Positions 1-64,000 of a stretch of DNA of 64,000 bases are shown one piece after another. The DNA lies in NCBI GenBank assembly GCA_002840405.1, contig PHAR01000009.1, positions 211,442 to 275,441 of the forward strand, given 5' to 3'. The notes beneath the pieces were generated by a model. It made no database searches. It was not told the DNA's origin and worked only from the letters and a program-made list of their open reading frames with translations. Position numbers and translations under genes: made by a program. Numbering within the stretch: the first letter of the stretch is position 1; every line of letters starts with the position of its first letter. This stretch comes from Deltaproteobacteria bacterium HGW-Deltaproteobacteria-8. Lineage in GTDB: Bacteria > Desulfobacterota > Desulfovibrionia > Desulfovibrionales > Desulfovibrionaceae.

Positions 1-247
1 TGCCCCAGAACTGGTCGATGGCCTCGTTCATCTGACGCAGGCCCGCGTTCTCGCGCAGGATGACCTCGAAGCCCACGCTACGGAGCGCGGCCGCCATGTC
101 GCGGGCATCGTTGGCCGGATTCTTCAGCGGGGCGGTCTTGTACGCGCCGTTGCCGATGATCAGGGCCACGCGCCGCTCCGCAAAGGCGGAGGCTGACAGC
201 CCGAGCACGAGACTAGCGAGAACGAACAAGGCAAGAACACGCTTCAT
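1..247 (-). CDS. Caspase-family (peptidase C14) secreted protein, N-terminal part only
   Basis: This is the first 82 codons of a leftward gene that runs off the window. The start at 247 is supported by a strong GGAGGAG ribosome site just upstream. Residues 1-23 form a signal peptide (MKRVLALFVLASLVLGLSA, then ASAFA). The mature part begins RRVALIIGNGAYKTAPLKNP, then NDARDMAAALRSVGFEV, which is the first strand and helix of the caspase/metacaspase p20 fold. The catalytic His and Cys lie outside the window, so activity cannot be judged. It starts 25 bases after the stop of the sigma-54 activator and may be co-transcribed with it. Confidence 0.8.
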   Translation of the reverse strand, partial: MKRVLALFVLASLVLGLSASAFAERRVALIIGNGAYKTAPLKNPANDARDMAAALRSVGFEVILRENAGLRQMNEAIDQFWG

Positions 248-271
248 GGCGCCTCCTCCGGCAGACGGATC

Positions 272-1729
272 CTACTCCACCTGAATCCCGTAGCCCTTGA
301 GCTTCCGGTACAGCGAGCTCCTGTCCAGGCCCACGGCCTCGGCCAGCTTGGAGACGTTGCCGCCGAACTCGCGCAGCTTGGCCTCCAGGAAGCGCGCCTC
401 AAAGGCCGCGCGGGCCGCCTTCAGATCCAGCGGCCCGGCCTGGAAGGTGTCCGGGATCTCGTCGTCGTCGGCAGCAGCCGAGACAGCCAAAGGGGCGGAG
501 GAAGATGCGGCGGCAGGGGCCGCGGCCTGCATCGGCGCAGCCGTCACCGTGGCCTGGCTGGTGATGTCCGGAGGCAGGCGGTCCGGGGTGATCTCGCGCC
601 CGCCCGCCAGGATGAGCATGCGCTCCACGAAGTTCTTGAGCTCCCGCACGTTGCCCGGCCAGGGGTAGGTCGTGAGCACGGCCAGGGTTTCCGGGCTGAA
701 CACCGCGCGCTTGCACCCGCCCCGGCGCGAGAGGGTCTCCACAAAGTCGTCGATGAGAAGCGGGATGTCCCCGATGCGCTCGCGCAGCGGCGGCACGGTC
801 AGCGGGAAGACCTTGAGCCGGTAGTACAGGTCCTCGCGGAAATTCCCGCAGCGGATCTCGGCGGGCAGGTCCTTGTTGGTGGCGGCCAAGACGCGCACGT
901 CCACGGTGATGGTCTTGCGCCCGCCCACGTGCTCGAAGCGCTGCTCCTGCAGGATGCGCAGGATCTTGGCCTGGGTCTTGAGGCTCATGTCGCCGATCTC
1001 GTCCAAAAACAGCGTGCCCCTGTGGGCCAGCTCGAACTTGCCGATCTGGGCCTTGTCCGCGCCGGTGAAGGCGCCCTTCTCGTGCCCGAAGAGCTCGCTC
1101 TCGATGAGTTCCTCGGGGATGGCCGCGCAGTTCACGGCCACAAAGGGCATGGCCGCGCGCAGACTTTGGCCGTGCAGCAGCCGGGCGGCGATCTCCTTGC
1201 CCGTGCCGTTCTCGCCGGTGATGAGCACCCAGGCGTCGGTGGGCGCCACCTGGCCGATCATCTCACGCAAGGAGTTCATGGCCGGGGAAGCCCCGGTGAG
1301 GTGCACCTCGGCCTCGCCGAGCGAGTGGCGCAGGGCCATGTTCTCCTGCTTCAAAAGCGAGAACTCCAGGGCCTTGTGCGCGGCCAACAGGACCTTCTCC
1401 AGGGACAGGGGCTTCTCGATGAAGTCAAAGGCCCCGTGCTTGATGGCCGCCACCGCCGTCTCGATGGTGCCGTGCCCGGAAATCATGACCACGGGCAGCT
1501 CGGGCCGGTCCTCGCGCAGGCGCGAGAGCACCTCCAGGCCGTCCAGGCCGGGCAGCCAGATGTCCAGGAACACGAGGTCAAGGGCCTCGCCCGCGTCGAG
1601 GAGCTCAAGGGCGCCCTCGCCGGTGTCGGCCTCGACCACGGCAAAGCCCTCGTCCTCCAGGATGCCCTTCAGGGAAAAACGGATGCCGGACTCGTCGTCC
1701 ACCACCAGGATGCGCCCTTTTCCACTCAT
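272..1729 (-). CDS. NtrC/NtrX-type sigma-54-dependent response regulator
   Basis: 485 aa. An N-terminal receiver domain (residues about 6-120, VDDESG acidic pocket, phospho-acceptor Asp in FLDIWLPG, KP near residue 106) is followed by an AAA+ sigma-54 activation domain with Walker A GENGTGKE, the sigma-54 loop GAFTGA and Walker B FLDEIGD. A Fis-type helix-turn-helix closes the protein (ending SSLYRKLKGYGIQVE). The receiver is closest in style to NtrX (ILEDEGF, VMISGHGTIETAV). An in-frame TTG lies one codon upstream, but ATG at 1729 has the correctly spaced GGAGG. An Ala/Pro/Ser linker of about 40 residues separates AAA+ and HTH. The gene for the partner sensor kinase is not in the window. The HD-GYP regulator lies 25 bases upstream in the same direction, so they are probably one operon. 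Confidence 0.93.
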   Translation of the reverse strand: MSGKGRILVVDDESGIRFSLKGILEDEGFAVVEADTGEGALELLDAGEALDLVFLDIWLPGLDGLEVLSRLREDRPELPVVMISGHGTIETAVAAIKHGAFDFIEKPLSLEKVLLAAHKALEFSLLKQENMALRHSLGEAEVHLTGASPAMNSLREMIGQVAPTDAWVLITGENGTGKEIAARLLHGQSLRAAMPFVAVNCAAIPEELIESELFGHEKGAFTGADKAQIGKFELAHRGTLFLDEIGDMSLKTQAKILRILQEQRFEHVGGRKTITVDVRVLAATNKDLPAEIRCGNFREDLYYRLKVFPLTVPPLRERIGDIPLLIDDFVETLSRRGGCKRAVFSPETLAVLTTYPWPGNVRELKNFVERMLILAGGREITPDRLPPDITSQATVTAAPMQAAAPAAASSSAPLAVSAAADDDEIPDTFQAGPLDLKAARAAFEARFLEAKLREFGGNVSKLAEAVGLDRSSLYRKLKGYGIQVE

Positions 1730-1754
1730 CAAGTCCTCCGTGCCAACGTCGCGG

Positions 1755-3203
1755 TCATTCTTCTGGCGCCAGGGGCGCGGAGCGCTGGGAGAAATCCGAG
1801 GGAGACGCGGGCAGGCAGATCTCCGGGGCCTCGAAGGTGAACCCGCCGCCGTTCATGAGCGCCAGGCAGGCGTCAACGCACTCGGCGTCATAGGTCCGCC
1901 CGCGCCCGTTCGTGATCTCCTCCAGGGCCAGGGGCAGGCCCAGGGCGGCGCGATACGGCCGGTGCGAACTCATGGCCTCGACCACGTCGGCCACGGCCAG
2001 AATGCGCGCCTCCTGCGAAATCTCCGTGCCCTTGAGCCCGCCGGGATAGCCGGAGCCGTCCAGGCGCTCGTGGTGCTCCAGCACGCTGCGCGCCACGGGC
2101 CAGGGAAAATTCACCTCGCGCAGGATCTCGAACCCCACCTCGGAGTGGCTCTTCATGATGCCCATCTCCATGTGCGAGAGGCGCGCCGGCTTGGACAGAA
2201 TCTCCGCCGGGACGTAGACCTTGCCGATGTCATGCAGGGTGCCCGCCACCTCCAGGCCCTCCAAGGTCTCCAGGGGCAGACCAAGCTCCCGGCCGATGGC
2301 GCAGGCAAGCCGCGCCACGCGCTGCTGGTGCCCGGCGGTGTACGGGTCACGCTTCTCGGCCATGCTGGCCAGGGCGCGCACAGTCTGGCGGAAGGCGGTG
2401 CGCAGGGCCTGCATGCTGTCGCGCAGGTCCTCCTCGGATTTTTGCCGCAGGGCCACGTTGCGCAGCACCAGCACGCGGCCCCGGAACTCGCCGCGCGAGC
2501 CGGACACCGGCGAGACCGACAGCCCCACCGGGATCTCCAGGCCCGCCTGGGTGCGCAGCAGCATGTCCTCGCACATGGGGTGCGCCGCGCGCGGGGAGCA
2601 GATCTCCTCCAGGCCGGTGATGGGCAGCCGGGTGTCCGGGTCCAGGATGCTGAACACGGCGGGCACGTCCCGGCCCAAGGCATGCTCCGGCTCCACGCCC
2701 AGCATGGCGGCGGCCGCGGGGTTCAGGTAGGTCACGCGGCCCTCGGTGTCCGTGGAGACAACGGCCTCGGCCAAGCTGCCCAGGGTGGTGGACAAAAGCT
2801 GCTCGCTCTCCTGCAGCTGCGTCTCGGTGCGGGACTTGTACAGCGCCACCTCAATGGTCAGGGACAGCTCGTGGTCCTTGAAGGGCTTTGTGAGATAGCC
2901 GAAGGGGTCGGTGTGCTTGGCGCGTTCCAGGGTTTTCTCGTCCGTGGCGGCAGAGAGGTAGACCACCGGCAGGTTGAAGCGCTCGTGCAGTTCGCCGGCC
3001 GTGTCGATGCCGTCCATGCCGCCGCCCTCGAGCATCACATCCATGAGCACCAGGCCCGGCCGCACCGTCTCGGCCAGGGCCAAGGCCTCGCGGCCGGTTC
3101 CGGCCAGGCCGACGACCTCGTAGCCGAGGCGCTCCAGGCTGGCCTGAATGCCCAGGGCCACGATGGCCTCGTCCTCCACCACCAGAATTCTGCCTTTGCC
3201 CAT
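1755..3203 (-). CDS. REC-PAS-HD-GYP response regulator (cyclic-di-GMP phosphodiesterase)
   Basis: 482 aa with three domains: a receiver (residues about 5-120; VEDEA, VLMDVMLEGG, TKPFKD), a PAS domain (about 135-255; AVVSTDTEGRVTYLNPAAAA) and a C-terminal HD-GYP domain (about 280-450). Key HD-GYP residues are visible: the HDIGK metal site, the HHERLDGSGYP signature and LAVADVVEAMSSHRPYR. The family hydrolyses cyclic-di-GMP to pGpG or GMP, and this architecture couples phosphorylation to turnover. It precedes the NtrX-like activator by 25 bases, so both respond from one transcript. No membrane segment is seen, so the protein should be cytoplasmic. Confidence 0.92.
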   Translation of the reverse strand: MGKGRILVVEDEAIVALGIQASLERLGYEVVGLAGTGREALALAETVRPGLVLMDVMLEGGGMDGIDTAGELHERFNLPVVYLSAATDEKTLERAKHTDPFGYLTKPFKDHELSLTIEVALYKSRTETQLQESEQLLSTTLGSLAEAVVSTDTEGRVTYLNPAAAAMLGVEPEHALGRDVPAVFSILDPDTRLPITGLEEICSPRAAHPMCEDMLLRTQAGLEIPVGLSVSPVSGSRGEFRGRVLVLRNVALRQKSEEDLRDSMQALRTAFRQTVRALASMAEKRDPYTAGHQQRVARLACAIGRELGLPLETLEGLEVAGTLHDIGKVYVPAEILSKPARLSHMEMGIMKSHSEVGFEILREVNFPWPVARSVLEHHERLDGSGYPGGLKGTEISQEARILAVADVVEAMSSHRPYRAALGLPLALEEITNGRGRTYDAECVDACLALMNGGGFTFEAPEICLPASPSDFSQRSAPLAPEE

Positions 3204-3226
3204 GTGCGTCCCCTTAAATACAGCGG

Positions 3227-4159
3227 CTAGTTCCGGCCCAGCACATTGGCAAGAGCCCCAGACAGGCTGGGGTGCCTGAACCTGTAGCCTGCGGCCAACA
3301 GCCTGGTGGGTTCCGCGCGCACACCCGAGAGCAGCACCTCTTCGGCCATCTGCCCCAGGAGCAGCTTGAGCGCGAACCCCGGCGCGGGCAGAAAGGCCGG
3401 ACGGCCCAGGGCCCGGCCCAAGGCTCGGGCGAAAGCGCGCGAGTCCACAGCCTCGGGCGCAGCCAGGTTGAAGGGGCCGCTGAGTCCCGGCGTGGCCACC
3501 AGAAAGGCGATGGCCCCGACCTCGTCGTCCAGGTGGATCCAGGGCACCATCTGCGTGCCTGCGCCAAGAGGCCCGCCCAGGCCCAGCTTGAACGGCGGCA
3601 GCATCTTGGCCAGCGCCCCGCCCCGGCCCAGGACCATGCTCGTGCGCACCACAATCCGCCGCACGCCGAGGGCCTCCGCCTCCAGGGTCGACGCCTCCCA
3701 GCGCCCGGCCACCTGGGCCAAAAAATTCGCGCCCGGGGGGGCGTCCTCGCCCACCGGCTCTGGTCCGCGCGCGCCGTAATAGCCCACGGCCGAGGCCTGC
3801 ACCAGCACGGCCGGGAGCACCCCGGCCTGGCGGAGGGCGTCCATGACCGCAGCGCCAGCGTCCAGGCGGCTTTCCAGGATGCGGCGCTTCTTGTCCGGGG
3901 TCCAGCGGCCGTCGGCGATGTTCTCCCCGGCCAGGTTCACGATGGCCGTGTCCGGCGTGATGAACTCGGCCCAGCCCGCGCCGGTCTGCCCGTCAAAGGG
4001 CACGCCGATGATCCTGGCCCCGGGCGCGCCGAGCCCCAGGGCGGCCGGGACCCTGGCCGGATTGCGCGAGGGCACGACGACCTCGTGCCCCTGCCCGGAG
4101 AGCAGCCGCGCAAGCGCCTTGCCGATGAACCCAGTGCCGCCGAGAATAATAGTCCGCAT
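3227..4159 (-). CDS. TIGR01777-type NAD(P)-dependent sugar epimerase-like protein (SDR)
   Basis: 310 aa. The Rossmann signature [14 protein letters not shown] is at the N terminus. Other family landmarks are [28 protein letters not shown] (the catalytic Tyr region) and [13 protein letters not shown]. The family (YfcH/SulA-like, DUF1731 C-terminus) is widespread, but its substrate is unknown. The reading frame stays open far upstream into the lepA leader. I chose the ATG at 4159 because the Rossmann motif starts there as in relatives, although no clear ribosome site is visible. It is divergent from lepA with about 185 bases between them. Confidence 0.87.
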
Positions 4160-4343
4160 GGTGTGGTACGTACGCGCAAACAGACGTGAGGGCAAGCCGT
4201 CCGCCCTGCGCCGCACCACAGTCTGCGGCCCTTCCGCCCCATTAGACAGCCAGACAATTATGCCGTACAAAGGCTCTCGCCCCAAGCCGGGGCATATCCC
4301 CAGAACACGGCCCGGACAGCCTCCGGCCCAAACGTGCGAGACC

Positions 4344-6152
4344 ATGACCGACACCAACTTCATTCGAAATTTCAGCATCATCGCGCACATCGACCACGGC
4401 AAATCGACCTTGGCCGACCGCATCCTGGAGTTGACCGGGGTGGTTTCCGCGCGCGACCAGAAAGCCCAGTACCTGGACAAGATGGACCTGGAGCGCGAAC
4501 GCGGCATCACCATCAAGGCCCAGGCCGTGCGCATTCCCTACACCGCCAGGGATGGCCAGAAGTACATCCTGAACCTCATCGACACCCCGGGGCACGTGGA
4601 CTTCTCCTACGAGGTCTCGCGCTCCCTGGCCGCCTGCGAAGGCGCGCTGCTCGTGGTCGACGCCTCCCAGGGCGTGGAGGCCCAGACGCTGGCCAACGTC
4701 TACCTGGCCCTGGACAATGACCTTGAGGTCGTGCCGGTGCTGAACAAGATCGACCTGCCCAGCGCCGAGCCCGAACGCGTTGCCCGCGAGATCGAGGAGG
4801 TCATCGGGCTTGACTGCACAGACCCGGCGCTGGTCAGCGCCAAATCGGGCCTGGGCGTGGCCGACCTCATCGAGCGCGTCATCACGCACCTGCCGCCGCC
4901 CAAGGGCGACGCGGCCGCACCGCTCAAGGCGCTTATTTTCGACTCCTGGTACGACACGTACCTGGGCGTTGTGGTGCTCTTCCGCGTGCTCGACGGCACC
5001 ATCAAGAAGGGCGAAAAGATCCGCATCTTCTCCTCGGGCAAGGATTTCGAGGTCATGAGGCTCGGCGTGTTCTCGCCAGAGAACATCGAGATGCCCGATT
5101 TCGGCCCCGGCGAGGTCGGCTTTTTGTGCGCCAACATGAAGGAACTCTCCGACGCGCCCGTGGGCGACACCATCACCAAGGCCGAGAACCCGACCAAGAC
5201 CCCCTTCCCCGGCTTCAAGAAGGTCAAGCCCATGGTCTTCTCCGGCCTGTATCCGGTGGAGCCCAACGAATACGAGATGCTCAAGGTGGCCCTGGAGAAG
5301 CTCCAGCTCAACGACGCCGCCTTCAGCTTCGAGCCGGAGACCTCCAAGGCGCTGGGCTTCGGCTTCCGCTGCGGCTTTCTCGGCCTCCTGCACATCGAGA
5401 TCATCCAGGAGCGCCTCGAGCGCGAGTTCCAGGCCCGGCTCATCACCACCGCGCCCTCGGTCATCTACAAGGTCAAAACCCTCGACGGCCGCGAGCTGCA
5501 GATCGACAACCCGAGCCTTCTGCCCGATCCGAGCAACATCGCCGAGTTGCACGAGCCCTACGCCAAGGTGGAGATCCACGTGCCCAACGACTACGTGGGC
5601 AACGTGCTCGGCCTGTGCGAGGAAAAGCGCGGCATCCAGAAGGACATGAAGTACCTGACCGCCTCGCGCGTGGTCATCACCTACGAGATGCCCTTCGCCG
5701 AGATCATGTACGACTTCTTCGACAAGCTCAAATCCACCACCAAGGGCTACGCCAGCCTGGACTACGAGATCGTCGACTACCGGCAAAGCGATCTGGTGCG
5801 CCTGGACATCCTCATCAACACCGAGGCCGTGGACGCCTTCTCGGTCATCGTGCACCGCGACTCGGCCTACAAGTTCGGCCGCAGCCTGGCGGAGAAGCTC
5901 AAGAAGAGCATCCCCCGCCAGATGTTCGAGGTCATCATCCAGGCCGCCATCGGCAACAAGATCATCGCCAAGGAGCGCGTGGCGCCCTTCCGCAAGGACG
6001 TCATCGCCAAGTGCTACGGCGGCGACATCACGAGAAAGCGCAAGCTTTTGGAAAAGCAGAAGGAAGGCAAGCGCCGCATGCGCCGCATGGGCAACGTGGA
6101 GATCCCCCAGGATGCCTTCCTGGCCGTGCTCAAGGCCGGCAGCGACGACTAA
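4344..6152 (+). CDS. lepA: Elongation factor 4 (back-translocating ribosomal GTPase LepA)
   Basis: 602 aa, the usual length for LepA. It starts [20 protein letters not shown], giving the G1 motif [16 protein letters not shown] (G3) and NKIDLP (G4) follow. The specific C-terminal domain ends [15 protein letters not shown]. LepA binds ribosomes stalled in translation and promotes back-translocation or efficient initiation; it associates with the membrane. lepB follows 63 bases downstream in the same direction, the classic lepA-lepB operon. Confidence 0.98.
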
Positions 6153-6215
6153 CCCAGCCGCAGCATCCGCGACGAAAACAACCGCGCGCCCCCCAACCGC
6201 GCCAAAGGAACACGC

Positions 6216-6935
6216 ATGAATCCCAGATGGCTCAAGACGCTCAAGGAATATGTGGAGGCGCTGCTGGTCGCGGTGGTGCTGGCGCTGATCATCCGCGCCT
6301 TCGTGGTCCAGGCCTTCAAGATCCCCACCGGCTCCATGCTTGAGACCCTGCAGATCGGCGACCAGCTGCTCGTCAGCAAGTTCCACTACGGCCTCCGCCT
6401 GCCCTTTTCCGACAAGGTGCTCATCCCGGTCTACGAGCCCGCGCGCGGCGACATCGTGGTCTTCGAGTATCCCTTTAACGAGAAGCTCGACGCCAGCCGC
6501 CCGAACCTGAAGGACGTGGACTTCGTCAAGCGCATCGTGGGCACCCCCGGCGACACGGTGGAGATCCGCGCCAAGGAGGTCTTCGTCAACGGCAAGCTGG
6601 TGGACGGCCCCTACATCCAGCACACCCGCGAGGACGTCGAGGCAAACCCCCTGCCCGAGAACCATCCGGCCGTCACCGTGGACCCCAAGACCTACTTCGA
6701 CCACTGCGAGGACGTGACCACCGCCTGCCGCTCCAAGCGCGACTGGATGCCCAAGATCACCGTGCCCGAGGGCAAGTACTTCTGCATGGGCGACAACCGC
6801 GACGAGTCCTTCGACTCCCGCTACTGGGGCTTTGTGGACCGCGCCAGCATCAAGGGCAAGGCCATGGTCATCTACTGGTCCTGGACCGGCCCGACCAACG
6901 TCCGCTGGGAGCGCATCGGCCGCGTGCTGCACTAG
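6216..6935 (+). CDS. lepB: Signal peptidase I
   Basis: 239 aa. One N-terminal membrane helix (about residues 10-30, YVEALLVAVVLALIIRAFVV) precedes the catalytic Ser motif PTGSML. The general-base Lys lies in DFVKRIVGTPGDTVEI, and the C-terminal box GDNRDESFDSRYWGFV is intact. It cleaves signal peptides of exported proteins at the outer face of the cytoplasmic membrane. It is the second gene of the lepA-lepB operon and is followed by a hairpin terminator. Confidence 0.97.
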   Translation: MNPRWLKTLKEYVEALLVAVVLALIIRAFVVQAFKIPTGSMLETLQIGDQLLVSKFHYGLRLPFSDKVLIPVYEPARGDIVVFEYPFNEKLDASRPNLKDVDFVKRIVGTPGDTVEIRAKEVFVNGKLVDGPYIQHTREDVEANPLPENHPAVTVDPKTYFDHCEDVTTACRSKRDWMPKITVPEGKYFCMGDNRDESFDSRYWGFVDRASIKGKAMVIYWSWTGPTNVRWERIGRVLH

Positions 6936-6967
6936 GCCCGGCAAAGCCTCCCGCCGATTGGACACCA

Positions 6968-7001
6968 ACGGCCCGTGCCAACGCGCGGGCCGTTTTCTTT
7001 T
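6968..7001 (+). terminator. Rho-independent terminator after lepB
   Basis: An 8-bp GC-rich stem (ACGGCCCG / CGGGCCGT) with a 10-base loop is followed by TTTCTTTT. It lies 33 bases after the lepB stop and ends the lepA-lepB transcript. Confidence 0.8.
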
Positions 7002-7151
7002 GTGCCGCCCGCACAGACCGCCCCGGCCCGGCGAAAATCTCTGGGCAACCACGTCCACATCGCCTAATCTGAAGGCACCCCACGCACGGCCGGCCCAGCG
7101 CCGCGCGCAGACGCTTCTTTCATCGCCGCTCCCCATCAGGAGGCCAGCCGC

Positions 7152-8360
7152 ATGAACTGGACCGCGCCCATGAGAATCCTCGTCCTCCTGGCCCTGCTCG
7201 CCCTCCTGCCGGGCACGCCTGGGGCCGCCGCAAGCGACATGCGCACAGATGCGCCCGCCAGCGCCGGGCCGGTCATCAAGCGCGGGCTCGTGGTCCTGGT
7301 GGAGTTCCCGGACGTACCCCATGACGACAACAAGGAACTGGTGCGCACGCGCTTTACCGGGCACCTGGGCCGCTACGTCGGGTCCATGTCCTACGGCCGG
7401 GTCGCGCTCAGCATCGACGTGACGCCCAAGTTGTACCGGCTGCCGGAGCCCGTCAGCCGCTACCGGATCTCGCCACGCAACCTCGAGGTGGACAAGTCCC
7501 GGATCCACAAGCTCATCGACGATGCCCTCGACGCCGCAGGCAAGGACGTGGACCTCTCCCGGTACGACTTCATCGCGCTGATGCTGGGCGCAAAGGTTTC
7601 GGAATACGGCATGGTCGGGCTGTGCGGCTATCCGGGCATGCTCGGCTGGAGTACCGAGGACGCCTTCCGGACCACAAGCGGCCGGGAGGTGCGCGGCGGC
7701 GTGGCGATCTTCACCAGCCAGGCGCACCTGGGCACGCTGTTCCATGATGTCGCGCACATCCTCGGCGGGGTGAAGGGGGGCAAGCGCATGGTGCCCTGCC
7801 TGTATGACCACGACCTGCAGGCCAAGCCCGGCCCCATGCGGGAGACCTTCCTCGGAGCGATCATCAACATGGGCTACTGGGACCCCATGTCCTGCCATTT
7901 CCACAAGCGGGAGCTCCCCCCGCCAGGCATCTCCTCCTGGACCAAGCTGCGCCTGGGCTGGCTCGATCCGGCCAAGGTCAGGGTCATACCGCCCGGGCAG
8001 ACGGCCGAGGTGGTCCTTGGCCCGCTGGAGGACGGCGGTTCAGAGACCCTGGCCATCAGGATACCCGTCGACGAGAGCACCTACTACCTCGTGGAGAACC
8101 GCCAGCCCCTGGGCTTCGACCAATTCCTGCCGGGCAGCGGCGTGCTGATCATGCGCGCCGACGACAGGGTCGCCGAGTGCCGGTTCGGACGCTCGCCAGT
8201 CAAGCTCATGGACGCCAACCCTGCTATCCCGCGCCTTGAGGGCGCGGCCTTTGACGTTGGCGCCAAGGCCGTGTTCCAGGACACCCGGAACAACATCACC
8301 ATCAGGATTCTGGAAAAGGTGGGCAACTCCTACAGGATCGTTGTCGCCCGCGGCCAGTAA
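7152..8360 (+). CDS. Secreted M6-like metallopeptidase relative with an altered zinc motif
   Basis: 402 aa. AGGAGG lies 8 bases before the start. The N terminus is a signal peptide (hydrophobic ILVLLALLALLPG, cleavage near GAAAS). The central region resembles M6 (immune inhibitor A-like) domains: VVLVEFPD, Y.GSMSYGRV, and GTLFHDVAHILGG where HExxH is expected. Here the catalytic Glu is replaced by Asp (HDVAH). Downstream WDPMSCHFHK and SSWTKLRLGWL match the M6 segment with the third ligand and the family 'K..lGWl' motif. The protein may be a weak peptidase or a binding protein. It is a single gene between the lepB terminator and comM. Confidence 0.65.
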   Translation: MNWTAPMRILVLLALLALLPGTPGAAASDMRTDAPASAGPVIKRGLVVLVEFPDVPHDDNKELVRTRFTGHLGRYVGSMSYGRVALSIDVTPKLYRLPEPVSRYRISPRNLEVDKSRIHKLIDDALDAAGKDVDLSRYDFIALMLGAKVSEYGMVGLCGYPGMLGWSTEDAFRTTSGREVRGGVAIFTSQAHLGTLFHDVAHILGGVKGGKRMVPCLYDHDLQAKPGPMRETFLGAIINMGYWDPMSCHFHKRELPPPGISSWTKLRLGWLDPAKVRVIPPGQTAEVVLGPLEDGGSETLAIRIPVDESTYYLVENRQPLGFDQFLPGSGVLIMRADDRVAECRFGRSPVKLMDANPAIPRLEGAAFDVGAKAVFQDTRNNITIRILEKVGNSYRIVVARGQ

Positions 8361-8465
8361 CCACGCCAGGCAGGGCCGCACGCCCCGGCCCCGGCGGAAA
8401 TCTCTGGGCAAAGTCCGCGAAATCGCTTACGCTCTATGCGTCAACCGACGCCAAGGAGCCCCCCT

Positions 8466-9319
8466 GTGATCGCCAAAGTCCGCACCGCCGCCCTGCTCGG
8501 CATCGAGGCGCAACCCGTGTCCCTTGAAGTCGACCTGACCCGCTCCGGCATGCCCGCCTTCACGCTGGTGGGCCTGGCCGAAGGGGCCGTGCGCGAGGCC
8601 AAGGAGCGCGTGCTCTCAGCCCTCAAGAACGCCGGGTACAAGCTCCCACCCGCGCGCATCACCGTGAACCTGGCCCCGGCCGACCTGCGCAAGGAGGGCA
8701 GCGCCTACGACCTGCCCCTGGCCCTGTGCCTGCTGGCCGCCAGCGAGTCCATCGACGCCGGGCGCCTGGGCTCTGAAGACATGGAAGCGGAAGGCCTGGG
8801 CGGCTGGTTCCTGGCCGGGGAGCTCTCGCTGGACGGCGTCTTGAAACCCGTGCCGGGCATCCTGCCCCTGGCCATCCTGGCCCGCGACCAGGGCGCCACC
8901 GGGCTCCTGGTGCCTGCCGAGAACGCGGCCGAGGCCGCCGTGGTGCAGGGCCTGCGCGTGTACGGCGTGGACAGCCTGACCCAGGCCGTGCGCGTCGTCA
9001 CCGGCCCCCTGACCGGAGAGGACGCGCCCGTGCCCGCCGTGGTGGACGTGGACGCCCTGTGGGCCGGGCAGGCCTGCGCGGAGGGCGACTTCGCCGAGGT
9101 CAAAGGGCAGGACCAGTCGGCCCGCCGGGCAGCGGCAAGACCATGCTCTCCCAGCGCATCCCCACGGTTTTGCCGCCGCTGACCTTCGACGAGGCGCTGG
9201 AAGTCACCAAGATCTACTCCGTGGCCGGGATGCTGGACCGCGACGCCGCGCTCATCGTGCGCCGGCCGTTCCGCTCGCCGCACCACACCATTTCCGATGC
9301 GGGCTTGATCGGCGGCGGG
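8466..9319 (+). pseudogene. comM: comM (YifB-type Mg-chelatase-like AAA+ helicase), 5' fragment
   Basis: GTG start with AAGGAG upstream, encoding the conserved N-terminal Lon-like domain (VIAKVRTAALLGIEA, LVGLAEGAVREAKERVLSAL). Two lesions are present. First, at 9117-9130 the repeat tcggcccgccgggc serves at once as codons for SARRA and as codons for GPPG of Walker A. The expected intervening segment (about 55 bp, by comparison with ComM of E. coli) is missing and the frame shifts. Second, a 21-kb Tn7-like element is inserted after [10 protein letters not shown]. ComM is a hexameric helicase that promotes branch migration during natural transformation. The matching 3' half lies at 30586-31268. 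Confidence 0.93.
9315..9319. repeat. Target-site duplication, left copy (GCGGG)
   Basis: GCGGG directly abuts the transposon end TGTGAC at 9320. The same five bases follow the other end at 30586-30590. Five-base duplications are the rule for Tn7-like transposition. Confidence 0.93.
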
Positions 9320-9329
9320 TGTGACTTTT

Positions 9330-9364
9330 GGCAATAATTGCGACTCGCGTGGAATTAATGCGAC
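9330..9364. promoter_or_regulatory. Left-end TnsB-binding-site candidates
   Basis: Two related 14-15 base units read inward from the left end: GGCAATAATTGCGAC at 9330-9344 and GGAATTAATGCGAC at 9351-9364. Versions in opposite orientation occur at the right end (30452-30522). Tn7-like ends carry several such repeats bound by TnsB. Confidence 0.6.
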
Positions 9365-9442
9365 AGGCAAATCAGCATATTCACACGACCATTTTCACTG
9401 AGTACCGAGTATAGGTATGTGGGCTGGGCCCCGAGGATATTT

Positions 9443-11233
9443 ATGAATTTGAAGCTGAACTTCGATATTCAAAAAATTGCTAGGACAGTAAGGCTTGATG
9501 CTTTGAAGGGATTAGCGCCAAACTCTATAGCCTACTGGTACTGTGGCATTTATAAGAACAGAAGGAATGGTTGGCAGCCCAATGTTCTCGTTGGTTTCAG
9601 AAATGTACAAAATGGAAATATTTCTGATGTTATGGATATGCGCCCAATACCAATAGACACATTAGGGCAGGTTGCGATAGGGACCATATGGACTGAATGC
9701 GTTTGCCAATCGATTGTGAACTATGATGTTTGGGATTTCGACTTAGACTTTAGAGATGGGAAATGGTCATTTGTTTCCGCTTACGATTCAATTATAAATC
9801 ATATGAGGTCACCATTTCCTCAAAGTATACACCGACTCGCGATTGATATGGACAAAAATTGGTTGATCAAATTTGAACTACGCTCTGGTGGACAGTTGCT
9901 TGTCCCGTGTCTCGAGTTTTTCTCTAGATGCTATGGTCGTTCACAGGAACTCAACCGAATCCTGGCGACATTTCCGTGGATGGGATCTGCAGAGGCTCAC
10001 AAGAGTCAGTTATACGCCCCGCTTGATGAGCCTGAAGAACCAAACAAGTGGAAGGTTAAACTCAGACAAACACTAGTCAATGGCGACACAGTCTTTCTCG
10101 CTCATGCGAAATATGATCCCTACACTGAAAGAGCCGCCAAATCGATCTATGGACAAATTGAAAGCACTTACAATCCAGAAAGTAGGTCGCCACTTTTCAT
10201 TCAGGTTCCTCCATGGTTTCAAGGTCCAGCCGAAATCCGGGCTAGAGGTATCTGGTTCGATAATAAGCGTTCCTTTTTGGCTCTTCGTATTATCGGTTCG
10301 AGTGACCCAGATGGAATTGTTATCACTCGCGACAGAGACAATTCAAATAAAATGGAAGGGGTTGACCCTGAGGCCTTCGGCGAAGCTTGGACTGGGGCGA
10401 TCAAGAAGGGCCTTGTTCGCCCACCCGACATTGTGGACTTAACAGGGGATTTGGAACCAGATCGCGAAGCAAGGAATGTGGAGGTCTTTGATGATGATTT
10501 TATAGTTATGGGGGTACCAAGGAGAATTGTGGACCGCCATGGAAAGAAAGTCACGAGAACTTCCGGTATTCAGCGAAATGGAACTAGTGTTTCCGTCTAT
10601 TCAAGCGGCTGCCAACATGGCTCCGGAAAAGGTGTCGGGCACGCCTCTATTCATGCCAAACCAATTATGGAGTCGCATGGCACTCTAATAGACATGTGGA
10701 ATGCCGTACGGCATCTCCAAACCGCTAATCATAAAATCATAACCAACGTCGAATGGTTTACGTTTGAAGATGGCTATCAATCTACGGCGCTTCCTGGTCT
10801 GATTGCACTTGACCCACGCGAGGAATTCAAAGGGCAAAATATTCCAATCGAAACTAGACATTGGCCATATATTGATGTCGCGTCGTTAACAGCTCGCGGC
10901 GTTTTGGTCATACGCCTGACGGTATCTGGAAAACATGTCCACATCATAGAAATCCAACGCAGACCTCGGACAAAACTGGACGGGGAGGGGAAATATTGTG
11001 TAGCGGAAGAATCATTCCAAGGGCTCGTAATTATATTCAGAGATGAAAGGCTCTTGACTCAAAAGCTCGAAAGAATTTTAATTGATATTTGCTATGTCCG
11101 TGGCATAGTAAAAAAAATCACACACACTGCTGATAAGGCAGAAACATTCGTACATAAACGGGGTGATCAAGAAGAAGTACCTTGCGAGGCCACGGTGCGC
11201 AAAGCGCTCAGCAAGGCAGGCATCAAGCTATAA
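9443..11233 (+). CDS. TnsE-like transposition protein
   Basis: 596 aa from ATG 9443, which has GAGG six bases upstream; an in-frame GTG at 9419 is possible. I match it to Tn7 TnsE by pattern, not by search. The N-terminal part (YWYCGIYKNRRNGWQPNVLVGF) resembles the TnsE start. LVPCLEFFSRCYGRSQELNR resembles the PQLELARSLF..NSYFCRSCL region of TnsE. The C-terminal part (an amphipathic helix, a basic segment, then ARGVLVIRLTVSGKHVHIIE) resembles the TnsE C-terminal DNA-binding domain. TnsE directs Tn7 to replicating DNA and conjugal plasmids. Unlike in Tn7, the gene stands alone at the far end from tnsABC. It is AT-rich relative to host genes. It could be another transposon-end protein if the TnsE match fails. 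Confidence 0.55.
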   Translation: MNLKLNFDIQKIARTVRLDALKGLAPNSIAYWYCGIYKNRRNGWQPNVLVGFRNVQNGNISDVMDMRPIPIDTLGQVAIGTIWTECVCQSIVNYDVWDFDLDFRDGKWSFVSAYDSIINHMRSPFPQSIHRLAIDMDKNWLIKFELRSGGQLLVPCLEFFSRCYGRSQELNRILATFPWMGSAEAHKSQLYAPLDEPEEPNKWKVKLRQTLVNGDTVFLAHAKYDPYTERAAKSIYGQIESTYNPESRSPLFIQVPPWFQGPAEIRARGIWFDNKRSFLALRIIGSSDPDGIVITRDRDNSNKMEGVDPEAFGEAWTGAIKKGLVRPPDIVDLTGDLEPDREARNVEVFDDDFIVMGVPRRIVDRHGKKVTRTSGIQRNGTSVSVYSSGCQHGSGKGVGHASIHAKPIMESHGTLIDMWNAVRHLQTANHKIITNVEWFTFEDGYQSTALPGLIALDPREEFKGQNIPIETRHWPYIDVASLTARGVLVIRLTVSGKHVHIIEIQRRPRTKLDGEGKYCVAEESFQGLVIIFRDERLLTQKLERILIDICYVRGIVKKITHTADKAETFVHKRGDQEEVPCEATVRKALSKAGIKL

Positions 11234-11357
11234 AGCTACAGGGGAGCCTGAAATGAACTCGTCAGTCAAACATATTGAAGACCTTCTCCTGGCCTCAGTG
11301 ACATTATAAATCCCATTGGATTTCTTCTTGGCGCAGGCTGCCCCCGTTGAGCCCGTA

Positions 11358-12698
11358 TCATTTTATGATGGTAGGCCTTCCTGCGCGGAGAAAGCCACGA
11401 GCTTCAAATTTGGCCAACTTGGCAATCTTACTGGGTGCTGCCAAAGAAAGACGCCTGACCTCGTTTGTGGGGCACTCGCAGCCTGATGCGATGGCGATTA
11501 GGCGGGAAATGGCGACCGTCGCCGCGAGAGCGCTCACATAGGGGGCGGCGACGCTGGCTCCAGCGACCTTGGCCATTCCACAAGTGCCGATCTCCGCTTC
11601 GAGGCGCTGATAGGGTGCGTACCCCTGAATGGCTTCATCTACAGCTTTATCATTTTCTTCAGCAAAGTGTTTGTCGATCGGGCGAACATTGTCGAACACC
11701 GTGACCCTATAGCGATCGAAATCGGACGATGTCCGACCAAGTCCGGCATCGACGATGCAGTGAAAGCCAATCCTGGCCATGGATTTACGGGCTTCGATCT
11801 TGTCTACTCCTGAAAGCGCAATGCGTGGATCTCCATCTTCGAACTGGTCGCAGCCGTGAAAGCGCCGATCGATCCTCCTGACGTCAAAGCCTTTAGCCAA
11901 GGCCCACTGCTCCGCGACCTTGGTCTTGAGTTCCCCATAGAATTCATCCTTGACCAAAACTGAGGTGGCCCAGTTTTCCTCGTCGACCTTGTCACGATCC
12001 TGAAGGACGAGCGAGACGTCGGCCGGATTTGAATAGGGTAGCGCCGCGAGTGCCCAGAGAAAGGCCTGCCCGAGGTTGCCAAGGCCTATGAGCCAAAGTG
12101 CGCCCGGCAAATACACCTCAGTGAAGGGTGGTGCTTCCTCACCCGGACCGACAGGCCATAGATTGGCTTCGCACCAAAGATCGACACAGTGCCCTCGCTC
12201 CGCTTCAAAGGCTGCACTGACGGCAAGGGCCGCTGCCGCAATGCCCGCGAGCGGGTTGTCGTCATCACCTAACACAGCCTTGCCGGTTTGAGCTGTCCCC
12301 GCGCGCCAACCGTTCCACCACGTCGAGATTGCCCACACACCACTTGGGGTTTCGGCAACACCGATGACGATTATCCGAGATGGGGGGGCGTCGAGGGTTG
12401 ATGCCCCCAACGAATACACAGCCTCGCGAAGATTTTCAGCCTTCAGCGGAAAGGCTGCGTTCAAAGGCTGATCGATCGCCCCCGTCACGCTTACACCCCC
12501 AACGAAGGTGCGGCGCCCTATTGCAACGGCCGTAAGGACAGCAGCGTGAGCAGCAGGTGAGGTGGCATCAGTTGAGACTACAACTTCAAGGGTTAGCTTC
12601 CGCAGCTTGGCTTGAGCTTCATCAAAGGTGATGTTTTCGCTATCTACAAGAATTTTGGCAAGGCGAGCAATATGTCGATCTAGGGCCATGGCCACCAT
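11358..12698 (-). CDS. E1-like ThiF-fold adenylyltransferase of a ubiquitin-like system
   Basis: 446 aa. An N-terminal domain of about 195 residues of unknown fold is followed by a ThiF/E1 Rossmann domain. The latter has the nucleotide loop LIGLGNLGQ (residues 203-211), an acidic strand end LQDRDKVDEENW, and a late Cys in EIGTCGMAKVAG (C373) that is a candidate thioester cysteine. E1 enzymes adenylate the C-terminal Gly of a ubiquitin-like protein and pass it to an E2. This is the last gene of the Ubl-E2-JAB-E1 operon; its start overlaps the JAB stop. ATG 12698 and ATG 12689 are both possible starts. It ends convergently about 125 bases from the TnsE-like gene. Confidence 0.85.
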   Translation of the reverse strand: MVAMALDRHIARLAKILVDSENITFDEAQAKLRKLTLEVVVSTDATSPAAHAAVLTAVAIGRRTFVGGVSVTGAIDQPLNAAFPLKAENLREAVYSLGASTLDAPPSRIIVIGVAETPSGVWAISTWWNGWRAGTAQTGKAVLGDDDNPLAGIAAAALAVSAAFEAERGHCVDLWCEANLWPVGPGEEAPPFTEVYLPGALWLIGLGNLGQAFLWALAALPYSNPADVSLVLQDRDKVDEENWATSVLVKDEFYGELKTKVAEQWALAKGFDVRRIDRRFHGCDQFEDGDPRIALSGVDKIEARKSMARIGFHCIVDAGLGRTSSDFDRYRVTVFDNVRPIDKHFAEENDKAVDEAIQGYAPYQRLEAEIGTCGMAKVAGASVAAPYVSALAATVAISRLIAIASGCECPTNEVRRLSLAAPSKIAKLAKFEARGFLRAGRPTIIK

Positions 12699-13201
12699 CC
12701 TATGTGAAGAGCCGACGGGTTATCAAAACTGTGATCCTGCCATTGGCGGGAGCCAAGATATTCGTAAACCCCGATCTCCCCAGGCAAGGTTGCCCGAGAA
12801 GCAAAATATGGCAGGATAATTGCCAGATGGTCGACTTCGGCAATGATCGGGTTTGCTCTGTCGGACTCACTTTGCTGGAAATTGCCTGGATGGACATGGA
12901 TGTCTGCGACAACGGTGTGCCCCGTATTTCGGCAGTGCGCCCAAAGGTCTCCGAGTCTGCGCCCATCAATCTTGACGTATCCCGTTCTGAGCGCGTTGGG
13001 GTCAACATCGTCGTAGAAAACAAACTCCTGAATGCGGCGAACACCCCTTTGGGTTCCTAGGAGAAATGCGCCGCTTTCTCGGCGCCCCCCAGAGCGTCGC
13101 TTAAGCTCCGCGACGCCAAGACGCCATATTTCACGGTCGCATATGCATCTAGGAGGAGGCCCGAAGAGACTGCGTACGAGAGTTGCTATTAAGGATGACA
13201 T
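12680..13201 (-). CDS. JAB/JAMM (MPN) metallopeptidase, deubiquitinase-like
   Basis: 173 aa. The JAMM residues are present: Glu42 in RRESGAFLLG, then H102-V-H104-P with Ser111 and Asp114 (HVHPGNFQQSESD). The spacing between HxHP and Ser is one residue shorter than the common form. Such enzymes trim the C terminus of a Ubl precursor or remove Ubl from targets (BilD in Bil operons). It overlaps the end of the E2-like gene by 53 bases and the E1 start by up to 19 bases, showing tight coupling. Confidence 0.87.
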   Translation of the reverse strand: MSSLIATLVRSLFGPPPRCICDREIWRLGVAELKRRSGGRRESGAFLLGTQRGVRRIQEFVFYDDVDPNALRTGYVKIDGRRLGDLWAHCRNTGHTVVADIHVHPGNFQQSESDRANPIIAEVDHLAIILPYFASRATLPGEIGVYEYLGSRQWQDHSFDNPSALHIGWWPWP

Positions 13202-13625
13202 AGAGATCCTCGAAAATGAAAGAGAGGTGCCGTTCAGGGTGCCACGCGAGATGTGGAAACTCTACCGCATTGTTATTGTGTGGACCGGTCTTACGGTCCC
13301 AAGGTCGGTATATGGTTTCATCCCCCCATCTCTGAAATGTTCTCAGAACCCTAGGTCCACCCTGTGGCCGCCGGTCAGTGGCAAGTAACGCGTTCAGTCC
13401 ATGGTCCCATATCTGAACCATGGGGGCCTGGCCGGGGTAGTTTGATAGCTCGGCGCGAAATCCATACTCACTCGGGCTCCCGTCTACCTCAGTAGCCGCA
13501 ATCGCGAAGTCCAAGACAGGGAATTCGAAACAGATAACGCGCCAACGTCCCGCATCTTGGCCGCTGATGAAGTCGAGTTCATCCAGATCTGCGGCTGCGC
13601 GGGAAGCACTGGGGTCGACGATCAT
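13149..13625 (-). CDS. E2-like (UBC-fold) protein lacking the canonical cysteine
   Basis: 158 aa. The second half follows the UBC pattern: strands around EYGFRAELSNYPGQAPMVQI, then WHPERHLSFIFEDLYVILN, corresponding to the 'WsPaltI...l..i..lL' helix region of E2 enzymes. The sole Cys is C32 (RVICFEF), early in the protein. The place where E2 catalytic Cys sits (the segment ETIYRPWDRKTGPHNN) has none. It may be an inactive scaffold, use another nucleophile, or belong to a divergent family. ATG overlaps the Ubl stop (ATGA). The assignment rests on both pattern and operon position. Confidence 0.6.
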   Translation of the reverse strand: MIVDPSASRAAADLDELDFISGQDAGRWRVICFEFPVLDFAIAATEVDGSPSEYGFRAELSNYPGQAPMVQIWDHGLNALLATDRRPQGGPRVLRTFQRWGDETIYRPWDRKTGPHNNNAVEFPHLAWHPERHLSFIFEDLYVILNSNSRTQSLRASS

Positions 13626-14173
13626 GAGCAGCTCCCATTGGCGATATCACCGCGGACAAGGTCAAGGGCGAGTTCGCGGTGAGCCCCTGCCAAGTGGCCG
13701 ATATGCTCGCTTTCCTGCAGCTCCTCCCGCTGCCCATGGCGAGCCAATCCAAGTTCTGTCGCCAGGCTCGAGTCGATCTGGTAAACCTGAATCGCCCACG
13801 CGAGGACGTTTTTCACCGTCGCGTTCCGCTTGAAAGAATGAGTGTGCTGGCCAGCCTGGTAATAAACTGTCACCTCCACCGCCCCAGCGTGGTGTACATG
13901 GTGACGACGCTTGTGAGGGTAGTCAGCCTCAACCAAGATGACCGACGCCAGCGGCTCGTCTTCCCCCTCGCGGAACAGGATCAACTCCTCAACACAACAA
14001 CCACGCTCAGCGGCGACGATGTCGAGGATATCAATCACCCTTCCTCCAAGCTCCAACTCGACTATCCGCTCTTCGGCGTGTCCCGTATTCACCGAGATGG
14101 TGATCGTGCCATGGGCTTGCGCCTCACTTCCCACTCCCCTGCCTTCTCCATTTTTGCCATGATTATCAGTCAT
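13622..14173 (-). CDS. Tandem ubiquitin-like (beta-grasp) protein
   Basis: 183 aa. After a Gly/His-rich leader, two consecutive segments have the ubiquitin-like pattern: residues about 22-92 (TITISVNTGHAEERIVELEL, then HILDI-type helix and FREGEDEP loop) and about 93-170 (AVEVTVYYQAGQHTHSFKRN and so on). This resembles multiubiquitin and BilA proteins. The C terminus is ...DIANGSCS: a single Gly180 followed by SCS, so a protease would have to expose the Gly. A GGAG ribosome site precedes the ATG. It is the first gene of a four-gene leftward operon and divergent from the XRE regulator across a 189-base control region. Confidence 0.65.
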   Translation of the reverse strand: MTDNHGKNGEGRGVGSEAQAHGTITISVNTGHAEERIVELELGGRVIDILDIVAAERGCCVEELILFREGEDEPLASVILVEADYPHKRRHHVHHAGAVEVTVYYQAGQHTHSFKRNATVKNVLAWAIQVYQIDSSLATELGLARHGQREELQESEHIGHLAGAHRELALDLVRGDIANGSCS

Positions 14174-14302
14174 TTAAATCATCTCCAAGGGCGGTTCAGT
14201 GCCCAGCTTGCGGATGGGGTCCATTCCCCATTCGCTCTGTGGCGAGATTTAAGCCCGACAACGCCCGTTGTCAATATGAAGCACGAAAATTTTTATAAAG
14301 TT

Positions 14303-14315
14303 TGTGACAATCACA
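14303..14315. promoter_or_regulatory. Perfect palindrome in the divergent control region, candidate repressor operator
   Basis: TGTGA-CAA-TCACA lies between the Ubl gene start (14173) and the XRE gene start (14363). A TTGACA -35-like hexamer follows at 14328-14333 with a weak TAGTTT 17 bases later, just before the XRE gene. The site could let the XRE protein repress both directions. Confidence 0.4.
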
Positions 14316-14362
14316 CGGAAGGTCAGCTTGACACACTTTGGGAATGGAATTAGTTTACAAGA

Positions 14363-14713
14363 ATGTCAGACATGGAGATTTACCGTCGTATTGGCAGGGT
14401 AGTAGCGGAGCGCCGGGTGTCTCTAGGCCTCACGCAGGGCCACGTTGCTGAAATGCTTGGGCTTTCAAGGGCATCTCTTGCGAATATCGAAACCGGACGC
14501 CAACGAATCCTAGTGCATCAACTCTTCGCGCTTGTGACTGCCCTTAAGCTTAATTCGATCCTTGACCTCGCGCCCGAGACATGGGCCCCTGTAGAGCCAT
14601 TGCCCAAATTTGAGGTCCGTGGCTCCCCCTTAAGCCCACGACAACAATCCGGGGTCGAAGGTTTACTGGCTTCTGCCTTAGCAAAGGTTAACCCGAGGAG
14701 GCGTTCGTCATGA
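14363..14713 (+). CDS. XRE-family repressor (CapH-like)
   Basis: 116 aa. A Cro/CI helix-turn-helix occupies residues about 8-62 (GRVVAERRVSLGLTQGHVAE, MLGLSRASLANIETGRQR). The C-terminal tail is short. The stop overlaps the start of the ImmA/IrrE protease (ATGA), so the pair is co-translated. XRE plus Zn-protease pairs (ImmR-ImmA of ICEBs1; CapH-CapP of CBASS) de-repress neighbouring genes when the protease cleaves the repressor. ATG 14372 is an alternative start; neither has a clear ribosome site. Confidence 0.88.
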   Translation: MSDMEIYRRIGRVVAERRVSLGLTQGHVAEMLGLSRASLANIETGRQRILVHQLFALVTALKLNSILDLAPETWAPVEPLPKFEVRGSPLSPRQQSGVEGLLASALAKVNPRRRSS

Positions 14714-15240
14714 GTCGAGCGGCCAACAAAGGCAACGCCCAGAAAACGGCGCGCAATCTGCTAGTTCAGTATGGCATCAAAGCTACACCCGTTCCAGTTG
14801 AACGCATTGCGAAATTACTCGGCGTGCGCGTGGAGTATGCGCCGCTTGACGGCGAATTGTCCGGCTTGGCGTGTATTCGAGACGGCGTGCCAATCATTGG
14901 GGTCAACACGCTACACGCACCAAGCCGGCAACGCTTTACAATTGCCCATGAAATTGCGCATATACTGCTTCACAAACATGAACTCGAGCAAGCAGTGCAT
15001 GTTGATCGCGGATCTCTGCGCCGCGACGCCCTTGCTTCGGCGGGCGTTGATGCTACAGAAATTGAAGCCAACGCGTTTGCGGCTGAATTGCTCATGCCGA
15101 CCGACCTCCTTCTGTCTGCGCTTGATGGCCGTTCTGTTGATTATGAAGACGATGAAGCCGTGGCAGCATTGGCAAAGCGCTTCAAGGTGAGCGAGACCGC
15201 CATACGGTTTCGGTTGAACTCGCTTGGAGAGCATTCGTGA
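14710..15240 (+). CDS. ImmA/IrrE-type metallopeptidase (CapP-like)
   Basis: 176 aa. Zinc motif HEIAH in RFTIAHEIAHILLHKHELE, with the third ligand in EIEANAFAAELLMP. The C-terminal segment (EAVAALAKRFKVSETAIRFRL) is a small helical domain typical of the family. It probably cleaves the XRE repressor encoded immediately upstream. In CapP the activator is single-stranded DNA, so this cassette may sense DNA damage or phage replication. Start and stop both overlap neighbours by four bases. Confidence 0.9.
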   Translation: MSRAANKGNAQKTARNLLVQYGIKATPVPVERIAKLLGVRVEYAPLDGELSGLACIRDGVPIIGVNTLHAPSRQRFTIAHEIAHILLHKHELEQAVHVDRGSLRRDALASAGVDATEIEANAFAAELLMPTDLLLSALDGRSVDYEDDEAVAALAKRFKVSETAIRFRLNSLGEHS

Positions 15241-16637
15241 GCTACGTCATTTACGATGTCGAAACCACTGGATTGACGCGGTGTTTCGATCAGATCGTAC
15301 AGTTTGCTGCCGTCCGCACAGATGACGCGTTGAAGGTCACGGATCAGTACCACATCCGCTGTCGACTGATGCCTCACGTTATCCCGTCACCGGAAGCACT
15401 GAATGTGACGGGGCTTCGAATAGAGCAACTCGTCGATCCGTCCTTGCCCTCGCATTTTACGATGGTCACGGAGATTCGCCGCGTATTGGAGTCCTGGTGC
15501 CCGACCCTTTTCCTTGGCTATAACTCTTTATCTTTTGACGAAGAATTCCTGCGTCTAGCTTTCTATCAGTGCTTGCACGGTCCATATTTGACGAATGCAC
15601 CTGGAAACGCGCGGGCTGACGTGCTCAATCTGTGCCGCATAACCGCTGCCCTTCGGCCAGACGTTATCAAACCCGCGACAAACAAGGAAGGGCGCCCGGT
15701 TTTCAAGCTTAAAGCGCTTGCTGAAGCAAACGACATCGTTGTTCCACTGTCACACGACGCAATAGCGGATGTAGCAACGACGCTTGCACTGTGCCAACAC
15801 GTTAGAATGCGTGCGCCTGAAATTTGGTCGCAGTTTCTCCGGTTCAGCAAGAAGGCAAGTGTTGAAGCTTTTATCACTGAGGAAGATGCTTTTCTCGTTT
15901 CGGAAACCTTCGGCAATCACCATCGCGCTCGAGCCGTGACTCGCATTGGCAAGCATAGCGAACAGGCAACAAAGCATTACTGCCTCGATTTAAGCGCAGA
16001 TCTTGAGGCGATTCGAACCATGCCGGACATTGAGCTAATCCTCCTCTGCCAAGGAGACGCTCGGCCAATCGTAACAATCCGCACGAATGCCGCACCGACT
16101 CTATGGGCACTATATGACGCAACGCCAGATCAGATCGCCCCACTCGACGAAACCGAAATCGTGGAGCGGGCGCAACTGATTCGGGAAGATCAGCCCCTTA
16201 TGGAGAGGCTCTGCAAAGTTGCGCAAGCCGCTGAACCCAGTTACCCGCCGTCGCCACACGTTGAGGAACAACTATATGGGCATGCCTTCCCTTCGCCTCA
16301 AGACAAAACGCTCATGCAGGATTTTCACGAGGCTCATTGGGAAAAGCGAGTTGAACTAGCAGGGCGATTTACTGACATGAGATTTCGCCTCCTCGCGGAA
16401 CGACTAATTTATCTCGAAAGACCGGGATTGCTCGAAGAGAACTTGCGGCTGGCTGCTGACGAGGAGCTACGAAACCGCGTCATGGCTCCGATCAGCTCCA
16501 AAGCGCGTTGGCGTTCAATTCCAGCGGCGCAACGTGACTTGGAAGCTTTCATTGAGAAGGATCTTGAGGGTGACCAATTGGCCAACATGGTGGGGTATGG
16601 GGAGCATTTGCGGAGACGCGCAAGCGAATACTCGTAG
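15237..16637 (+). CDS. Exonuclease I (SbcB)-like 3'-5' exonuclease
   Basis: 466 aa. DEDDh motifs: YDVETTGL (Exo I), LGYNSLSFDEEF (Exo II) and HDAIADVATTLAL (Exo III). The rest follows E. coli exonuclease I: HVEEQLYGHAFPSPQDK and FTDMRFRLLAERLIYLERPG match its C-terminal region. It starts with GTG overlapping the protease TGA, so it belongs to the regulatory operon. Exonuclease I degrades single-stranded DNA from 3' ends. In this setting it could be an effector or could remove the ssDNA that activates the protease (inference). Confidence 0.88.
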   Translation: MSYVIYDVETTGLTRCFDQIVQFAAVRTDDALKVTDQYHIRCRLMPHVIPSPEALNVTGLRIEQLVDPSLPSHFTMVTEIRRVLESWCPTLFLGYNSLSFDEEFLRLAFYQCLHGPYLTNAPGNARADVLNLCRITAALRPDVIKPATNKEGRPVFKLKALAEANDIVVPLSHDAIADVATTLALCQHVRMRAPEIWSQFLRFSKKASVEAFITEEDAFLVSETFGNHHRARAVTRIGKHSEQATKHYCLDLSADLEAIRTMPDIELILLCQGDARPIVTIRTNAAPTLWALYDATPDQIAPLDETEIVERAQLIREDQPLMERLCKVAQAAEPSYPPSPHVEEQLYGHAFPSPQDKTLMQDFHEAHWEKRVELAGRFTDMRFRLLAERLIYLERPGLLEENLRLAADEELRNRVMAPISSKARWRSIPAAQRDLEAFIEKDLEGDQLANMVGYGEHLRRRASEYS

Positions 16638-16766
16638 GGGTGCGGCATGGGGAAAGGGCCTGATAATGAAGTGATCAGGGATGATTTCAGGCGGCCTGAG
16701 GACGGCTTGAAAGACCCGGAGCGCTTGGCGAAGTTCCCGAGGACTTTGGAGTTGCGCCTGCTAAAT

Positions 16767-16783
16767 CGGACACCCCGCCAACC
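16767..16783 (+). repeat. 17-bp inverted repeat, left copy
   Basis: cggacaccccgccaacc here is the exact reverse complement of 19496-19512. The pair brackets the HEPN-like gene, an IS3 remnant and the DNase II gene (2,746 bp). It may be an old IS end. Confidence 0.5.
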
Positions 16784-16859
16784 GTCAACTAGAATAGAAA
16801 GCACAACAGCACCCAGTGACGGCAAGGGTGAAGGCTCTCCACGGCAGGTCAGGGGTAAC

Positions 16860-17459
16860 ATGAAGGCTTTCGTTGAATTCGCCTCAAAAGCGCAAAATGA
16901 AATGGACCATTTCGTTTTGTCACTTGAAACTAACCCAAGCAAAATATTACTTATTAATGCCATAATTATGTTTGATGAATTGCTAAGAAACGGCCTTACG
17001 CGAGGCTTTGGCTATAGAAAACGCAAGCTCCCCTACAAATTCGGCGTTCTCCTTTCAACAGCAGAAGTTAGATTTGGAAATCAGTTCAACTTTGAACACT
17101 GGCAACTGTTAAGGAATCTATCAGAAATGCGCAATCATGTTGCGCATAGGAAATCGAGCAATATTCCATTTGGAGCAATTATCCCGAATGTGGTTAAACA
17201 TCGATTCCATGAAGAAATTCTACAAACAAATTTTATGGAAATGCTAATTCCAGAACTTTATGACCTTTGGAAACAGCTTATTACATTAGTATACACACTA
17301 ATTTACGCTAATGTAATGGCTAGAGTTGAACTATCAGAAAGTGAAGCATTCGCAAATGACGCGAAGGCTATTTTTGATTATTTCATTGAGTTGATTAACA
17401 GCCCGGAAGGTAAGGATATCAGGAAACAGCTTGATGAGATAATGCGTCAGCCTAGTTAG
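16860..17459 (+). CDS. HEPN-like protein
   Basis: 199 aa from ATG 16860 (AGGGG upstream). An open frame extends back to 16647, but that part contains an inverted-repeat sequence and has unlike composition, so I prefer the later start. The protein is all-helical by eye and carries EMRNHVAHR, which fits the Rx4-6H signature of HEPN RNase or HEPN-like domains. It is much more AT-rich than its neighbours. Many HEPN proteins are toxins or abortive-infection effectors, while others only mediate association with nucleotides. No obvious antitoxin (MNT) is adjacent. Confidence 0.5.
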   Translation: MKAFVEFASKAQNEMDHFVLSLETNPSKILLINAIIMFDELLRNGLTRGFGYRKRKLPYKFGVLLSTAEVRFGNQFNFEHWQLLRNLSEMRNHVAHRKSSNIPFGAIIPNVVKHRFHEEILQTNFMEMLIPELYDLWKQLITLVYTLIYANVMARVELSESEAFANDAKAIFDYFIELINSPEGKDIRKQLDEIMRQPS

Positions 17460-17687
17460 TAAAGATGGAAACGTCTCCAGTCCTCCCCTAAAACCCCGGA
17501 ATGAGCACCCAAAGGACGAAGAAAGCCTTTCGGCCTCGCCTCGCCCTCTAGTGAGCTGACCTGCCTGCCTGAGGCAAAACCTGAGATAATTCTCACGCCC
17601 AATGGTCCAAGGCTGGGGGCATCTTCACCAACCCGGAGTCTCTACTCCTAGCTGGCCCTAAAACAGGGGGACTTTACACCCCTGACC

Positions 17688-17882
17688 CTACCCCGCCGAG
17701 TATACCACCCGTAAGTTTGGCCTCTGGCCGTTCAGGTTTTCCTCATTCATGGCTCTTGCGAATTCCTCTGGGGCCAATCCGCCAAGTGCGCTGTGGGGCC
17801 GAGCGTGAGCCATAAAGCGCAACAAAAAGACAACCGTTTCGAACGGAGCGCTGAGGGTGAAGTCGTCACTGGAAGTGGTCAT
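17688..17882 (-). pseudogene. IS3-family transposase OrfB, C-terminal remnant
   Basis: 64 codons ending in the typical C terminus of IS3-type integrases (FMAHARPHSALGGLAPEEFA). The DDE catalytic core is missing. Just beyond its stop, the sequence read leftward includes GTGTAAAGTCCCCCTG, which could be an IS end. The rest of 17460-17690 holds nothing I recognise. The remnant's first codon overlaps the DNase II stop, so it may have been fused there by an old deletion. Confidence 0.7.
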
Positions 17883-19159
17883 TGAGTCGGTGCGGTATCC
17901 CCAGAAATCAGCTGCATTATCGAGGCGGAAAGGGCCTTATCCTCAATTACGTAGAACAACCCTCCACGTCCGTTTTGGCTGCTCTTGCAGTTGGGGCCAG
18001 AGAGGGCTCCCTGCTGGTTCATATCCCCAAAGATAGCCAAGGGGTTGCCTCCTGAAGTTGCAACACCGATCTTTGCGTGGTTGAAGTTCGATCCGGGACC
18101 GCCCTTCAAGTTGAACTTGCTTCCTCCCCATTGCCCTGATGTCGCAATGGCAACGGCACCGGGCTTGCCCAGGTAGTCATTCCAACAGTCGATTGACGTT
18201 GTGTCAGTAGTTGATGGGATGGTCGGCCGAGCCCACCATGTTGCCGTGCGGAGGGAAACGCCTCCCAACATGGCCGATATCAGTTGCCACGGGGGAACGT
18301 TCAGATTGGATGGCTTGGAAATTAGGGTTACGCCGCTGCTCAGTTGAACCTTCGTGGTCAATCTCCCGGTGGTTTTCTTTCCAAGTTTGGAAACCAGGGA
18401 TTGTATCTCCTGCGGACCACCGTTTTTTACGATTTGAGCGTTAGACGGGTTGGTGACCACGCTGGCATTGATTAGAGCGTTCAAAACCTGAACAACATCA
18501 TCTTTGTTCAGCCTTAAGGCGAAAAAGTGTTGGCTAACCAAAACGTTGTCATCTTTGATGCAGCCCAGAGTATTTCCGTCGCTGACCCTCGGATTGGCTT
18601 TGCTTCCGGAACCCGGCCAGGATGGAGTTGTTACCTGCATCACAAGCCCTTCACCGGATTCGTTCCAGGCAAGCAGGCCCTTTGAGTGTCCCCAGGGGCT
18701 ACTACAGCTATCGGTACAACCTTTGATGGGGGGATCGCCATAAAACTGATCATTCCAGACGACGTAGCTGATTTTACTGCCATAGACCTCGTCGAAGGTA
18801 GCCCCCACGGGATCAGCCAGGGTATCGCCGACGCATCCCTTGCCCTGCTTCAAAGTGGGACTTTCGTTGCTAGCGTAGAGGTATTGCTGCCCATAGGTGT
18901 AATTCTGGATTTCCCCGCCAAAAATACAGGCTCTCGTGTCTCTCTCCGTCCCGCATCCCGGAAATACTTTGGCATTGAGCTTAAAAACGAACCACCAGTC
19001 TACCGGGTGCCCCTTTTCCACTAGAGGGGCAATCAACGTGCTGTTGTGAGCTCGGGCTACACCACTCGCATTCTGCCATACGCCGGACACCACCAAAAAG
19101 AACGTCATGATGCCAAACACCGCGAAACGGCGTATACCCTTCCAGCTCTTGGTATTCAT
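17879..19159 (-). CDS. Secreted DNase II-family nuclease
   Basis: 426 aa. ATG 19159 has GGAGG seven bases upstream; the open frame reaches 19399, but those 80 codons are not protein-like. Residues 1-38 are a signal peptide (basic MNTKSWKGIRR, then FAVFGIMTFFLVV). DNase II landmarks are PVDWWFVFKLN, QQYLYASNESP, WGHSKGLLAW (H158, K160) and NFNHAKIGVA (H361, K363). These two HxK motifs form the phospholipase-D-like active site of the family. DNase II is metal-independent, acts on double-stranded DNA at acid pH in animals, and is uncommon in bacteria. Export implies periplasmic or extracellular DNA cleavage. Confidence 0.88.
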   Translation of the reverse strand: MNTKSWKGIRRFAVFGIMTFFLVVSGVWQNASGVARAHNSTLIAPLVEKGHPVDWWFVFKLNAKVFPGCGTERDTRACIFGGEIQNYTYGQQYLYASNESPTLKQGKGCVGDTLADPVGATFDEVYGSKISYVVWNDQFYGDPPIKGCTDSCSSPWGHSKGLLAWNESGEGLVMQVTTPSWPGSGSKANPRVSDGNTLGCIKDDNVLVSQHFFALRLNKDDVVQVLNALINASVVTNPSNAQIVKNGGPQEIQSLVSKLGKKTTGRLTTKVQLSSGVTLISKPSNLNVPPWQLISAMLGGVSLRTATWWARPTIPSTTDTTSIDCWNDYLGKPGAVAIATSGQWGGSKFNLKGGPGSNFNHAKIGVATSGGNPLAIFGDMNQQGALSGPNCKSSQNGRGGLFYVIEDKALSASIMQLISGDTAPTQ

Positions 19160-19672
19160 GATATTGCCTCCAAAGTTATATTCCAAAGGATAAACTGTGG
19201 CCAAAGAGGCTGGTGCGATCCAAGTACCCCGTGGCCTGGGTGGCTCTAGATACAAGCTTATACACCATGCCACATCCAGAGAGCAAATGGCAATTGGCCT
19301 GCCCCACCCTAAACCTGAGCCAGAGATTCTGTTAGTCTCTGAGCCATGGAGGGAACGGATATGGCTGGAAAAACAGGCACCAGAGCAGATAATCGCCAAA
19401 CTTCGTAAAAGGGAAAGTGACCTTCCCCGTCTAGTACCCCGTCACCGCCTCACTGGCTGGACAGGTCTTGAGATAGGGCTAGATCTATCTCCTATGGTTG
19501 GCGGGGTGTCCGGTCGAAACGGGGGCTACTCCACACTCCCGACCTCCCTGAGTTGTCGAGGCATCTGCTTTTGTCATGTTCAACGTTGCAAAACGCAGGC
19601 GCATATCGTATTGGCAGCATAAATATCGTACGCGGAATGCCCCGCGACTGAAGCACTAATTGGAGGTAAGAC
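19160..19672. other. Gene-free stretch with IS debris upstream of DNase II
   Basis: The stretch contains the DNase II leader and, on the plus strand near 19371-19420, codons for APEQIIAKLRKRE, which resembles the start of IS3-type OrfA proteins (EQII..L). It also contains the right copy of a 17-bp inverted repeat at 19496-19512. No intact gene is seen. Confidence 0.4.
19496..19512 (-). repeat. 17-bp inverted repeat, right copy
   Basis: ggttggcggggtgtccg is the exact reverse complement of 16767-16783. No matching direct duplication is evident outside the pair. Confidence 0.5.
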
Positions 19673-19984
19673 ATGGGTGGGTCAGGACCAAATGCGTATC
19701 CCCCAGGCTCCGCGAGTGACTGTGAAGACATTCGGTTCAAGGCTTCTGTGAATTCGCCTCAACCGGAAGCCCTTGACGATCTCGAAGTCGGGGATGTGCT
19801 CACTATCAGTGCGACAGACGACGAAGAAGGTATTATCGTTTGGAACGATGATGAGGAAGTCGGCACTTTGACTGGCACAATGGTGGCCAAGATGCTCAAC
19901 TGTATGCAGTCTGAATATATCTTCCAAGCTACTGTCCTCGAGATATCTGAGGGCTATTGCCTGGTTCAGGTTGAATTAGCATGA
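19673..19984 (+). CDS. Small Gly-Gly-starting acidic protein of the QueC cassette
   Basis: 103 aa, with GGAGG seven bases before ATG. It begins MGGSGPNAYPPGSASDC, a flexible Gly/Pro/Ser leader. A compact region follows, rich in beta strands by eye (ALDDLEVGDVLTISATD, EVGTLTGTMVAKMLNCM, YIFQATVLEISEGYCLVQVE). I do not recognise a named family. Its stop overlaps the start of the PfkB-NDT gene (ATGA), so it is the first gene of a three-gene rightward operon. After Met removal the N terminus would be Gly-Gly, which may matter because QueC-like enzymes in type IV CBASS are reported to modify protein N termini. That link is inference. Confidence 0.75.
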   Translation: MGGSGPNAYPPGSASDCEDIRFKASVNSPQPEALDDLEVGDVLTISATDDEEGIIVWNDDEEVGTLTGTMVAKMLNCMQSEYIFQATVLEISEGYCLVQVELA

Positions 19985-21216
19985 ACAAAATAATAACTGT
20001 AGTTGGCGGCTCGTATATTGAAGAGTGCTGTTTCCCTGAATTCACCATCTCACGCGGAAGTGGTGTACGTGCAGCATGCATACTCAATGGTCTTCGTGAC
20101 ATAGTTGAGCTGAACACCGTCCTTGGTCCTCGGTCAAGGTCCAGATTTCAGAAGATCACCGCCAAAAAAGGCATCACCCTTCACGCTCGTGAAGGCACAG
20201 CCGACATCTGGTTTCGCTACCGCCACCCCCTCGCCAAGCCAACTATATTCCAAGCGAATCTGTCCGTTGCGCAGAAACATCATATCTCAACTAAAGATGC
20301 TCTCGTATTCGGGATGATTGAAGGGCGTCCGCAGGTGACCGCAAACCGAGTCGTATACGACCCTCAAGACGGGCACAGATCAAAGCCCTTCGATTTCAAC
20401 GAATCGACCGCGAAGGAACTGGCCATCGTAGCGTCATTATCCGAAGCGCAGGCGATCACCGGTGAAAGAAACACTGCGGATGCCGCGACCAAATTGCTCT
20501 CAAGTCCTTCCTGTGTAGCTGTTGTCATCAAATGCGGCCCTCAAGGGGCGCTGGTTGCTACGCCCACTTCACAACGATGGGTTTTTGCTTTTCCATCAGA
20601 GAACGTGTGGAAGATTGGCTCGGGTGACGTATTCTCAGCAGCATATGCCCATGCCTGGCTGGCAGAGGGGAAAGATCCGTTAGAGTCAGCATGGTTTGCG
20701 TCGCGGATGGTCACCGCCTATGTCAATTCAAGGCAAGAGGCATTCACGCCCGAAGAGATGGGCCGGATACGGGCGGAGGCCGCAACCGCAGTTCTACACA
20801 AAACGATGCCTGCAGCGCGCGAAATCCCAAAGGGACAAATATACCTCGCGGGGCCTTTTTTTACGACTGCTCAGCAGTGGCTTATTGATGAAGCACGCTC
20901 TGCGTTTCTCGATATGGGGTTCAGGGTGTTCTCGCCCGTCCATCATGTCGGGAGAGGAGGGGCAAATGAGGTGGCACCTGCAGATCTCATCGGGTTGGAC
21001 GACAGCTCTCTAGTTTTCGCAATACTAGATGGGCTGGACTCGGGAACGATCTTTGAGGTTGGCTATGCCCGAGCCAAAGGAATTCCCGTAGTCGGCGTTG
21101 CTGAAGCGTGTGATGACAATGCGTTAACAATGCTGCACGGGTCAGGGTGTCTTATAACACACGATTTCACCACGGGTATTTATACAGCGTGCTGGAAACT
21201 GATGAACGATGTCTGA
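19981..21216 (+). CDS. PfkB-family kinase fused to nucleoside 2-deoxyribosyltransferase
   Basis: 411 aa. Residues 1 to about 265 have a ribokinase/PfkB fold with the anion-hole motif GSGD (213-216) holding the catalytic Asp and KCGPQGALV before it. Residues about 286-411 are a nucleoside 2-deoxyribosyltransferase domain: IYLAGPFF, RVFSPVHHVGRG, and DGLDSGTIFEVGYA (350-363) with the nucleophile Glu359. Together the domains could attach a free base to 2-deoxyribose and phosphorylate a nucleoside. Its start overlaps the small protein gene and its end overlaps the QueC-like gene by eight bases, consistent with one pathway. Confidence 0.87.
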   Translation: MNKIITVVGGSYIEECCFPEFTISRGSGVRAACILNGLRDIVELNTVLGPRSRSRFQKITAKKGITLHAREGTADIWFRYRHPLAKPTIFQANLSVAQKHHISTKDALVFGMIEGRPQVTANRVVYDPQDGHRSKPFDFNESTAKELAIVASLSEAQAITGERNTADAATKLLSSPSCVAVVIKCGPQGALVATPTSQRWVFAFPSENVWKIGSGDVFSAAYAHAWLAEGKDPLESAWFASRMVTAYVNSRQEAFTPEEMGRIRAEAATAVLHKTMPAAREIPKGQIYLAGPFFTTAQQWLIDEARSAFLDMGFRVFSPVHHVGRGGANEVAPADLIGLDDSSLVFAILDGLDSGTIFEVGYARAKGIPVVGVAEACDDNALTMLHGSGCLITHDFTTGIYTACWKLMNDV

Positions 21217-21802
21217 ACTCTTATTGCTTTCTGGCGGGATTGACTCAATCTGTCTTGCGGCTTGGCGTCGACCAGCATGTTGTCTTACAATCGATTATGG
21301 GCAACGTCCAGCTAAAGCTGAGTTTACAGCTTCCACTCAGGTATGCAGAGCGCTCGGGTTAAAACATGAGACCCTCAATGTGCCCATCGGACATCTCGGC
21401 GGTGGAGTTATGGCGGGTTCGCTTCCCATTGCCGCTTCCCCTCATATTGAATTCTGGCCATTCCGCAATCAATTCCTCATCACGCTCGGCGCCATGTATG
21501 CGCTACGCTTTGGCTATGCCAAAGTTCTCATAGGAACAGTGCTTTCAGATCGGCGTCACGCCGATGGTCATCCAGAATTTGTGAAGGGCATCGCTGAGGT
21601 CATTCGCGCACAGGAAGGGATGGTCGAAGTGGAGGCCCCCGCGTTGAACTACGGAACAGCCGAACTCATTAGATTGTCCAGCGTCACGCCAAATGTGCTT
21701 GGATGGGCACATTCATGCCATACCGGAGTTCTGGCGTGTGGACACTGCCCCGGTTGCAACAAGCACTCAAAAACAATGGGGGAAATCGGCTGGAACCGCT
21801 AA
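21209..21802 (+). CDS. QueC-like 7-cyano-7-deazaguanine synthase homologue
   Basis: 197 aa, slightly shorter than housekeeping QueC. The PP-loop LLLLSGGIDS is at the N terminus, TIDYGQRPAKAE follows, and the C-terminal zinc site CHTGVLACGHCPGC is complete. QueC converts carboxy-deazaguanine to preQ0 with ATP and ammonia. QueC-like enzymes also occur in antiphage systems (QatC; Cap9 of type IV CBASS). No queD, queE or tgt gene is nearby, so a housekeeping queuosine role is less likely. The stop abuts the convergent glycosylase stop with no base between. Confidence 0.85.
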   Translation: MSELLLLSGGIDSICLAAWRRPACCLTIDYGQRPAKAEFTASTQVCRALGLKHETLNVPIGHLGGGVMAGSLPIAASPHIEFWPFRNQFLITLGAMYALRFGYAKVLIGTVLSDRRHADGHPEFVKGIAEVIRAQEGMVEVEAPALNYGTAELIRLSSVTPNVLGWAHSCHTGVLACGHCPGCNKHSKTMGEIGWNR

Positions 21803-22636
21803 TTAAACCTCCAGGCGACATTGTTGCGGTGTCGGCTCGCCACTAGCACTCTTTTTGCGATTCGCTTGCGGAATCCGTAATCTACCCAGCGCGCGGATCG
21901 GGAGTTGGCCGGCATCACGCATTCCATCCCAAATAAGGCAGTCCAATACAGCTGGGCGTAAGCCCATCGCCTGGCAAAAGAGTAAAAAGCGTGCTTCCAT
22001 ACCGCAATAGTCCTTCTCGACGCGGTCGCTGTCTTTAAACAGTCCGCATAGCTTGCCCGCCCTGATTAAGTGGATGTCGAGGATTGCGACATCATCGCAA
22101 TCTAAAACGTTGCGTGCGACCCAACTGGCAGTCTTGTACCCGACACCTGGCATACCGAGCAGTTGGTCTCGAAGCCCCAAGCCACTGTCCAGGCGAAGCG
22201 GCTCCTGGCGAACAATCCTCATGGCCGATGCGAGATACTTTGATTTCTGATTCGGATATCGGTAACGCAAATGACGGCCACCAACCACGAGCGGCGCGTT
22301 CAAGACTGATACCCAGGCTTCTTGGCGCGTCTCTCTTGCTGCAACAAGACCAGCGCCCCCACACCGCTCATACGCAGCGGTAGCCATTTCAGCTGTGATA
22401 CCATAACCGCCGAGCAAACAAAACACCAACTCCTCGACCACTCCGTCGCGAGCGCGGTAACAACTCGACGGTTTCGTGTCTAATTCCGCCATCCAAGCTT
22501 GAGCCAGCCAGTAGGCTGGTGTGAACAGATGCCAAGGGTCTCCCCATTTCATACCGGGCAGAATCTGTTCTTCAGGGCAAGGCATGGCTCTTTCAACAAG
22601 CTTCTCGCCAATGACGAGGCTGACCATTCTATTCAT
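21803..22636 (-). CDS. OGG-like HhH-GPD DNA glycosylase
   Basis: 277 aa from ATG 22636, which overlaps the methylase TGA (ATGA) and has GGAGG upstream; an earlier in-frame start at 22666 is less likely. The helix-hairpin-helix GMPGVGYKTASWVARNV has the catalytic Lys, and the acid Asp lies in DVAILDIHLIRAG, as in 8-oxoguanine glycosylase/lyases. The family excises damaged or modified purines. OGG-like proteins (Cap11) accompany QueC-like proteins in type IV CBASS, which supports a functional link to the convergent QueC gene. Confidence 0.82.
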   Translation of the reverse strand: MNRMVSLVIGEKLVERAMPCPEEQILPGMKWGDPWHLFTPAYWLAQAWMAELDTKPSSCYRARDGVVEELVFCLLGGYGITAEMATAAYERCGGAGLVAARETRQEAWVSVLNAPLVVGGRHLRYRYPNQKSKYLASAMRIVRQEPLRLDSGLGLRDQLLGMPGVGYKTASWVARNVLDCDDVAILDIHLIRAGKLCGLFKDSDRVEKDYCGMEARFLLFCQAMGLRPAVLDCLIWDGMRDAGQLPIRALGRLRIPQANRKKSASGEPTPQQCRLEV

Positions 22637-23301
22637 TCCGATCCTCCAAGCTTCGCCCGCAACCACTCCAACAAGCCAAACTGTTCCGGGAGGGACAACT
22701 CCGAAACCCGTCGTTGTAACCGTGTCGTACGGCGTCTGATGATCTCTCGCTGACGATATCCATCACCGAGATGCCATGCATCGTGCAGTTGTTGAGAAGG
22801 CTCGAAATTGAGCCAGACACATTCCTCACGCATTCCGGTATGCGTCATTGCGGCGAACGAAACTCGCCTCCAACTGTGAAGCACTTCGGCGTACAATGGG
22901 TTATTGTAGCCGGACACCATGACCATGCACTTTTCCCGCTTCAGGCATTCCAACAGCCTGATATGATCCGCATCCGTGTAGTCATGCCTGTAGACGCGCT
23001 CCCGGCGGCGTGTAGCCCGGACATAAGGAGGGTCGGCGTAAATCAAGGCCGACTGTTCAAGTGATGCTTGTTCAAGCCACCCCACAGCGTCACAACAAAC
23101 GAGTTCACACGGTTGGTTGGGTGCCTCAGCCCAGCGCCTGAAGACCGTAGGATCGATTTCGATGCCGACTTGACGTGCAGCAGGACGCTTGTTGCGCATC
23201 ACAGCTCCGCCGCCAAGATGCGTCTCCACATAGGTCGTGTGCGGGGGCATCAGGTTAAGTAACCGTGGATAGGTGCGGCCCTTGCCGCCTGCGTATGCCA
23301 T
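22633..23301 (-). CDS. D12-class (Dam-like) DNA adenine N6-methyltransferase
   Basis: 222 aa. It starts MAYAGGKGRTYPRLLNLMP, the SAM-binding motif of D12-class enzymes. THLGGGAV and the catalytic DPPY (ALIYADPPYVRATRR) follow. VSGYNNPLYAEVL and CVWLNFEP complete the core. It methylates adenine in an unknown short site. No restriction endonuclease gene is adjacent; the next gene is the OGG-like glycosylase, overlapping by four bases. The protein is on the short side for the family and has a basic C-terminal helix. Confidence 0.87.
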   Translation of the reverse strand: MAYAGGKGRTYPRLLNLMPPHTTYVETHLGGGAVMRNKRPAARQVGIEIDPTVFRRWAEAPNQPCELVCCDAVGWLEQASLEQSALIYADPPYVRATRRRERVYRHDYTDADHIRLLECLKREKCMVMVSGYNNPLYAEVLHSWRRVSFAAMTHTGMREECVWLNFEPSQQLHDAWHLGDGYRQREIIRRRTTRLQRRVSELSLPEQFGLLEWLRAKLGGSE

Positions 23302-23819
23302 GCGATTAGCATCGCCAGAAATGGCGAGGATGTCAATGTCGTCTACGCACTTCTAAACATCTTTATGCGGTCCTAGAAAAGGGGACTTTGCAATCGGGCA
23401 ACCAGATTTGCGCGACTGATATGCCGCCCTTACGGGCGGCGGGGGCCACACCCCCAAGAACTGGAAAAAAACAGGCGCCCAGGCGATGGTAAACCATTGC
23501 GGCTCTAGCTAATCAACTGGAAAAGAAACTGGAAAAAATGCGGCCTGTGAGGGTCAAGAGTGAGGGCGCACGGCAAAAAATAGTGCCGTTTTTCTAGGAT
23601 GTTATCCAGCACTCAGAAAACAGCCGCCCCGCCCCCTACCGGGGGCTATCGTCGCTGCGTTCCGCAGACAAAAAGCCAGGTCGTGACGAATTTCGCGCCA
23701 GGACGCCCCCAGGAGCGTTTTGGCTTCCAGGGACCCAAAGGACCGAGAGGCCGAGAAGCGCGCGCTCCGGCCCTCCTGGGGCTCCTGGTGAAGTGTTTCA
23801 GAGGGGTTGGGCTAGAGGA
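23302..23819. other. Gene-free spacer with hairpins and a short direct repeat
   Basis: No credible gene is seen. It contains a perfect 7-bp stem GCCGCCC-TTAC-GGGCGGC (23423-23440), three copies of ACTGGAAAA (23460-23468, 23516-23524, 23528-23536), and a plus-strand terminator-like hairpin ACGGCA...TGCCGT followed by five T (23570-23593). It separates the cassette methylase from the end of the transposition operon. A small RNA or regulatory leader is possible but not shown. Confidence 0.4.
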
Positions 23820-24020
23820 CTATTTGCCAAGAGCCTTGAACTTGGCAAGCGCCTCGTCAGAAGTGCAGCCAGCCCGGAACAATGCGCGCAAAAGGGCCTG
23901 GTCTTCCGCAGGGACAGGCTGACCTTCAAGGCGGTTAGTGTGAAACCCCTGCTCAAGACGCCACAAGCGTTCCGCGATGGTTGCCCCTTCTACAACCGTG
24001 TTGAGCGGTGGAAGAGGCAT
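23820..24020 (-). CDS. Small ORF, last gene of the transposition operon
   Basis: 66 aa, not recognised. The start ATG shares one base with the preceding stop (TAATG), so it is translationally coupled. Its C-terminal half, NRLEGQPVPAEDQALLRALF then RAGCTSDEALAKF, resembles the C-terminal half of the preceding 118-aa protein (LEGQ, a Pro, LR-x3-R-x-G, a helix), suggesting an old duplication. A role in target choice or regulation of transposition is possible but unproven. Confidence 0.6.
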   Translation of the reverse strand: MPLPPLNTVVEGATIAERLWRLEQGFHTNRLEGQPVPAEDQALLRALFRAGCTSDEALAKFKALGK

Positions 24021-24376
24021 TAGGGCAACCGCTCCGTGTAGTAGGCGATAATCCGCTCAATGCACGCACGTCGAGACAGCCCGGACCGGACCATACCCCG
24101 GAGAGTTTCCAAGCGGTCGTTGACGATCAGCGGCACACCGTGTTGCCCTTCCAGTAGTGCCAGGCGGTTCTCGACGGCCTCCAGGACCGCCAAGTCCTTT
24201 ACGGGGTTCGGGGTGTCATAGGGTTTGTAAGGCACATTTGACTTGCTGGGGGGAATGATGAACGGGTCTGCCTCCTCGGCGGCGGCAGTGGCGGCATTTC
24301 TGATCTTCTGCGCCGGGGTCGGGTTTTCGATGGCGTCAACAATGGCGCAGTACGTCGAAAACACGCTGTCGCTCAT
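24020..24376 (-). CDS. Small ORF coupled to the TniE-like gene
   Basis: 118 aa, not recognised. The start overlaps the TniE-like stop by four bases. The N-terminal helix (FSTYCAIVDAIENPTPAQKI) is followed by an Ala/Glu-rich linker and a proline-rich segment. The C-terminal part contains ALLEGQHGVPLIVNDRLETL then RGMVRSGLSRRACIERI, similar in pattern to the 66-aa product of the next gene. Position makes it a transposon backbone gene rather than cargo. Confidence 0.65.
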   Translation of the reverse strand: MSDSVFSTYCAIVDAIENPTPAQKIRNAATAAAEEADPFIIPPSKSNVPYKPYDTPNPVKDLAVLEAVENRLALLEGQHGVPLIVNDRLETLRGMVRSGLSRRACIERIIAYYTERLP

Positions 24377-25872
24377 GCCGAATCCTCACGAATAGAACGG
24401 GTTGGGGTCGAACTGCCCGGCCTTTCCGATAATAGGTCTACCCTTGGAACCCAATACTTTTCACCATTCAAGGTCACCGTGTAGCCCCCATCTTGATGAA
24501 TTGAAATCTGTTCCTCCGACAGGTTTTTCCCAGCATTCACTGACAGACCATGGAAATAGGCTAGTGATATCGATAGCCACCGCCGATTATTTGTCTTATC
24601 ATCAGTGCCGACCCTCATCAACTTAAGCATTTTTGCTTCCAGCTGTTGGATTCGGTTCCGCCTCGCTTTCTCCGCGTCAAATTTCGGCAAGGCGATCTCA
24701 GTCGCCATCACTTCCCGAAGATATCGCACAAAGCCAGACACAGCAGCCCGCTGCCCCGGCGCTATCTCCAGATACGCAGCCAGTGCTCTTTGGTCTGGCG
24801 GCATGACTTCAATCTCCTTGGCTTTAAGCAGCAAGGCGGCGGCAGGCGACAACGCTAACCGTATCGAACGAAGGGTCGTTTCACCCTTCAGGAGGTTTCC
24901 TTGCAACGACTTGTGATAGCCATCCAAAATCGCCCTCTCCGGCGATACCGCTGGAAATATATTCAGGGTGTTTGCGATCCTTCGCTTTTCAGACTCTTCT
25001 TCCTTCGCTCCGACACGCACGAAGATAAGGCCTGCTGCCTCCATCCAGCGCATAGCCAGCAAGACTCGGCGAAGACGCTGTGTCCCGAAATGCCTAAGCA
25101 GCTCGTCATAACTAGGTATATTTCCCCACTGGTGCCCAATCTCTACGAAAAATGGCAAGTAGCGATGTATAGCCAAGGCGGCTTTGTGTCCGCCAACTTT
25201 CCCGCCTAACCAATGGCCAAAAGCCTCGAAGCTCTGTGCCAACCCCGGCGTCGAGAATGCCGAGGAATCCATTTGGATACGCTTTTCAAGCAATCCGCTC
25301 CAGTAGCAATTCTGACATTGCTTTCCATATCCTGCAGGCATTGGCGCTTTGCACTTCGGGCAAGGGATCTCACCTTTCTCCAAGCAAGGCTGACAGAGCA
25401 TGCGACCATCCGGGGCCCTCTGTAGACGACGGTGACGGTGACATGCTCCACATGTGCTCCGATCAGATCGGGAGCACCTTGGGCAAGCTCGGTGCTCAAG
25501 GCCTTGACGAAGGGAGCGGGTAAGCTTTGTTGATGGCTGACCACAAATATCGCACGGTTCCGGGTCTGCGAAATATGGGGTGCACGCCTTACACGCGGGG
25601 CCATATGGCGTTAATTTTCCAATATTAAAACCTGTCTTTCCGCACCGAGCACACGGCTTGTCACGCTGACACTTTCGACAAACGGCTTTGAGGTCATCCT
25701 TCGGTAACCGTGCGAAGTTTCCGCACCTCGGGCAGAGTCGGCGTTTGAAGATACGGGCGTAGCACGTCGCGCAATACCTATGCCCTTTGAGAACACGTGA
25801 GAATTTTGCAACGATCTTACCGCATTCGTCGCATTCAAGTTTCGCTTCGGGTGTGCTCTTCAAATCATTCAT
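24373..25872 (-). CDS. Zinc-finger TniE-like transposition protein
   Basis: 499 aa. The first 195 residues hold about ten CxxC pairs (CDECGK, CPRCG, CARCG, CDICG, CGACH, CPKCK and others), i.e. a chain of zinc ribbons. The remaining 300 residues are mostly helical and basic without a motif I know. Position directly after tniQ, with ATGA overlap, matches tniE of the Tn6022/AbaR comM elements, where a protein outside the classic Tn7 set is reported to be needed for transposition. I infer that it helps TniQ recognise the comM site. Confidence 0.6.
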   Translation of the reverse strand: MNDLKSTPEAKLECDECGKIVAKFSRVLKGHRYCATCYARIFKRRLCPRCGNFARLPKDDLKAVCRKCQRDKPCARCGKTGFNIGKLTPYGPACKACTPYFADPEPCDICGQPSTKLTRSLRQGLEHRACPRCSRSDRSTCGACHRHRRLQRAPDGRMLCQPCLEKGEIPCPKCKAPMPAGYGKQCQNCYWSGLLEKRIQMDSSAFSTPGLAQSFEAFGHWLGGKVGGHKAALAIHRYLPFFVEIGHQWGNIPSYDELLRHFGTQRLRRVLLAMRWMEAAGLIFVRVGAKEEESEKRRIANTLNIFPAVSPERAILDGYHKSLQGNLLKGETTLRSIRLALSPAAALLLKAKEIEVMPPDQRALAAYLEIAPGQRAAVSGFVRYLREVMATEIALPKFDAEKARRNRIQQLEAKMLKLMRVGTDDKTNNRRWLSISLAYFHGLSVNAGKNLSEEQISIHQDGGYTVTLNGEKYWVPRVDLLSERPGSSTPTRSIREDSA

Positions 25873-26999
25873 CGTAGTACCATCTCCATCCTACGTTCGA
25901 GCCTCGCCATCATCCGCAACACCTCATGCCGTGGCCGTGGAGAGGTCGCGCCTGGCGCTGAACGCCTTTTCCGCGACACGAGCTTGTTCGGCAAGGATTC
26001 CGCAAATTCTGCAATCAGAGCCGGAACGGGCTCACCTTTGCCGCACAACCCTTGGCGGGTGATGCCTGAGCCCTTCAACGCTCTCTGAAAGCTGCCTTTA
26101 TCTGCAGCGAGGAAGTACCACGTTGCTTCAAAAATTCCTTGCCGGTCGTGGACGCGCAGGAGTTCGAGGCCTGCGCCAGCCATCGTTGGCATGGTTTGCG
26201 GTATTGATGCCCCCATGCGGTCGATTAGGCTCATGAGTCCAGTTGTGCCACTCCGGCTAGCTCGCCTAATCAGAGACACGAAAAAATCTGCCACTCCGAG
26301 CCACGCTGCCGCTTTCACAGGCCTCCCGAACATTTGCCCCCGCTGTTCGTGCACGACGCGATCTACTTCACGCTGGAAGGTCAGCGCGCTAACCAGACAC
26401 CCCTCAGGTACTGAATCCCGGAGATCAGCTTTGCAGGTAGGGCATATGGCAACATGAATTGCGTCCGCCCTGAGGCGGTGTGGCTCGATAGGGGCGGCAC
26501 AATTCCAACACCTATCTGCCAGGGCGCAGTTATGCCACTCGCATCCGGTCTGCCATGCAAAGCGCCAATGGAGCCGAAAATATGGGATGGTGTCGGTAGA
26601 AAGACACATTGGGCAGTATTGCTGACCGCTCCTGCGCTTTGTGTTCCGCGCCCCAAGCGCCAAAATCCATGGCCAAATCGCCTTATTAGAAGGCAAACCA
26701 CCCTGGATACAGCTTGCGACGGCCTGGAGCGTTCCTGCCTGAAAGTGTCTCGTTGAGATGCCGGAGACAAGGGCAAGTTGGCTCAACCGATTTTCAGCAA
26801 TGGCGCGGTCAGTGTCTCGAGTCCAGGCCCTCCACTTGGGCCAAAATACTCCAGTCAGCGCTAAGGGGTCGCATCCCTGCGCAAGCGCGGCCCGGACGAG
26901 CCATGAGGAGAGGATCTCGTCTGGGAGCACCGAAACGGGAATGGCCCAGAGAGGAGCTACGCAACAAGCTCCCGGATGCCACGAGTAGGCCGCAACCAT
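25869..26999 (-). CDS. tniQ: TniQ/TnsD-family target-selection protein
   Basis: 376 aa from ATG 26999; the open frame reaches 27065, giving 398 aa, and either start overlaps the end of tnsC. N-terminal TniQ pattern WAIPVSVLPDEILSSWLVRA, a zinc finger YCPMCLSTDTIPYFRLHWRF then CEWHNCALADRCWNCAAPIE, and a second pair ICPTCKADL. A C-terminal DNA-binding region is basic. TniQ/TnsD proteins bind the attachment DNA and recruit TnsC. This should be the comM-specific targeting factor together with the TniE-like protein. Confidence 0.88.
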   Translation of the reverse strand: MVAAYSWHPGACCVAPLWAIPVSVLPDEILSSWLVRAALAQGCDPLALTGVFWPKWRAWTRDTDRAIAENRLSQLALVSGISTRHFQAGTLQAVASCIQGGLPSNKAIWPWILALGARNTKRRSGQQYCPMCLSTDTIPYFRLHWRFAWQTGCEWHNCALADRCWNCAAPIEPHRLRADAIHVAICPTCKADLRDSVPEGCLVSALTFQREVDRVVHEQRGQMFGRPVKAAAWLGVADFFVSLIRRASRSGTTGLMSLIDRMGASIPQTMPTMAGAGLELLRVHDRQGIFEATWYFLAADKGSFQRALKGSGITRQGLCGKGEPVPALIAEFAESLPNKLVSRKRRSAPGATSPRPRHEVLRMMARLERRMEMVLR

Positions 27000-27853
27000 G
27001 CTTTGCTCTCGATGACCGTCTTGTCGATCTGTTCCTTGCCCGTCTTGATCGTCTCGGTTGCACATTCCACCAACAGCCGGTGTAAGTTGCCTATATTGCC
27101 TTCTGAAATCGTGTACAGCTGGGCTGCAAGCTCGGGCTGATATAGCCGTGATGGCATCTTCAAAGGCAATATTGTCTCGAACCCTGCCAAGAGCCGTTGA
27201 AAATCCTCATTTAGCTCCCATAACGGAAGAGCCATCACGTCAAACCTACTCGCATGCTGCGGGTCTGTATGCAGAACGCGCACGGCCTCACGCGTGCCAA
27301 CCCCCACGATGGGTATCGCAAGCTCGTTGCAAAGCAATTTTAATGCATTCATGACTTCCCGTTGCTTGATGGGAGAGCCCGTTAGCAGGGAATGGAACTC
27401 GTCGATAATCAAGACACGTGTATGGCACATACGCAGCAAATGGATAACTTGGTACCTAAGTTTCGAGACCGGGTCGCTCGCCCGGTAAGGAGTGAAGAAC
27501 CGTTCCAGAATGGAAATAAGCAGCCCTTTTTCATCAGCGCTCGGTGGTGCTTCGGCGAGGATGACAGGCTTCACAGGCTCGGAGTCCTCATTGACATAGC
27601 CCTGACCGCACAGTTCACGGAAACGGCGGATGATGGTCGTCTTGCCATTATTGGAATCGCCTACAACCAAGAGGTTCGGCATCCTCGGTCGCTGAGGTTT
27701 GTGCATCAACCCTTGGAGGGTGTCCATGATCTGCTGTGCGGCCTTGTAGTTAATCCACCGTGGCTGATCCATGAACTCGATCCGAGCTTTGTCCGGTAAC
27801 CCCATAATGTGCCGGAAGTCTGGGTGAATGTGCTCATAGCTGGAGATACTCAT
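26957..27853 (-). CDS. tnsC: TnsC/TniB-type AAA+ ATPase regulator of transposition
   Basis: 298 aa, the short TniB-like size rather than the 555 aa of Tn7 TnsC. Walker A GDSNNGKT (about residues 64-71), Walker B VLIIDEFHSLL and sensor IVGVGTREAV are clear. TnsC forms ATP-dependent filaments on target DNA, bridging TniQ to the TnsAB transposase and giving target immunity. ATG overlaps the tnsB stop (ATGA). Confidence 0.92.
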   Translation of the reverse strand: MSISSYEHIHPDFRHIMGLPDKARIEFMDQPRWINYKAAQQIMDTLQGLMHKPQRPRMPNLLVVGDSNNGKTTIIRRFRELCGQGYVNEDSEPVKPVILAEAPPSADEKGLLISILERFFTPYRASDPVSKLRYQVIHLLRMCHTRVLIIDEFHSLLTGSPIKQREVMNALKLLCNELAIPIVGVGTREAVRVLHTDPQHASRFDVMALPLWELNEDFQRLLAGFETILPLKMPSRLYQPELAAQLYTISEGNIGNLHRLLVECATETIKTGKEQIDKTVIESKAWLRPTRGIRELVA

Positions 27854-29781
27854 GCGATTTCTCCGAAAGGCTTGATGTCTCCATCAACCAGGCCGGACGC
27901 CTGGACCAACGCTGGTCCGGGTGCCCTAGACTGCCGACCCGGCATGGGGTCGGCTGGTGATACCCTCTTCTCGTGTTCTTTGCGACGCTGAGCAAGGCGG
28001 CGGGCTTTCTTGGTATTCTCTTTAGTCTTTTCTACTTCGCTTCGTAGCTCCGTAATCGTCTGAAGGAGTTGGTACTCATTGACGCTGTCTTTTCCTGCTC
28101 GTTTGAGGACTTCACGAGCCTGCCGATATTCCCAAACACTCATTGGCGGTAAGGATTGATCGGCGAATGGCACCTTGTAGTATTGGTTCAACGCTGGATC
28201 GGAGAACCAGACGACACTTATATCCCTCGGATCGCGTCGAAAGATAAACTTGCGTTTTTCACCCTTCGCATTTGGAGCTTCAGCGTTGATCCAAGGGCGC
28301 AACGCTTCAGCATAGTAGGTCATACCCTCAATGGTTACGCCAAAGGCTTGCACAGTGCGCCTATAAGCAGGAAGGAAGTCCAATAGAATGCTAAAACGGT
28401 CAGCTGGGCGAGGTGGAATTCCGATACCCTGAACTTCGGAGTTGCCGAAGATACCAATTTCCCACTTCCTCAGCGGAGACATGCCGAGACTAGAGTGCAT
28501 GCTCTGGTGGTAGACCTTGCAAATAAAGGTCACCAGCCATGCCTCGAACTCCCCCTTGGTCATAGTCGCATATTTCTCCGGATCATACTCGTCCTTCTCC
28601 TTAATTGACGAGAAGGTTGTACCCGGAAGGTCGTGAATTTCATTGAGCAGCGTGCCCAACATTCGCTCTATGTGCCCACCATAACGGGGCTGCTTAACCG
28701 GCCTGAACTCTAGGTGAATGCCATGCATCAGACACGACTGCTGGAAGGTGTTCGAGCGAAAATCAGCGCCGTTATCGACATGAATAGTTTTAGGAAGACC
28801 CCATACTGGCCACTGGGCATCCACTTTATGCAACAGGAGCCATTCGTCTTTTGGTAGGACCGAATGGGCGACGCACATTGCCACCGACGTTTCCGAGGGA
28901 GGGTCGAAAGACAGATAGTAACCTGTCACCATGCGAGTATTAACGTCCATCGCCAGCGTGATCCAAGGACGCCCAATGGGCCGCCGACACACATCATCCA
29001 CCAAAATGATATCGGCAGGCGTATGGTCAATCTGCACCACCGCCAGTGGATAATCGGCATTAGGAAAGCTGCCTGCAGCTGGCAGGAATTTGTTCTTTGC
29101 CTTTTCTTTAAAACCTCGCCCACGAAGTCTCTGCTTCTCAGAGACTTTGCTCAAACGCGCCCTGATCGTGCTCGCACTGGGTGCCTCAATCCCGCGAAGC
29201 TGGCAGCGGCGAAACACTTCCGTGACAGCCTTCTGCGCCGTTGGGCGCTGGGGCGTTAGGTAGAAATCTTCAATGACTTGCCGAATGACGTCCTCGGCAA
29301 ACGCTGGAATCCTGGTATTGCCCGGTTTCCATCCGCGCTTCTTCGGGATGAGCGCCGAAACCACGCCATATGCTTTGTACCGGCCAAGCCACCGGTAGAG
29401 GGTGGCTGTATCGATGCCCACCTCTTTGGCGCGATGCATAACAGCAGACCTGCCGAGCATCATTTCATTGACCAGTGGCCTGATCGCAGCAAACCGTTGC
29501 TCGGCAATCCTCCAGTCTTCGTCTGCAATGTCGGCCAAGTCTTTACCGGAGTCAGAAGATGCCAAGACGGCCTGATTCATCGGACGCAAATCACCGATGC
29601 GAAGGGGGCTACTACGGCCACTCTCAACCTCAACGCCAATGACAGACTCGAAATCCAGGACCTGCGAAATGCGATAGACTGCACTACCATGGCAAACAAG
29701 GCGCCCCACTTGAACATCGACCCGCTGACGAGTCGGCTCAAATGCTTCGTCGGTGAGCCGGAAGTCTTCATGTTCATTCAT
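27850..29781 (-). CDS. tnsB: TnsB/TniA-type DDE transposase
   Basis: 643 aa. An N-terminal DNA-binding HTH region (IDTATLYRWLGRYKAYG) is followed by a retroviral-integrase-type DDE core: Asp252 (VVQIDHTPADI), Asp336 (IHVDNGADF) and Glu372 (YGGHIERMLG). A beta-barrel and a Lys/Arg-rich C-terminal tail complete it. TnsB binds the repeats at the element ends and does strand transfer at 3' ends. All catalytic residues are present. It overlaps tnsA by eight bases. Confidence 0.95.
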   Translation of the reverse strand: MNEHEDFRLTDEAFEPTRQRVDVQVGRLVCHGSAVYRISQVLDFESVIGVEVESGRSSPLRIGDLRPMNQAVLASSDSGKDLADIADEDWRIAEQRFAAIRPLVNEMMLGRSAVMHRAKEVGIDTATLYRWLGRYKAYGVVSALIPKKRGWKPGNTRIPAFAEDVIRQVIEDFYLTPQRPTAQKAVTEVFRRCQLRGIEAPSASTIRARLSKVSEKQRLRGRGFKEKAKNKFLPAAGSFPNADYPLAVVQIDHTPADIILVDDVCRRPIGRPWITLAMDVNTRMVTGYYLSFDPPSETSVAMCVAHSVLPKDEWLLLHKVDAQWPVWGLPKTIHVDNGADFRSNTFQQSCLMHGIHLEFRPVKQPRYGGHIERMLGTLLNEIHDLPGTTFSSIKEKDEYDPEKYATMTKGEFEAWLVTFICKVYHQSMHSSLGMSPLRKWEIGIFGNSEVQGIGIPPRPADRFSILLDFLPAYRRTVQAFGVTIEGMTYYAEALRPWINAEAPNAKGEKRKFIFRRDPRDISVVWFSDPALNQYYKVPFADQSLPPMSVWEYRQAREVLKRAGKDSVNEYQLLQTITELRSEVEKTKENTKKARRLAQRRKEHEKRVSPADPMPGRQSRAPGPALVQASGLVDGDIKPFGEIA

Positions 29782-30469
29782 CGGTAGGAACCCAAAACTC
29801 GGTTGCGTCGTTTAGAGGCTGGGAGATGTCACAATCAAGCTGCCGGATGGACAACAGGTGCCAGATATGAGCAATGCCCTCTGCCCTGTACATGCCCATG
29901 AAGTGTCGAGCGAGGATATAGTGGAGCGGGGCACTGCCCATCTGCCGAACATTTTCGACCACCCACCGGCTCTCTTCAACAGGGAATTGCATCCGTTTGT
30001 AACGCTCGAGGAACCGTATATTTTCAAACGCCTGATCGCGGATTCGTGATTCATCATGGACGTGGAATGCCCACCCCTGCTCTTTGGCGTGCCGGTAGGC
30101 CGACTTCCACTTTGGAAGCCACTCGCGCCAGTTCTTGCGCCATTCCTTCTCAGGCTTGACCTCAACCAACAACGGCTTGGGATAATCGTCATAATGCCGA
30201 TTGCCGAGGCGAAAATACACCAGATAGTCAGGAGTGTAAGTATAACTCCGGCCATTCACACCGACGAAAGGGATCTGAACAGGCTGAGAAATGACCGCTA
30301 GGACGGCTGAGCTGAATTCATTTCTAATCAAGAAGTCACGCTCGAGAGTTGACTCAAACTGAATGGATGTTTCGCCACGGAATGCATACACGCCAGAAAC
30401 GCTTCTGCGTGTCGGACCGATGCGCCGAGCTAGCGGAGGGGAAATAATTTTGTCGCAACAATTAGCCAT
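29774..30469 (-). CDS. tnsA: TnsA-type endonuclease subunit of the transposase
   Basis: 231 aa from ATG 30469, with GGGAG eight bases upstream; an in-frame start at 30526 would add 19 residues and place it nearly at the element end. Catalytic residues of the restriction-enzyme fold are visible: Glu43 (STLERDFLIRN), Asp81 (YTPDYLVYF) and Lys105 (LLVEVKPEK). TnsA cuts the 5' ends so that transposition is cut-and-paste. It is the first gene of a seven-gene leftward operon, and its start codon lies within the right-end repeat array, suggesting control by TnsB. Confidence 0.92.
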   Translation of the reverse strand: MANCCDKIISPPLARRIGPTRRSVSGVYAFRGETSIQFESTLERDFLIRNEFSSAVLAVISQPVQIPFVGVNGRSYTYTPDYLVYFRLGNRHYDDYPKPLLVEVKPEKEWRKNWREWLPKWKSAYRHAKEQGWAFHVHDESRIRDQAFENIRFLERYKRMQFPVEESRWVVENVRQMGSAPLHYILARHFMGMYRAEGIAHIWHLLSIRQLDCDISQPLNDATEFWVPTDE

Positions 30470-30522
30470 AGCTTCAGCTCCCGTCGCAGCAAATCCTAGC
30501 GATTCGTCGCGACAATTGCAAC
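30452..30522. promoter_or_regulatory. Right-end TnsB-binding-site candidates
   Basis: Three related units: GTCGCAACAATTAGCC (30452-30467), GTCGCAGCAAATCC (30483-30496) and GTCGCGACAATTGCAAC (30506-30522). They are inverted relative to the left-end units. The first lies at the tnsA start, so TnsB binding could repress its own operon. Confidence 0.6.
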
Positions 30523-30585
30523 ACAAAATCGCGCGAAGCGTTGCGCCTCAACAGGCTGTTTTCGCATATATTTTAACATATGACA

Positions 30586-30590
30586 GCGGG
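30586..30590. repeat. Target-site duplication, right copy (GCGGG)
   Basis: It follows the terminal TGACA of the element and matches 9315-9319. Confidence 0.93.
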
Positions 30591-31268
30591 GTCAACCCCC
30601 GGCCCGGCGAGGTTTCGCTCGCCCACCGGGGCGTCCTGTTCCTGGACGAGCTGCCGGAGTTCAAGAAGCACGTTTTGGAGGTGCTGCGCCAGCCCCTGGA
30701 AGACGGCCGGGTGACCATCTCCCGCGCGGCCCAGGCGCTCACCTACCCGGCGGACTTCATGCTCGTGGCGGCCATGAACCCCTGCCCCTGCGGCTACCTC
30801 ACCGACGACCGGCACGTCTGCTCCTGCCAGCCGCTTTCCATCCACCGCTACCGCTCGCGCATCTCCGGCCCGCTCATGGACCGCATCGACCTGCAGGTGG
30901 AGGTGCCCGCCGTGCCGTACGAGGACCTGAAAGCCCCGCGCGGCACGCGCGACTCGGCCACCATGCGCGCAGGCATCGTCAAGGTTCGGGCCATCCAGGC
31001 CGAGCGCTACAAGGGCTCAAACATCCGCCTGAACGCCGACCTCCAGGGCGCGCTGTTGGAGCGCTGGTGCAAGGTGGGCGAGGCCGAGCACAGTTTTCTT
31101 GAGCAGGCCGTGCGCCGCCTAGGTCTTTCCGCCCGCGCCTACACCCGCGTGCTGCGCATCGCCCGCACCATCGCGGACATGGAGGACGCGGAGCACATCG
31201 AGATCCCGCACCTGGCCGAGGCCATCAACTTCCGCACCATGGACCGGGTGAACGCGCCGCAGGGGTAG
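30586..31268 (+). pseudogene. comM: comM 3' fragment
   Basis: Continues ComM from GVNPRPGEVSLAHRGVLFLD (Walker B region LFLDELPEF) through TYPADFMLVAAMNPCPCGYL, SGPLMDRIDLQVEVP and the C-terminal domain LSARAYTRVLRIARTIADME to the stop. It lacks its own start and is cut off from the 5' half at 8466-9319. A 90-codon open stretch of transposon sequence happens to read in frame into it and should not be taken as a new gene. Confidence 0.93.
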
Positions 31269-31289
31269 ACGGCCCACACTCCCGCCAAA

Positions 31290-31334
31290 GCCGAAAGGGC
31301 TGTTTCAGGTTCCTCCTGAAACAGCCCTTTCGGC
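31290..31334. terminator. Perfect 20-bp hairpin after comM
   Basis: Two 20-base arms (gccgaaagggctgtttcagg and its complement) around the loop TTCCT, 21 bases after the comM stop. There is no T tract on the plus strand. A near-identical hairpin lies at 45579-45623. It is followed at 31345-31370 by a GC-rich repeat containing CCGGGGGC-CGCT-GCCCCCGG. Confidence 0.7.
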
Positions 31335-31397
31335 GCATGATGGGGGTCCGGGGGCCGCTGCCCCCGGCCGCCGGAGGCATCTTCCTGCCCGCCTCGG

Positions 31398-33125
31398 CTA
31401 GCGGATGCCCTTGCTGTTCAGGAACGTGGTATACTTCTTGTCGGTGCCCTGGATATGGCCGATGAGCCAGTCCTTGAGGAAGCGCATGATTTCCATGGTC
31501 ACCTTGGCCCTGCCGCTTTTGAGGCCCGCCTCGAAGTCCAACACCTGCTGCACGAGCTTGCGGTGGTATTCCTTGTGCTGGGCCGTTTCCGGGTAGCCGT
31601 AGCGGTCAAAGTACTCCTCCTCCTGGCCGAAGTGCTTCACCGTGTACTGCTTGAGGCGCTCCACCACGCCCACGAGCACGGCATCGGACTTGCGCGCGCG
31701 CATGGCCGCGTGCAGCTCGTTGATGAGCCCCAGGAGCACCTTGTGCTGCTCGTCGATGAGCCGGACGCCCACGGACAGGTCGTCGGTCCAGGTCATAAGC
31801 TTGTCTGAGGCCACGGCCGCGAGCTTGCCGCTGGCCATGCCCTGAATGATGGAGTCCAGTTCCTCAGTCAGGCTCGAGATCTCCACCACCACGCGGGTGG
31901 AGCGCTCCACGCTCTCGGCGGTCTGCCGCGCCACCTGGTTGACCTCGGCCACGGAGCGGTTGATCTCCTCGCTGGTGGCGGACTGCTCCTCGCTGGCCGT
32001 GGCGATGGAGGCCACCTCCATGGCGGTTTCCTGGACGATGGCCACGATCTCCTCCATGTACCGGCCGGACTCCTCGGCCACGCGGGAGCTCTCGACGATG
32101 TCCCCGGCGGCGGCGTCCACGGCCACCACGTTCTCGCGGGCGCGCTCCTGGATGCTGTGCACGGAGTCACCCACCTGCTTGGTGGCGGTCATGGTCTTCT
32201 CAGCCAGCTTACGCACCTCGTCGGCCACAACGGCGAAGCCGCGCCCGGCATCGCCCGCGCGGGCTGCCTCGATGGCGGCGTTGAGCGCCAGCAGGTTGGT
32301 CTGGTCGGCGATGTCGGAGATGACGCCCAGGACATGGCCGATGCCCTCGGCCTGGTTGCCCAGGGTGGTCATGGTCTCCTTGAGGGCCAGGATGCGGTCC
32401 TTGACGCGCTCGATGGAGCCCAGGGCCTCGCGCACGCCCTTGGCCCCGGTCTGGGCATTGGTCTTGGCGCGGTCGGCGCTCTCGGCGGCGCTGCCGGTGT
32501 TGCGGGCGATGTCCAGAATGGCCTCGTTCATCTGGTCCATGGCCGTGGTGGTGGCGTCCACGCGCTCGGTCTGCACCTGCACGTCGCTGCCCACCTTGTC
32601 CATGTTCGCATTGAGCTCGCGCACGGCCCCGAAGATGCGCTCGGCGGAGTCCTTGGCCTTGATCGAGGCGGCGCGCATGTTGTCCAAAAGCTCGGCCAGG
32701 GCCGCCTCCTTCTCGCGGCTCTCGGCCAGGGCGGTCATTGTGGCCGCAGCCTCGCGCCCGGCCTGGGCCTCTTTCTCGCGGGCGGCCTCGGCGGCCTTGC
32801 CCAGGCTCTCCACCAGGCTGCACAGGGCTTCGCGCAGGTCGGCGAACTCGCTGGGCATGGCCTGGGCCGGGCAGGCGGCGGGCCCGCCCGTGGCGATTCC
32901 GCGAGCGTAGGCGCGCAGGGCCTCGAGCGGCAGCACCAGCTGCGCATGCACGGTGAAAAGCAGGGCCCCTGCGCCAAGCAGGACCAGGGCTATCAGCCCC
33001 ACACGCAGGGCCAGGGACTGGTCAGGCCAGAAACTGAGGGCGAAGAGGGCGCTGGCCGCACCGACGAGGACAAGGCCGGAAGCGGCCAAACGGGCCTTTA
33101 TGCTGGCCGAAGACTGCTGAGACAT
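31398..33125 (-). CDS. Methyl-accepting chemotaxis protein with C-terminal hemerythrin domain
   Basis: 575 aa. Two N-terminal membrane helices (about residues 15-60) with almost no periplasmic loop precede a HAMP-like linker. A long coiled-coil signalling domain has the hairpin [18 protein letters not shown]. Residues about 440-575 are a bacteriohemerythrin: [40 protein letters not shown] and [13 protein letters not shown] supply the His/Glu/Asp ligands of a di-iron site. This is the DcrH style of oxygen-sensing receptor of Desulfovibrio, used for aerotaxis or redox taxis. Confidence 0.93.
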
Positions 33126-33315
33126 GATGAGGCTCCTTGGAAGGGGGGGAGGGGAGTATTCTGGCGTTCTTAGCCGGATCGGTTGAACTTTCTTGTGCGC
33201 ACATGTTGTTATTAGTAATCATATCCCATCGGCATTTGGGGCACAATGCTTTATGACCCCAGCCGCCCGGCTCAGCGCGTTGACGCGAGCAAACCTGATG
33301 CCGTAGGGTTCTCTA

Positions 33316-34776
33316 ATGGTTGATACTCCATACACCACAGATGTCCTGGCCCTGAGGGAAAAGAACCGCGCCGCGCTGTCCTCGGTTCTGGCCGCGCTTT
33401 TGCTCACGGGCATGAAGCTTGGGGCGGGCCTGTACACCGGCAGCCTGGGCATCCTGTCCGAGGCCGCCCACAGCGGGCTCGACCTGGTGGCCGCCGGGGT
33501 CACGCTGTTCGCCGTGCGCCTCTCGGCCATGCCGGCCGACGCCAAGCACCCCTACGGCCACGGCAAGGTCGAGAACCTCTCGGCCCTGGCCGAGACCGCG
33601 CTGCTGCTGCTGACCTGCGTCTGGATCATTTACGAGGCCGTGGACCGGCTGTTCTTCAACCCGCGCCAGGTCGACGCCTCGCTCTGGGCAGCGGGCGTCA
33701 TGGTGGTGTCCATCGTGGTGGACTTCTCACGCTCGCGCATGCTCTTGGCCGTGGCCAAGAAGCACAACAGCCAGGCATTGGAGGCCGACGCCCTGCACTT
33801 CTCCACGGACATCTGGTCGTCGCTGGTGGTGCTGGCGGGCCTGGGCGCCCTGGCCCTGGCCGACCTGGTGGCGCCGACCTCCTTTCTCAAGCCCTGGCTC
33901 CTGCGGGCCGACTCCCTGGCCGCCCTGGCCGTGAGCGGCATCGTGGTCTGGGTCAGCTGGAGGCTCGGCAGCCAGGCCGTGGACGTGCTGCTGGACTCCG
34001 GAGCGCAGGAGGCCACAAGCCAGATCGAACAGGCCATGCTCGCCCTGCCTGGCGTGACCGGCGTGCGCCGCGTGCGTGTGCGCTCAAGCGGCCCGGCCAG
34101 CTTCGTGGACATGCGCCTGCTGGTCCAGCCGGGGCTCGACGCGGACGAGGCCCATCAGGTGACCGTCGAGGCGCGGGAGGCCGTGCGCGAGCTTTTGCCC
34201 GGTGCGGACGTCATGGTGGAGGTGAAGCCCCAGGAAGAAGGGGCCAGCGGACTGCTTGAACGGGTGCGCGCGGTTGCCGAGCGCTTCTCCTTAAGCACGC
34301 ACGACATCCAGGTGCGCCAGCAGGGAGACGGCCTTGCGCTGGATTTGCACGCCGAGGTGCCGGGCAGTCTCTCCCTGGTTGATGCCCATGACCGGGTCAC
34401 GGTCATGGAGGCGGCTCTGCAGCGCGAACTTGGGCCAACGCTCTCGGTGGTCACGCACATCGAACCCGAGGGCGCGCACCCAGCGCCCATGCCTGAGCAC
34501 GGCGAGGCCGCCCAGGCGCTGGCCCAGGCCATCGCCAAGATCGTGGAGGAGACGGACGGGGTGTGCGACATGCACAAGCTGGCGCTGCACCGCTCAGGCG
34601 CGCGCTTCGGGGCCTCGTTCCACTGCCGCATGCACCCGCAGACGCCCATCACCCGCGCCCACGACGTGACCGTGGCCCTTGAGGCCGCCTTGCGCGCGCG
34701 CCTGCCGGAGCTGGTCCGCGTAACCATTCACATGGAGCCGGAGATCATGGAGGCGGAGCCGCCGCTGGTGGGCTGA
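33316..34776 (+). CDS. Cation diffusion facilitator with three C-terminal repeats
   Basis: 486 aa, much longer than the usual 300. Six membrane helices occupy residues about 15-225, with CDF signatures LSEAAHSGLDLVAAG and HPYGHGKVENLSAL (metal-site Asp/His) and DALHFSTDIWSSLVV. The C-terminal cytoplasmic part contains three successive ferredoxin-like units ending MVEVKPQEE, VVTHIEPEG and VTIHMEPE. The family exports Zn, Fe, Mn or related metals using protons. Repeated regulatory domains suggest unusual metal sensing. The ribosome site is weak. Confidence 0.9.
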   Translation: MVDTPYTTDVLALREKNRAALSSVLAALLLTGMKLGAGLYTGSLGILSEAAHSGLDLVAAGVTLFAVRLSAMPADAKHPYGHGKVENLSALAETALLLLTCVWIIYEAVDRLFFNPRQVDASLWAAGVMVVSIVVDFSRSRMLLAVAKKHNSQALEADALHFSTDIWSSLVVLAGLGALALADLVAPTSFLKPWLLRADSLAALAVSGIVVWVSWRLGSQAVDVLLDSGAQEATSQIEQAMLALPGVTGVRRVRVRSSGPASFVDMRLLVQPGLDADEAHQVTVEAREAVRELLPGADVMVEVKPQEEGASGLLERVRAVAERFSLSTHDIQVRQQGDGLALDLHAEVPGSLSLVDAHDRVTVMEAALQRELGPTLSVVTHIEPEGAHPAPMPEHGEAAQALAQAIAKIVEETDGVCDMHKLALHRSGARFGASFHCRMHPQTPITRAHDVTVALEAALRARLPELVRVTIHMEPEIMEAEPPLVG

Positions 34777-34903
34777 GGTTCGCCTGCAGGGACTCTGTGG
34801 GGGGGGAGGATTCCCCTCTGAACATATGAGCTTGCACTAAACTGTGAAGGAACTTATAATATCTGCAGCTTCCAGGCTCGGCGAGGGAGAGGAGACACCC
34901 AGA

Positions 34904-36253
34904 ATGTCGCGGCAGAGCGCAGCACAGAGTATTGTTTATATCAAGAAGCGTTCTATACGGATGTATTTTTACATCGGTTCACTGTCGAGCATCATTTTGC
35001 TCGCGTCAGTTCTTTCCTTCCTGTACATCAATAGCCTTCGCCGTAGTTCTGAAGGCATAATGAATCAGCTATCGTCCAGCATTATAGAAGAGAAGAAGCG
35101 CTTTCTGCGCAATACCATTGACCTTACCTTATATCTCATTGAGCACGAGAGGCAGCAAGTCCAGATAGAATACGCCAGGACAAACATCCCTGCCAACCAA
35201 CTCAAAACAATCACTGTTGATAGAATCCGTAATCTCATCCATGAATTGCGCCTCATTGATGAGGGCTATATCTGGGTAAACGAGATAGTGAACTATGAAG
35301 GCGGCGACAATTACGCCATACGTAAAATACATCCGAACCTTCCCCAGACCGAAGGCATGTGGCTGTCGACGAAAACGACAGACATCGAAGGCAACCGGCC
35401 CTACGATGTGGAACTCCAGGGGATCAAGCGGCAGGGCGAACTCTTTTTTGAGTATTATTTCAAAAAGATGCACTCGGAAAGAATCGAACACAAGATGTCC
35501 TTTGCCAAGCTTTACAAGCCCTACAATTGGGTTGTGGCGACGGGGGTCTATCTTGATGACGTGGACCAGCTGATCCAGAATGAAAAGGGTAAAATGCAGC
35601 AGACGGCTGACACCCAACGGCTGCTGACGTTATCGTTTGCCATTGCTGCTGTGCTCCTGACGACAGTGAGCATTGTCTTATTTGAAAAGCAGTTCATCCG
35701 TCTTGTGTCGAATTATGAGAAGACAATTGGCGAGTATACGGCAACCCTTGAAGAACTTTCTACAACTGACAAACTCACCGGATTGTTCAACCGGATCAAG
35801 CTCGACGAGGTATTCGCTTACGAACTCGCTCAGGCACAACGCTACGAGAAGAGCTTATCCCTTCTCTTGCTTGATATAGACAAATTCAAAGACGTAAACG
35901 ACACATATGGACACCAAGTTGGGGATCAGATTCTGGTAGAATTTTCCGGGGTTTTGAAAAGCAATTCCCGTAGCAGTGAGTCCATCGGTCGCTGGGGCGG
36001 GGAAGAGTTCTTGATCATTCTGCCGGAGACATCCTCGGAAGGCGCCATATTATTCGCGGAAAAAATTCGCCAACTGATCGAAGCCCATGCCTTTCCTGTT
36101 GTAGGTACCGTCACCTGCTCTATTGGCGTCAGCACCTATTCCAAGAATGACAGTTGGGAAAGCATGATGGAGCGGGTCGACAAGGCGCTTTATCGCGCAA
36201 AGGGTAATGGGCGCAACAACGTTATGTGTGAGAGCACTCCCCATTCCGCATAA
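34904..36253 (+). CDS. Membrane diguanylate cyclase with periplasmic Cache sensor
   Basis: 449 aa from ATG 34904, with GGAG upstream; an in-frame GTG at 34844 is possible. One helix (residues about 22-44), a periplasmic single-Cache domain (GYIWVNEIVNYEGGDNYAIR, YNWVVATGVYLDDVDQ), a second helix (TLSFAIAAVLLTTVSIVLF) and a GGDEF domain with GRWGGEEF. The active site GGEEF is intact. The inhibitory site reads RSSE where RxxD is usual, so product inhibition may be weakened. It is lower in GC than its neighbours. Confidence 0.92.
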   Translation: MSRQSAAQSIVYIKKRSIRMYFYIGSLSSIILLASVLSFLYINSLRRSSEGIMNQLSSSIIEEKKRFLRNTIDLTLYLIEHERQQVQIEYARTNIPANQLKTITVDRIRNLIHELRLIDEGYIWVNEIVNYEGGDNYAIRKIHPNLPQTEGMWLSTKTTDIEGNRPYDVELQGIKRQGELFFEYYFKKMHSERIEHKMSFAKLYKPYNWVVATGVYLDDVDQLIQNEKGKMQQTADTQRLLTLSFAIAAVLLTTVSIVLFEKQFIRLVSNYEKTIGEYTATLEELSTTDKLTGLFNRIKLDEVFAYELAQAQRYEKSLSLLLLDIDKFKDVNDTYGHQVGDQILVEFSGVLKSNSRSSESIGRWGGEEFLIILPETSSEGAILFAEKIRQLIEAHAFPVVGTVTCSIGVSTYSKNDSWESMMERVDKALYRAKGNGRNNVMCESTPHSA

Positions 36254-36403
36254 CAGAACAACCTACGGGCCATTGAAAGCGCTACGCCGATTGCCAGATT
36301 ATTCTGGAGGGCTTGGCCGCCTCACTGCCCCACACTTCAAGAACCTTGCCCCTGCGGCTCAACTCGACAAGACTCTTACGGCAAGCCGCCCAGAGCATAT
36401 GCC

Positions 36404-37462
36404 CTACCTTCCCAACCGCCGCTGCAGGAGCACGAAATCCGCCAGGCTCAAGAGCATCATGGCCTTCAGCACCGGCACGATGCGCGGGATGGCGCAGATG
36501 TCGTGGCGGCCGCCGATGGACAGGCGCACGGCCTCGCCCTTGCTGTTCACGGTCTGCTGCTCCTTGGCGATGGACGGGATGGGCTTGACGTAGACGCGCG
36601 CCACGAGTTCCTGGCCGCTGGCCATGCCGCCCAGGATGCCCCCGGCGTTGTTGGAGGCAAAGCCCTCCGGGGTGATCTGGTCGTTGTTCTCGCTGCCCAG
36701 GCTGCGCGCAGCCTCGCAGCCCGCGCCGATCTCCACGGCCTTCACCGCGCCCACGCCCATGAGGGCATACGCCAGCCGCGCGTCCAGCTTGTCGAACACC
36801 GGCTCGCCCAGGCCCGCAGGCACGCCTGTGGCCCGCAGCTCCACCACGCCGCCCAGGGTGTCGCCCTCGGCCTTGACCTGGCGCACCCGGTCCTCCCAGG
36901 ACTCCACCACGTGCTCGTCCGCGCTGAAGAAGGGCCGCGAGAGCGCCCCGCCGAAGTCGCGCAGGGTGGCCGGGATGCCGCCCAGCTCCACCGTGGCCGC
37001 CTGCACGTGGATGCCAAGCGCGCCCAGCAGCTCCTGGGCGATGGCGCCACCAGCGACACGGGACACCGTCTCACGGCCGGACGAGCGCCCGCCGCCCCGG
37101 TAGTCGCGCAGGCCGAACTTGGCCTCAAAGGTCAGGTCCGCGTGGCCGGGCCGGTACACGTCCTTGATCTTGGAGTAGTCGCGCGAGCGCTGGTCCTCGT
37201 TCTCCACGAGGAAGCCGATGGGCGTGCCCGTGGTGACCCCCTCGAACACGCCGGAGAGCAGGCGCACGGTGTCGGACTCCTGGCGCGCGGTGGAGGCCAC
37301 CCCGCCCTGGCCCGGCTTGCGGCGGTCCAGCTCGGCCTGGATCACGGCCTCGGACAGGGGAATGCCCGCCGGGCAGCCGTCCAGCACGCCGCCCACGGCC
37401 GGGCCGTGGGATTCGCCGAAGGTGGTCAGTTGAAACAAGGTGCCGAAGGTGTTGCCGCTCAT
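36404..37462 (-). CDS. aroC: Chorismate synthase
   Basis: 352 aa. Family signatures: MSGNTFGTLFQLTTFGESHG at the start, RPGHADLTFEAKFGLRDYRGG and GRSSGRETVSRVAGGA, with NDQITPEGFASNNAGGILGG near the C-terminal third. It converts EPSP to chorismate with reduced FMN. ATG overlaps the stop of the HprK-like gene, so it ends the aroL-GAK-aroC operon. Confidence 0.97.
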   Translation of the reverse strand: MSGNTFGTLFQLTTFGESHGPAVGGVLDGCPAGIPLSEAVIQAELDRRKPGQGGVASTARQESDTVRLLSGVFEGVTTGTPIGFLVENEDQRSRDYSKIKDVYRPGHADLTFEAKFGLRDYRGGGRSSGRETVSRVAGGAIAQELLGALGIHVQAATVELGGIPATLRDFGGALSRPFFSADEHVVESWEDRVRQVKAEGDTLGGVVELRATGVPAGLGEPVFDKLDARLAYALMGVGAVKAVEIGAGCEAARSLGSENNDQITPEGFASNNAGGILGGMASGQELVARVYVKPIPSIAKEQQTVNSKGEAVRLSIGGRHDICAIPRIVPVLKAMMLLSLADFVLLQRRLGR

Positions 37463-38637
37463 TGTGTACCATCCTTGTGGCTTGCGGGCGTGGCGCCCAG
37501 AAATTCCTCGCAGGCCTGGGCCGCAGCCTCGAAATCAGAGCCGCCGCCAAGCTCCAGGGCCGGGATCCCGTCCAGGGCCTCCAGGCACTGCTCCGCCGTG
37601 AGCCGCGCGCCCGTGGCTATGGCCTGGGGAAGATAGAACAGCCCCGGCGCCTTGCGCAGGGCCTCCAGCAGGTCCAGGCGCTGGCGCAGGTCCACCCGCC
37701 GGGCGCTTAAGCCCCCGCCGCCGTGTGTCCAGTTCAGCACCACCACCCCGGCAAGGGGCGCGGCCAGCCGGAACCTGTGCGGCCCGAAGCAGGCGTCGAT
37801 GGACGCGTCGTACTTGTCCTCCACCGCGCGCAGGGCCTCGGGCGCAAGACTCGCGTAGGCGCTGCGGGCAGCCTCGGGCAAGGCGCAGGACAACAGCGCG
37901 GCCAGGGCCGGATTGCCAAGCGCCGTACCGGGATTCAGGCGCGGGTGCTTGGGGATGCCGTGCAGCACAGGCCCGCCGCCAGTCCCGGCAGGCTCCACCA
38001 GCACCCGGTCGTTGCTCACGAAGTCCAGGCCGCGCGCCACCAGGTGCAGGGCCAGGGTGGACTTGCCCATGCCCGCGAACCCGCACAGGGCCAAGGCATT
38101 GCCCCCCTCGGCCATTGGGCGCGCCACCCCGGCGGCGTGGCCAAGCATCCAGCCCACGGCCAGACGGCGCTCCATGTAGCGCGCGCAGAGAAAATTCACC
38201 AGCTGGTTGCGGTTTTGCGCGCAGGGGCCGAGCGCGATGTTGACGGCGATATTTCCCCCCTGGCCAAACAGAAAAAGCATGCCCGTGGCCTGCTTGCGCA
38301 CCAGCCTGCCCGCGCCGTCTCCGGCCAGATCGCCCGGCAGGTCGACAAACCGCTCCTTGTCCGGGCGCTTGCCTGGGGCCACGGCCTTGACCGCAAGGGT
38401 GGCGGGCGGCTCCTGTGCCGGGGCCTCCAGCAGCAGAAAATCCAGGTCCGCCGGGCAGCCGGCGGCGAAAGCGCCTGTGGCAAAGCTCCCGAAGTAGCCG
38501 CGCAGGTCGTCCACAACGGCCTCGGAGTTGCTGCGCACGTCAAGGGTCAGCTCCTCCAGGCGCAGGCGCAGGCCGAAGCGCGCCGGGAAGCGCGCCGCAT
38601 AGTCCCGCGCCAGGCCAGCCAGGGAGGGGAGGCTCAC
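37459..38637 (-). CDS. HprK-related kinase B (GAK system)
   Basis: 392 aa from GTG 38637, which overlaps the ATP-grasp TGA (GTGA). The P-loop ALCGFAGMGKSTLALHL resembles HPr kinase; FVSNDRVLVEP and LNWTHGGG follow. HPr kinases phosphorylate a Ser on a small protein; the partner here is unknown. Its place between the ATP-grasp gene and aroC fits the six-gene GAK arrangement described only from genome context in Desulfovibrio relatives. Confidence 0.8.
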   Translation of the reverse strand: MSLPSLAGLARDYAARFPARFGLRLRLEELTLDVRSNSEAVVDDLRGYFGSFATGAFAAGCPADLDFLLLEAPAQEPPATLAVKAVAPGKRPDKERFVDLPGDLAGDGAGRLVRKQATGMLFLFGQGGNIAVNIALGPCAQNRNQLVNFLCARYMERRLAVGWMLGHAAGVARPMAEGGNALALCGFAGMGKSTLALHLVARGLDFVSNDRVLVEPAGTGGGPVLHGIPKHPRLNPGTALGNPALAALLSCALPEAARSAYASLAPEALRAVEDKYDASIDACFGPHRFRLAAPLAGVVVLNWTHGGGGLSARRVDLRQRLDLLEALRKAPGLFYLPQAIATGARLTAEQCLEALDGIPALELGGGSDFEAAAQACEEFLGATPASHKDGTQ

Positions 38638-39572
38638 GCCCGGGGCTCCTGCCCCATCTGGCTCAGCCTGCGCAGCACGTGGGCCGTGAACAGCTCGGCC
38701 ACGTCGATGCCGCACGCCTGCTTGAGCCCCCGGAAGCCGCCAAAGGCCGAGACCTCGAAGATGTAGGGGCCATTGTCGGTCAGGGCCACGTCCACGCAGG
38801 TGAAGTCCAGACCAAAGGGCGCCTGGGCGCGCTGCGCCAGCTCAATGATCTCCAGCGGCGGGTCAAAGGCGGCGTAACGGCCGCCGCTGGCGGTGCTGGT
38901 GCTCCAGCCCAAGCCGCCCGGGTCGGGGCTGACATTCTTGCGCCGGGCGTAGGTGCCCAGGTACTCGCCGCCCAGAAAGCACACGCCCAGGTCCTGACCG
39001 CGCAGGTCCAGGGCCTGCTGGATGTACATGACCCAGTTGGCCGCATGGAAGCGCGCCAGCTCCGCCGCCACCCCGGCCCGGCCCAGGCTGGCGGCGTCCA
39101 GCAGAACCATGCCGCGCGCCTTGGACGTGAACAGGGGCTTCAGGACCGCGTGGCCGTAGCCCAGCACGGCGTCCAGGGCCTCGTCCGGGTCCTCAGTGAC
39201 GGTGGTGGGCGGCAGGGGCAGCCCGGCCAGGGACAGGGTCACGGTGCAGGCCAGCCGGTCCACCAGGCGCAGGATCAGCGACGGGTCGGAGAAGCAGGGC
39301 ACGCCGCGCCCGGCCATGAAACGCAAAAGCTCCAGGCGGTCGAGCATGTCCGGCGAGTACTGCGGCGCGGCCTTCTTGATGAGCACGGCGTCAAGCGTGC
39401 AGAGGTCCACCGGGGTTTGGCCGGGGCCGCCGCAGAACAGGCTGCCTGCGGCCAGATCAAGCCTGGCAGCGTCCAGACCCACCAGCAGGCGCTCACCCGT
39501 GGCCTTGCCCACGGCGTCCGCCAGGGCCTCCGAGGACCAGCCTCCAGGTATGCCGACAACAGCGATGCGCAT
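38634..39572 (-). CDS. ATP-grasp enzyme of the GAK system
   Basis: 312 aa. N-terminal MRIAVVGIPGGWSSEALADA, the ATP-grasp core with AVLKPLFTSKARGMVLLD, and the metal-binding end FTCVDVALTDNGPYIFEVSA and FGGFRGL. ATP-grasp enzymes ligate a carboxylate to an amine or thiol. The similarity to RimK-type ligases suggests peptide or protein modification. It lies 12 bases after the PhoU-kinase gene. Confidence 0.82.
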   Translation of the reverse strand: MRIAVVGIPGGWSSEALADAVGKATGERLLVGLDAARLDLAAGSLFCGGPGQTPVDLCTLDAVLIKKAAPQYSPDMLDRLELLRFMAGRGVPCFSDPSLILRLVDRLACTVTLSLAGLPLPPTTVTEDPDEALDAVLGYGHAVLKPLFTSKARGMVLLDAASLGRAGVAAELARFHAANWVMYIQQALDLRGQDLGVCFLGGEYLGTYARRKNVSPDPGGLGWSTSTASGGRYAAFDPPLEIIELAQRAQAPFGLDFTCVDVALTDNGPYIFEVSAFGGFRGLKQACGIDVAELFTAHVLRRLSQMGQEPRA

Positions 39573-39584
39573 CTCTCCGCCCCC

Positions 39585-41246
39585 CTAGGTGAACAGCACG
39601 GGCCTGGGCAGACGGTAGTCCTCCCAGGATTTGCCCTTCTGGTCATGCAGGACCCGGTGCTCCCCCAGCCCCTCCATGAGATAGTGGGCGCGCAGGGACA
39701 TCTCCCGGGCGAAGTCGTAGTTCAGTTCGAAGCGCGTGCTGGTGAACAGGGAGCGGGTGAGCCCCAGGGCCAGCCGGGCCTGCCAGGTGGAGTCGCCGAT
39801 GTCGTCGGCGAAGACGTGCGCGTGGGCGAAGAACGAGGCGATCATGTGGTTGATGCGGCCGCGCAGGCCGGAGTCGAAGATGGGCATGCGGAAGAAGGAC
39901 ACCAGGAACACGCTCACGTCCTCCACCCAGTCCCCCCGGTGGGAGCGGTGCAGGTCCACGTAATGCACGCGCGGGGCCGAATGGTCGTAGACGATGTTGT
40001 TGGCGTTGAAGTCGCCGTGCAGCAGCACGGTCATGGGCGCGAAAAGCGCAGGCTCGATCTCACGGCAGACCTGGAAGAGGTCCTCTGTGGAGGGCATGAC
40101 CACCTGGCCCAGGCGGCGCGGCTTGCGGAAGAAGTCCGGGTGCACGTGGCGCACCGCGGAAAGCCGGCCGTCCAGCTGGGACATGACGCCCACAGCGAGG
40201 GGGCCGCGCTCAAGCGTGGCGCGCCAGATGTCGCCCACGGTCTGCTCGAAGACGAAGATGGCGTCCTCCAGCATGTCCCATTCCGCAGTGAGCACCACCT
40301 CGTTCCAGGTGCAGCCGGGCAGAAACTCCACGAGCATGGAGGCGCTGTCCCCATCCTCGTTGTAGCTGAAGATGCGCGGGCCGGTGCCGGGCGAGATCTG
40401 CGCCCAGAACTCGATGTTCTCGCGCTCGCGGCGCATCTTCTTCAGGTTGCCCTCCTTGAAGATGCCGCTCTGGGCCGGGTCCGGGGCGGCGTCGCGCTGG
40501 GTCACCCGGCCGATGCGGCAGCCCGAGCGCGTGCCCCAGATGGAGCGGAAGTCGATGTCCGACACGTCGCCCTCGAAGCCGCTCTGGGAGAGATTCTGCT
40601 GCAGGGCCTGGAACTGCTCGATCTTGATCTTCTCGCCGATGACCGAGAAGAGCAGGGCCTCGCCGATGTTCAGCAGCGAGTCGCCGATGCGCTCCAGGTA
40701 GCGGAAGATGAAGATGGCCGTGATGCAGTTCTCCACCTCGCGGCCGCGCCGCAGCTCGTTCATGAGCTGGTCAAAGGCGTCCTTGTAGAGCCGGTCCAGC
40801 TCGAACTCCGCGCGGCAGATGCCGAGCGCCCCGGCCACCTCGGCCCGGGAGCGCACCTCCAGGATGCGCGAGAGGCTCTCCTGGATGATGTCGAACAGCG
40901 GGCCGGGGTCGTGCCGGGTGAGCAGGTTCTTGTCATGCAGGTAGCGCAGCTGCCCGGCGATGTTCACGCAGTAGTCGGCGATGCGCTCCAGGTTGCCGGA
41001 GATGATCTGCAGGCCCCGGATGCGGTCGATGTCGCGCTTGGAGAGCCCGCGCTCACTGTGGATCTTGGAGAAGCACTTCTCCTCCACGATGTTCTTCAGG
41101 TTGTCGATGTAGTCGTCACGCGAGACGACCTTGTCGTACCCCTCGTGGCTGGGCGAGTACAAGAAGTCGCGGGTCTCGCTGACCTGGCTGGTCACTTCCA
41201 GCACCAGGAAGCGGAAATTCTCCTCAAGTCCCTCCAGGGCGATCAT
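39585..41246 (-). CDS. PhoU-like domain fused to APH-type kinase (GAK system)
   Basis: 553 aa. Residues 1 to about 215 form two PhoU-like helical bundles with the metal-binding pattern GNLERIADYCVNIAG and RYLERIGDSLLNIGE. The rest is an aminoglycoside-phosphotransferase-like kinase: LLHGDFNANNIVYD (catalytic loop) and VHYVDLHRSHRGDWVEDVS (metal loop). Such a fusion could link phosphate status to small-molecule or protein phosphorylation. It lies between the amphi-Trp and ATP-grasp genes with gaps of 6 and 12 bases. Confidence 0.78.
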   Translation of the reverse strand: MIALEGLEENFRFLVLEVTSQVSETRDFLYSPSHEGYDKVVSRDDYIDNLKNIVEEKCFSKIHSERGLSKRDIDRIRGLQIISGNLERIADYCVNIAGQLRYLHDKNLLTRHDPGPLFDIIQESLSRILEVRSRAEVAGALGICRAEFELDRLYKDAFDQLMNELRRGREVENCITAIFIFRYLERIGDSLLNIGEALLFSVIGEKIKIEQFQALQQNLSQSGFEGDVSDIDFRSIWGTRSGCRIGRVTQRDAAPDPAQSGIFKEGNLKKMRRERENIEFWAQISPGTGPRIFSYNEDGDSASMLVEFLPGCTWNEVVLTAEWDMLEDAIFVFEQTVGDIWRATLERGPLAVGVMSQLDGRLSAVRHVHPDFFRKPRRLGQVVMPSTEDLFQVCREIEPALFAPMTVLLHGDFNANNIVYDHSAPRVHYVDLHRSHRGDWVEDVSVFLVSFFRMPIFDSGLRGRINHMIASFFAHAHVFADDIGDSTWQARLALGLTRSLFTSTRFELNYDFAREMSLRAHYLMEGLGEHRVLHDQKGKSWEDYRLPRPVLFT

Positions 41247-41252
41247 GGCGGC

Positions 41253-41540
41253 CTAGGCCTTGATGCTCAGGGTCTCGCCGACCCTGGGCGATTCGTCCTC
41301 CGGGCACTTCCAGGTGATGGCCAGGGCCAGGCGCCCCTCACCGCCACGGCGGCGCGCCTTCACCGTGAAGTTGAGAAGCCCGGCGGGCTCCAGCACGAAC
41401 TCCTCGGTTCCGGTGGTCACCACCAGCCGCCCCTTGTCCAGGCCCTCCATGACGGCCTCCAGGTACTTGCGGATGCTCTGCGCATCCTGCACGGATTCAA
41501 AGACAAACCGTTGGTCATGCCCCATAATGCCCCCCCCCAA
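41253..41540 (-). CDS. Amphi-Trp domain small protein (GAK system)
   Basis: 95 aa (start at 41540; ATG 41525 gives 90 aa). RFVFESVQDAQSIRKYLEAV, then LNFTVKARRRGGEGRLALAI and TWKCPEDE match the short amphi-Trp domain found beside GAK genes. It is likely a small binding partner of the kinases. Six bases separate it from the PhoU-kinase gene. Confidence 0.7.
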   Translation of the reverse strand: MGGGIMGHDQRFVFESVQDAQSIRKYLEAVMEGLDKGRLVVTTGTEEFVLEPAGLLNFTVKARRRGGEGRLALAITWKCPEDESPRVGETLSIKA

Positions 41541-41552
41541 AAAAAGGATGCG

Positions 41553-42713
41553 CTAGCCGTCAAGCCGCGCGGTGTACTCTTCGATGACGCGCACCCGGTC
41601 CATGTCGGCCACGATGAGCTTCTTGCCGATGGACAGGTCGTCCCAGGCCGGCTGCAGGCCGATCTCGCGCCGTGTCTTGGAAGAATTGCCGTTGCCGGGC
41701 GCCAGGGTCTTTTCGCCCATGTGCGTGTCGTCGCCCATGAACACCAGCTTGCGCCGCTCGCCCGCGCCCCGGCGGCGGTTCTTCTCGTGCAGCACGTTGA
41801 TGAGAAACTCAGTGTAGCGCTGGGACTGCGGGTTCCAGACCTCGTAGCCGTCCACGTCGTACTCGGCCAGCAGGATGGGCCAGAACTGCTCCGGGTGCGG
41901 GATGACCACCCCGCACCCAAGGCCCCGCGCCTCCTCGATGAATTCCGAGGTGCGATAGAAATAGGTCAGCGGGAACTGGGTCTTGACCAGTTGCTTCACG
42001 GCCTTGAGGAAGACCTGCAGGCGGTTCACCGTGCGCTCGCCCAGCTCGGTGCGGAACCCGTCCACGAAGTTGCGCACCAGCTTGTTCTTGAAGGCGTCCT
42101 GGGGCAGAACGGCGCGCTGCGCCTCCACCAGGGCCGAGAGCTTGACGCAGAGGATGCGCGCCAGGCCCACCAGGTCCTCCTCCGAACCCGTCTCGCGCGC
42201 GGCGGCGGCCATGATGGCGTCGTCCTCGCCGGTGACGGCCTTGAGGTAGTCGAAGAGCTGCGAGGAGCGGTAGCTCAGGGTGTGCGCCAGCATGCTCTTC
42301 AGCACCCCGGCGTCCTTCAGACGCTCGGTGCGGAAGTGCAGCAGGATCTGGACCTTCTGGTTGAACCCGCGCGAGTAGCAGTCCGCCTCGACCCCGGTGT
42401 ATGGCCCGTACTCCAGGAGCTCGTTGTGCTGGGTGGGGATGATGAGCTGCGTGCGCATGGCCGGGTAGGAGGCCTCGATGCGCTGACGGATGAGCTCCAT
42501 GGGCACGAACTCCGGGTGCCAGTGCACGGCCAGCACGGCCTCCTGGGTCGGCTGGATCACGGCGGGCGTAAGAATGCGCTGCCTCGCCGCCTCGTCCAGC
42601 TGGGTGGAGGTGATGGCCGCGAAGAGCAGCTCGTCGGCCTCGGTGATCTCCGCACACAGGGCGTGCCCTGCGGCAGGGCCTGGGCAGTGCCCGCTTCCTT
42701 GATCCTGGTGCAT
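41553..42713 (-). CDS. CofD-like protein of the GAK system
   Basis: 386 aa with AAGGAG upstream. I assign it by operon position and overall resemblance to the GAK CofD-like family, including the conserved end region KLIVADMDRVRVIEEYTARL and the middle LEYGPYTGVEADCYSRGFNQ. CofD transfers phospholactate to a flavin in F420 synthesis, but relatives in this family have no known substrate. No F420 genes are nearby. The N terminus has a short Cys/His-containing stretch that may not be structured. Confidence 0.6.
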   Translation of the reverse strand: MHQDQGSGHCPGPAAGHALCAEITEADELLFAAITSTQLDEAARQRILTPAVIQPTQEAVLAVHWHPEFVPMELIRQRIEASYPAMRTQLIIPTQHNELLEYGPYTGVEADCYSRGFNQKVQILLHFRTERLKDAGVLKSMLAHTLSYRSSQLFDYLKAVTGEDDAIMAAAARETGSEEDLVGLARILCVKLSALVEAQRAVLPQDAFKNKLVRNFVDGFRTELGERTVNRLQVFLKAVKQLVKTQFPLTYFYRTSEFIEEARGLGCGVVIPHPEQFWPILLAEYDVDGYEVWNPQSQRYTEFLINVLHEKNRRRGAGERRKLVFMGDDTHMGEKTLAPGNGNSSKTRREIGLQPAWDDLSIGKKLIVADMDRVRVIEEYTARLDG

Positions 42714-42740
42714 GGCGTGACGCTCCTTCTAGCAGTCCTT

Positions 42741-43376
42741 TTAGCGGAACTGAGCGTGGCAGGCTGACTTTCGCCGGGCCAGGCGCTCCAGCACCGCAGC
42801 CAGGGCCGCGGCATCGCGCGCGGAACAGGCCCGGCGCAGGGCCTGGCAGTCGTCCAGAAACATGGTGTTGGACCGGGCCATCTCGGTCAGGGCCGCGCCG
42901 CTCACCGGCTGCTCGCCCTGGCCCATGAGCTCGGCCAGGCTGAGAAAGCTCTCCAACGTCTCGGCATCCGGCAGGCGGCCCTCGTCGACCGCAACCCGCA
43001 GGGCCTTGAAGTCCGCCTGCAGGGTCTTCTTGAGCTGGCGGTACTTCTCGCGCGCGGCCTGGACCTTGTCTTTGTCCCTGGGAGTCTCCTTGCTGACGGC
43101 CCCAGGCGTGTCCTTTTTCCCCGCTTTGGAGGCCGTGGGCACGCGAACCTCGGAGGCGCGCTTGGCCTTGAGCTTCAGGGTGAGCCCCGCGCCCCGGCGC
43201 TCGGCCAAGAGCACCAGCTTGCGCCAGTCGCGCACAGGCAGGCCGTCAAAAACGCTGCCGGCAAGGCCATCCCCGGAGCCTGACTCCAGGGCCTCGGCTA
43301 GCTCCCGCAGAAACTGCGGCAGGCCGCCGGACTCCGCCCCATGGTCCAGTTCACGCTCAATCTTCCACGAACCCAT
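42741..43376 (-). CDS. XXXCH-domain protein of the GAK system
   Basis: 211 aa from ATG 43376, with GGGAG eight bases upstream; the open frame reaches 43409. The centre is basic and Lys-rich, followed by a helical domain. The C terminus ends RRKSACHAQFR, the XXXCH motif, which looks like a haem-binding CxxCH missing its first Cys. No signal peptide is seen, so covalent haem is not expected. It is the first GAK gene, 103 bases after aroL. Confidence 0.78.
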   Translation of the reverse strand: MGSWKIERELDHGAESGGLPQFLRELAEALESGSGDGLAGSVFDGLPVRDWRKLVLLAERRGAGLTLKLKAKRASEVRVPTASKAGKKDTPGAVSKETPRDKDKVQAAREKYRQLKKTLQADFKALRVAVDEGRLPDAETLESFLSLAELMGQGEQPVSGAALTEMARSNTMFLDDCQALRRACSARDAAALAAVLERLARRKSACHAQFR

Positions 43377-43479
43377 GCGTTTCTCCCGCTGCGTGCTTGC
43401 CGCAGCCATTCCGCCATTGCCATGCTACGGGATTCATCCGGCCCTGGCAACGCGGGCTCGCGTCGCGGCACACCCGGCC

Positions 43480-44037
43480 CTACTTCCGGGTTTCCCTGCG
43501 GCCTTCCACCCAGCCCTCCAGCCGGGCGATCTCGGCCAGGGCCTCGCCCACCAGGGCCTCCAGGGGCTGGTCCGCGCGCAGCACGACGCCCGCGCAGCCC
43601 AGGTACAGCGCCTCGCGCTCGGCCAGCACCTGGCGCAGCTCGGTCTTGATGTCGGCGCCGGTGAGCGAAGGGCGCTGGGCGTTGCCCGGCGAGCGTTCCA
43701 GACGCCTGGCCAGCACCTCTGCCGGGGCCTTCAGGTAGAACACCCGGCCAGCGGCCAGCAGGTCGCGGTTCTCCTGACGGAGCACGATGCCGCCGCCGCA
43801 GGACACCACCTGGCCGGTGAACACCGCCACCTCGGACAAGGCCAGGGACTCCGCCTCGCGGAAGGCCTCCCAGCCGCCTGCAGCCACGATGTCCGCCACA
43901 GTCTTGCCCATGCGCAGGAGGATGCGCTGGTCCGTGTCCACAAAGGGGCGCTTGAGCTTGGCCGACAGCCTCCGGCCCAGGGTGGTCTTGCCGCTGGCCC
44001 GCGCGCCGATGAGATATATGTTCGCCTCGCCCGACAT
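43480..44037 (-). CDS. aroL: Shikimate kinase
   Basis: 185 aa with GGAGGGG upstream. P-loop IYLIGARASGKTTLGRRLSA, substrate-binding FVDTDQRI, GWEAFREAES and VVSCGGGIVLRQENR, and the lid RPSLTG. It phosphorylates shikimate. It is the first gene of the leftward operon that ends with aroC, so two shikimate-pathway genes flank the GAK genes. Confidence 0.94.
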   Translation of the reverse strand: MSGEANIYLIGARASGKTTLGRRLSAKLKRPFVDTDQRILLRMGKTVADIVAAGGWEAFREAESLALSEVAVFTGQVVSCGGGIVLRQENRDLLAAGRVFYLKAPAEVLARRLERSPGNAQRPSLTGADIKTELRQVLAEREALYLGCAGVVLRADQPLEALVGEALAEIARLEGWVEGRRETRK

Positions 44038-44199
44038 GGTGTTCCCCTCCGCTTTCTCTTCATGCCATACTACGGCAATTCGCTTCCGGATTCAAACGCC
44101 CTCAGGCCCCCAGGCCGGACTTGCCTCCGCCACGGTTCCCGCCTACACTCTTGCCCCTGCGACGCACGCCACCTTACATCGACAACACAAGGATTCCCC

Positions 44200-45213
44200 A
44201 TGAAAACCGCCATCTTCGGTTTTTCCGGCTCTGGAAAGACCGACATGTTCGCCGCCCTGTCCGGCGAAAAGGCCGCCCTTGCCGGCAACCGCGCCATGGT
44301 CAAGGTGCCTGAGCCGCGCCTGGAACCGCTCATCAAGCTGTTCACCCCCAAGAAGGTCACCCTAAGCGAGATCGAGTACCTGGACGTGCCCGGCGGCGGC
44401 GGCAAGGGCCATGGCCTGGGCGAGCGCGTGCTGAACGACATCCGCCCCTACGACTGCCTGCTCTGCGTGCTCGACGCCTTCAGCGGCCTGGCCGACCCCA
44501 AGCAGCAGTATGGCGCGGTGGAGGCCGACCTGCTCGTCAGCGACCTGGCGGTCATCGAGAAGCGCCAGGAGCGCATGGCCAGCGACAAGAAGAAGAACAA
44601 GGAGCTGGTCGACACCAAGGAGGAGGAATGCCTGGCCAAGGCCAGAGCCCTTCTGGACGACGAGAAGCCCCTGCGCGTTGACCCGGTGCTCTGCAACGAG
44701 CCCTGCATGCGCGGCTACCGCTTCCTCTCGGCCAAGCCCATCCTGTACACCTGGAACATCGCCGAGAAGGACATGGGCAACTATGCGCTGCCCGCCGACG
44801 GACTGAGCCAGATGCACATGGCTGTGAGCGCCCGCCTGGAGCGCGAGCTCGCCGCCATTGAGGACCCCGAGGAGCGGGCCATGTTTCTGACCGACCTGGG
44901 CCTCTCCGAGAGCGCGCTGTCCATGGTCATCTCCCGCACCTACAAACTCCTCGGCCTCATGAGCTTCCTCACCGCCGGCCCGCCAGAGGTCCGCTCCTGG
45001 CCCGTGCGCGTGGGCGCCACCGCCCCGGAGGCCGCAGGCGTCATCCACACGGACTTCCAGAAGGGCTTCATCCGCGCCGAAGTCATCGGCTACGCCGACT
45101 TCCTCAAGGCCGGGGACTTCAAGAAAGCCAAGGAGCTGGGTCTTGCCAGACTAGAGGGTAAAGATTACTATGTGCATGACGGCGACATCATAGAGTTCCG
45201 CTTCAACGTCTGA
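44200..45213 (+). CDS. YchF-like P-loop GTPase/ATPase with TGS-like end
   Basis: 337 aa with AAGGA upstream. P-loop FGFSGSGKTDM, YLDVPGGGGKGHGLGERVL (switch region, DVPG), and a C-terminal DUF933/TGS-like domain GVIHTDFQKGFIRAEVIGYA and YYVHDGDIIEFRFNV. It differs from housekeeping YchF in the N-terminal G1 and in its coiled-coil centre, and I expect a separate ychF elsewhere. It may bind ribosomes or RNA. Confidence 0.85.
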   Translation: MKTAIFGFSGSGKTDMFAALSGEKAALAGNRAMVKVPEPRLEPLIKLFTPKKVTLSEIEYLDVPGGGGKGHGLGERVLNDIRPYDCLLCVLDAFSGLADPKQQYGAVEADLLVSDLAVIEKRQERMASDKKKNKELVDTKEEECLAKARALLDDEKPLRVDPVLCNEPCMRGYRFLSAKPILYTWNIAEKDMGNYALPADGLSQMHMAVSARLERELAAIEDPEERAMFLTDLGLSESALSMVISRTYKLLGLMSFLTAGPPEVRSWPVRVGATAPEAAGVIHTDFQKGFIRAEVIGYADFLKAGDFKKAKELGLARLEGKDYYVHDGDIIEFRFNV

Positions 45214-45267
45214 CGCTTCCGGTCCGCGCCGCCCCGGAGTTGTCATAAGACTTTCGGAGGCCAGACC

Positions 45268-45537
45268 ATGCTTCAGCCCGCTACGCATCGGACAGGCACC
45301 CAGCAGAGCCCTGCAGAAGAGGCCGCAACGCTGCACGAGGTCCTCATCGACCCCTCGGAATGCAACGCCTGCTCCGGCTGCTGTGACATCTGCCCGGATA
45401 TCTTCGAGTGGGACCAGGACATGGGACGGCCCAGCCTGAAGCGCCAGTATGCCACCCACGACGAGGTACGCGAGGCAATCAGCCTGTGCCCGCGCCGCTG
45501 CATCACCGTCGAAGGCTGGACTGAAGAGTTCTATTAG
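45268..45537 (+). CDS. Single-cluster 4Fe-4S ferredoxin
   Basis: 89 aa with CGGAGG upstream. Cluster motif ECNACSGCCDICPDIFEW plus a distant Cys in SLCPRRCITVEG fits one [4Fe-4S] cluster with a disulfide or spare Cys, as in Desulfovibrio ferredoxins. It has a 30-residue N-terminal extension. It is a cytoplasmic electron carrier with unknown partner. Confidence 0.88.
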   Translation: MLQPATHRTGTQQSPAEEAATLHEVLIDPSECNACSGCCDICPDIFEWDQDMGRPSLKRQYATHDEVREAISLCPRRCITVEGWTEEFY

Positions 45538-45906
45538 TTTTTCTTCTGGGGGCCTGAGGCCCCCAGACCCCCCAGTACGCCGAAAGGGCTGCTTCAGGAG
45601 GAACCTGAAGCAGCCCTTTCGGCTTTTGGTAAGCCATGAGAGACCACACGATGTTATCTCTTGTCTCAAGCCTCTTCACCAACCCTCTTGAAAAGGGCCA
45701 ACCGCGCGCGGGTTTTTCGAGGGTTCCCCCTCGAAAACCCGCGCGCATTGCCGTGGCCAAGCCCAGCCGGGAACCGAGGACGTGGCCGCGCTGACCCAGG
45801 CCCTATGGGGGGTCCGGGGGCCTCAGGCCCCCGGCGGGGTTCAGGGGCGGAGCCCCTGGTCTGCCAGGCGGGGCTCTGCCCTAGCCTGCGGGCGGGGACT
45901 CACCTC
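45538..45906. other. Hairpin-rich spacer between ferredoxin and MFS genes
   Basis: No gene is supported. Structures in order are CTGGGGGCC-TGA-GGCCCCCAG (45546-45566); a perfect 20-bp hairpin with AGGAA loop followed by TTTT (45579-45627), a likely terminator and a near copy of 31290-31334; a long hairpin of CGCGCGGGTTTT-type arms (45704-45746); and CCGGGGGCC-TCA-GGCCCCCGG (about 45814-45834) inside the repeat GGGGTCCGGGGGCC also found near 31343. Confidence 0.6.
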
Positions 45907-47151
45907 TTGACCTGTGGGCTGGACGGGCATAGGCGCTCACACAATGAACCGCACAGACCGCCGCTGTTCACCTTCCGCTTCACGTCCTTGTGTCTGCTCA
46001 TGCTGTTGGCCTATTGCAACATCTCCATCTTCTACAGCCTGTATCCCTATCTTGAGGATTTGGGCATCGCCCAGCAGTGGCGCGGCCTGATCATCAGCTC
46101 CTCGGCGCTGGCCACCATCCTGTGTTTTCTGTTCGTCACCCCGCGCCTGTCCGAGCGCACGGCCCCACGCGCCGTGTTCGCGGGCATCGGCCTGCTCATC
46201 GCCTGCGGCCTGGCCTATCTGTTCGTGCGCCACACCCTGGGGCTGCTGGTCCTGCGCCTGTTCAACGGCACGGGCATAGCCCTGCTCACGGCCTCGGCCA
46301 TGACGCTTTTGGTGGGCGAGATCCCGCCTGAACGCAGCGGCCAGGCCTTTGGCTTTTACTCCGTGGCCATGCTCCTGCCATACTCCATCGTGCCCGCGCT
46401 GTTCGACCACGTGGGGGGGCTTCTGCCCGGCCCGGAGTACGGCTATGCGCTCATGTCCCTGGCCCTGGTGCCGGCCGCCCTGGTCAACCTGGCCTTGCTG
46501 CGACACGGCCGGGGGCGGGTGGCCGCGAAGACGCCGCAGGCTGTTGCCGATGGCGGACAAGGAGTGGGCTTCGCAGCCATGCTGGCCAGCGCGCGCAGGC
46601 CCGCCACTGGGCTTTTGCTCCTGCTCAACTCCGTCTATTATCTCAATTTCTCGGCGCTGTTCTTTTTGTCCAAGAGCCTCTTCGCCAGCCGCGACCTGGG
46701 CGGCGTGGGCCTGTTCTTCAGCATCCAGACCGGACTGATGCTGGCCACCCGCCTGGCCGCCACCCGCCTGTTCGACGAGGTGAGCAAGCCGCTGCTCATC
46801 CTGTGGTGCTACGCGCTTACCGGCCTGGGCTTCGCCATGCTCTGGACCACCCACAGCCAGGCCATGGTGGTGGCCACGGCGCTGGTGCTCGGCCTGGGCA
46901 TGGGCGTGGGGCCGCCCTCGCTCAACGCGCTGATGTTCGGGCTCTCCGAGCAGCGCCTGAAGGCGGTGAACTCCAACCTCATGGTCATGGCCCTGCAGGC
47001 GGGCAGCTTCCTGGGGCCGATCCTGGGCGGCGTGGCGGTGGGGATATTGGGCTATTCGGGCTTTCTGGCCGTGGGGTTGGCCGCGAATCTCGGGGGCATC
47101 TGGCTGAGCCTGCTGTTTCAAAGGCGCGGCTGGACCGGGGCGATCTCGTAG
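45907..47151 (+). CDS. MFS transporter
   Basis: 414 aa if it starts at TTG 45907; no in-frame ATG precedes the first helix, so the start is uncertain. Twelve hydrophobic helices begin at SLCLLMLLAYCNISIFYSLY; the family A-motif-like segment PRLSERTAPRAVFAGIG follows helix 2. The substrate is unknown. It is convergent with the FapA gene, with only 18 bases between stops. Confidence 0.82.
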   Translation: MTCGLDGHRRSHNEPHRPPLFTFRFTSLCLLMLLAYCNISIFYSLYPYLEDLGIAQQWRGLIISSSALATILCFLFVTPRLSERTAPRAVFAGIGLLIACGLAYLFVRHTLGLLVLRLFNGTGIALLTASAMTLLVGEIPPERSGQAFGFYSVAMLLPYSIVPALFDHVGGLLPGPEYGYALMSLALVPAALVNLALLRHGRGRVAAKTPQAVADGGQGVGFAAMLASARRPATGLLLLLNSVYYLNFSALFFLSKSLFASRDLGGVGLFFSIQTGLMLATRLAATRLFDEVSKPLLILWCYALTGLGFAMLWTTHSQAMVVATALVLGLGMGVGPPSLNALMFGLSEQRLKAVNSNLMVMALQAGSFLGPILGGVAVGILGYSGFLAVGLAANLGGIWLSLLFQRRGWTGAIS

Positions 47152-47169
47152 CCGGTTCGACGTGTTGCG

Positions 47170-49119
47170 CTACAGGCTGCCGGTGACGATCTCTTTGTTC
47201 TGAACATCCCAGGAAAAGACGCAATGTTCCAGGGGCCGCTCCACGTACAGGGAATGGCCGCCCATCTTGATGGCCACTCCCTGGTAGGCTGTGCCGCGAA
47301 CGATGATGCGGGCCGAGGACACGCGCTCCAGGTGCTCCTGGGCCAGCTCGGCCAGGGTGTGCTGGATCTGCTTGATGCGCGCGTCGATGCCGTCGCGCCA
47401 GGCCAGCAGGTCCTGGGCCTCCGCGAGCCTCTCGCCGGACAACCGTGCCAGGGCCAGGGTCCCGTCGCCCTCGCCGAGCACGAACACCGCACGGGCCTTC
47501 CTCTCCTTGAGCTCACGCAGCTCCTTGACCAGGGCCGTGATCTCCGGGGTCTCGTGGCTCAGGACAAGGGTCGTGGCCATGCCCCGGTCGCTCCCGGCGT
47601 CAAACACCTCGATCCCGTTGGCGCAGACCACCGTGCCGCCCATGATGCGGCCCTTGGGATCGCTGACGCGGACAAACCCGCCGGAGGTCACGCGCGAGCC
47701 CTTGTTGCTCTTGCTGCCGACCATGGACAGGGCGATGGTGACATCACCCCCGGCCTGGATCATGGCGTTGTGGGTGAAGGCGGCGGTGACGCTGCCTCCG
47801 GCCTCCACATGGGCGGCCTCGTCGCCGGACATGAAGATGCCGCCGCGCACGATGACGTCGCCCCCGGCGATGATGCAGGCGCTTTCCACCATGCCCTCCA
47901 CCAGCACCTGTCCCGGCACCTTGACCGTGAAGCCCGTGCGCACGTTTCCGCCCAGCCGCAGCGAGCCCTGGGTCAACTCGATGTTTCCGGTGCCGTAGTC
48001 CACGTCCCCAGGCACGGTCAGCAGCTCCGACACGTCCAGGGTGCCCTTGCCTGTGAGCACCACCCCGGCGATCTTGGCCCGGTAGGACGTGCCGCCATCC
48101 TGCGCCTCCACGTTCTTGCCCGCCACCAGGCGCAGCGGCGCGCCGTCTCGGGCCTGAACAACTATTCCGTATATGTCCCGCCCCGCGACGCCCTTGGTCG
48201 GCGGGTGCAGCCGGGCTATGGTGTCACCCGGCGCGGCCACCGGGAAAAGCCCCCGGTCGCGGTAGTCGATGCGCGCGTTCTCGTCCGGGGGCTCCGCGCA
48301 GCCGTGGTCCCCGCACAACACCTCCAGGCGCCCGTTCTCGCCATGCACCGGGGCCTGCCCCTGAGCCACCAGCACGCCCTCCACGCCTTTGCCCGTTTCC
48401 CGGGCCTGGACCAGGGCCGCCAGGATGCGATCAAGCTGGATGCCGCAGGAGATGCCCTGTGCGGCCAGGGCCACCACCATGCCCTCAGGGGTAATCTCGG
48501 CGCCAAGGGCGTCCTTGTGGTGCAGCGCGGCCGTGGCCTGGAGCTTGTCCGAGGAGACATGCACCAGGGGCGTGAGCTCAACACCATGCTCCGTAAGGCG
48601 CAGCACTCCTGACGACTTGGCCGTGAGCACGCCGTCCCGGTCCTGAGTGAGGCCACCCGTGACGGTCAGCACGCGCGGTTCGCGCGGGTCCTCCGGAGGG
48701 ACGGCGTTCCCGGCCACATCCCGGCCCTCCTGCGCCTGCACGGCCGGGTACAGACGGCCCACAACCTGGCCCGGAAACACCGGCCGCGCCAGCACGGCGG
48801 ACAGCTCGATCCTGGCGTCCTGGGCGTGCTTCGGCCGCACGCCGCGCGCCACCACTATATGGTTCATGGCCTGGCCCGCCAGCAGAAGCCGGACCACCTC
48901 GGCGGCGTGCTCCTCGTCCATGGGGGCGGTGATGCCGGTTTCGCGCAGGGATCTGCGCAACAGGTCCACGGTCAGGGGCTTGCCCGCCCCCTGGGCAGGG
49001 ACGTAGCGGCTCACGTTGACCATCATGCGGTCCGGCGAGGCGCCAAAACGCACGCGGGCGTCGGCGTCCGCTGGAGCCTGTTCCGGCTCAGGTACTGCGT
49101 GCTTGCTGAACAGTCCCAT
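47170..49119 (-). CDS. FapA/DUF342-domain polymerase-like beta-helix protein
   Basis: 649 aa. N-terminal region of about 170 residues, then the DUF342/FapA core with GVAGRDIYGIVVQARDGAPL and repeated beta-helix units (GDVDYGTGNIELTQGSLRLG, CIIAGGDVIVRGGIFMSGDE, GGSVTAAFTHNAMIQAGGDV). A helical end carries ELRELKERKAR. FapA-type proteins affect flagellar assembly or chemotaxis gene output; the precise role is unknown. It is followed 14 bases upstream in the same direction by the HsdR-N-like gene. Confidence 0.85.
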   Translation of the reverse strand: MGLFSKHAVPEPEQAPADADARVRFGASPDRMMVNVSRYVPAQGAGKPLTVDLLRRSLRETGITAPMDEEHAAEVVRLLLAGQAMNHIVVARGVRPKHAQDARIELSAVLARPVFPGQVVGRLYPAVQAQEGRDVAGNAVPPEDPREPRVLTVTGGLTQDRDGVLTAKSSGVLRLTEHGVELTPLVHVSSDKLQATAALHHKDALGAEITPEGMVVALAAQGISCGIQLDRILAALVQARETGKGVEGVLVAQGQAPVHGENGRLEVLCGDHGCAEPPDENARIDYRDRGLFPVAAPGDTIARLHPPTKGVAGRDIYGIVVQARDGAPLRLVAGKNVEAQDGGTSYRAKIAGVVLTGKGTLDVSELLTVPGDVDYGTGNIELTQGSLRLGGNVRTGFTVKVPGQVLVEGMVESACIIAGGDVIVRGGIFMSGDEAAHVEAGGSVTAAFTHNAMIQAGGDVTIALSMVGSKSNKGSRVTSGGFVRVSDPKGRIMGGTVVCANGIEVFDAGSDRGMATTLVLSHETPEITALVKELRELKERKARAVFVLGEGDGTLALARLSGERLAEAQDLLAWRDGIDARIKQIQHTLAELAQEHLERVSSARIIVRGTAYQGVAIKMGGHSLYVERPLEHCVFSWDVQNKEIVTGSL

Positions 49120-49133
49120 GTCTTGGCCCGGAC

Positions 49134-49721
49134 CTAGGAGCCGCGCTTGGGCGGCACGCGGCAGGACTCGCTGCAGCAGGTGCCGTACAAAAAGCCGTTG
49201 TAGGCGTGCAGGATGCGCTCCTCCTTGCTGCGGCGCTCTTGGGGCAGGGGGATTCGCGGGGTGGCCGCGTCACGGGCCCGCACCTGCTCCCAGGTGGGAA
49301 TGGCGCGCACGCCCGTGGCCGTGCACTCTCCGGTGGCGGAGTCAAGAATGCTCGCGCCGATGGAGTCCGTGGCGATGGCCACGGGCACCGGGCCGCCAGG
49401 GAACAGCCGGGCGCAGCTCACGGTCTCGCGCTCGAAGCTGCCCACGTCCCCGGCACAGAAGATCACCAGCATGAGCGGGCGGCCGGACTCGCCGGACGTA
49501 TCAGAGAGGTCGTAGGCCACCAGGTCGATGTACCGTCCGGTGTCCTGACCGTCGATCTGGAACACCAGCGGCACCTTGGCCTTGAGGCTGGCCTTGGGAA
49601 AACCCTTCTCCTCCACCAGGAACTTCGCCAGGGCCTGCCGAAACTCCTCGTAGGTGGTCTCGTCGATGGATTCGCCGGTGAGATAATCCGTGAGCATGCC
49701 GCCGAGGCTGACTTCGTGCAT
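49134..49721 (-). CDS. HsdR N-terminal-like (PD-(D/E)XK fold) protein with degenerate active site
   Basis: 195 aa. The pattern of type I restriction HsdR_N-like small proteins is seen: EEFRQALAKFLVEEKGFPKA, then RYIDLVAYDLSD, then PLMLVIFCAGDVGSFERETV and VPVAIATDSIGASILDSATG. The usual E-x-K of the third motif is replaced (VIFCAGD), so nuclease activity is doubtful. A Cys pair region CCSESC near the end may bind metal. Stand-alone proteins of this kind are common in Desulfovibrio with no proven role. No HsdM/HsdS is nearby. Confidence 0.65.
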   Translation of the reverse strand: MHEVSLGGMLTDYLTGESIDETTYEEFRQALAKFLVEEKGFPKASLKAKVPLVFQIDGQDTGRYIDLVAYDLSDTSGESGRPLMLVIFCAGDVGSFERETVSCARLFPGGPVPVAIATDSIGASILDSATGECTATGVRAIPTWEQVRARDAATPRIPLPQERRSKEERILHAYNGFLYGTCCSESCRVPPKRGS

Positions 49722-50083
49722 AGTGTCTCCTGCGTTTCCCCATTGTCCATGTAGTCGTCGCGCTACAGGAGAATCGAGGGCTGCGTCCGGGGGTCATCTC
49801 CCGTTCGCTATTGCGGGATTGAAGCAAATACAGGCTATATCGTTTGCCGTGGTTGTCAAGCCGAAGTGGTGTGGGCGCAGCAAGTAGTGTGGCGTTCCGT
49901 GTCACTGCACTTTTTGCTGGCGCAATGCCTGCAGCCTTTTCCAGCGCTCTGCCGTGGGCTTTGTAGCGCTGCATACAAGAAACATCTGGGCTACATTTAT
50001 TATTCTCGCGGTGCCATTTGCTGCACCAATCGATCATTCAGAATGACAATTTCTACGTAATAAATACGACACAACCGAGAAAC

Positions 50084-50107
50084 AAAAAAGGCCCGCGCGA
50101 GCGGGCC
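50084..50107 (-). terminator. Terminator of the complex I operon
   Basis: Stem GGCCCGC-GCGA-GCGGGCC (50090-50107) followed on the minus strand by six T, 28 bases beyond the nuoN stop. The rest of 49755-50083 holds no gene I can support; it is lower in GC than the neighbours. Confidence 0.85.
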
Positions 50108-50134
50108 TTTCATTGGATCAAAGCAAAGCGGTGA

Positions 50135-51580
50135 CTACGGCAGGAGCTGCTTGCCCGCCAGGATGGCGAAGTCGAACACGCGGCTTGGCAAGAGGCCGAG
50201 CACCAGCACCACAGCGGCGAGGATGCTCGCACCGGCGACGCTGAAGGCGCTGTTGTCGGGCGTGGGCACGTCCGCGCCAGCCTCATGGGTGTAGGCGTGG
50301 CGGACCAGCCCAAGGTAGTAGTAGATGGCGATGGCGCTGTTCACCACCAGGGTGATGACCAGCCAGTTGTAGCCGTGGTCCCAGGCCGAGGTGATGAGGA
50401 AGAACTTGCCCATGAAGCCGATGGTTGGCGGCAGGCCCACCAGGGCGAAGGCACCCACGCCCAGGGCAAAGGCCAGGGCCGGGGCGCGCTTGTACAGGCC
50501 GTTCAGGTCATCCAGCTGGAGGTTGCGGCCGTCCGAGGCCACGCGGCTGATGACCCAGAAGCAGAGCAGGTTCATGACCAGGTAGGCCAGGGCGTAGAAC
50601 ACCGCGGCCGACAGGCCCATGGCCGTGCCGGAGACCAGGCCGACCATGATGTAGCCCGCGTGGGCCACGGAGGAGAAGCCGAGCAGGCGCTTCAGGTCCT
50701 TCTGGGCCAGGGCGCAGAGGTTGCCGTAGGTCATGGACAGCGCGCCCAGGACGGCCAGCAGCGTGGTGATCTCAAGGCCGGGCTTGAGCAGCGTGGCCAG
50801 GCGCACCAGCACCACCACCGCGCCCAGCTTGGGCAGGGTGGCCACAAAGCCGGCGGTCTCGTTGCTCGCGCCCTGGTACACGTCCGGGCACCAGAAGTGG
50901 AAGGGGAACAGCGCCAGCTTGTAGAACATGCCGCCCAGGAACAGCGACAGGCCGACAACGGCCATGGGCGCGCCGTCCCAGGTCCAATTGCACTGGGCCA
51001 GCTGCGAGATGTAGCTCGTGTGCTGGCTGGCCAGGATGTAGGAGAAGCCGTACAGCGCCATGGCCGTGGCCACCGCGCCGAAGAGGATGTACTTGATGCC
51101 CGCCTCGGCCGCACGGGGGTCGCCCTTGCCGCCGGTATTGCGCAGGGGGATGACCGCATACAGGCTGTAGGACGAGATCTCCAGCGCCAGGTAGATGGTG
51201 ATGAGCTCCACCGCCGAGGACAGAATCATCAGGCCCCAGGCCGAGAGGGCCAGGAACATGAAGTAGTCCGGACGCTTGCGCTCCTCAAGAGAGGGCTGGC
51301 GGGAGGCGTTCAGCACGGTCACGTAGAAGCCGGCGGAAATGGCCAGCTTCATGAACTGCGAGAGCGCGTCGAGTTTGTAGGCCCCGCCAAAGAGGAGGCC
51401 CTCGGCGCCCCAGGACACGATGGCCACGAAGATGCCGAAGCCCGCGAAGAACGGAAGCCAACGCTCCGCCGGAGGGGTCTCGGAGCCATCGCCCAGGCTC
51501 TGGAAGAACAGGGCGAGGATCAGCAACAGTTGGTATAATTCCGGGACAATCTGGATGGGATTGAAAACCACGGCCGCCAC
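50135..51580 (-). CDS. nuoN: Complex I proton-channel subunit N
   Basis: 481 aa, about 14 membrane helices. Antiporter-like signatures include EISSYSLYAVIPL, AGIKYILFGAVATAMALYGF and KLALFPFHFWCPDVYQGAS (Lys and Pro of the channel helix). It is one of the proton-pumping subunits of the quinone-reducing membrane arm. It lies four bases after nuoM and is the last gene of the operon. Confidence 0.95.
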   Translation of the reverse strand: MAAVVFNPIQIVPELYQLLLILALFFQSLGDGSETPPAERWLPFFAGFGIFVAIVSWGAEGLLFGGAYKLDALSQFMKLAISAGFYVTVLNASRQPSLEERKRPDYFMFLALSAWGLMILSSAVELITIYLALEISSYSLYAVIPLRNTGGKGDPRAAEAGIKYILFGAVATAMALYGFSYILASQHTSYISQLAQCNWTWDGAPMAVVGLSLFLGGMFYKLALFPFHFWCPDVYQGASNETAGFVATLPKLGAVVVLVRLATLLKPGLEITTLLAVLGALSMTYGNLCALAQKDLKRLLGFSSVAHAGYIMVGLVSGTAMGLSAAVFYALAYLVMNLLCFWVISRVASDGRNLQLDDLNGLYKRAPALAFALGVGAFALVGLPPTIGFMGKFFLITSAWDHGYNWLVITLVVNSAIAIYYYLGLVRHAYTHEAGADVPTPDNSAFSVAGASILAAVVLVLGLLPSRVFDFAILAGKQLLP

Positions 51581-51583
51581 TCC

Positions 51584-53122
51584 CTAATTGTTGACCGGTT
51601 CGGCAGGGACAACAACGGCGGCCACCGCAGCAGGCGCGGGCATTGCCGCCACCTTCTGCTCCACCGTGTTGCGCTGCTTGAAGTCGCCCACGAGCTTCTC
51701 AACGGAAGGATCGATGAGCTTGAAAAAGACCCCCGGCGCCAGGCCGATGTAGAACACAAAGGCCGCCGGAATGAGCAGGTAGGCCCATTCGCGGGTGTTC
51801 AGGTCAGGCCAGGTCTTGGCGCTGCTCGGCTGGCCCCAGGCCATCTTGAGCGACACGCGGAACATGTACGCCGCGCCCAGCAGCGCGCCAGGCACCAGGA
51901 AGGCGCCGATGAACGGGCTCTTCTGGAAGGCGCCGGTGAAGACCAGCATCTCGCCCACGAACCCGTTGGTGCCGGGGAAACCGAAGCTGGCCAGGGCATA
52001 CAGGCCCCAGAAGCCCATGAAGGCCGGCAGGTACTTGCCCAGGCCCATATTGTCGCTGATCTGACGGCTGTGGCTGCGTTCATACACCGCGCCGATCATC
52101 ATAAACAGCGCGCCGGTGATGATGCCGTGATTGAGCATCTGGAACAGCGCGCCTTCGGTGCCACGCACGTTGAACAGGAAGATGCCGAGCGTCACGAAGC
52201 CCATGTGGCCCACCGAGGAGTACGCGACCAGCTTCTTGATGTCCTCCTGGCCGAGGGCGATGGCCCCGCCGTAGAGGATGCTGGCGATGGACACGGCGAT
52301 CATGAGCGGCGCGAAGTACTCACTGGCCTGCGGGGTCAGCGGCAGGCAGAAGCGCAGGAAGCCGTAGGTGCCCATCTTGAGCAGCACCGCAGCCAGGACC
52401 ACCGAGCCGGCCGAGGGCGCCTGCACGTGGGCTGCCGGAAGCCAGGTGTGGAACGGGAACATGGGCACCTTGATGGCGAAGGCAAGCGCCATGGCCAGGA
52501 AAGCCCAGAACTGGAAGTTGAAGGTGAAGGGGTACTGCATCAGCTCCGGGATGGAGAAGGTGCCACCGGTGATGCGGAAGGCCACGATGGCGGCCAGGAG
52601 CAGCGTGCTTCCGGCCAGCGTGTACAGGAAGAACTTGAGCGAGGCGTACCGGCGCTGGTCGCCGCCCCAGACCGCGATGAGCAGGTACATGGGGATGAGC
52701 ATGGCCTCCCAGAAGACGTAGAAGAGCACGAAGTCCAGCGCCGCGAACACGCCCACGCAGGCCGCTGTCATGAACAACAGGCAGAAGTGGAACTCTTTCA
52801 CGCGCTTGCTGATGTAGGTCCAGGAGCACATGACGCACAGCGGCAGGATGGCCAGCGTCAAAAGGACCATGAGGTAGCTGATGCCGTCCACAGCGAGGTG
52901 GTATTCCAGCCCCCACTGCGGCACCCAGTGCGCGCGCTCCACGAACTGCCATTCGGCGTTGTGTTTGAAGGTCAGGAGCGGGATGGCCACGATCAGCTCC
53001 AGGATGGACGCTCCCATTGTATAGGCGCGCGCAACCTGGGGGCTTTTGATGAAGAAAAGCCCCGCTGCGGCCAAAAGCGGAAAAACGATCAGTGTCGTTA
53101 AAACTGGGTATCCGAATTCCAA
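51584..53122 (-). CDS. nuoM: Complex I proton-channel subunit M
   Basis: 512 aa starting at TTG 53122 (LEFGYPVLTTLIVFPLLAAA), with GGAG upstream; no ATG is suitably placed. Antiporter motifs include FYVFWEAMLIPMYLLIAVWG (channel Glu), IKVPMFPFHTWLPAAHVQAP and GTNGFVGEMLVF. The C-terminal tail is Ala/Val/Pro-rich. It lies between the L-like gene and nuoN. Confidence 0.95.
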   Translation of the reverse strand: MEFGYPVLTTLIVFPLLAAAGLFFIKSPQVARAYTMGASILELIVAIPLLTFKHNAEWQFVERAHWVPQWGLEYHLAVDGISYLMVLLTLAILPLCVMCSWTYISKRVKEFHFCLLFMTAACVGVFAALDFVLFYVFWEAMLIPMYLLIAVWGGDQRRYASLKFFLYTLAGSTLLLAAIVAFRITGGTFSIPELMQYPFTFNFQFWAFLAMALAFAIKVPMFPFHTWLPAAHVQAPSAGSVVLAAVLLKMGTYGFLRFCLPLTPQASEYFAPLMIAVSIASILYGGAIALGQEDIKKLVAYSSVGHMGFVTLGIFLFNVRGTEGALFQMLNHGIITGALFMMIGAVYERSHSRQISDNMGLGKYLPAFMGFWGLYALASFGFPGTNGFVGEMLVFTGAFQKSPFIGAFLVPGALLGAAYMFRVSLKMAWGQPSSAKTWPDLNTREWAYLLIPAAFVFYIGLAPGVFFKLIDPSVEKLVGDFKQRNTVEQKVAAMPAPAAVAAVVVPAEPVNN

Positions 53123-53150
53123 GGCTCGCTCTCCGTCTCGCTTTCGAGGT

Positions 53151-54935
53151 TTAGGCGAAATACCAGACCGCCGCGAACACGCACAGGGCCAAAGTCGCCG
53201 CCAATCCCAGGTAATCCTGGAGTCTTCCGGTCTGAACCTTGGCGCCAAGCGCGCCCACGTTCTGGACCGTGTACGCCGAGCCATCCACCACGGTGTCTAT
53301 TCCCTTGGTGTCGAACCAGACCGTACCGCGCGCCAAGGTTAACAGGCCGCTCAGACCAACGGCGCGATAGGCCTCGGTCCAGCGGTCATCAATCCAGGCC
53401 AGGGGCTTCGAGACCAGGGCCAGAACGCCCCGGCCGATGAGCCGGTAAAAGAAGTCCACATCCAGGTTGGTCTTGGCGTGCGGGGTAATGATGTTGCGCA
53501 TGAAGTAGAAGGCCAGCCCGGAGAAGCCGAGCAGCAGCAGCGACTGCAGCACATGCCAGGTGGTCCAGGGGTGGTACACATGCTCCATCTCAAAGGGCAG
53601 GTAGCGGTACAGCATGTCCGGATACAGACCCTGGGCGATGCACAGCGCCGCGCCCATGGCCATGCCGACGTACATATTCGTCGGGATGGGCTTGAGCTCC
53701 ATCTTGTCGTTGGCAGGCTTGGCCCAGAAGGCGAAGTACGGCAGCTTGATGCCCACAGAGACGAACGTGCCCACCGCCGCGATCTCCATGCCGATGGCCA
53801 GCCAGGTGCGATGCGCCTCGGCCGCGCCGACGATGGTCATGGTCTTGGAGATGAAGCCGTTAAAGAGCGGCATGCCCGAGATGGAGAGGGCCGCCACCAT
53901 GTAGAACACCATGACCCAGGGCATGCGCTGCACCAGGCCGCCCAGCTTGTCCAGCTTGGTGGTGCCGGCGGCGTAGAGGATGCAGCCCGTGCCCATGAAG
54001 AGCAGGCCCTTGTACAATATGTGCGCGTAGGCGTGGGCCACCGCGCCGTTCATGGTCATGGCCGTGCCGATGCCGATGCCGGCCACCATGTAGCCGACCT
54101 GGGAAACGATGTGGTAGGACAAAATGCGCCGGGCGTTGTTCTCGATGCACGCGTAGAGCACGCCGTAGACACACATGACGGTTCCGGCGATGGCCAGGGC
54201 CTCGACCCCGTGGAAGCCGCGCAGGAGCACGTAGACAGCGGTCTTGGTGGTGAAGGCGCACATGAACACCGAGCCGGTGACCGTGCCTTCGGGGTAGGCA
54301 TCGGGCAGCCAGGCGTGCAGGGGCACCACCGCCGCGTTGACGCAGAAGCCGAGCAGGATCATCCAGTCGTAGACCATCATGTGCGCGGGCGCCACGGCGT
54401 CAAAGGTGAAGTTGCCCACGGCCTTGTAGCGCAGGAGCAGGCCGATCAAGAGGAACAGGCCGCCGATGGTGTGGTACATGAAGTACCTGAAGCCCGCCTT
54501 GGTCGAGATCGGGTTCCTGGCCAGCCAGATCAGGAAGGTCGAGCCGATGCTCATGAACTCCCAGAAGATGAAGAGCGTCAGGAAGTCCGCCGCGAAGGTG
54601 CAGCCAAAGGCGCCGCCCACATAGACGCAGGCCATGATGTGCTGGAGCTTGTCATCCACGTGCATGGCGTAGACCATGCCGATGAGGCTCATGACGGCGA
54701 AGACCTGGGCGAAGATCAGCGAGAGCTTGTCCACCCGGCCGAAATGCAGGACCTGGCCCAGGTAGTTGAGCTCGCCGTAGTTGCCAGGGGCCACGGTCAT
54801 GACGCTCCAGATGGCGATGATCGAGGGAACGACCAGAAGCCATTTCCAGGCCTTGCCGCTCAAAAACGGCAAGATCAGCGCCAGGGCGAAGAAGCCCACA
54901 CTTGGGTGGACGAAGAAGTTAGCTGTTGCGCTCAT
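53151..54935 (-). CDS. nuoL: NuoL-like proton-channel subunit
   Basis: 594 aa from ATG 54935, with GGAG nine bases upstream; an ATG nine bases earlier has no spacing. Antiporter core: FLTLFIFWEFMSIGSTFLIW, VVPLHAWLPDAYPEGTVTGS and LFNGFISKTM. The extended C-terminal region (FDTKGIDTVVDGSAYTVQNV ... QTGRLQDYLGLA) matches the NuoL lateral-helix end, although the core is also close to MrpD. It overlaps the preceding small membrane protein gene by 17 bases. Confidence 0.85.
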   Translation of the reverse strand: MSATANFFVHPSVGFFALALILPFLSGKAWKWLLVVPSIIAIWSVMTVAPGNYGELNYLGQVLHFGRVDKLSLIFAQVFAVMSLIGMVYAMHVDDKLQHIMACVYVGGAFGCTFAADFLTLFIFWEFMSIGSTFLIWLARNPISTKAGFRYFMYHTIGGLFLLIGLLLRYKAVGNFTFDAVAPAHMMVYDWMILLGFCVNAAVVPLHAWLPDAYPEGTVTGSVFMCAFTTKTAVYVLLRGFHGVEALAIAGTVMCVYGVLYACIENNARRILSYHIVSQVGYMVAGIGIGTAMTMNGAVAHAYAHILYKGLLFMGTGCILYAAGTTKLDKLGGLVQRMPWVMVFYMVAALSISGMPLFNGFISKTMTIVGAAEAHRTWLAIGMEIAAVGTFVSVGIKLPYFAFWAKPANDKMELKPIPTNMYVGMAMGAALCIAQGLYPDMLYRYLPFEMEHVYHPWTTWHVLQSLLLLGFSGLAFYFMRNIITPHAKTNLDVDFFYRLIGRGVLALVSKPLAWIDDRWTEAYRAVGLSGLLTLARGTVWFDTKGIDTVVDGSAYTVQNVGALGAKVQTGRLQDYLGLAATLALCVFAAVWYFA

Positions 54936-55179
54936 AGTAGTCATCTCCGCGGCTGATCATGGGCTGGACGATCTTTTTCATGATGATGACCATGGCCAGT
55001 CCTCCGATGAGGCCGAACACGGCCCAGAACCCGGCATAGGCGTCGTAGACGAACTCCGCCTCGTGCGGCCGGATGAACACGTTGGCCACGACAAGTCCGG
55101 CCAGGGCCAGGAAGAACAGGACGCCGATGACGCCCCGCCAGGCCCGCAACTGTGTAAGCAACATCCCGAACAAGCTCAT
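54919..55179 (-). CDS. Small two-helix membrane protein in the complex I operon
   Basis: 86 aa from ATG 55179; a longer start at 55215 overlaps the upstream gene more. Two hydrophobic helices (VIGVLFFLALAGLVVANVFI and AVFGLIGGLAMVIIMKKIV) and a charged end RGDDYYERNS. It is not a standard Nuo subunit. Its position between the MrpD-like and NuoL-like genes suggests an accessory subunit of this complex. Confidence 0.72.
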   Translation of the reverse strand: MSLFGMLLTQLRAWRGVIGVLFFLALAGLVVANVFIRPHEAEFVYDAYAGFWAVFGLIGGLAMVIIMKKIVQPMISRGDDYYERNS

Positions 55180-55189
55180 AACTGGCCCC

Positions 55190-56686
55190 CTAGAACTTGC
55201 CAAAGATTCGGACAAAATCCATGAACAGGGCGGGATACAGGCCCAGAATCACGGAGATGAGTCCAGTGGTGCACAGCGGGATCACCATGGTCAGCGGCGC
55301 TTCCTTGTAGTGGTGGAAGTGCGGATCTGGCAGCGGCTCCTTGAAGAAGGCGCGGTAGATCACCGGCAGGAAGTAGCCCGCGTTGAGTGCAGTGGAGAGC
55401 ATGAAGGCCAGGAAGATGGTGATCTGCCCGGCCTGAAGCGCGCCGTTGACGATGTACCATTTGCTGACGAAGCCGCAGACCGGCGGCATGCCGATCATGG
55501 ACAGCGAGGCGACGGCGAAGGCCCCGAAGGTCCAGGGCATCTTGCGGCCCAGGCCGTCCATGAGGCTGATCTTCTTCAGGTGCGTGGCCACGTAGATGGC
55601 GCCGGCCGCGAAGAAGAGGGTGATCTTGGAGAAGGCGTGGTGCGCGATGTGGGCCATGCCGCCCTGCACCGCCATGGGTGTCAGAAGCGCCACGCCGCAG
55701 ACGATGTAGGACAGCTGGGCGACCGTGGAGTAGGCCAGCCGCGCCTTGAGGTCGTCCTTGGTGAGCGCGATGAAGCTGGCCACGGTCAGCGTGAAGGCCG
55801 CCACCATGGCCGTGGGGATGCCCAGGTTCAACTTGTCGAGAACCTCCACGCCGAAGCCGGAGAGCATGATGCGGCAGACGCAGAACACGCCCGCCTTGAC
55901 CACCGCCACCGCGTGCAGCAAGGCGGAGACCGGCGTGGGCGCGACCATGGCCGAGGGCAGCCAGTTGTGGAAGGGCATGAGCGCGGCCTTGCCGATGCCC
56001 GCGATGTACAAGACGTAGGTGACGGTCACGGCCACGGGGTGCGCGGCGACCACATCAGGCGGGAACATGCCCGTGACCACGTCGCCCAAGTGGAAGTCCA
56101 GCGTGCCGAGGAGCACGTAGGTCATGACCATGGCGGGCAAGAGGAACAGCTTCGAGGTGCCCATGAGGTAGACGATGTACTTGCGCGCGCCGGAGAAGCC
56201 TTCGGTGTCCTGGTGGTGGGCGACCAGCGGATACGTGAACACGGTGATGACCTCGTAGAAGAGGTACAGCGTGAACACGTTGGCGGAGAGCGCCACGCCC
56301 TCGGCGCCGAAGATGGCCACCGCGAAGCAGACGTAGTAGCGCGTCTGGGCGTGCTCATTCAGGCTGCGCATGTAGCCGACGTTGTAGCTGGTGGCGAACA
56401 TCCACAAGAAGGAGGCCACCAGGCCGAAGATGAGCGACAGCCCGTCGGCGCAGAAGGTCACCGTGATGCCGGGCATGATGTGGAACAGGGTGTACTTCCA
56501 GATGTTGCCCGCCAGCACCTGGGGCGCCAGAGACAGCACGGAGAAGAAGGTAAGCCCGCCAGCCACGAAGGAGACTCCCTCGCGCTTGTTCGGATCATTC
56601 CGGTAGAGCCAGATGAAAAGCGGCGCCACCAGGGTGATCGCGATGGGCAGGAGCACTCGTGCGCTTTCTATGATCCCGGTCGTCAT
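55190..56686 (-). CDS. Extra MrpD-like antiporter subunit of complex I
   Basis: 498 aa, about 14 membrane helices. FTLYLFYEVITVFTYPLVAH (channel Glu), GKAALMPFHNWLPSAMVAPT (channel Lys) and MPPVCGFVSKWYIV are typical of MrpD/NuoL/M/N proteins. It lacks the NuoL C-terminal lateral helix. It sits directly after nuoK where nuoL normally is, so the operon encodes four channel-type subunits rather than three. Confidence 0.88.
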   Translation of the reverse strand: MTTGIIESARVLLPIAITLVAPLFIWLYRNDPNKREGVSFVAGGLTFFSVLSLAPQVLAGNIWKYTLFHIMPGITVTFCADGLSLIFGLVASFLWMFATSYNVGYMRSLNEHAQTRYYVCFAVAIFGAEGVALSANVFTLYLFYEVITVFTYPLVAHHQDTEGFSGARKYIVYLMGTSKLFLLPAMVMTYVLLGTLDFHLGDVVTGMFPPDVVAAHPVAVTVTYVLYIAGIGKAALMPFHNWLPSAMVAPTPVSALLHAVAVVKAGVFCVCRIMLSGFGVEVLDKLNLGIPTAMVAAFTLTVASFIALTKDDLKARLAYSTVAQLSYIVCGVALLTPMAVQGGMAHIAHHAFSKITLFFAAGAIYVATHLKKISLMDGLGRKMPWTFGAFAVASLSMIGMPPVCGFVSKWYIVNGALQAGQITIFLAFMLSTALNAGYFLPVIYRAFFKEPLPDPHFHHYKEAPLTMVIPLCTTGLISVILGLYPALFMDFVRIFGKF

Positions 56687-56690
56687 GGCG

Positions 56691-56999
56691 CTATCCCTTC
56701 AGAGTCGAAATGACGCTGGTTTTGGTGGTGCCGAAACGTCTGGCGATGACCACGATGATGGCCAGGACCAGGGTCGCCTCCGCCGCGGCAAGACCCATGA
56801 CGAACAAGGTGCCCAGCTGCCCCAACATGGCGTTGGCCGGGGTGAGCTGGCTGGCCGCCACGATGGACAGGCCGGCACCGTTGAGCATGAGTTCCACGCT
56901 GATGAGCATGCCCACCAGGCTTCTGCGCTGGGAAATTCCAAAAAGCCCCGCCATGAGCAGGATCAGGGCCACCAGTTGATAGAGCGTAAGCGCGCTCAT
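56691..56999 (-). CDS. nuoK: Complex I subunit K
   Basis: 102 aa, three helices. GMLISVELMLNGAGLSIVAA carries the conserved membrane Glu, and GLAAAEATLVLAIIVVIARR the second. It overlaps nuoJ by four bases. Confidence 0.95.
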   Translation of the reverse strand: MSALTLYQLVALILLMAGLFGISQRRSLVGMLISVELMLNGAGLSIVAASQLTPANAMLGQLGTLFVMGLAAAEATLVLAIIVVIARRFGTTKTSVISTLKG

Positions 57000-57505
57000 T
57001 TGCCGTTCCTCCTCTCCCAGGCCAGGAGCACAGCCCCGGCCATGGACACCAAAAGCACCACCGAAATCAGCTCAAAGGCCAGGCCGTACGGGCCAAGCAG
57101 CCCCAGGCCCAGCTTTTCGATGGACACCTCCACCGGCACGCCCGTGGTGGCAAGCGGCCGGGTCAAAACCAACCAGCCCAGGATTCCGCCCACGGACAGC
57201 ACAGCGGTCAGGGCCAGGAGGTTCTGGCGCAGGGGCGCGCTCGCGGCCTCCTCGCCCCCGGCGTCGGCGCGGGTGAGCATGATGGCGAAGAAGATGAGCA
57301 CGCAGACCGCGCCCACGTAGATGAGGATCTGCATCAAGGCCATGAACTGGGCGTTGAGCAGCATGTACATGCCCGCGACGCCCAGCAGCGTGGCGATGAG
57401 GCCCACCATGGCCCGGACCAGACTCTTGGCCCCGACGGCCACGAGACTTCCGCCCAGGATGATGAGCGTGTAGAAGCCGAACACGATTTTTGCCATGTTT
57501 TCCAT
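56996..57505 (-). CDS. nuoJ: Complex I subunit J
   Basis: 169 aa from ATG 57505, one base beyond the nuoI stop. Five helices; FMALMQILIYVGAVCVLIFF with the conserved Tyr, then MLTRADAGGE. It lies between nuoI and nuoK in the normal order. Confidence 0.94.
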   Translation of the reverse strand: MENMAKIVFGFYTLIILGGSLVAVGAKSLVRAMVGLIATLLGVAGMYMLLNAQFMALMQILIYVGAVCVLIFFAIMLTRADAGGEEAASAPLRQNLLALTAVLSVGGILGWLVLTRPLATTGVPVEVSIEKLGLGLLGPYGLAFELISVVLLVSMAGAVLLAWERRNGK

Positions 57506-57506
57506 G

Positions 57507-58064
57507 CTAGGCCTCGCTCTCTGCGGTCTCGGGGGCGACGGACGCGTCCACGCCCTCAAGCCCGGCCTGGTTCTTCAAAACCTGCACCAGGTCGAAGTGG
57601 AAATCCTCGCGGCTGTAGCCCGCCAGGTACGTGCTCCCCGTGAACGCCAGCGCGCCCACCGGGCAGTTCTCCATGCAGGTGCCGCACAGGCTGCACAGGG
57701 TGTAGTCGTAGAGGAACTGTTCCGGGTCCTTGGGGGTCTTGTCCTTGGGCTTTTCACCCTTTGCCTTGGCCTCGGCCTCGGCCTGGGCCTGCTCCGGGGT
57801 GGGCTTGGGGACCTTGCGCTTGACCACGGTCAGGCAGTTGCTCGGGCAGGCCAGGGCGCACATGCCGCAGGAGATGCACTTGGGCTTGCCGGGCGCTTTC
57901 GCGCTCACCAGCTCCAGGTGTCCCTTGTAGCTGGCGATGTTGGACACAGCCTTCCAGGGGTAGCGCACCGTCACCTGGGGATCCAGGAAGTACTTCTTGG
58001 TCACCCGCAGGCCGACCATGAGGCTCCACAGGTCGGACACGGTATTCAGGGCTTCTTTTATCAT
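57507..58064 (-). CDS. nuoI: Complex I iron-sulfur subunit I
   Basis: 185 aa. Two [4Fe-4S] motifs, CISCGMCALACPSNCL and CSLCGTCMENCPVGAL. An insertion of about 35 residues rich in Lys/Glu/Ala/Pro (KPTPEQAQAEAEAKAKGEK and following) separates the two halves, unlike standard NuoI. A short acidic C-terminal tail follows. It passes electrons toward NuoB. Confidence 0.94.
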   Translation of the reverse strand: MIKEALNTVSDLWSLMVGLRVTKKYFLDPQVTVRYPWKAVSNIASYKGHLELVSAKAPGKPKCISCGMCALACPSNCLTVVKRKVPKPTPEQAQAEAEAKAKGEKPKDKTPKDPEQFLYDYTLCSLCGTCMENCPVGALAFTGSTYLAGYSREDFHFDLVQVLKNQAGLEGVDASVAPETAESEA

Positions 58065-58080
58065 ACCTTACACCACCGTC

Positions 58081-59061
58081 TTAGGCGAACTGGGCCAGCT
58101 TCACGAAGAAGGCCGTCAGCAGCAGGTTGGCCACGGCCAGGGGCAAGAGCCACTTCCAGTTGATCACCAGGAGCTGGTCGAAGCGCACGCGGGGATACGT
58201 CCAGCGCACGAAGACCATGAGCAGCATGAGAGCCGAAACCTTGAGCACGAACCACACCGGCCCGGGCAGCACCGGCCCGTGCCAGCCGCCCAGGAACAGG
58301 GCCGTGGCCACGGAGCAGACAACCACCATGTTGGCGTACTCCGCCAGGAAGAAGAGGCCGAAGCCCATGCCCGAGTATTCCGTGTGGAACCCGGCGGTGA
58401 GCTCGCTTTCGGCCTCGGGCAGGTCAAAGGGGGCGCGGTTGGTCTCGCCCAGGGCGCTGACGATGTAGATGAGGAAGGCCAGCGGCTGGGTCATGATGTT
58501 CCAGTTCCAGGGCCAGGTGCCCTGCAGCTTGACCACATGGGCCAGGTCCAGGCTGCCGGCCACGAAGCTGACGGCCAGCACGGACAGAAGCAGCGGGATC
58601 TCGTAGGCCACGGCCTGGGCCACGCCGCGCGCGGCGCCGAGCAGGCCATACTTGTTGTTGGAGGCCCAGCCCGCCAGCAGCACCGAGAGCACCGCCAGGC
58701 CAGAGAAGGCCAGGATCAGGAGCAGGCCCAGGTTGACGTCCAGGGTCTGGAGGCCGTCGCCCACGGGCAGCGGCAGGAACAGCAGCAGCACCGGCAGGAA
58801 GGCCAGCACCGGGGCCAGCCAGAACAGGATCGGGTCCGCGCCCTTGGGCATGAACAGCTGCTTGCCCACAAGCTTGAGGGCGTCGCACAGGGGCTGGATC
58901 AGGCCGTTGGGGCCGACCTCATAGGGGCCGGGACGGCGCTGGATGTGGCCCGCAACCTTGCGTTCCACCCAGACCATGACCAGGCCGATCAAGCCCACGC
59001 TGACGGCGATGGCCACCAGGCCGATGATGATGCGTAACAACTCTGCAGGTATGGCGTTCAT
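58081..59061 (-). CDS. nuoH: Complex I subunit H (quinone channel)
   Basis: 326 aa, eight helices. VWVERKVAGHIQRRPGPYEV and the quinone-site loop GETNRAPFDLPEAESELTAG are intact. It lies eight bases after nuoD. Confidence 0.96.
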   Translation of the reverse strand: MNAIPAELLRIIIGLVAIAVSVGLIGLVMVWVERKVAGHIQRRPGPYEVGPNGLIQPLCDALKLVGKQLFMPKGADPILFWLAPVLAFLPVLLLFLPLPVGDGLQTLDVNLGLLLILAFSGLAVLSVLLAGWASNNKYGLLGAARGVAQAVAYEIPLLLSVLAVSFVAGSLDLAHVVKLQGTWPWNWNIMTQPLAFLIYIVSALGETNRAPFDLPEAESELTAGFHTEYSGMGFGLFFLAEYANMVVVCSVATALFLGGWHGPVLPGPVWFVLKVSALMLLMVFVRWTYPRVRFDQLLVINWKWLLPLAVANLLLTAFFVKLAQFA

Positions 59062-59069
59062 TACTTCTC

Positions 59070-60236
59070 CTACCTGTCGATTTCCGGGATGATCAGGTCG
59101 AGGCTGCCCAGGATGGCCACGGCGTCGGCCAGGATGGTGCCCTGGGAGACCTCTGCGAAGAGGCTCAAGTTGCAGAAGCCCGGCGCGCGGAGCTTGGTGC
59201 GGTAGATGTTCTTCCCGCCGTCGCTGACCACGTACGCGCCGATCTTGCCGCGCGCGCCCTCCACCGCGAAGTAGGTCTCGCCCGCCGGCACCTTCCAGGA
59301 AGGCTTGGGCGCGCCCTTCACCAGCACTTCGCCCTCGGGCATCATGTCGAGCGCCTGCTCGATGATCCGCAGGCTCTGCTCCATCTCGATCATGCGCACG
59401 TCATAGCGGCCGCGCGCGTCCTTGAGATCAGAGGTGGGCACCACGAAGTCCAGCTTGGGGTACACCGAGTAGGGCTGGGCGCGGCGCACGTCGTAGTTGA
59501 TGCCCGAACCGCGAGCCACCGGGCCTGTGGCGCCATAGCGGCGGCAGGTGTCCTGCTCGATGGCGCCGATGCCTTCGATGCGCTTTCTCAGGATGATGTT
59601 GTCCGAGACCAGGTCCTTGTACATGGGCAGGCGCGAGCGGAACCAGGGGATGAACTCCTGGATGCGGCGGATGCAGTCCGCGTTCAGGTCCTGGGCCACG
59701 CCGCCGATGCGGTAGTAGCTGTAGGTCAGCCGCGATCCGGTGGGGATCTGCAGGATGTCCAGGACTTTTTCGCGGTCGTCAAAGGCGTACATGATGGGCG
59801 TGAAGGCCCCGAGGTCCAGCAGATACGCGCCCCACCACAAAAGGTGCGAGGCGATGCGGTTGAGTTCGCAGGTGATGACGCGGATGTACTCGGCCCGTTC
59901 CGGAACCTCGATGCCGCCAAGCTTCTCCGCCGCGCCCACAAAGGCCCAGTTCCAGCCGAGCGCGTGGCCGTAGTCCACCCGGCCCATGTTGGGGATGAAC
60001 TGCGCCGCGGTCTTCACCTCGGCCATCTTCTCGTGCATGCGGTGCAGGTAGCCGAGAATCGGCTCCGCGCGCATGATGTACTCGCCGTCGAGCTCCACCA
60101 CCACGCGCAGAACGCCGTGCGTGGAGGGGTGCTGCGGCCCCAGGTTCAGGATGAGGTTGCCCTCGCCAGCCGTCTTGGCGAAATTCTGGGTGTAGAAATC
60201 GCCCGCCAGGTGATCGTTGTTTTGATAGGTTGTCAT
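59070..60236 (-). CDS. nuoD: Complex I subunit D (49-kDa homologue)
   Basis: 388 aa. ILNLGPQHPSTHGVLRVVVE at the N terminus, PILGYLHRMHEKMAE with the quinone-site residues, and LRAPGFCNLSLFAEVSQGTI near the end. It is separate from nuoC rather than fused. Confidence 0.97.
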   Translation of the reverse strand: MTTYQNNDHLAGDFYTQNFAKTAGEGNLILNLGPQHPSTHGVLRVVVELDGEYIMRAEPILGYLHRMHEKMAEVKTAAQFIPNMGRVDYGHALGWNWAFVGAAEKLGGIEVPERAEYIRVITCELNRIASHLLWWGAYLLDLGAFTPIMYAFDDREKVLDILQIPTGSRLTYSYYRIGGVAQDLNADCIRRIQEFIPWFRSRLPMYKDLVSDNIILRKRIEGIGAIEQDTCRRYGATGPVARGSGINYDVRRAQPYSVYPKLDFVVPTSDLKDARGRYDVRMIEMEQSLRIIEQALDMMPEGEVLVKGAPKPSWKVPAGETYFAVEGARGKIGAYVVSDGGKNIYRTKLRAPGFCNLSLFAEVSQGTILADAVAILGSLDLIIPEIDR

Positions 60237-60256
60237 AGGCGTGCCGCTGTCCTGGT

Positions 60257-60805
60257 TTATGCCGTGGCCGGCTGGTCGCCGCCGGACTCTTTGACCTCGG
60301 CGGGCGCGTCAGGCGTCATGAGGGTGAAGGCCGGGCTCACAAAGATGACCTCGCCCGCCTCCAGCATGTCCTTGGCCTTGGACCGGGCCTTTTCTCCCTT
60401 GCGCAGGGGGAAGCAGTCGGCCATCTCGGGATCGATCAACAGGGGAATGAAGTTCGGGTTGCCCGTAAAGAGCACGCCGTGGAAGTCCCTGGTCTCGCGC
60501 TCGTGCCATTCCGCGCCCTGGAAGATGCCTGCGATGGACGGCAGCGAAGGCGCGTCGTGGGGCACCAGCACGCGCAGGGTCAGGCGTCCGGGGGTCTCGA
60601 AGTGGTCGAAGTGGTAGACCACCACATAGCCCTCCACGCAATCAACCGCGCAGATGTCTTCGATGAAGTAGTTGGCCTTAAGCAGCCGCTCGGCTGCGCG
60701 CACCAGGGCGCCCGCAGGCAGGAAGGCCTGGAAGGCCTGCCCGGATTTGGCGGCGTCGCATTTGGCCAGGTACAGGGCGCCAAGGCCGGTGAAGAGCGCT
60801 TCCAT
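60257..60805 (-). CDS. nuoC: Complex I subunit C (30-kDa homologue)
   Basis: 182 aa from ATG 60805, one base beyond the nuoB stop. The family signature PSIAGIFQGAEWHERETRDF and GVLFTGNPNFIPLLIDPE are clear. The C-terminal tail is extended and Pro/Ala-rich. Confidence 0.94.
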   Translation of the reverse strand: MEALFTGLGALYLAKCDAAKSGQAFQAFLPAGALVRAAERLLKANYFIEDICAVDCVEGYVVVYHFDHFETPGRLTLRVLVPHDAPSLPSIAGIFQGAEWHERETRDFHGVLFTGNPNFIPLLIDPEMADCFPLRKGEKARSKAKDMLEAGEVIFVSPAFTLMTPDAPAEVKESGGDQPATA

Positions 60806-60806
60806 G

Positions 60807-61355
60807 CTATTTGCCCTCCACATCAAAAGGCCCGTCCACCGGGGGATTGGGCCAGAAACGCTTGCCGCTGATCTTCTCCTGGAGCTTGAACAGGCCTTCC
60901 AGGAGCCCCTCGGGCCGGGGCGGGCAGCCGGGCACGAACACGTCCACCGGGATCAGGTTGTCCACGCCCTCGATGATGCCGTACTGGCCCTTGAACTTGA
61001 AGGGGCCGCCGGAGATGGCGCAGTTGCCCATGGCGATGACCCAGCGCGGGGCGGGCATCTGCTCGTAGAGGCGGATCACGGCGGGGGCCATCTTCTTGGT
61101 CACGGTGCCGGCCACGATCATGATGTCGCTCTGGCGCGGGGAGGGACGGAAAACCTCGGCCCCGAACCGGGCGATGTCCCACCGGGCCATGCCCACGGCC
61201 ATCATCTCAATGGCGCAGCAGGCCAGACCAAAGGTCATGGGCCACAGGGACATGGAGCGGCAGAGGTCGACGATCTGCTTGGCCGGCCCGATGTTCAGGA
61301 TCGGGTCGGCGGTGATGACGTCGGGCTTCTGCGCTACGATACTTTGCGCGGCCAT
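60807..61355 (-). CDS. nuoB: Complex I subunit B (cluster N2)
   Basis: 182 aa from ATG 61355. N2 ligands [17 protein letters not shown] and [11 protein letters not shown] are complete, and [20 protein letters not shown] is typical. The start overlaps the end of nuoA by 22 bases. Confidence 0.97.
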
Positions 61356-61711
61356 GTGAACACCCCTTTCGCCCAGAAGTAGATAATGGCAAGAGCAAGC
61401 ACAAACAGGAAGATGAACATCTCCAGGAAGGGCAGCCAGCCCTCGGTTGCGCGGTACACCGTGGCCACCGGGAACAGGTACAGCACGTCCACGTCGAACG
61501 CCAAGAACAGCAGGGCGTAGACGTAGTAGTTTATGCCGAACCGGGTCCAGGAGCCCCCATAGGGACGCATGCCGCACTCGTACGGCATGCCCATGTCGCC
61601 GCCGCGCGCCCGTGGCGCCACCAGGTACGACAGGATGAGCGGGCCGCCTGCGAAAAGCAGACCCCCGATCAGGAACAGGATGATGGCCAAATGCAGCCAG
61701 CTAAAGACCAT
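61334..61711 (-). CDS. nuoA: Complex I subunit A
   Basis: 125 aa from ATG 61711, with GGGAGGG upstream. Three helices; [20 protein letters not shown] and [15 protein letters not shown] are the family motifs. It is the first gene of the operon; no nuoE/F/G genes are present, so NADH is probably not the direct donor. Confidence 0.95.
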
Positions 61712-62033
61712 AGCCCTCCCCCTTCGACAAATTCGGCCCGAAAAACCGAGCCTTTGACCAAACTTTAAAAAATGATGCCCCCTTTTGCCCGGACTTGCCA
61801 AAGACGTCAACCCCTCTAGTGGAATTTCGAGTCTTTCTTGCCCCGCCTCCCCTTGCTTTTGGGGTGATAACAGCCGACAATACATACGCTTATTTTTTCA
61901 CAAATAGAGAGACCGGAGACGGACCCCGGCGCTGGCCGAGTGCCAAAACAGCCCTGTCGCGGCCTTGTGCTGGGTCCTGATTTTGCTTACAACTCCGCTC
62001 TGATTGCAGACACCTCTAGCCACAGGAGAGTTC
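61712..62033. other. Divergent control region between nuoA and the UXS gene
   Basis: About 320 bases without a supported gene, clearly more AT-rich than the flanks (for instance around 61763-61775 and 61888-61910). It must contain promoters for the leftward complex I operon and the rightward sugar gene. I cannot pick convincing -35/-10 pairs. Confidence 0.6.
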
Positions 62034-62981
62034 ATGGGCCAGAATAAGCGCATTCTCGTCACCGGCGGGTCCGGCTTTTTGGGCTCGCACCTGTGCGCGC
62101 GCCTGCTTGATGGCGGGCACGACGTGCTCTGCGTGGACAACTACTTCACCGGCAGCAAGGAGAACATCCGCCGCCTTCTGCCCCACCCCTGCTTCGAGAT
62201 GTTGCGCCACGACGTGACCTTCCCGCTCTACGTCGAGGTCGACGAGATCTACAACCTGGCCTGCCCGGCCTCGCCCATCCACTACCAGCACGACCCCGTG
62301 CAGACCACCAAGACGAGCGTGCACGGCGCCATCAACATGCTCGGCCTGGCCAAGCGCATCAAGGCCAAGATCATGCAGGCCAGCACATCTGAGGTCTACG
62401 GCGACCCCAGCGTCCACCCCCAGGTGGAGAGCTACTGGGGCAACGTCAACCCCATCGGCCCGCGCGCCTGCTACGACGAGGGCAAGCGCTGCGCCGAGAC
62501 GCTGTTTTTCGACTACCACCGCCAGCACAAGCTGCGCATCAAGGTGGCGCGCATCTTCAACACGTATGGCCCGAACATGGCCATCAATGACGGCCGCGTG
62601 GTCTCAAACTTCATCGTCCAGGCCTTGAAGGGCGAGGACATCACCGTGTACGGCGAGGGCAACCAGACCCGCTCCTTCTGCTACGTGGACGATCTGGTGG
62701 AGGGCTTCATCCGGCTCATGGGCACCCCGGACGAGTTCACCGGCCCCATGAACCTGGGCAACCCGGTGGAGTTCACCATTCTCCAGCTGGCCGAGACCGT
62801 CATCCGCATGATCGGCTCCAAGTCGCGCATCGTGCACAACCCCCTGCCCCAGGACGACCCCACCCAGCGCCAGCCGGACATCACCCTGGCCCGCCAGGTC
62901 ATGGGCTGGGAGCCCAAGACCAAGCTGGAGGACGGGCTGGTCAAAACCATCGCCTACTTCCGCCAGACACTGGGACTCTAA
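62034..62981 (+). CDS. UDP-glucuronate decarboxylase (UDP-xylose synthase)
   Basis: 315 aa from ATG 62034, with AGGAG seven bases upstream. Rossmann [31 protein letters not shown], and the catalytic Ser/Tyr/Lys in [11 protein letters not shown] and [24 protein letters not shown] and [13 protein letters not shown] complete the UXS pattern. It makes UDP-xylose from UDP-glucuronate for surface polysaccharide. The asparagine synthase gene begins 18 bases downstream. Confidence 0.93.
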
Positions 62982-62999
62982 GGCGCGAGCGATCCAGGC

Positions 63000-64000
63000 A
63001 TGTGCGGCATCTGCGGACACGCCAGCCCGGCGAAAGGCGCCGACTCCAGAGGCGCGGACCGGAACGCCCTGGCGTCCATGCTGGCGCTTCTTGGCCACCG
63101 GGGGCCGGACCAGACGGATTCCTGGGCTGACGCCGACGGGGCCGTGGCTCTCGGCCACACCCGCCTGTCCATCCTGGACCTGGACCCGCGCGCGGGCCAG
63201 CCCATGCATGACCCGCACACCGGCAACGTCATCGTCTTCAACGGCGAGATCTACAACTTCCGCGCGCTTCGCGCGGTTCTGGAAGAACAGGGCGAGGTCT
63301 TCCGCACCACCGGCGACACCGAGGTGCTGCTGGCGCTTTACCGCGTGCACGGCCAGGACTGCCTGCCCATGCTGCGCGGCATGTTCGCCTTTGCCCTGTG
63401 GGACGCCGCCAAGGGCGAGCTGTTCCTGGCCCGCGACCGCCTGGGCAAGAAGCCCCTGGTCTACTTCGACGGACCCCGCGGCCTTGTCTTCGCCTCGGAG
63501 ATCCGCGCCCTGCGCGCGCACCCGCTCTGCCCGGCCCAGGGCTCCGTGGCCGGGCTCGACCCCGAGGCGCTGGACCTCTACCTGAGCCTGGGCTACGTGC
63601 CCGCGCCCCGGACCATCCTGCGCGGCGTGGCCAAGCTGCCGCCCGCCCATTGCGCCGTGTACGGCAAGGACGGCCTGCGCATCCGGCGCTGGTGGGACGT
63701 GGACTACCGGGCCAAGATCGACGTGACCGAGGCCGAGGCCCTGGACCTGGCCTGGGAAACCTTGCGCGAGAGCGTGCGCCTGCGCCTGGAGTCCGACGTG
63801 CCGCTGGGCCTGTTGCTCTCCGGCGGGGTGGACTCGAGCCTGGTGGCCGCCGTGCTGGCCGACCTGTGCCCCGGCCAGGCGCGGGCCTTCACCGTGGGCT
63901 TTGACGAGAAGAAGTACAACGAGCTGCCCCACGCCCAGGCCGTGGCCAATCACCTGGGCCTCAACCTGACCTTTGAGATCATGCCGCCAGCCACCCTGGA
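63000..64000 (+). CDS. asnB: Asparagine synthase (glutamine-hydrolysing), N-terminal part
   Basis: About 333 codons, running off the window. Cys2 nucleophile in MCGICGHASP, GHRGPDQTDSW, FNGEIYNFRALR and TTGDTEVLLALY form the Ntn glutaminase. LLLSGGVDSSLVAAVLADL is the synthetase PP-loop. Its place beside a UDP-xylose synthase suggests an amidotransferase in polysaccharide synthesis rather than housekeeping asparagine supply. Confidence 0.92.
   Translation, partial: MCGICGHASPAKGADSRGADRNALASMLALLGHRGPDQTDSWADADGAVALGHTRLSILDLDPRAGQPMHDPHTGNVIVFNGEIYNFRALRAVLEEQGEVFRTTGDTEVLLALYRVHGQDCLPMLRGMFAFALWDAAKGELFLARDRLGKKPLVYFDGPRGLVFASEIRALRAHPLCPAQGSVAGLDPEALDLYLSLGYVPAPRTILRGVAKLPPAHCAVYGKDGLRIRRWWDVDYRAKIDVTEAEALDLAWETLRESVRLRLESDVPLGLLLSGGVDSSLVAAVLADLCPGQARAFTVGFDEKKYNELPHAQAVANHLGLNLTFEIMPPATL

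Follow-up and report, generated by a model that had tools for sequence, protein, structure and literature searches.

A QueC-like and PfkB-deoxyribosyltransferase cassette with a conjugation-type small protein: a candidate for a third QueC-based nucleobase-conjugation system

Genes of the cassette and the element that carries it

The window analysed here is a stretch of 64,000 nucleotides of Deltaproteobacteria bacterium HGW-Deltaproteobacteria-8, in which a compact gene cassette lies on a Tn7-like transposon (Table 1). Three forward genes, encoding a small protein, a PfkB-type kinase fused to a nucleoside 2-deoxyribosyltransferase (PfkB-NDT) and a QueC-like enzyme, overlap by 4 and 8 bases respectively (ORF coordinates) and converge with a pair of genes encoding an OGG-like glycosylase and a D12-class methylase (Dam), the OGG stop at 21803 and the QueC-like stop being separated by 0 bases. 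This layout, a three-gene operon facing a convergent OGG/D12 pair, was that of the original prediction and was confirmed in its ORFs, overlaps and abutting stops. For OGG, as judged by reading the sequence, the in-frame ATG at 22636, which shares 4 bases (ATGA) with the Dam stop, is a likelier start than the GTG at 22666. The Pfam search placed a PfkB domain (5.1e-9) and a Nuc_deoxyrib_tr domain (1.1e-16) within a single protein and found no family for the 103-aa protein; in the cassette, PADLOC matched the QueC-like protein and the methylase singly and nothing else.

Table 1. Features of the cassette and of its carrier element (positions in the window)
Feature	Position	Strand	Remarks
Tn7-like transposon carrying the cassette	9320..30585		Inserted in comM/yifB; 5-bp duplication GCGGG; tns/tni genes
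Shine-Dalgarno GGAGGT	19662..19667	+	5 bases 5' of the small-protein ATG; sequence, start scan
Small protein, 103 aa	19673..19984	+	MGGSG start, low-confidence tail, predicted HIRAN-like domain; proposed conjugation substrate
PfkB-type kinase fused to nucleoside 2-deoxyribosyltransferase, 411 aa	19981..21216	+	Pfam PF00294, PF05014
QueC-like enzyme, 197 aa, Cluster 4 type	21209..21802	+	Pfam QueC, PF06508, 2e-24
OGG-like HhH glycosylase/AP lyase	21803..22636	-	Pfam Ogg-HhH, PF22175, 4e-13
D12-class adenine methylase with DPPY (Dam)	22633..23301	-	Pfam MethyltransfD12, PF02086, 2.7e-9; optional partner
TniQ, TnsC/TniB, TnsB and TnsA genes	25869..30526	-	Within the Tn7-like transposon

The transposon is flanked by the GCGGG duplication at 9315-9319 and 30586-30590, with ends set by eye, and a search for inverted repeats gave nothing readable as ends; its GC content is about 0.53 against 0.66 outside. 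Related cassettes occur on plasmids and on IMG/VR contigs, and near defence genes: 222 PADLOC families were matched per 120 flanking genes, against 29 per 120 genes elsewhere in the hosts, families and not genes being counted.

Conservation of the neighbourhood

Using the PfkB-NDT gene alone, we collected 246 relatives in GTDB genomes and considered the best 80 (two loci of the analysis, L005 and L022, have identical profile scores and are apparently one locus). Among these best 80 of 246, the small-protein gene lies directly upstream of PfkB-NDT, at -7 to 29 bases, in every locus, which rules out a chance neighbourhood, and the QueC-like gene is present in 79, the remaining locus standing at a contig end. 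OGG is near-core (66/80), Dam is frequent and optional (19/80), and a nitroreductase-like fourth gene, X4, accompanies 56 of the 80. After collapse at a PfkB-NDT identity of at least 90%, the small protein is kept in 71/71 loci, the QueC-like gene in 70/71, OGG in 59/71 and Dam in 17/71. Split genes were seen at single loci, for PfkB-NDT in L090 and for QueC in L071. HD/dGTPase-type genes lie near 13 of the same best 80 loci. As for the viral loci, 73 of 80 (L103-L175) were left aside, their matches covering the NDT end only.

The co-location of homologues in other genomes, proposed as a check of the cassette, is thus found well beyond this element, across several bacterial phyla, to judge by record titles, and on haloarchaeal plasmids. 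The five genes first put forward do form part of a conserved multi-gene unit, although Dam proves optional and X4 is found neither in the window nor in its closest relatives. With both stop codons left out of the measure, QueC and OGG of the window stand 6 bases apart, and those of its close relatives L016-L018, L020 and L021 stand 2-17 bases apart; X4 lies between the convergent genes in 27 of 35 convergent relatives. The zero-base tail-to-tail contact is a feature of the window.

The QueC/PfkB-NDT pair has been published before, under the name "Cluster 4" of PF06508 and with a pairing of about 89%, in a paper that reads PfkB-NDT as an enzyme of purine salvage (PMC13329287). By motif and neighbour, the QueC subfamily of the cassette is identical to this cluster: the window protein has the PF06508 domain, CH(x)5CxxCxGCxK, YGQ...E and the PfkB-NDT neighbour, and its C-terminus is CHTGVLACGHCPGCNK. 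The signature recurs in 87 of 96 aligned relatives when 5-6 residues are allowed between YGQ and Glu (5 in the window; 6 as published in PMC13329287). The main text of that paper mentions neither HIRAN, MGGS, a glycosylase nor a nitroreductase. The original prediction knew of no named system with this combination; none of the named systems compared here fits it, except that the QueC/PfkB-NDT pair itself was already published. A purine or deazapurine salvage operon with no immune role would agree with that annotation and that pairing, but we hold it to be very improbable, as it accounts poorly for the occurrence on a Tn7-like element, on plasmids and on IMG/VR contigs and among defence genes, for a near-core OGG and for the small protein that accompanies PfkB-NDT in each of the best 80 of 246 loci, does not look like an enzyme and mostly bears a conjugation-type N-terminus.

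Nor is the cassette a queuosine operon, because the host owns a separate canonical QueC-QueE-QueD cluster on another contig; membership of a complete queuosine pathway, named beforehand as grounds for abandoning the prediction, is thereby ruled out. The QueC-like gene of the cassette has neither the canonical YPDC motif nor queD/queE neighbours. Searches for QueC, QueD and QueE in 44 host genomes found canonical QueC in 32; of the other 12, 7 have QueD and QueE matches and 5 have no convincing QueE, from which CDG may not be present everywhere, the QueE models also missing or barely reaching some QueC-bearing hosts.

The QueC-like enzyme and its known counterparts

The catalytic residues of the cassette enzymes were examined in aligned relatives, with TIR-branch loci (see below) and short or split genes left out (98 of 99 PfkB-NDT loci and 96 of 99 QueC genes were aligned). 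The GxGD Asp216 and the NDT Glu359 of the window PfkB-NDT are D and E in 95/95 relatives; Lys178 and Asp197 of OGG, of catalytic type and numbered from the GTG at 22666, are K and D in 79/79; DPPY is kept in 24/24 D12 methylases. The window QueC-like protein has SGGxDS, YGQ, RN, four Zn-type cysteines and, at the YxDC position, HxDG. The Asp corresponding to D117 of Cap9, which there reads the guanine edge, is present in 93/93 aligned QueC-like proteins, while the base-stacking Tyr of Cap9 is replaced by His in 86/93; the Y115/D117 pair of Cap9 is therefore only half kept in the window, where D is retained and Y is H, and the acid used may thus differ from CDG.

Two known systems have to be compared. 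In type IV CBASS, Cap9 (QueC) deazaguanylates a CD-NTase whose N-terminal motif is MGGS and whose Gly2 is essential, and in Qat the N-terminal motif of QatB is MGTS, on a flexible tail (PMC13279940). The two type IV CBASS loci found in our searches have CD-NTases that begin MGGSGGGFF and MGGGGGKSSG; on viral contigs, the Cap10 search gave no match and the Cap9 search a single locus, left out of the analysis. The cassette resembles type IV CBASS in that a QueC-family enzyme, retaining SGGxDS, the Zn-type Cys and the base-reading Asp, stands in an operon with a protein starting MGGS or MGGG and with a partner of base-exchange type. It differs in its proposed substrate, a HIRAN-like protein, in its NDT-kinase fusion, in HxDG instead of YxDC, in its separate QueC group and in the usual presence of X4. 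The absence of CD-NTase, TGT, QatA and TatD (QatD), as first noted, was upheld: no CD-NTase was found among the scanned ORFs of the element (a set excluding the small ORFs at 23820-24376), and no TGT, QatA or QatD among those scanned in the window, which excludes type IV CBASS proper. Qat is also excluded, by the lack of QatA and QatD and by the short QueC. The cassette shares with qatABCD a QueC-family enzyme and a partner, other than a CD-NTase, whose flexible tail begins with a conserved Gly motif; by contrast, its 197-aa QueC is without the QatC extensions, has HxDG where QatC bears Thr/Thr, and keeps the Asp that QatC swapped for Thr, and its partner is not QatB-like, QatB being alpha-helical.

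With the PADLOC QueC model, two Cap9 proteins score 231 and 228 bits and the window protein 55.9. A sister relationship of the QueC-like clade with Cap9, expected from their common GSG(D/E)LxG motif, was not supported by the tree, in which Cap9 joins the TIR-branch QueC (91/69) and Cluster 4 is separate (100/99), this unrooted tree including two Cap9 rows, one of them long-branched.

The small protein and the proposed conjugation

The small protein of the window has MGGSG at its N-terminus, and its start codon follows a strong ribosome site. When starts were chosen blind to the motif, by the strongest Shine-Dalgarno and without regard to M[SG]G[SG], 55 of 79 small proteins carried it against 1 of 489 other ORFs, with 3/79 for QueC-like and 1/80 for PfkB-NDT proteins; by first ATG the counts are 48/80 against 2/489, and by any start 64/80 against 4/489. 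At the motif-blind start the strict motif is absent from 24/79 small proteins, and 7/80 have no start bearing even a loose form of it. Residue 2 is Gly in the window, the residue shown for Cap9, and mostly Ser in relatives. Judged from sequence, the start of the small protein is of the kind carried by substrates of QueC-family conjugation, and its Gly/Ser motif stands on a flexible tail, as in the partner proteins of such systems.

Behind the tail, the predicted structure (pLDDT 87.6 overall, 58 for the first ten residues) was matched by Foldseek, with probability 1.0, to 3k2y (TM 0.67-0.69) and to the HIRAN domain of HLTF (TM 0.63-0.65; E 4e-3 to 3e-2), several of the HLTF entries being DNA complexes. 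The likeness to HIRAN is by modelled fold alone, as none of 65 family members has a HIRAN match in Pfam and no PDB HIRAN sequence was matched; the small protein also differs from HLTF in being a standalone domain behind a tail, for which DNA binding is putative.

The motif and the Gly-rich tail could be a mere flexible linker, or the substrate of another modification, with the QueC-like enzyme acting elsewhere. The Gly/Ser/Pro-rich composition of the tails and the predominance of Ser2 over Gly2 would suit such a role, but conservation peaks at residues 2-4 (a biased measure, the starts being chosen there by motif) while the remaining tail varies in sequence and in length (15-53), and CD-NTase and TIR proteins encoded beside or near a QueC-like gene begin in a like manner, so that we consider it improbable. 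The TIR proteins come from three distant loci (L013, L014 and L102), all of which lack the small protein and have instead, beside QueC, a TIR protein with MGGGGG, MGGGSSG or MGGSST as its N-terminus. OGG is present in these loci as well, together with a TIR-TGT fusion resembling Cap10 (split in L014), and their NDT half seems degenerate, so that NDT chemistry is presumably dispensable in this branch.

With moderate confidence, we regard the cassette as a third QueC-based system of N-terminal nucleobase conjugation, the first being type IV CBASS and the second, probably, Qat; its role is probably antiviral. The original prediction of a deazaguanine made or used by the QueC-like enzyme stands as regards a defence-type cassette built on that enzyme; it gave no role to the 103-aa protein, and the conjugation-type N-terminus together with the HIRAN-like fold makes a modified protein, rather than free deazaguanine, the likely product. 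The initiator Met of the small protein would be removed first, and its flexible tail would extend into the active site of the QueC-like enzyme, which, using ATP, would activate an acid resembling 7-carboxy-7-deazaguanine and couple that acid to the amine of the new N-terminal residue, Gly2 in the window and usually Ser2 in relatives. PfkB-NDT, likewise of base-exchange type, may stand in for the TGT-like Cap10 of type IV CBASS and bind the base once it is conjugated; its NDT domain would probably add a (deoxy)ribose and its kinase domain a phosphate, so that the protein would carry a nucleotide. During phage infection, the HIRAN-like domain might then direct this modified protein to damaged DNA or DNA ends. 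The OGG-like lyase could act on base-bearing DNA, or else protect the host genome. That the full sequence operates, with a deazaguanine acid on a HIRAN-like DNA-end binder turned by NDT and PfkB into a nucleotide handle that can enter phage DNA or be recognised on it, OGG acting on that DNA, we think rather unlikely in this exact form.

The same enzymes could alternatively produce a free antimetabolite, a deazapurine from the QueC-like enzyme becoming a deoxynucleoside through NDT and, through PfkB, a nucleotide that poisons phage replication, with OGG (and Dam) cleaning or marking host DNA and the small protein sensing DNA ends. Each enzyme would then act on its ordinary class of substrate, in keeping with the invariant NDT and PfkB residues; a repair role would suit the separate transcription of OGG and its frequency, and the HD/dGTPase-type genes noted above would also fit. 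We nevertheless give this scheme only a small chance, since the M[SG]G[SG] start of the small protein and the like start of the QueC-adjacent TIR protein are left unexplained by it.

Protein deazaguanylation has been shown for type IV CBASS and is suspected for Qat. If conjugation to the small protein is correct, the cassette would be a widespread third system with a new substrate protein, a base-exchange enzyme-kinase fusion and a near-core DNA glycosylase, and the function of the Cluster 4 QueC would become accessible to mass spectrometry, the candidate substrate being small (about 100 aa). Nucleobase-to-protein conjugation would then be a general immune chemistry, in which the substrates (CD-NTase, QatB, TIR or HIRAN-like proteins) can be swapped.

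Gene content of the cassette and its carrier transposon

ORF coordinates and sequence bear out the five genes of the original prediction, all where it placed them, with overlaps of 4 and 8 bases and abutting stops (see table). In the window, Pfam assigned the PfkB/NDT fusion, the QueC-family protein, the OGG-type HhH glycosylase and the D12 methylase, and gave no family for the 103-aa "small protein"; two of the five had a PADLOC match, the methylase and the QueC (55.9 bits). The cassette is not the queuosine pathway of its host, since a different contig of the host carries canonical QueC, QueE and QueD, clustered in about 2 kb.

Features of the transposon and the cassette (window coordinates)
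Feature	Position	Strand	Evidence or remark
Target-site duplication GCGGG, 5 bp	9315-9319 and 30586-30590		flanks Tn7-like insertion in comM/yifB
Tn7-like transposon, about 21.3 kb	9320-30585		carries cassette; GC 0.53 vs 0.66 in neighbourhood
604-aa protein	9419-11233	+	left end of transposon; ORF scan
BilABCD (bacterial ISG15-like) set	11358-14173	-	cargo; PADLOC BilA 3e-39, BilB 3e-44, BilC 1e-60, BilD 1e-126
HTH (weak CapH) and ImmA/IrrE-type (CapP) pair, directly followed by DEDD/SbcB-like exonuclease	14363-16637	+	cargo
DNase II family gene	17879-19399	-	cargo; 9.4e-20
Small protein	19673-19984	+	cassette
PfkB-NDT	19981-21216	+	cassette
QueC-like	21209-21802	+	cassette
OGG-like	21803-22636	-	cassette
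Dam/D12 methylase	22633-23301	-	cassette

The transposon encodes TnsA, TnsB, TniB/TnsC and TniQ. Its DEDD exonuclease matches a DRT-associated SbcB model (1.9e-102), no reverse transcriptase was found among the ORFs scanned, and the exonuclease and the CapH/CapP-like regulator pair possibly form a separate DNA-damage-switched module. The 604-aa protein had no match in Pfam or PADLOC, and the first, N-terminal part of the DNase II-family ORF looks over-extended. A yifB-like gene also lies just upstream of the cassette in two Methylomonas loci (L064, L067), and near it in L007 and L029 are transposon genes that fall into the same BLAST clusters; related transposons may therefore spread the cassette.

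Distribution and neighbouring genes

Scanning GTDB contigs with a PfkB-NDT alignment gave 246 relatives, and a relative was present in 38 of 72,556 plasmid records. Neighbours were counted from -4 to +7 kb around PfkB-NDT, using our own gene calling and BLAST clusters, for the best 80 of the 246. In all 80 loci the end of the small-protein gene lies -7 to 29 bases from PfkB-NDT. Of these loci, 79 have a QueC-like gene (the exception, L051, is a contig end), 66 have OGG and 56 have X4, a fourth gene encoding about 230 aa; HTH genes accompany 23, Dam 19 and HD/dGTPase-type genes 13. After collapsing at 90% PfkB-NDT identity, the respective counts among 71 loci are 71, 70, 59, 48, 21, 17 and 11. 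The proposed neighbourhood recurs elsewhere, with OGG near-core and Dam common though optional. OGG is convergent and downstream in 35 of its 66 loci and codirectional and upstream in 31. X4, missing from the window and its closest relatives, has the shared pattern R..PSaG..Hp / wRDaGal (63 aligned members); of 13 members scanned, 6 hit the Nitroreductase family of Pfam at 0.01.

In four loci (L074, L082, L088, L098; about 9750-12450) QueC is directly followed by another small-protein/PfkB-NDT pair, behind which come a gene for an FRG-domain protein (PF08867, scanned in L074) and one encoding about 110-125 aa; this is read as a duplicated arm with a likely effector of its own.

The small protein and its parallels in type IV CBASS and Qat

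The window small protein begins MGGSG, with GGAGGT 5 bases before the start. Among the small proteins of the best 80 of 246 loci, M[SG]G[SG] arises from some in-frame start in 64 (73 for a looser form) and from the first ATG in 48, compared with 4 and 2, respectively, of 489 control ORFs of 85-250 aa. With the strongest Shine-Dalgarno match as the sole criterion for the start, the motif was found in 55/79 small proteins vs 1/489 other ORFs (Fisher p 4e-56, which is not a true probability because the sequences are related), and in 3/79 QueC-like and 1/80 PfkB-NDT genes; the strict motif is absent at every start in 16 of the 80 (e.g. L074, L078, L086, L088). With starts picked by the motif, a Gly/Ser/Pro-rich tail follows the first residues, with 15-53 residues to an invariant Cys. 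One haloarchaeal small protein (L012:3369-4004) has, by eye, two tandem C...G...C domains behind a single MGGGG start.

A structure model from 65 sequences (pLDDT 87.6; 58 for the first ten residues) retrieved with Foldseek 3k2y (E from 6.8e-4, TM up to 0.69) and human HLTF HIRAN domains, several of them DNA-bound (E 4e-3 to 3e-2, probability 1.0, TM 0.63-0.65). The modelled protein is HIRAN-like by fold only, since neither Pfam nor PDB gave a sequence match for this identity.

In type IV CBASS, Gly2 of the CD-NTase (motif MGGS) is described as receiving 7-carboxy-7-deazaguanine (CDG) via Cap9, a QueC (PMC13279940; PMC11996544); for qatABCD, QatB is described with the motif MGTS, an essential Gly2 and a tail that models place in the active site of QatC (PMC13279940). 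The CD-NTases of two type IV CBASS loci start MGGSGGGFF (L176, annotated as CBASS cyclase) and MGGGGGKSSG (L178, 41% identical to the former over 281 residues); L020 and L096 have small proteins beginning MGGSGGGFS.

No HIRAN-like protein was found in three distant PfkB-NDT loci (L013, L014, L102), where QueC is immediately followed by a gene for a TIR protein; the two that were scanned match Pfam ThsB_TIR, and the N-termini are MGGGGGG, MGGGSSG and MGGSST, the third via an internal Met. OGG is present in these loci too, as is a TIR-TGT gene with a relationship to Cap10, the TGT of type IV CBASS (L013: Pfam TGT 1.7e-9, PDB Cap10 9ntn 1.1e-5, PADLOC TGT 9.6e-21; L014 record: tblastn, two ORFs; L102: BLAST clustering). 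Because PfkB-NDT, OGG, a Cap10-like enzyme, QueC and an adjoining MGG protein meet in one operon, this TIR branch is a bridge from the cassette to type IV CBASS. Cap11 is the OGG of type IV CBASS; no OGG was seen in the examined stretches of the two type IV CBASS loci above.

Enzymes, proposed mechanism and defence context

Judging from their sequences, the cassette enzymes all look active, because residues that we take to be catalytic are kept: the PfkB GxGD Asp and NDT nucleophile Glu in 95/95 aligned relatives, the OGG Lys and Asp in 79/79, and Dam DPPY in 24/24. The PfkB-NDT count and most QueC counts leave out the TIR branch, whose NDT halves look degenerate in an alignment of two of the three loci. 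QueC-like enzymes keep SGGxD, RN, YGQ and four Cys in 92-93 of 93, and an Asp equivalent to Cap9 D117 in all 93, with His at the place of Cap9 Tyr115 in 86; the acid used is therefore probably guanine-like, and not certainly CDG. QatC is reported with Thr/Thr at these two places (PMC13279940). In an unrooted tree, one branch (100/99) separates 29 cassette QueC-like enzymes from 16 canonical QueC and 2 Cap9. CDG supply was gauged in 44 host genomes, taken from 44 of the 80 loci: a canonical QueC scores above 180 bits in 32, and the remaining 12 divide into seven with matches to QueD and QueE and five where these are not convincing. QueE models also fail or match weakly in some QueC-bearing hosts, so the pattern is compatible with CDG use as well as with another acid.

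The QueC/PfkB-NDT pair is already published as Cluster 4 of PF06508, with PfkB-NDT interpreted as purine salvage (PMC13329287); a term search of that whole main text found no HIRAN, MGGS, glycosylase or nitroreductase. No other paper on the gene combination was found in the open-access literature, a scope outside which most preprints lie.

The best reading, held with moderate confidence, is that the QueC-like enzyme would conjugate a deazaguanine-type acid to the N-terminus of the small protein. A bolder extension, which we consider unlikely, is that PfkB-NDT would then build a nucleotide on the protein-bound base; the TGT of type IV CBASS and the NDT of the cassette are alike in belonging to base-exchange families. 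The HIRAN-like domain would sense DNA ends, and OGG might act on modified DNA or guard the host.

HIRAN is described in other bacterial defence-linked clusters (PMC11706625). At a PADLOC cut-off of 1e-10, 120 flanking genes drawn at random from 298 eligible matched 222 families (dGTPase, Gabija, a DISARM protein, PARIS, DRT and restriction genes being among the matches listed), against 29 for a control of 120 of 157 genes from 17 arbitrary host-genome stretches. Guilt by association thus suggests a role of the cassette in defence.
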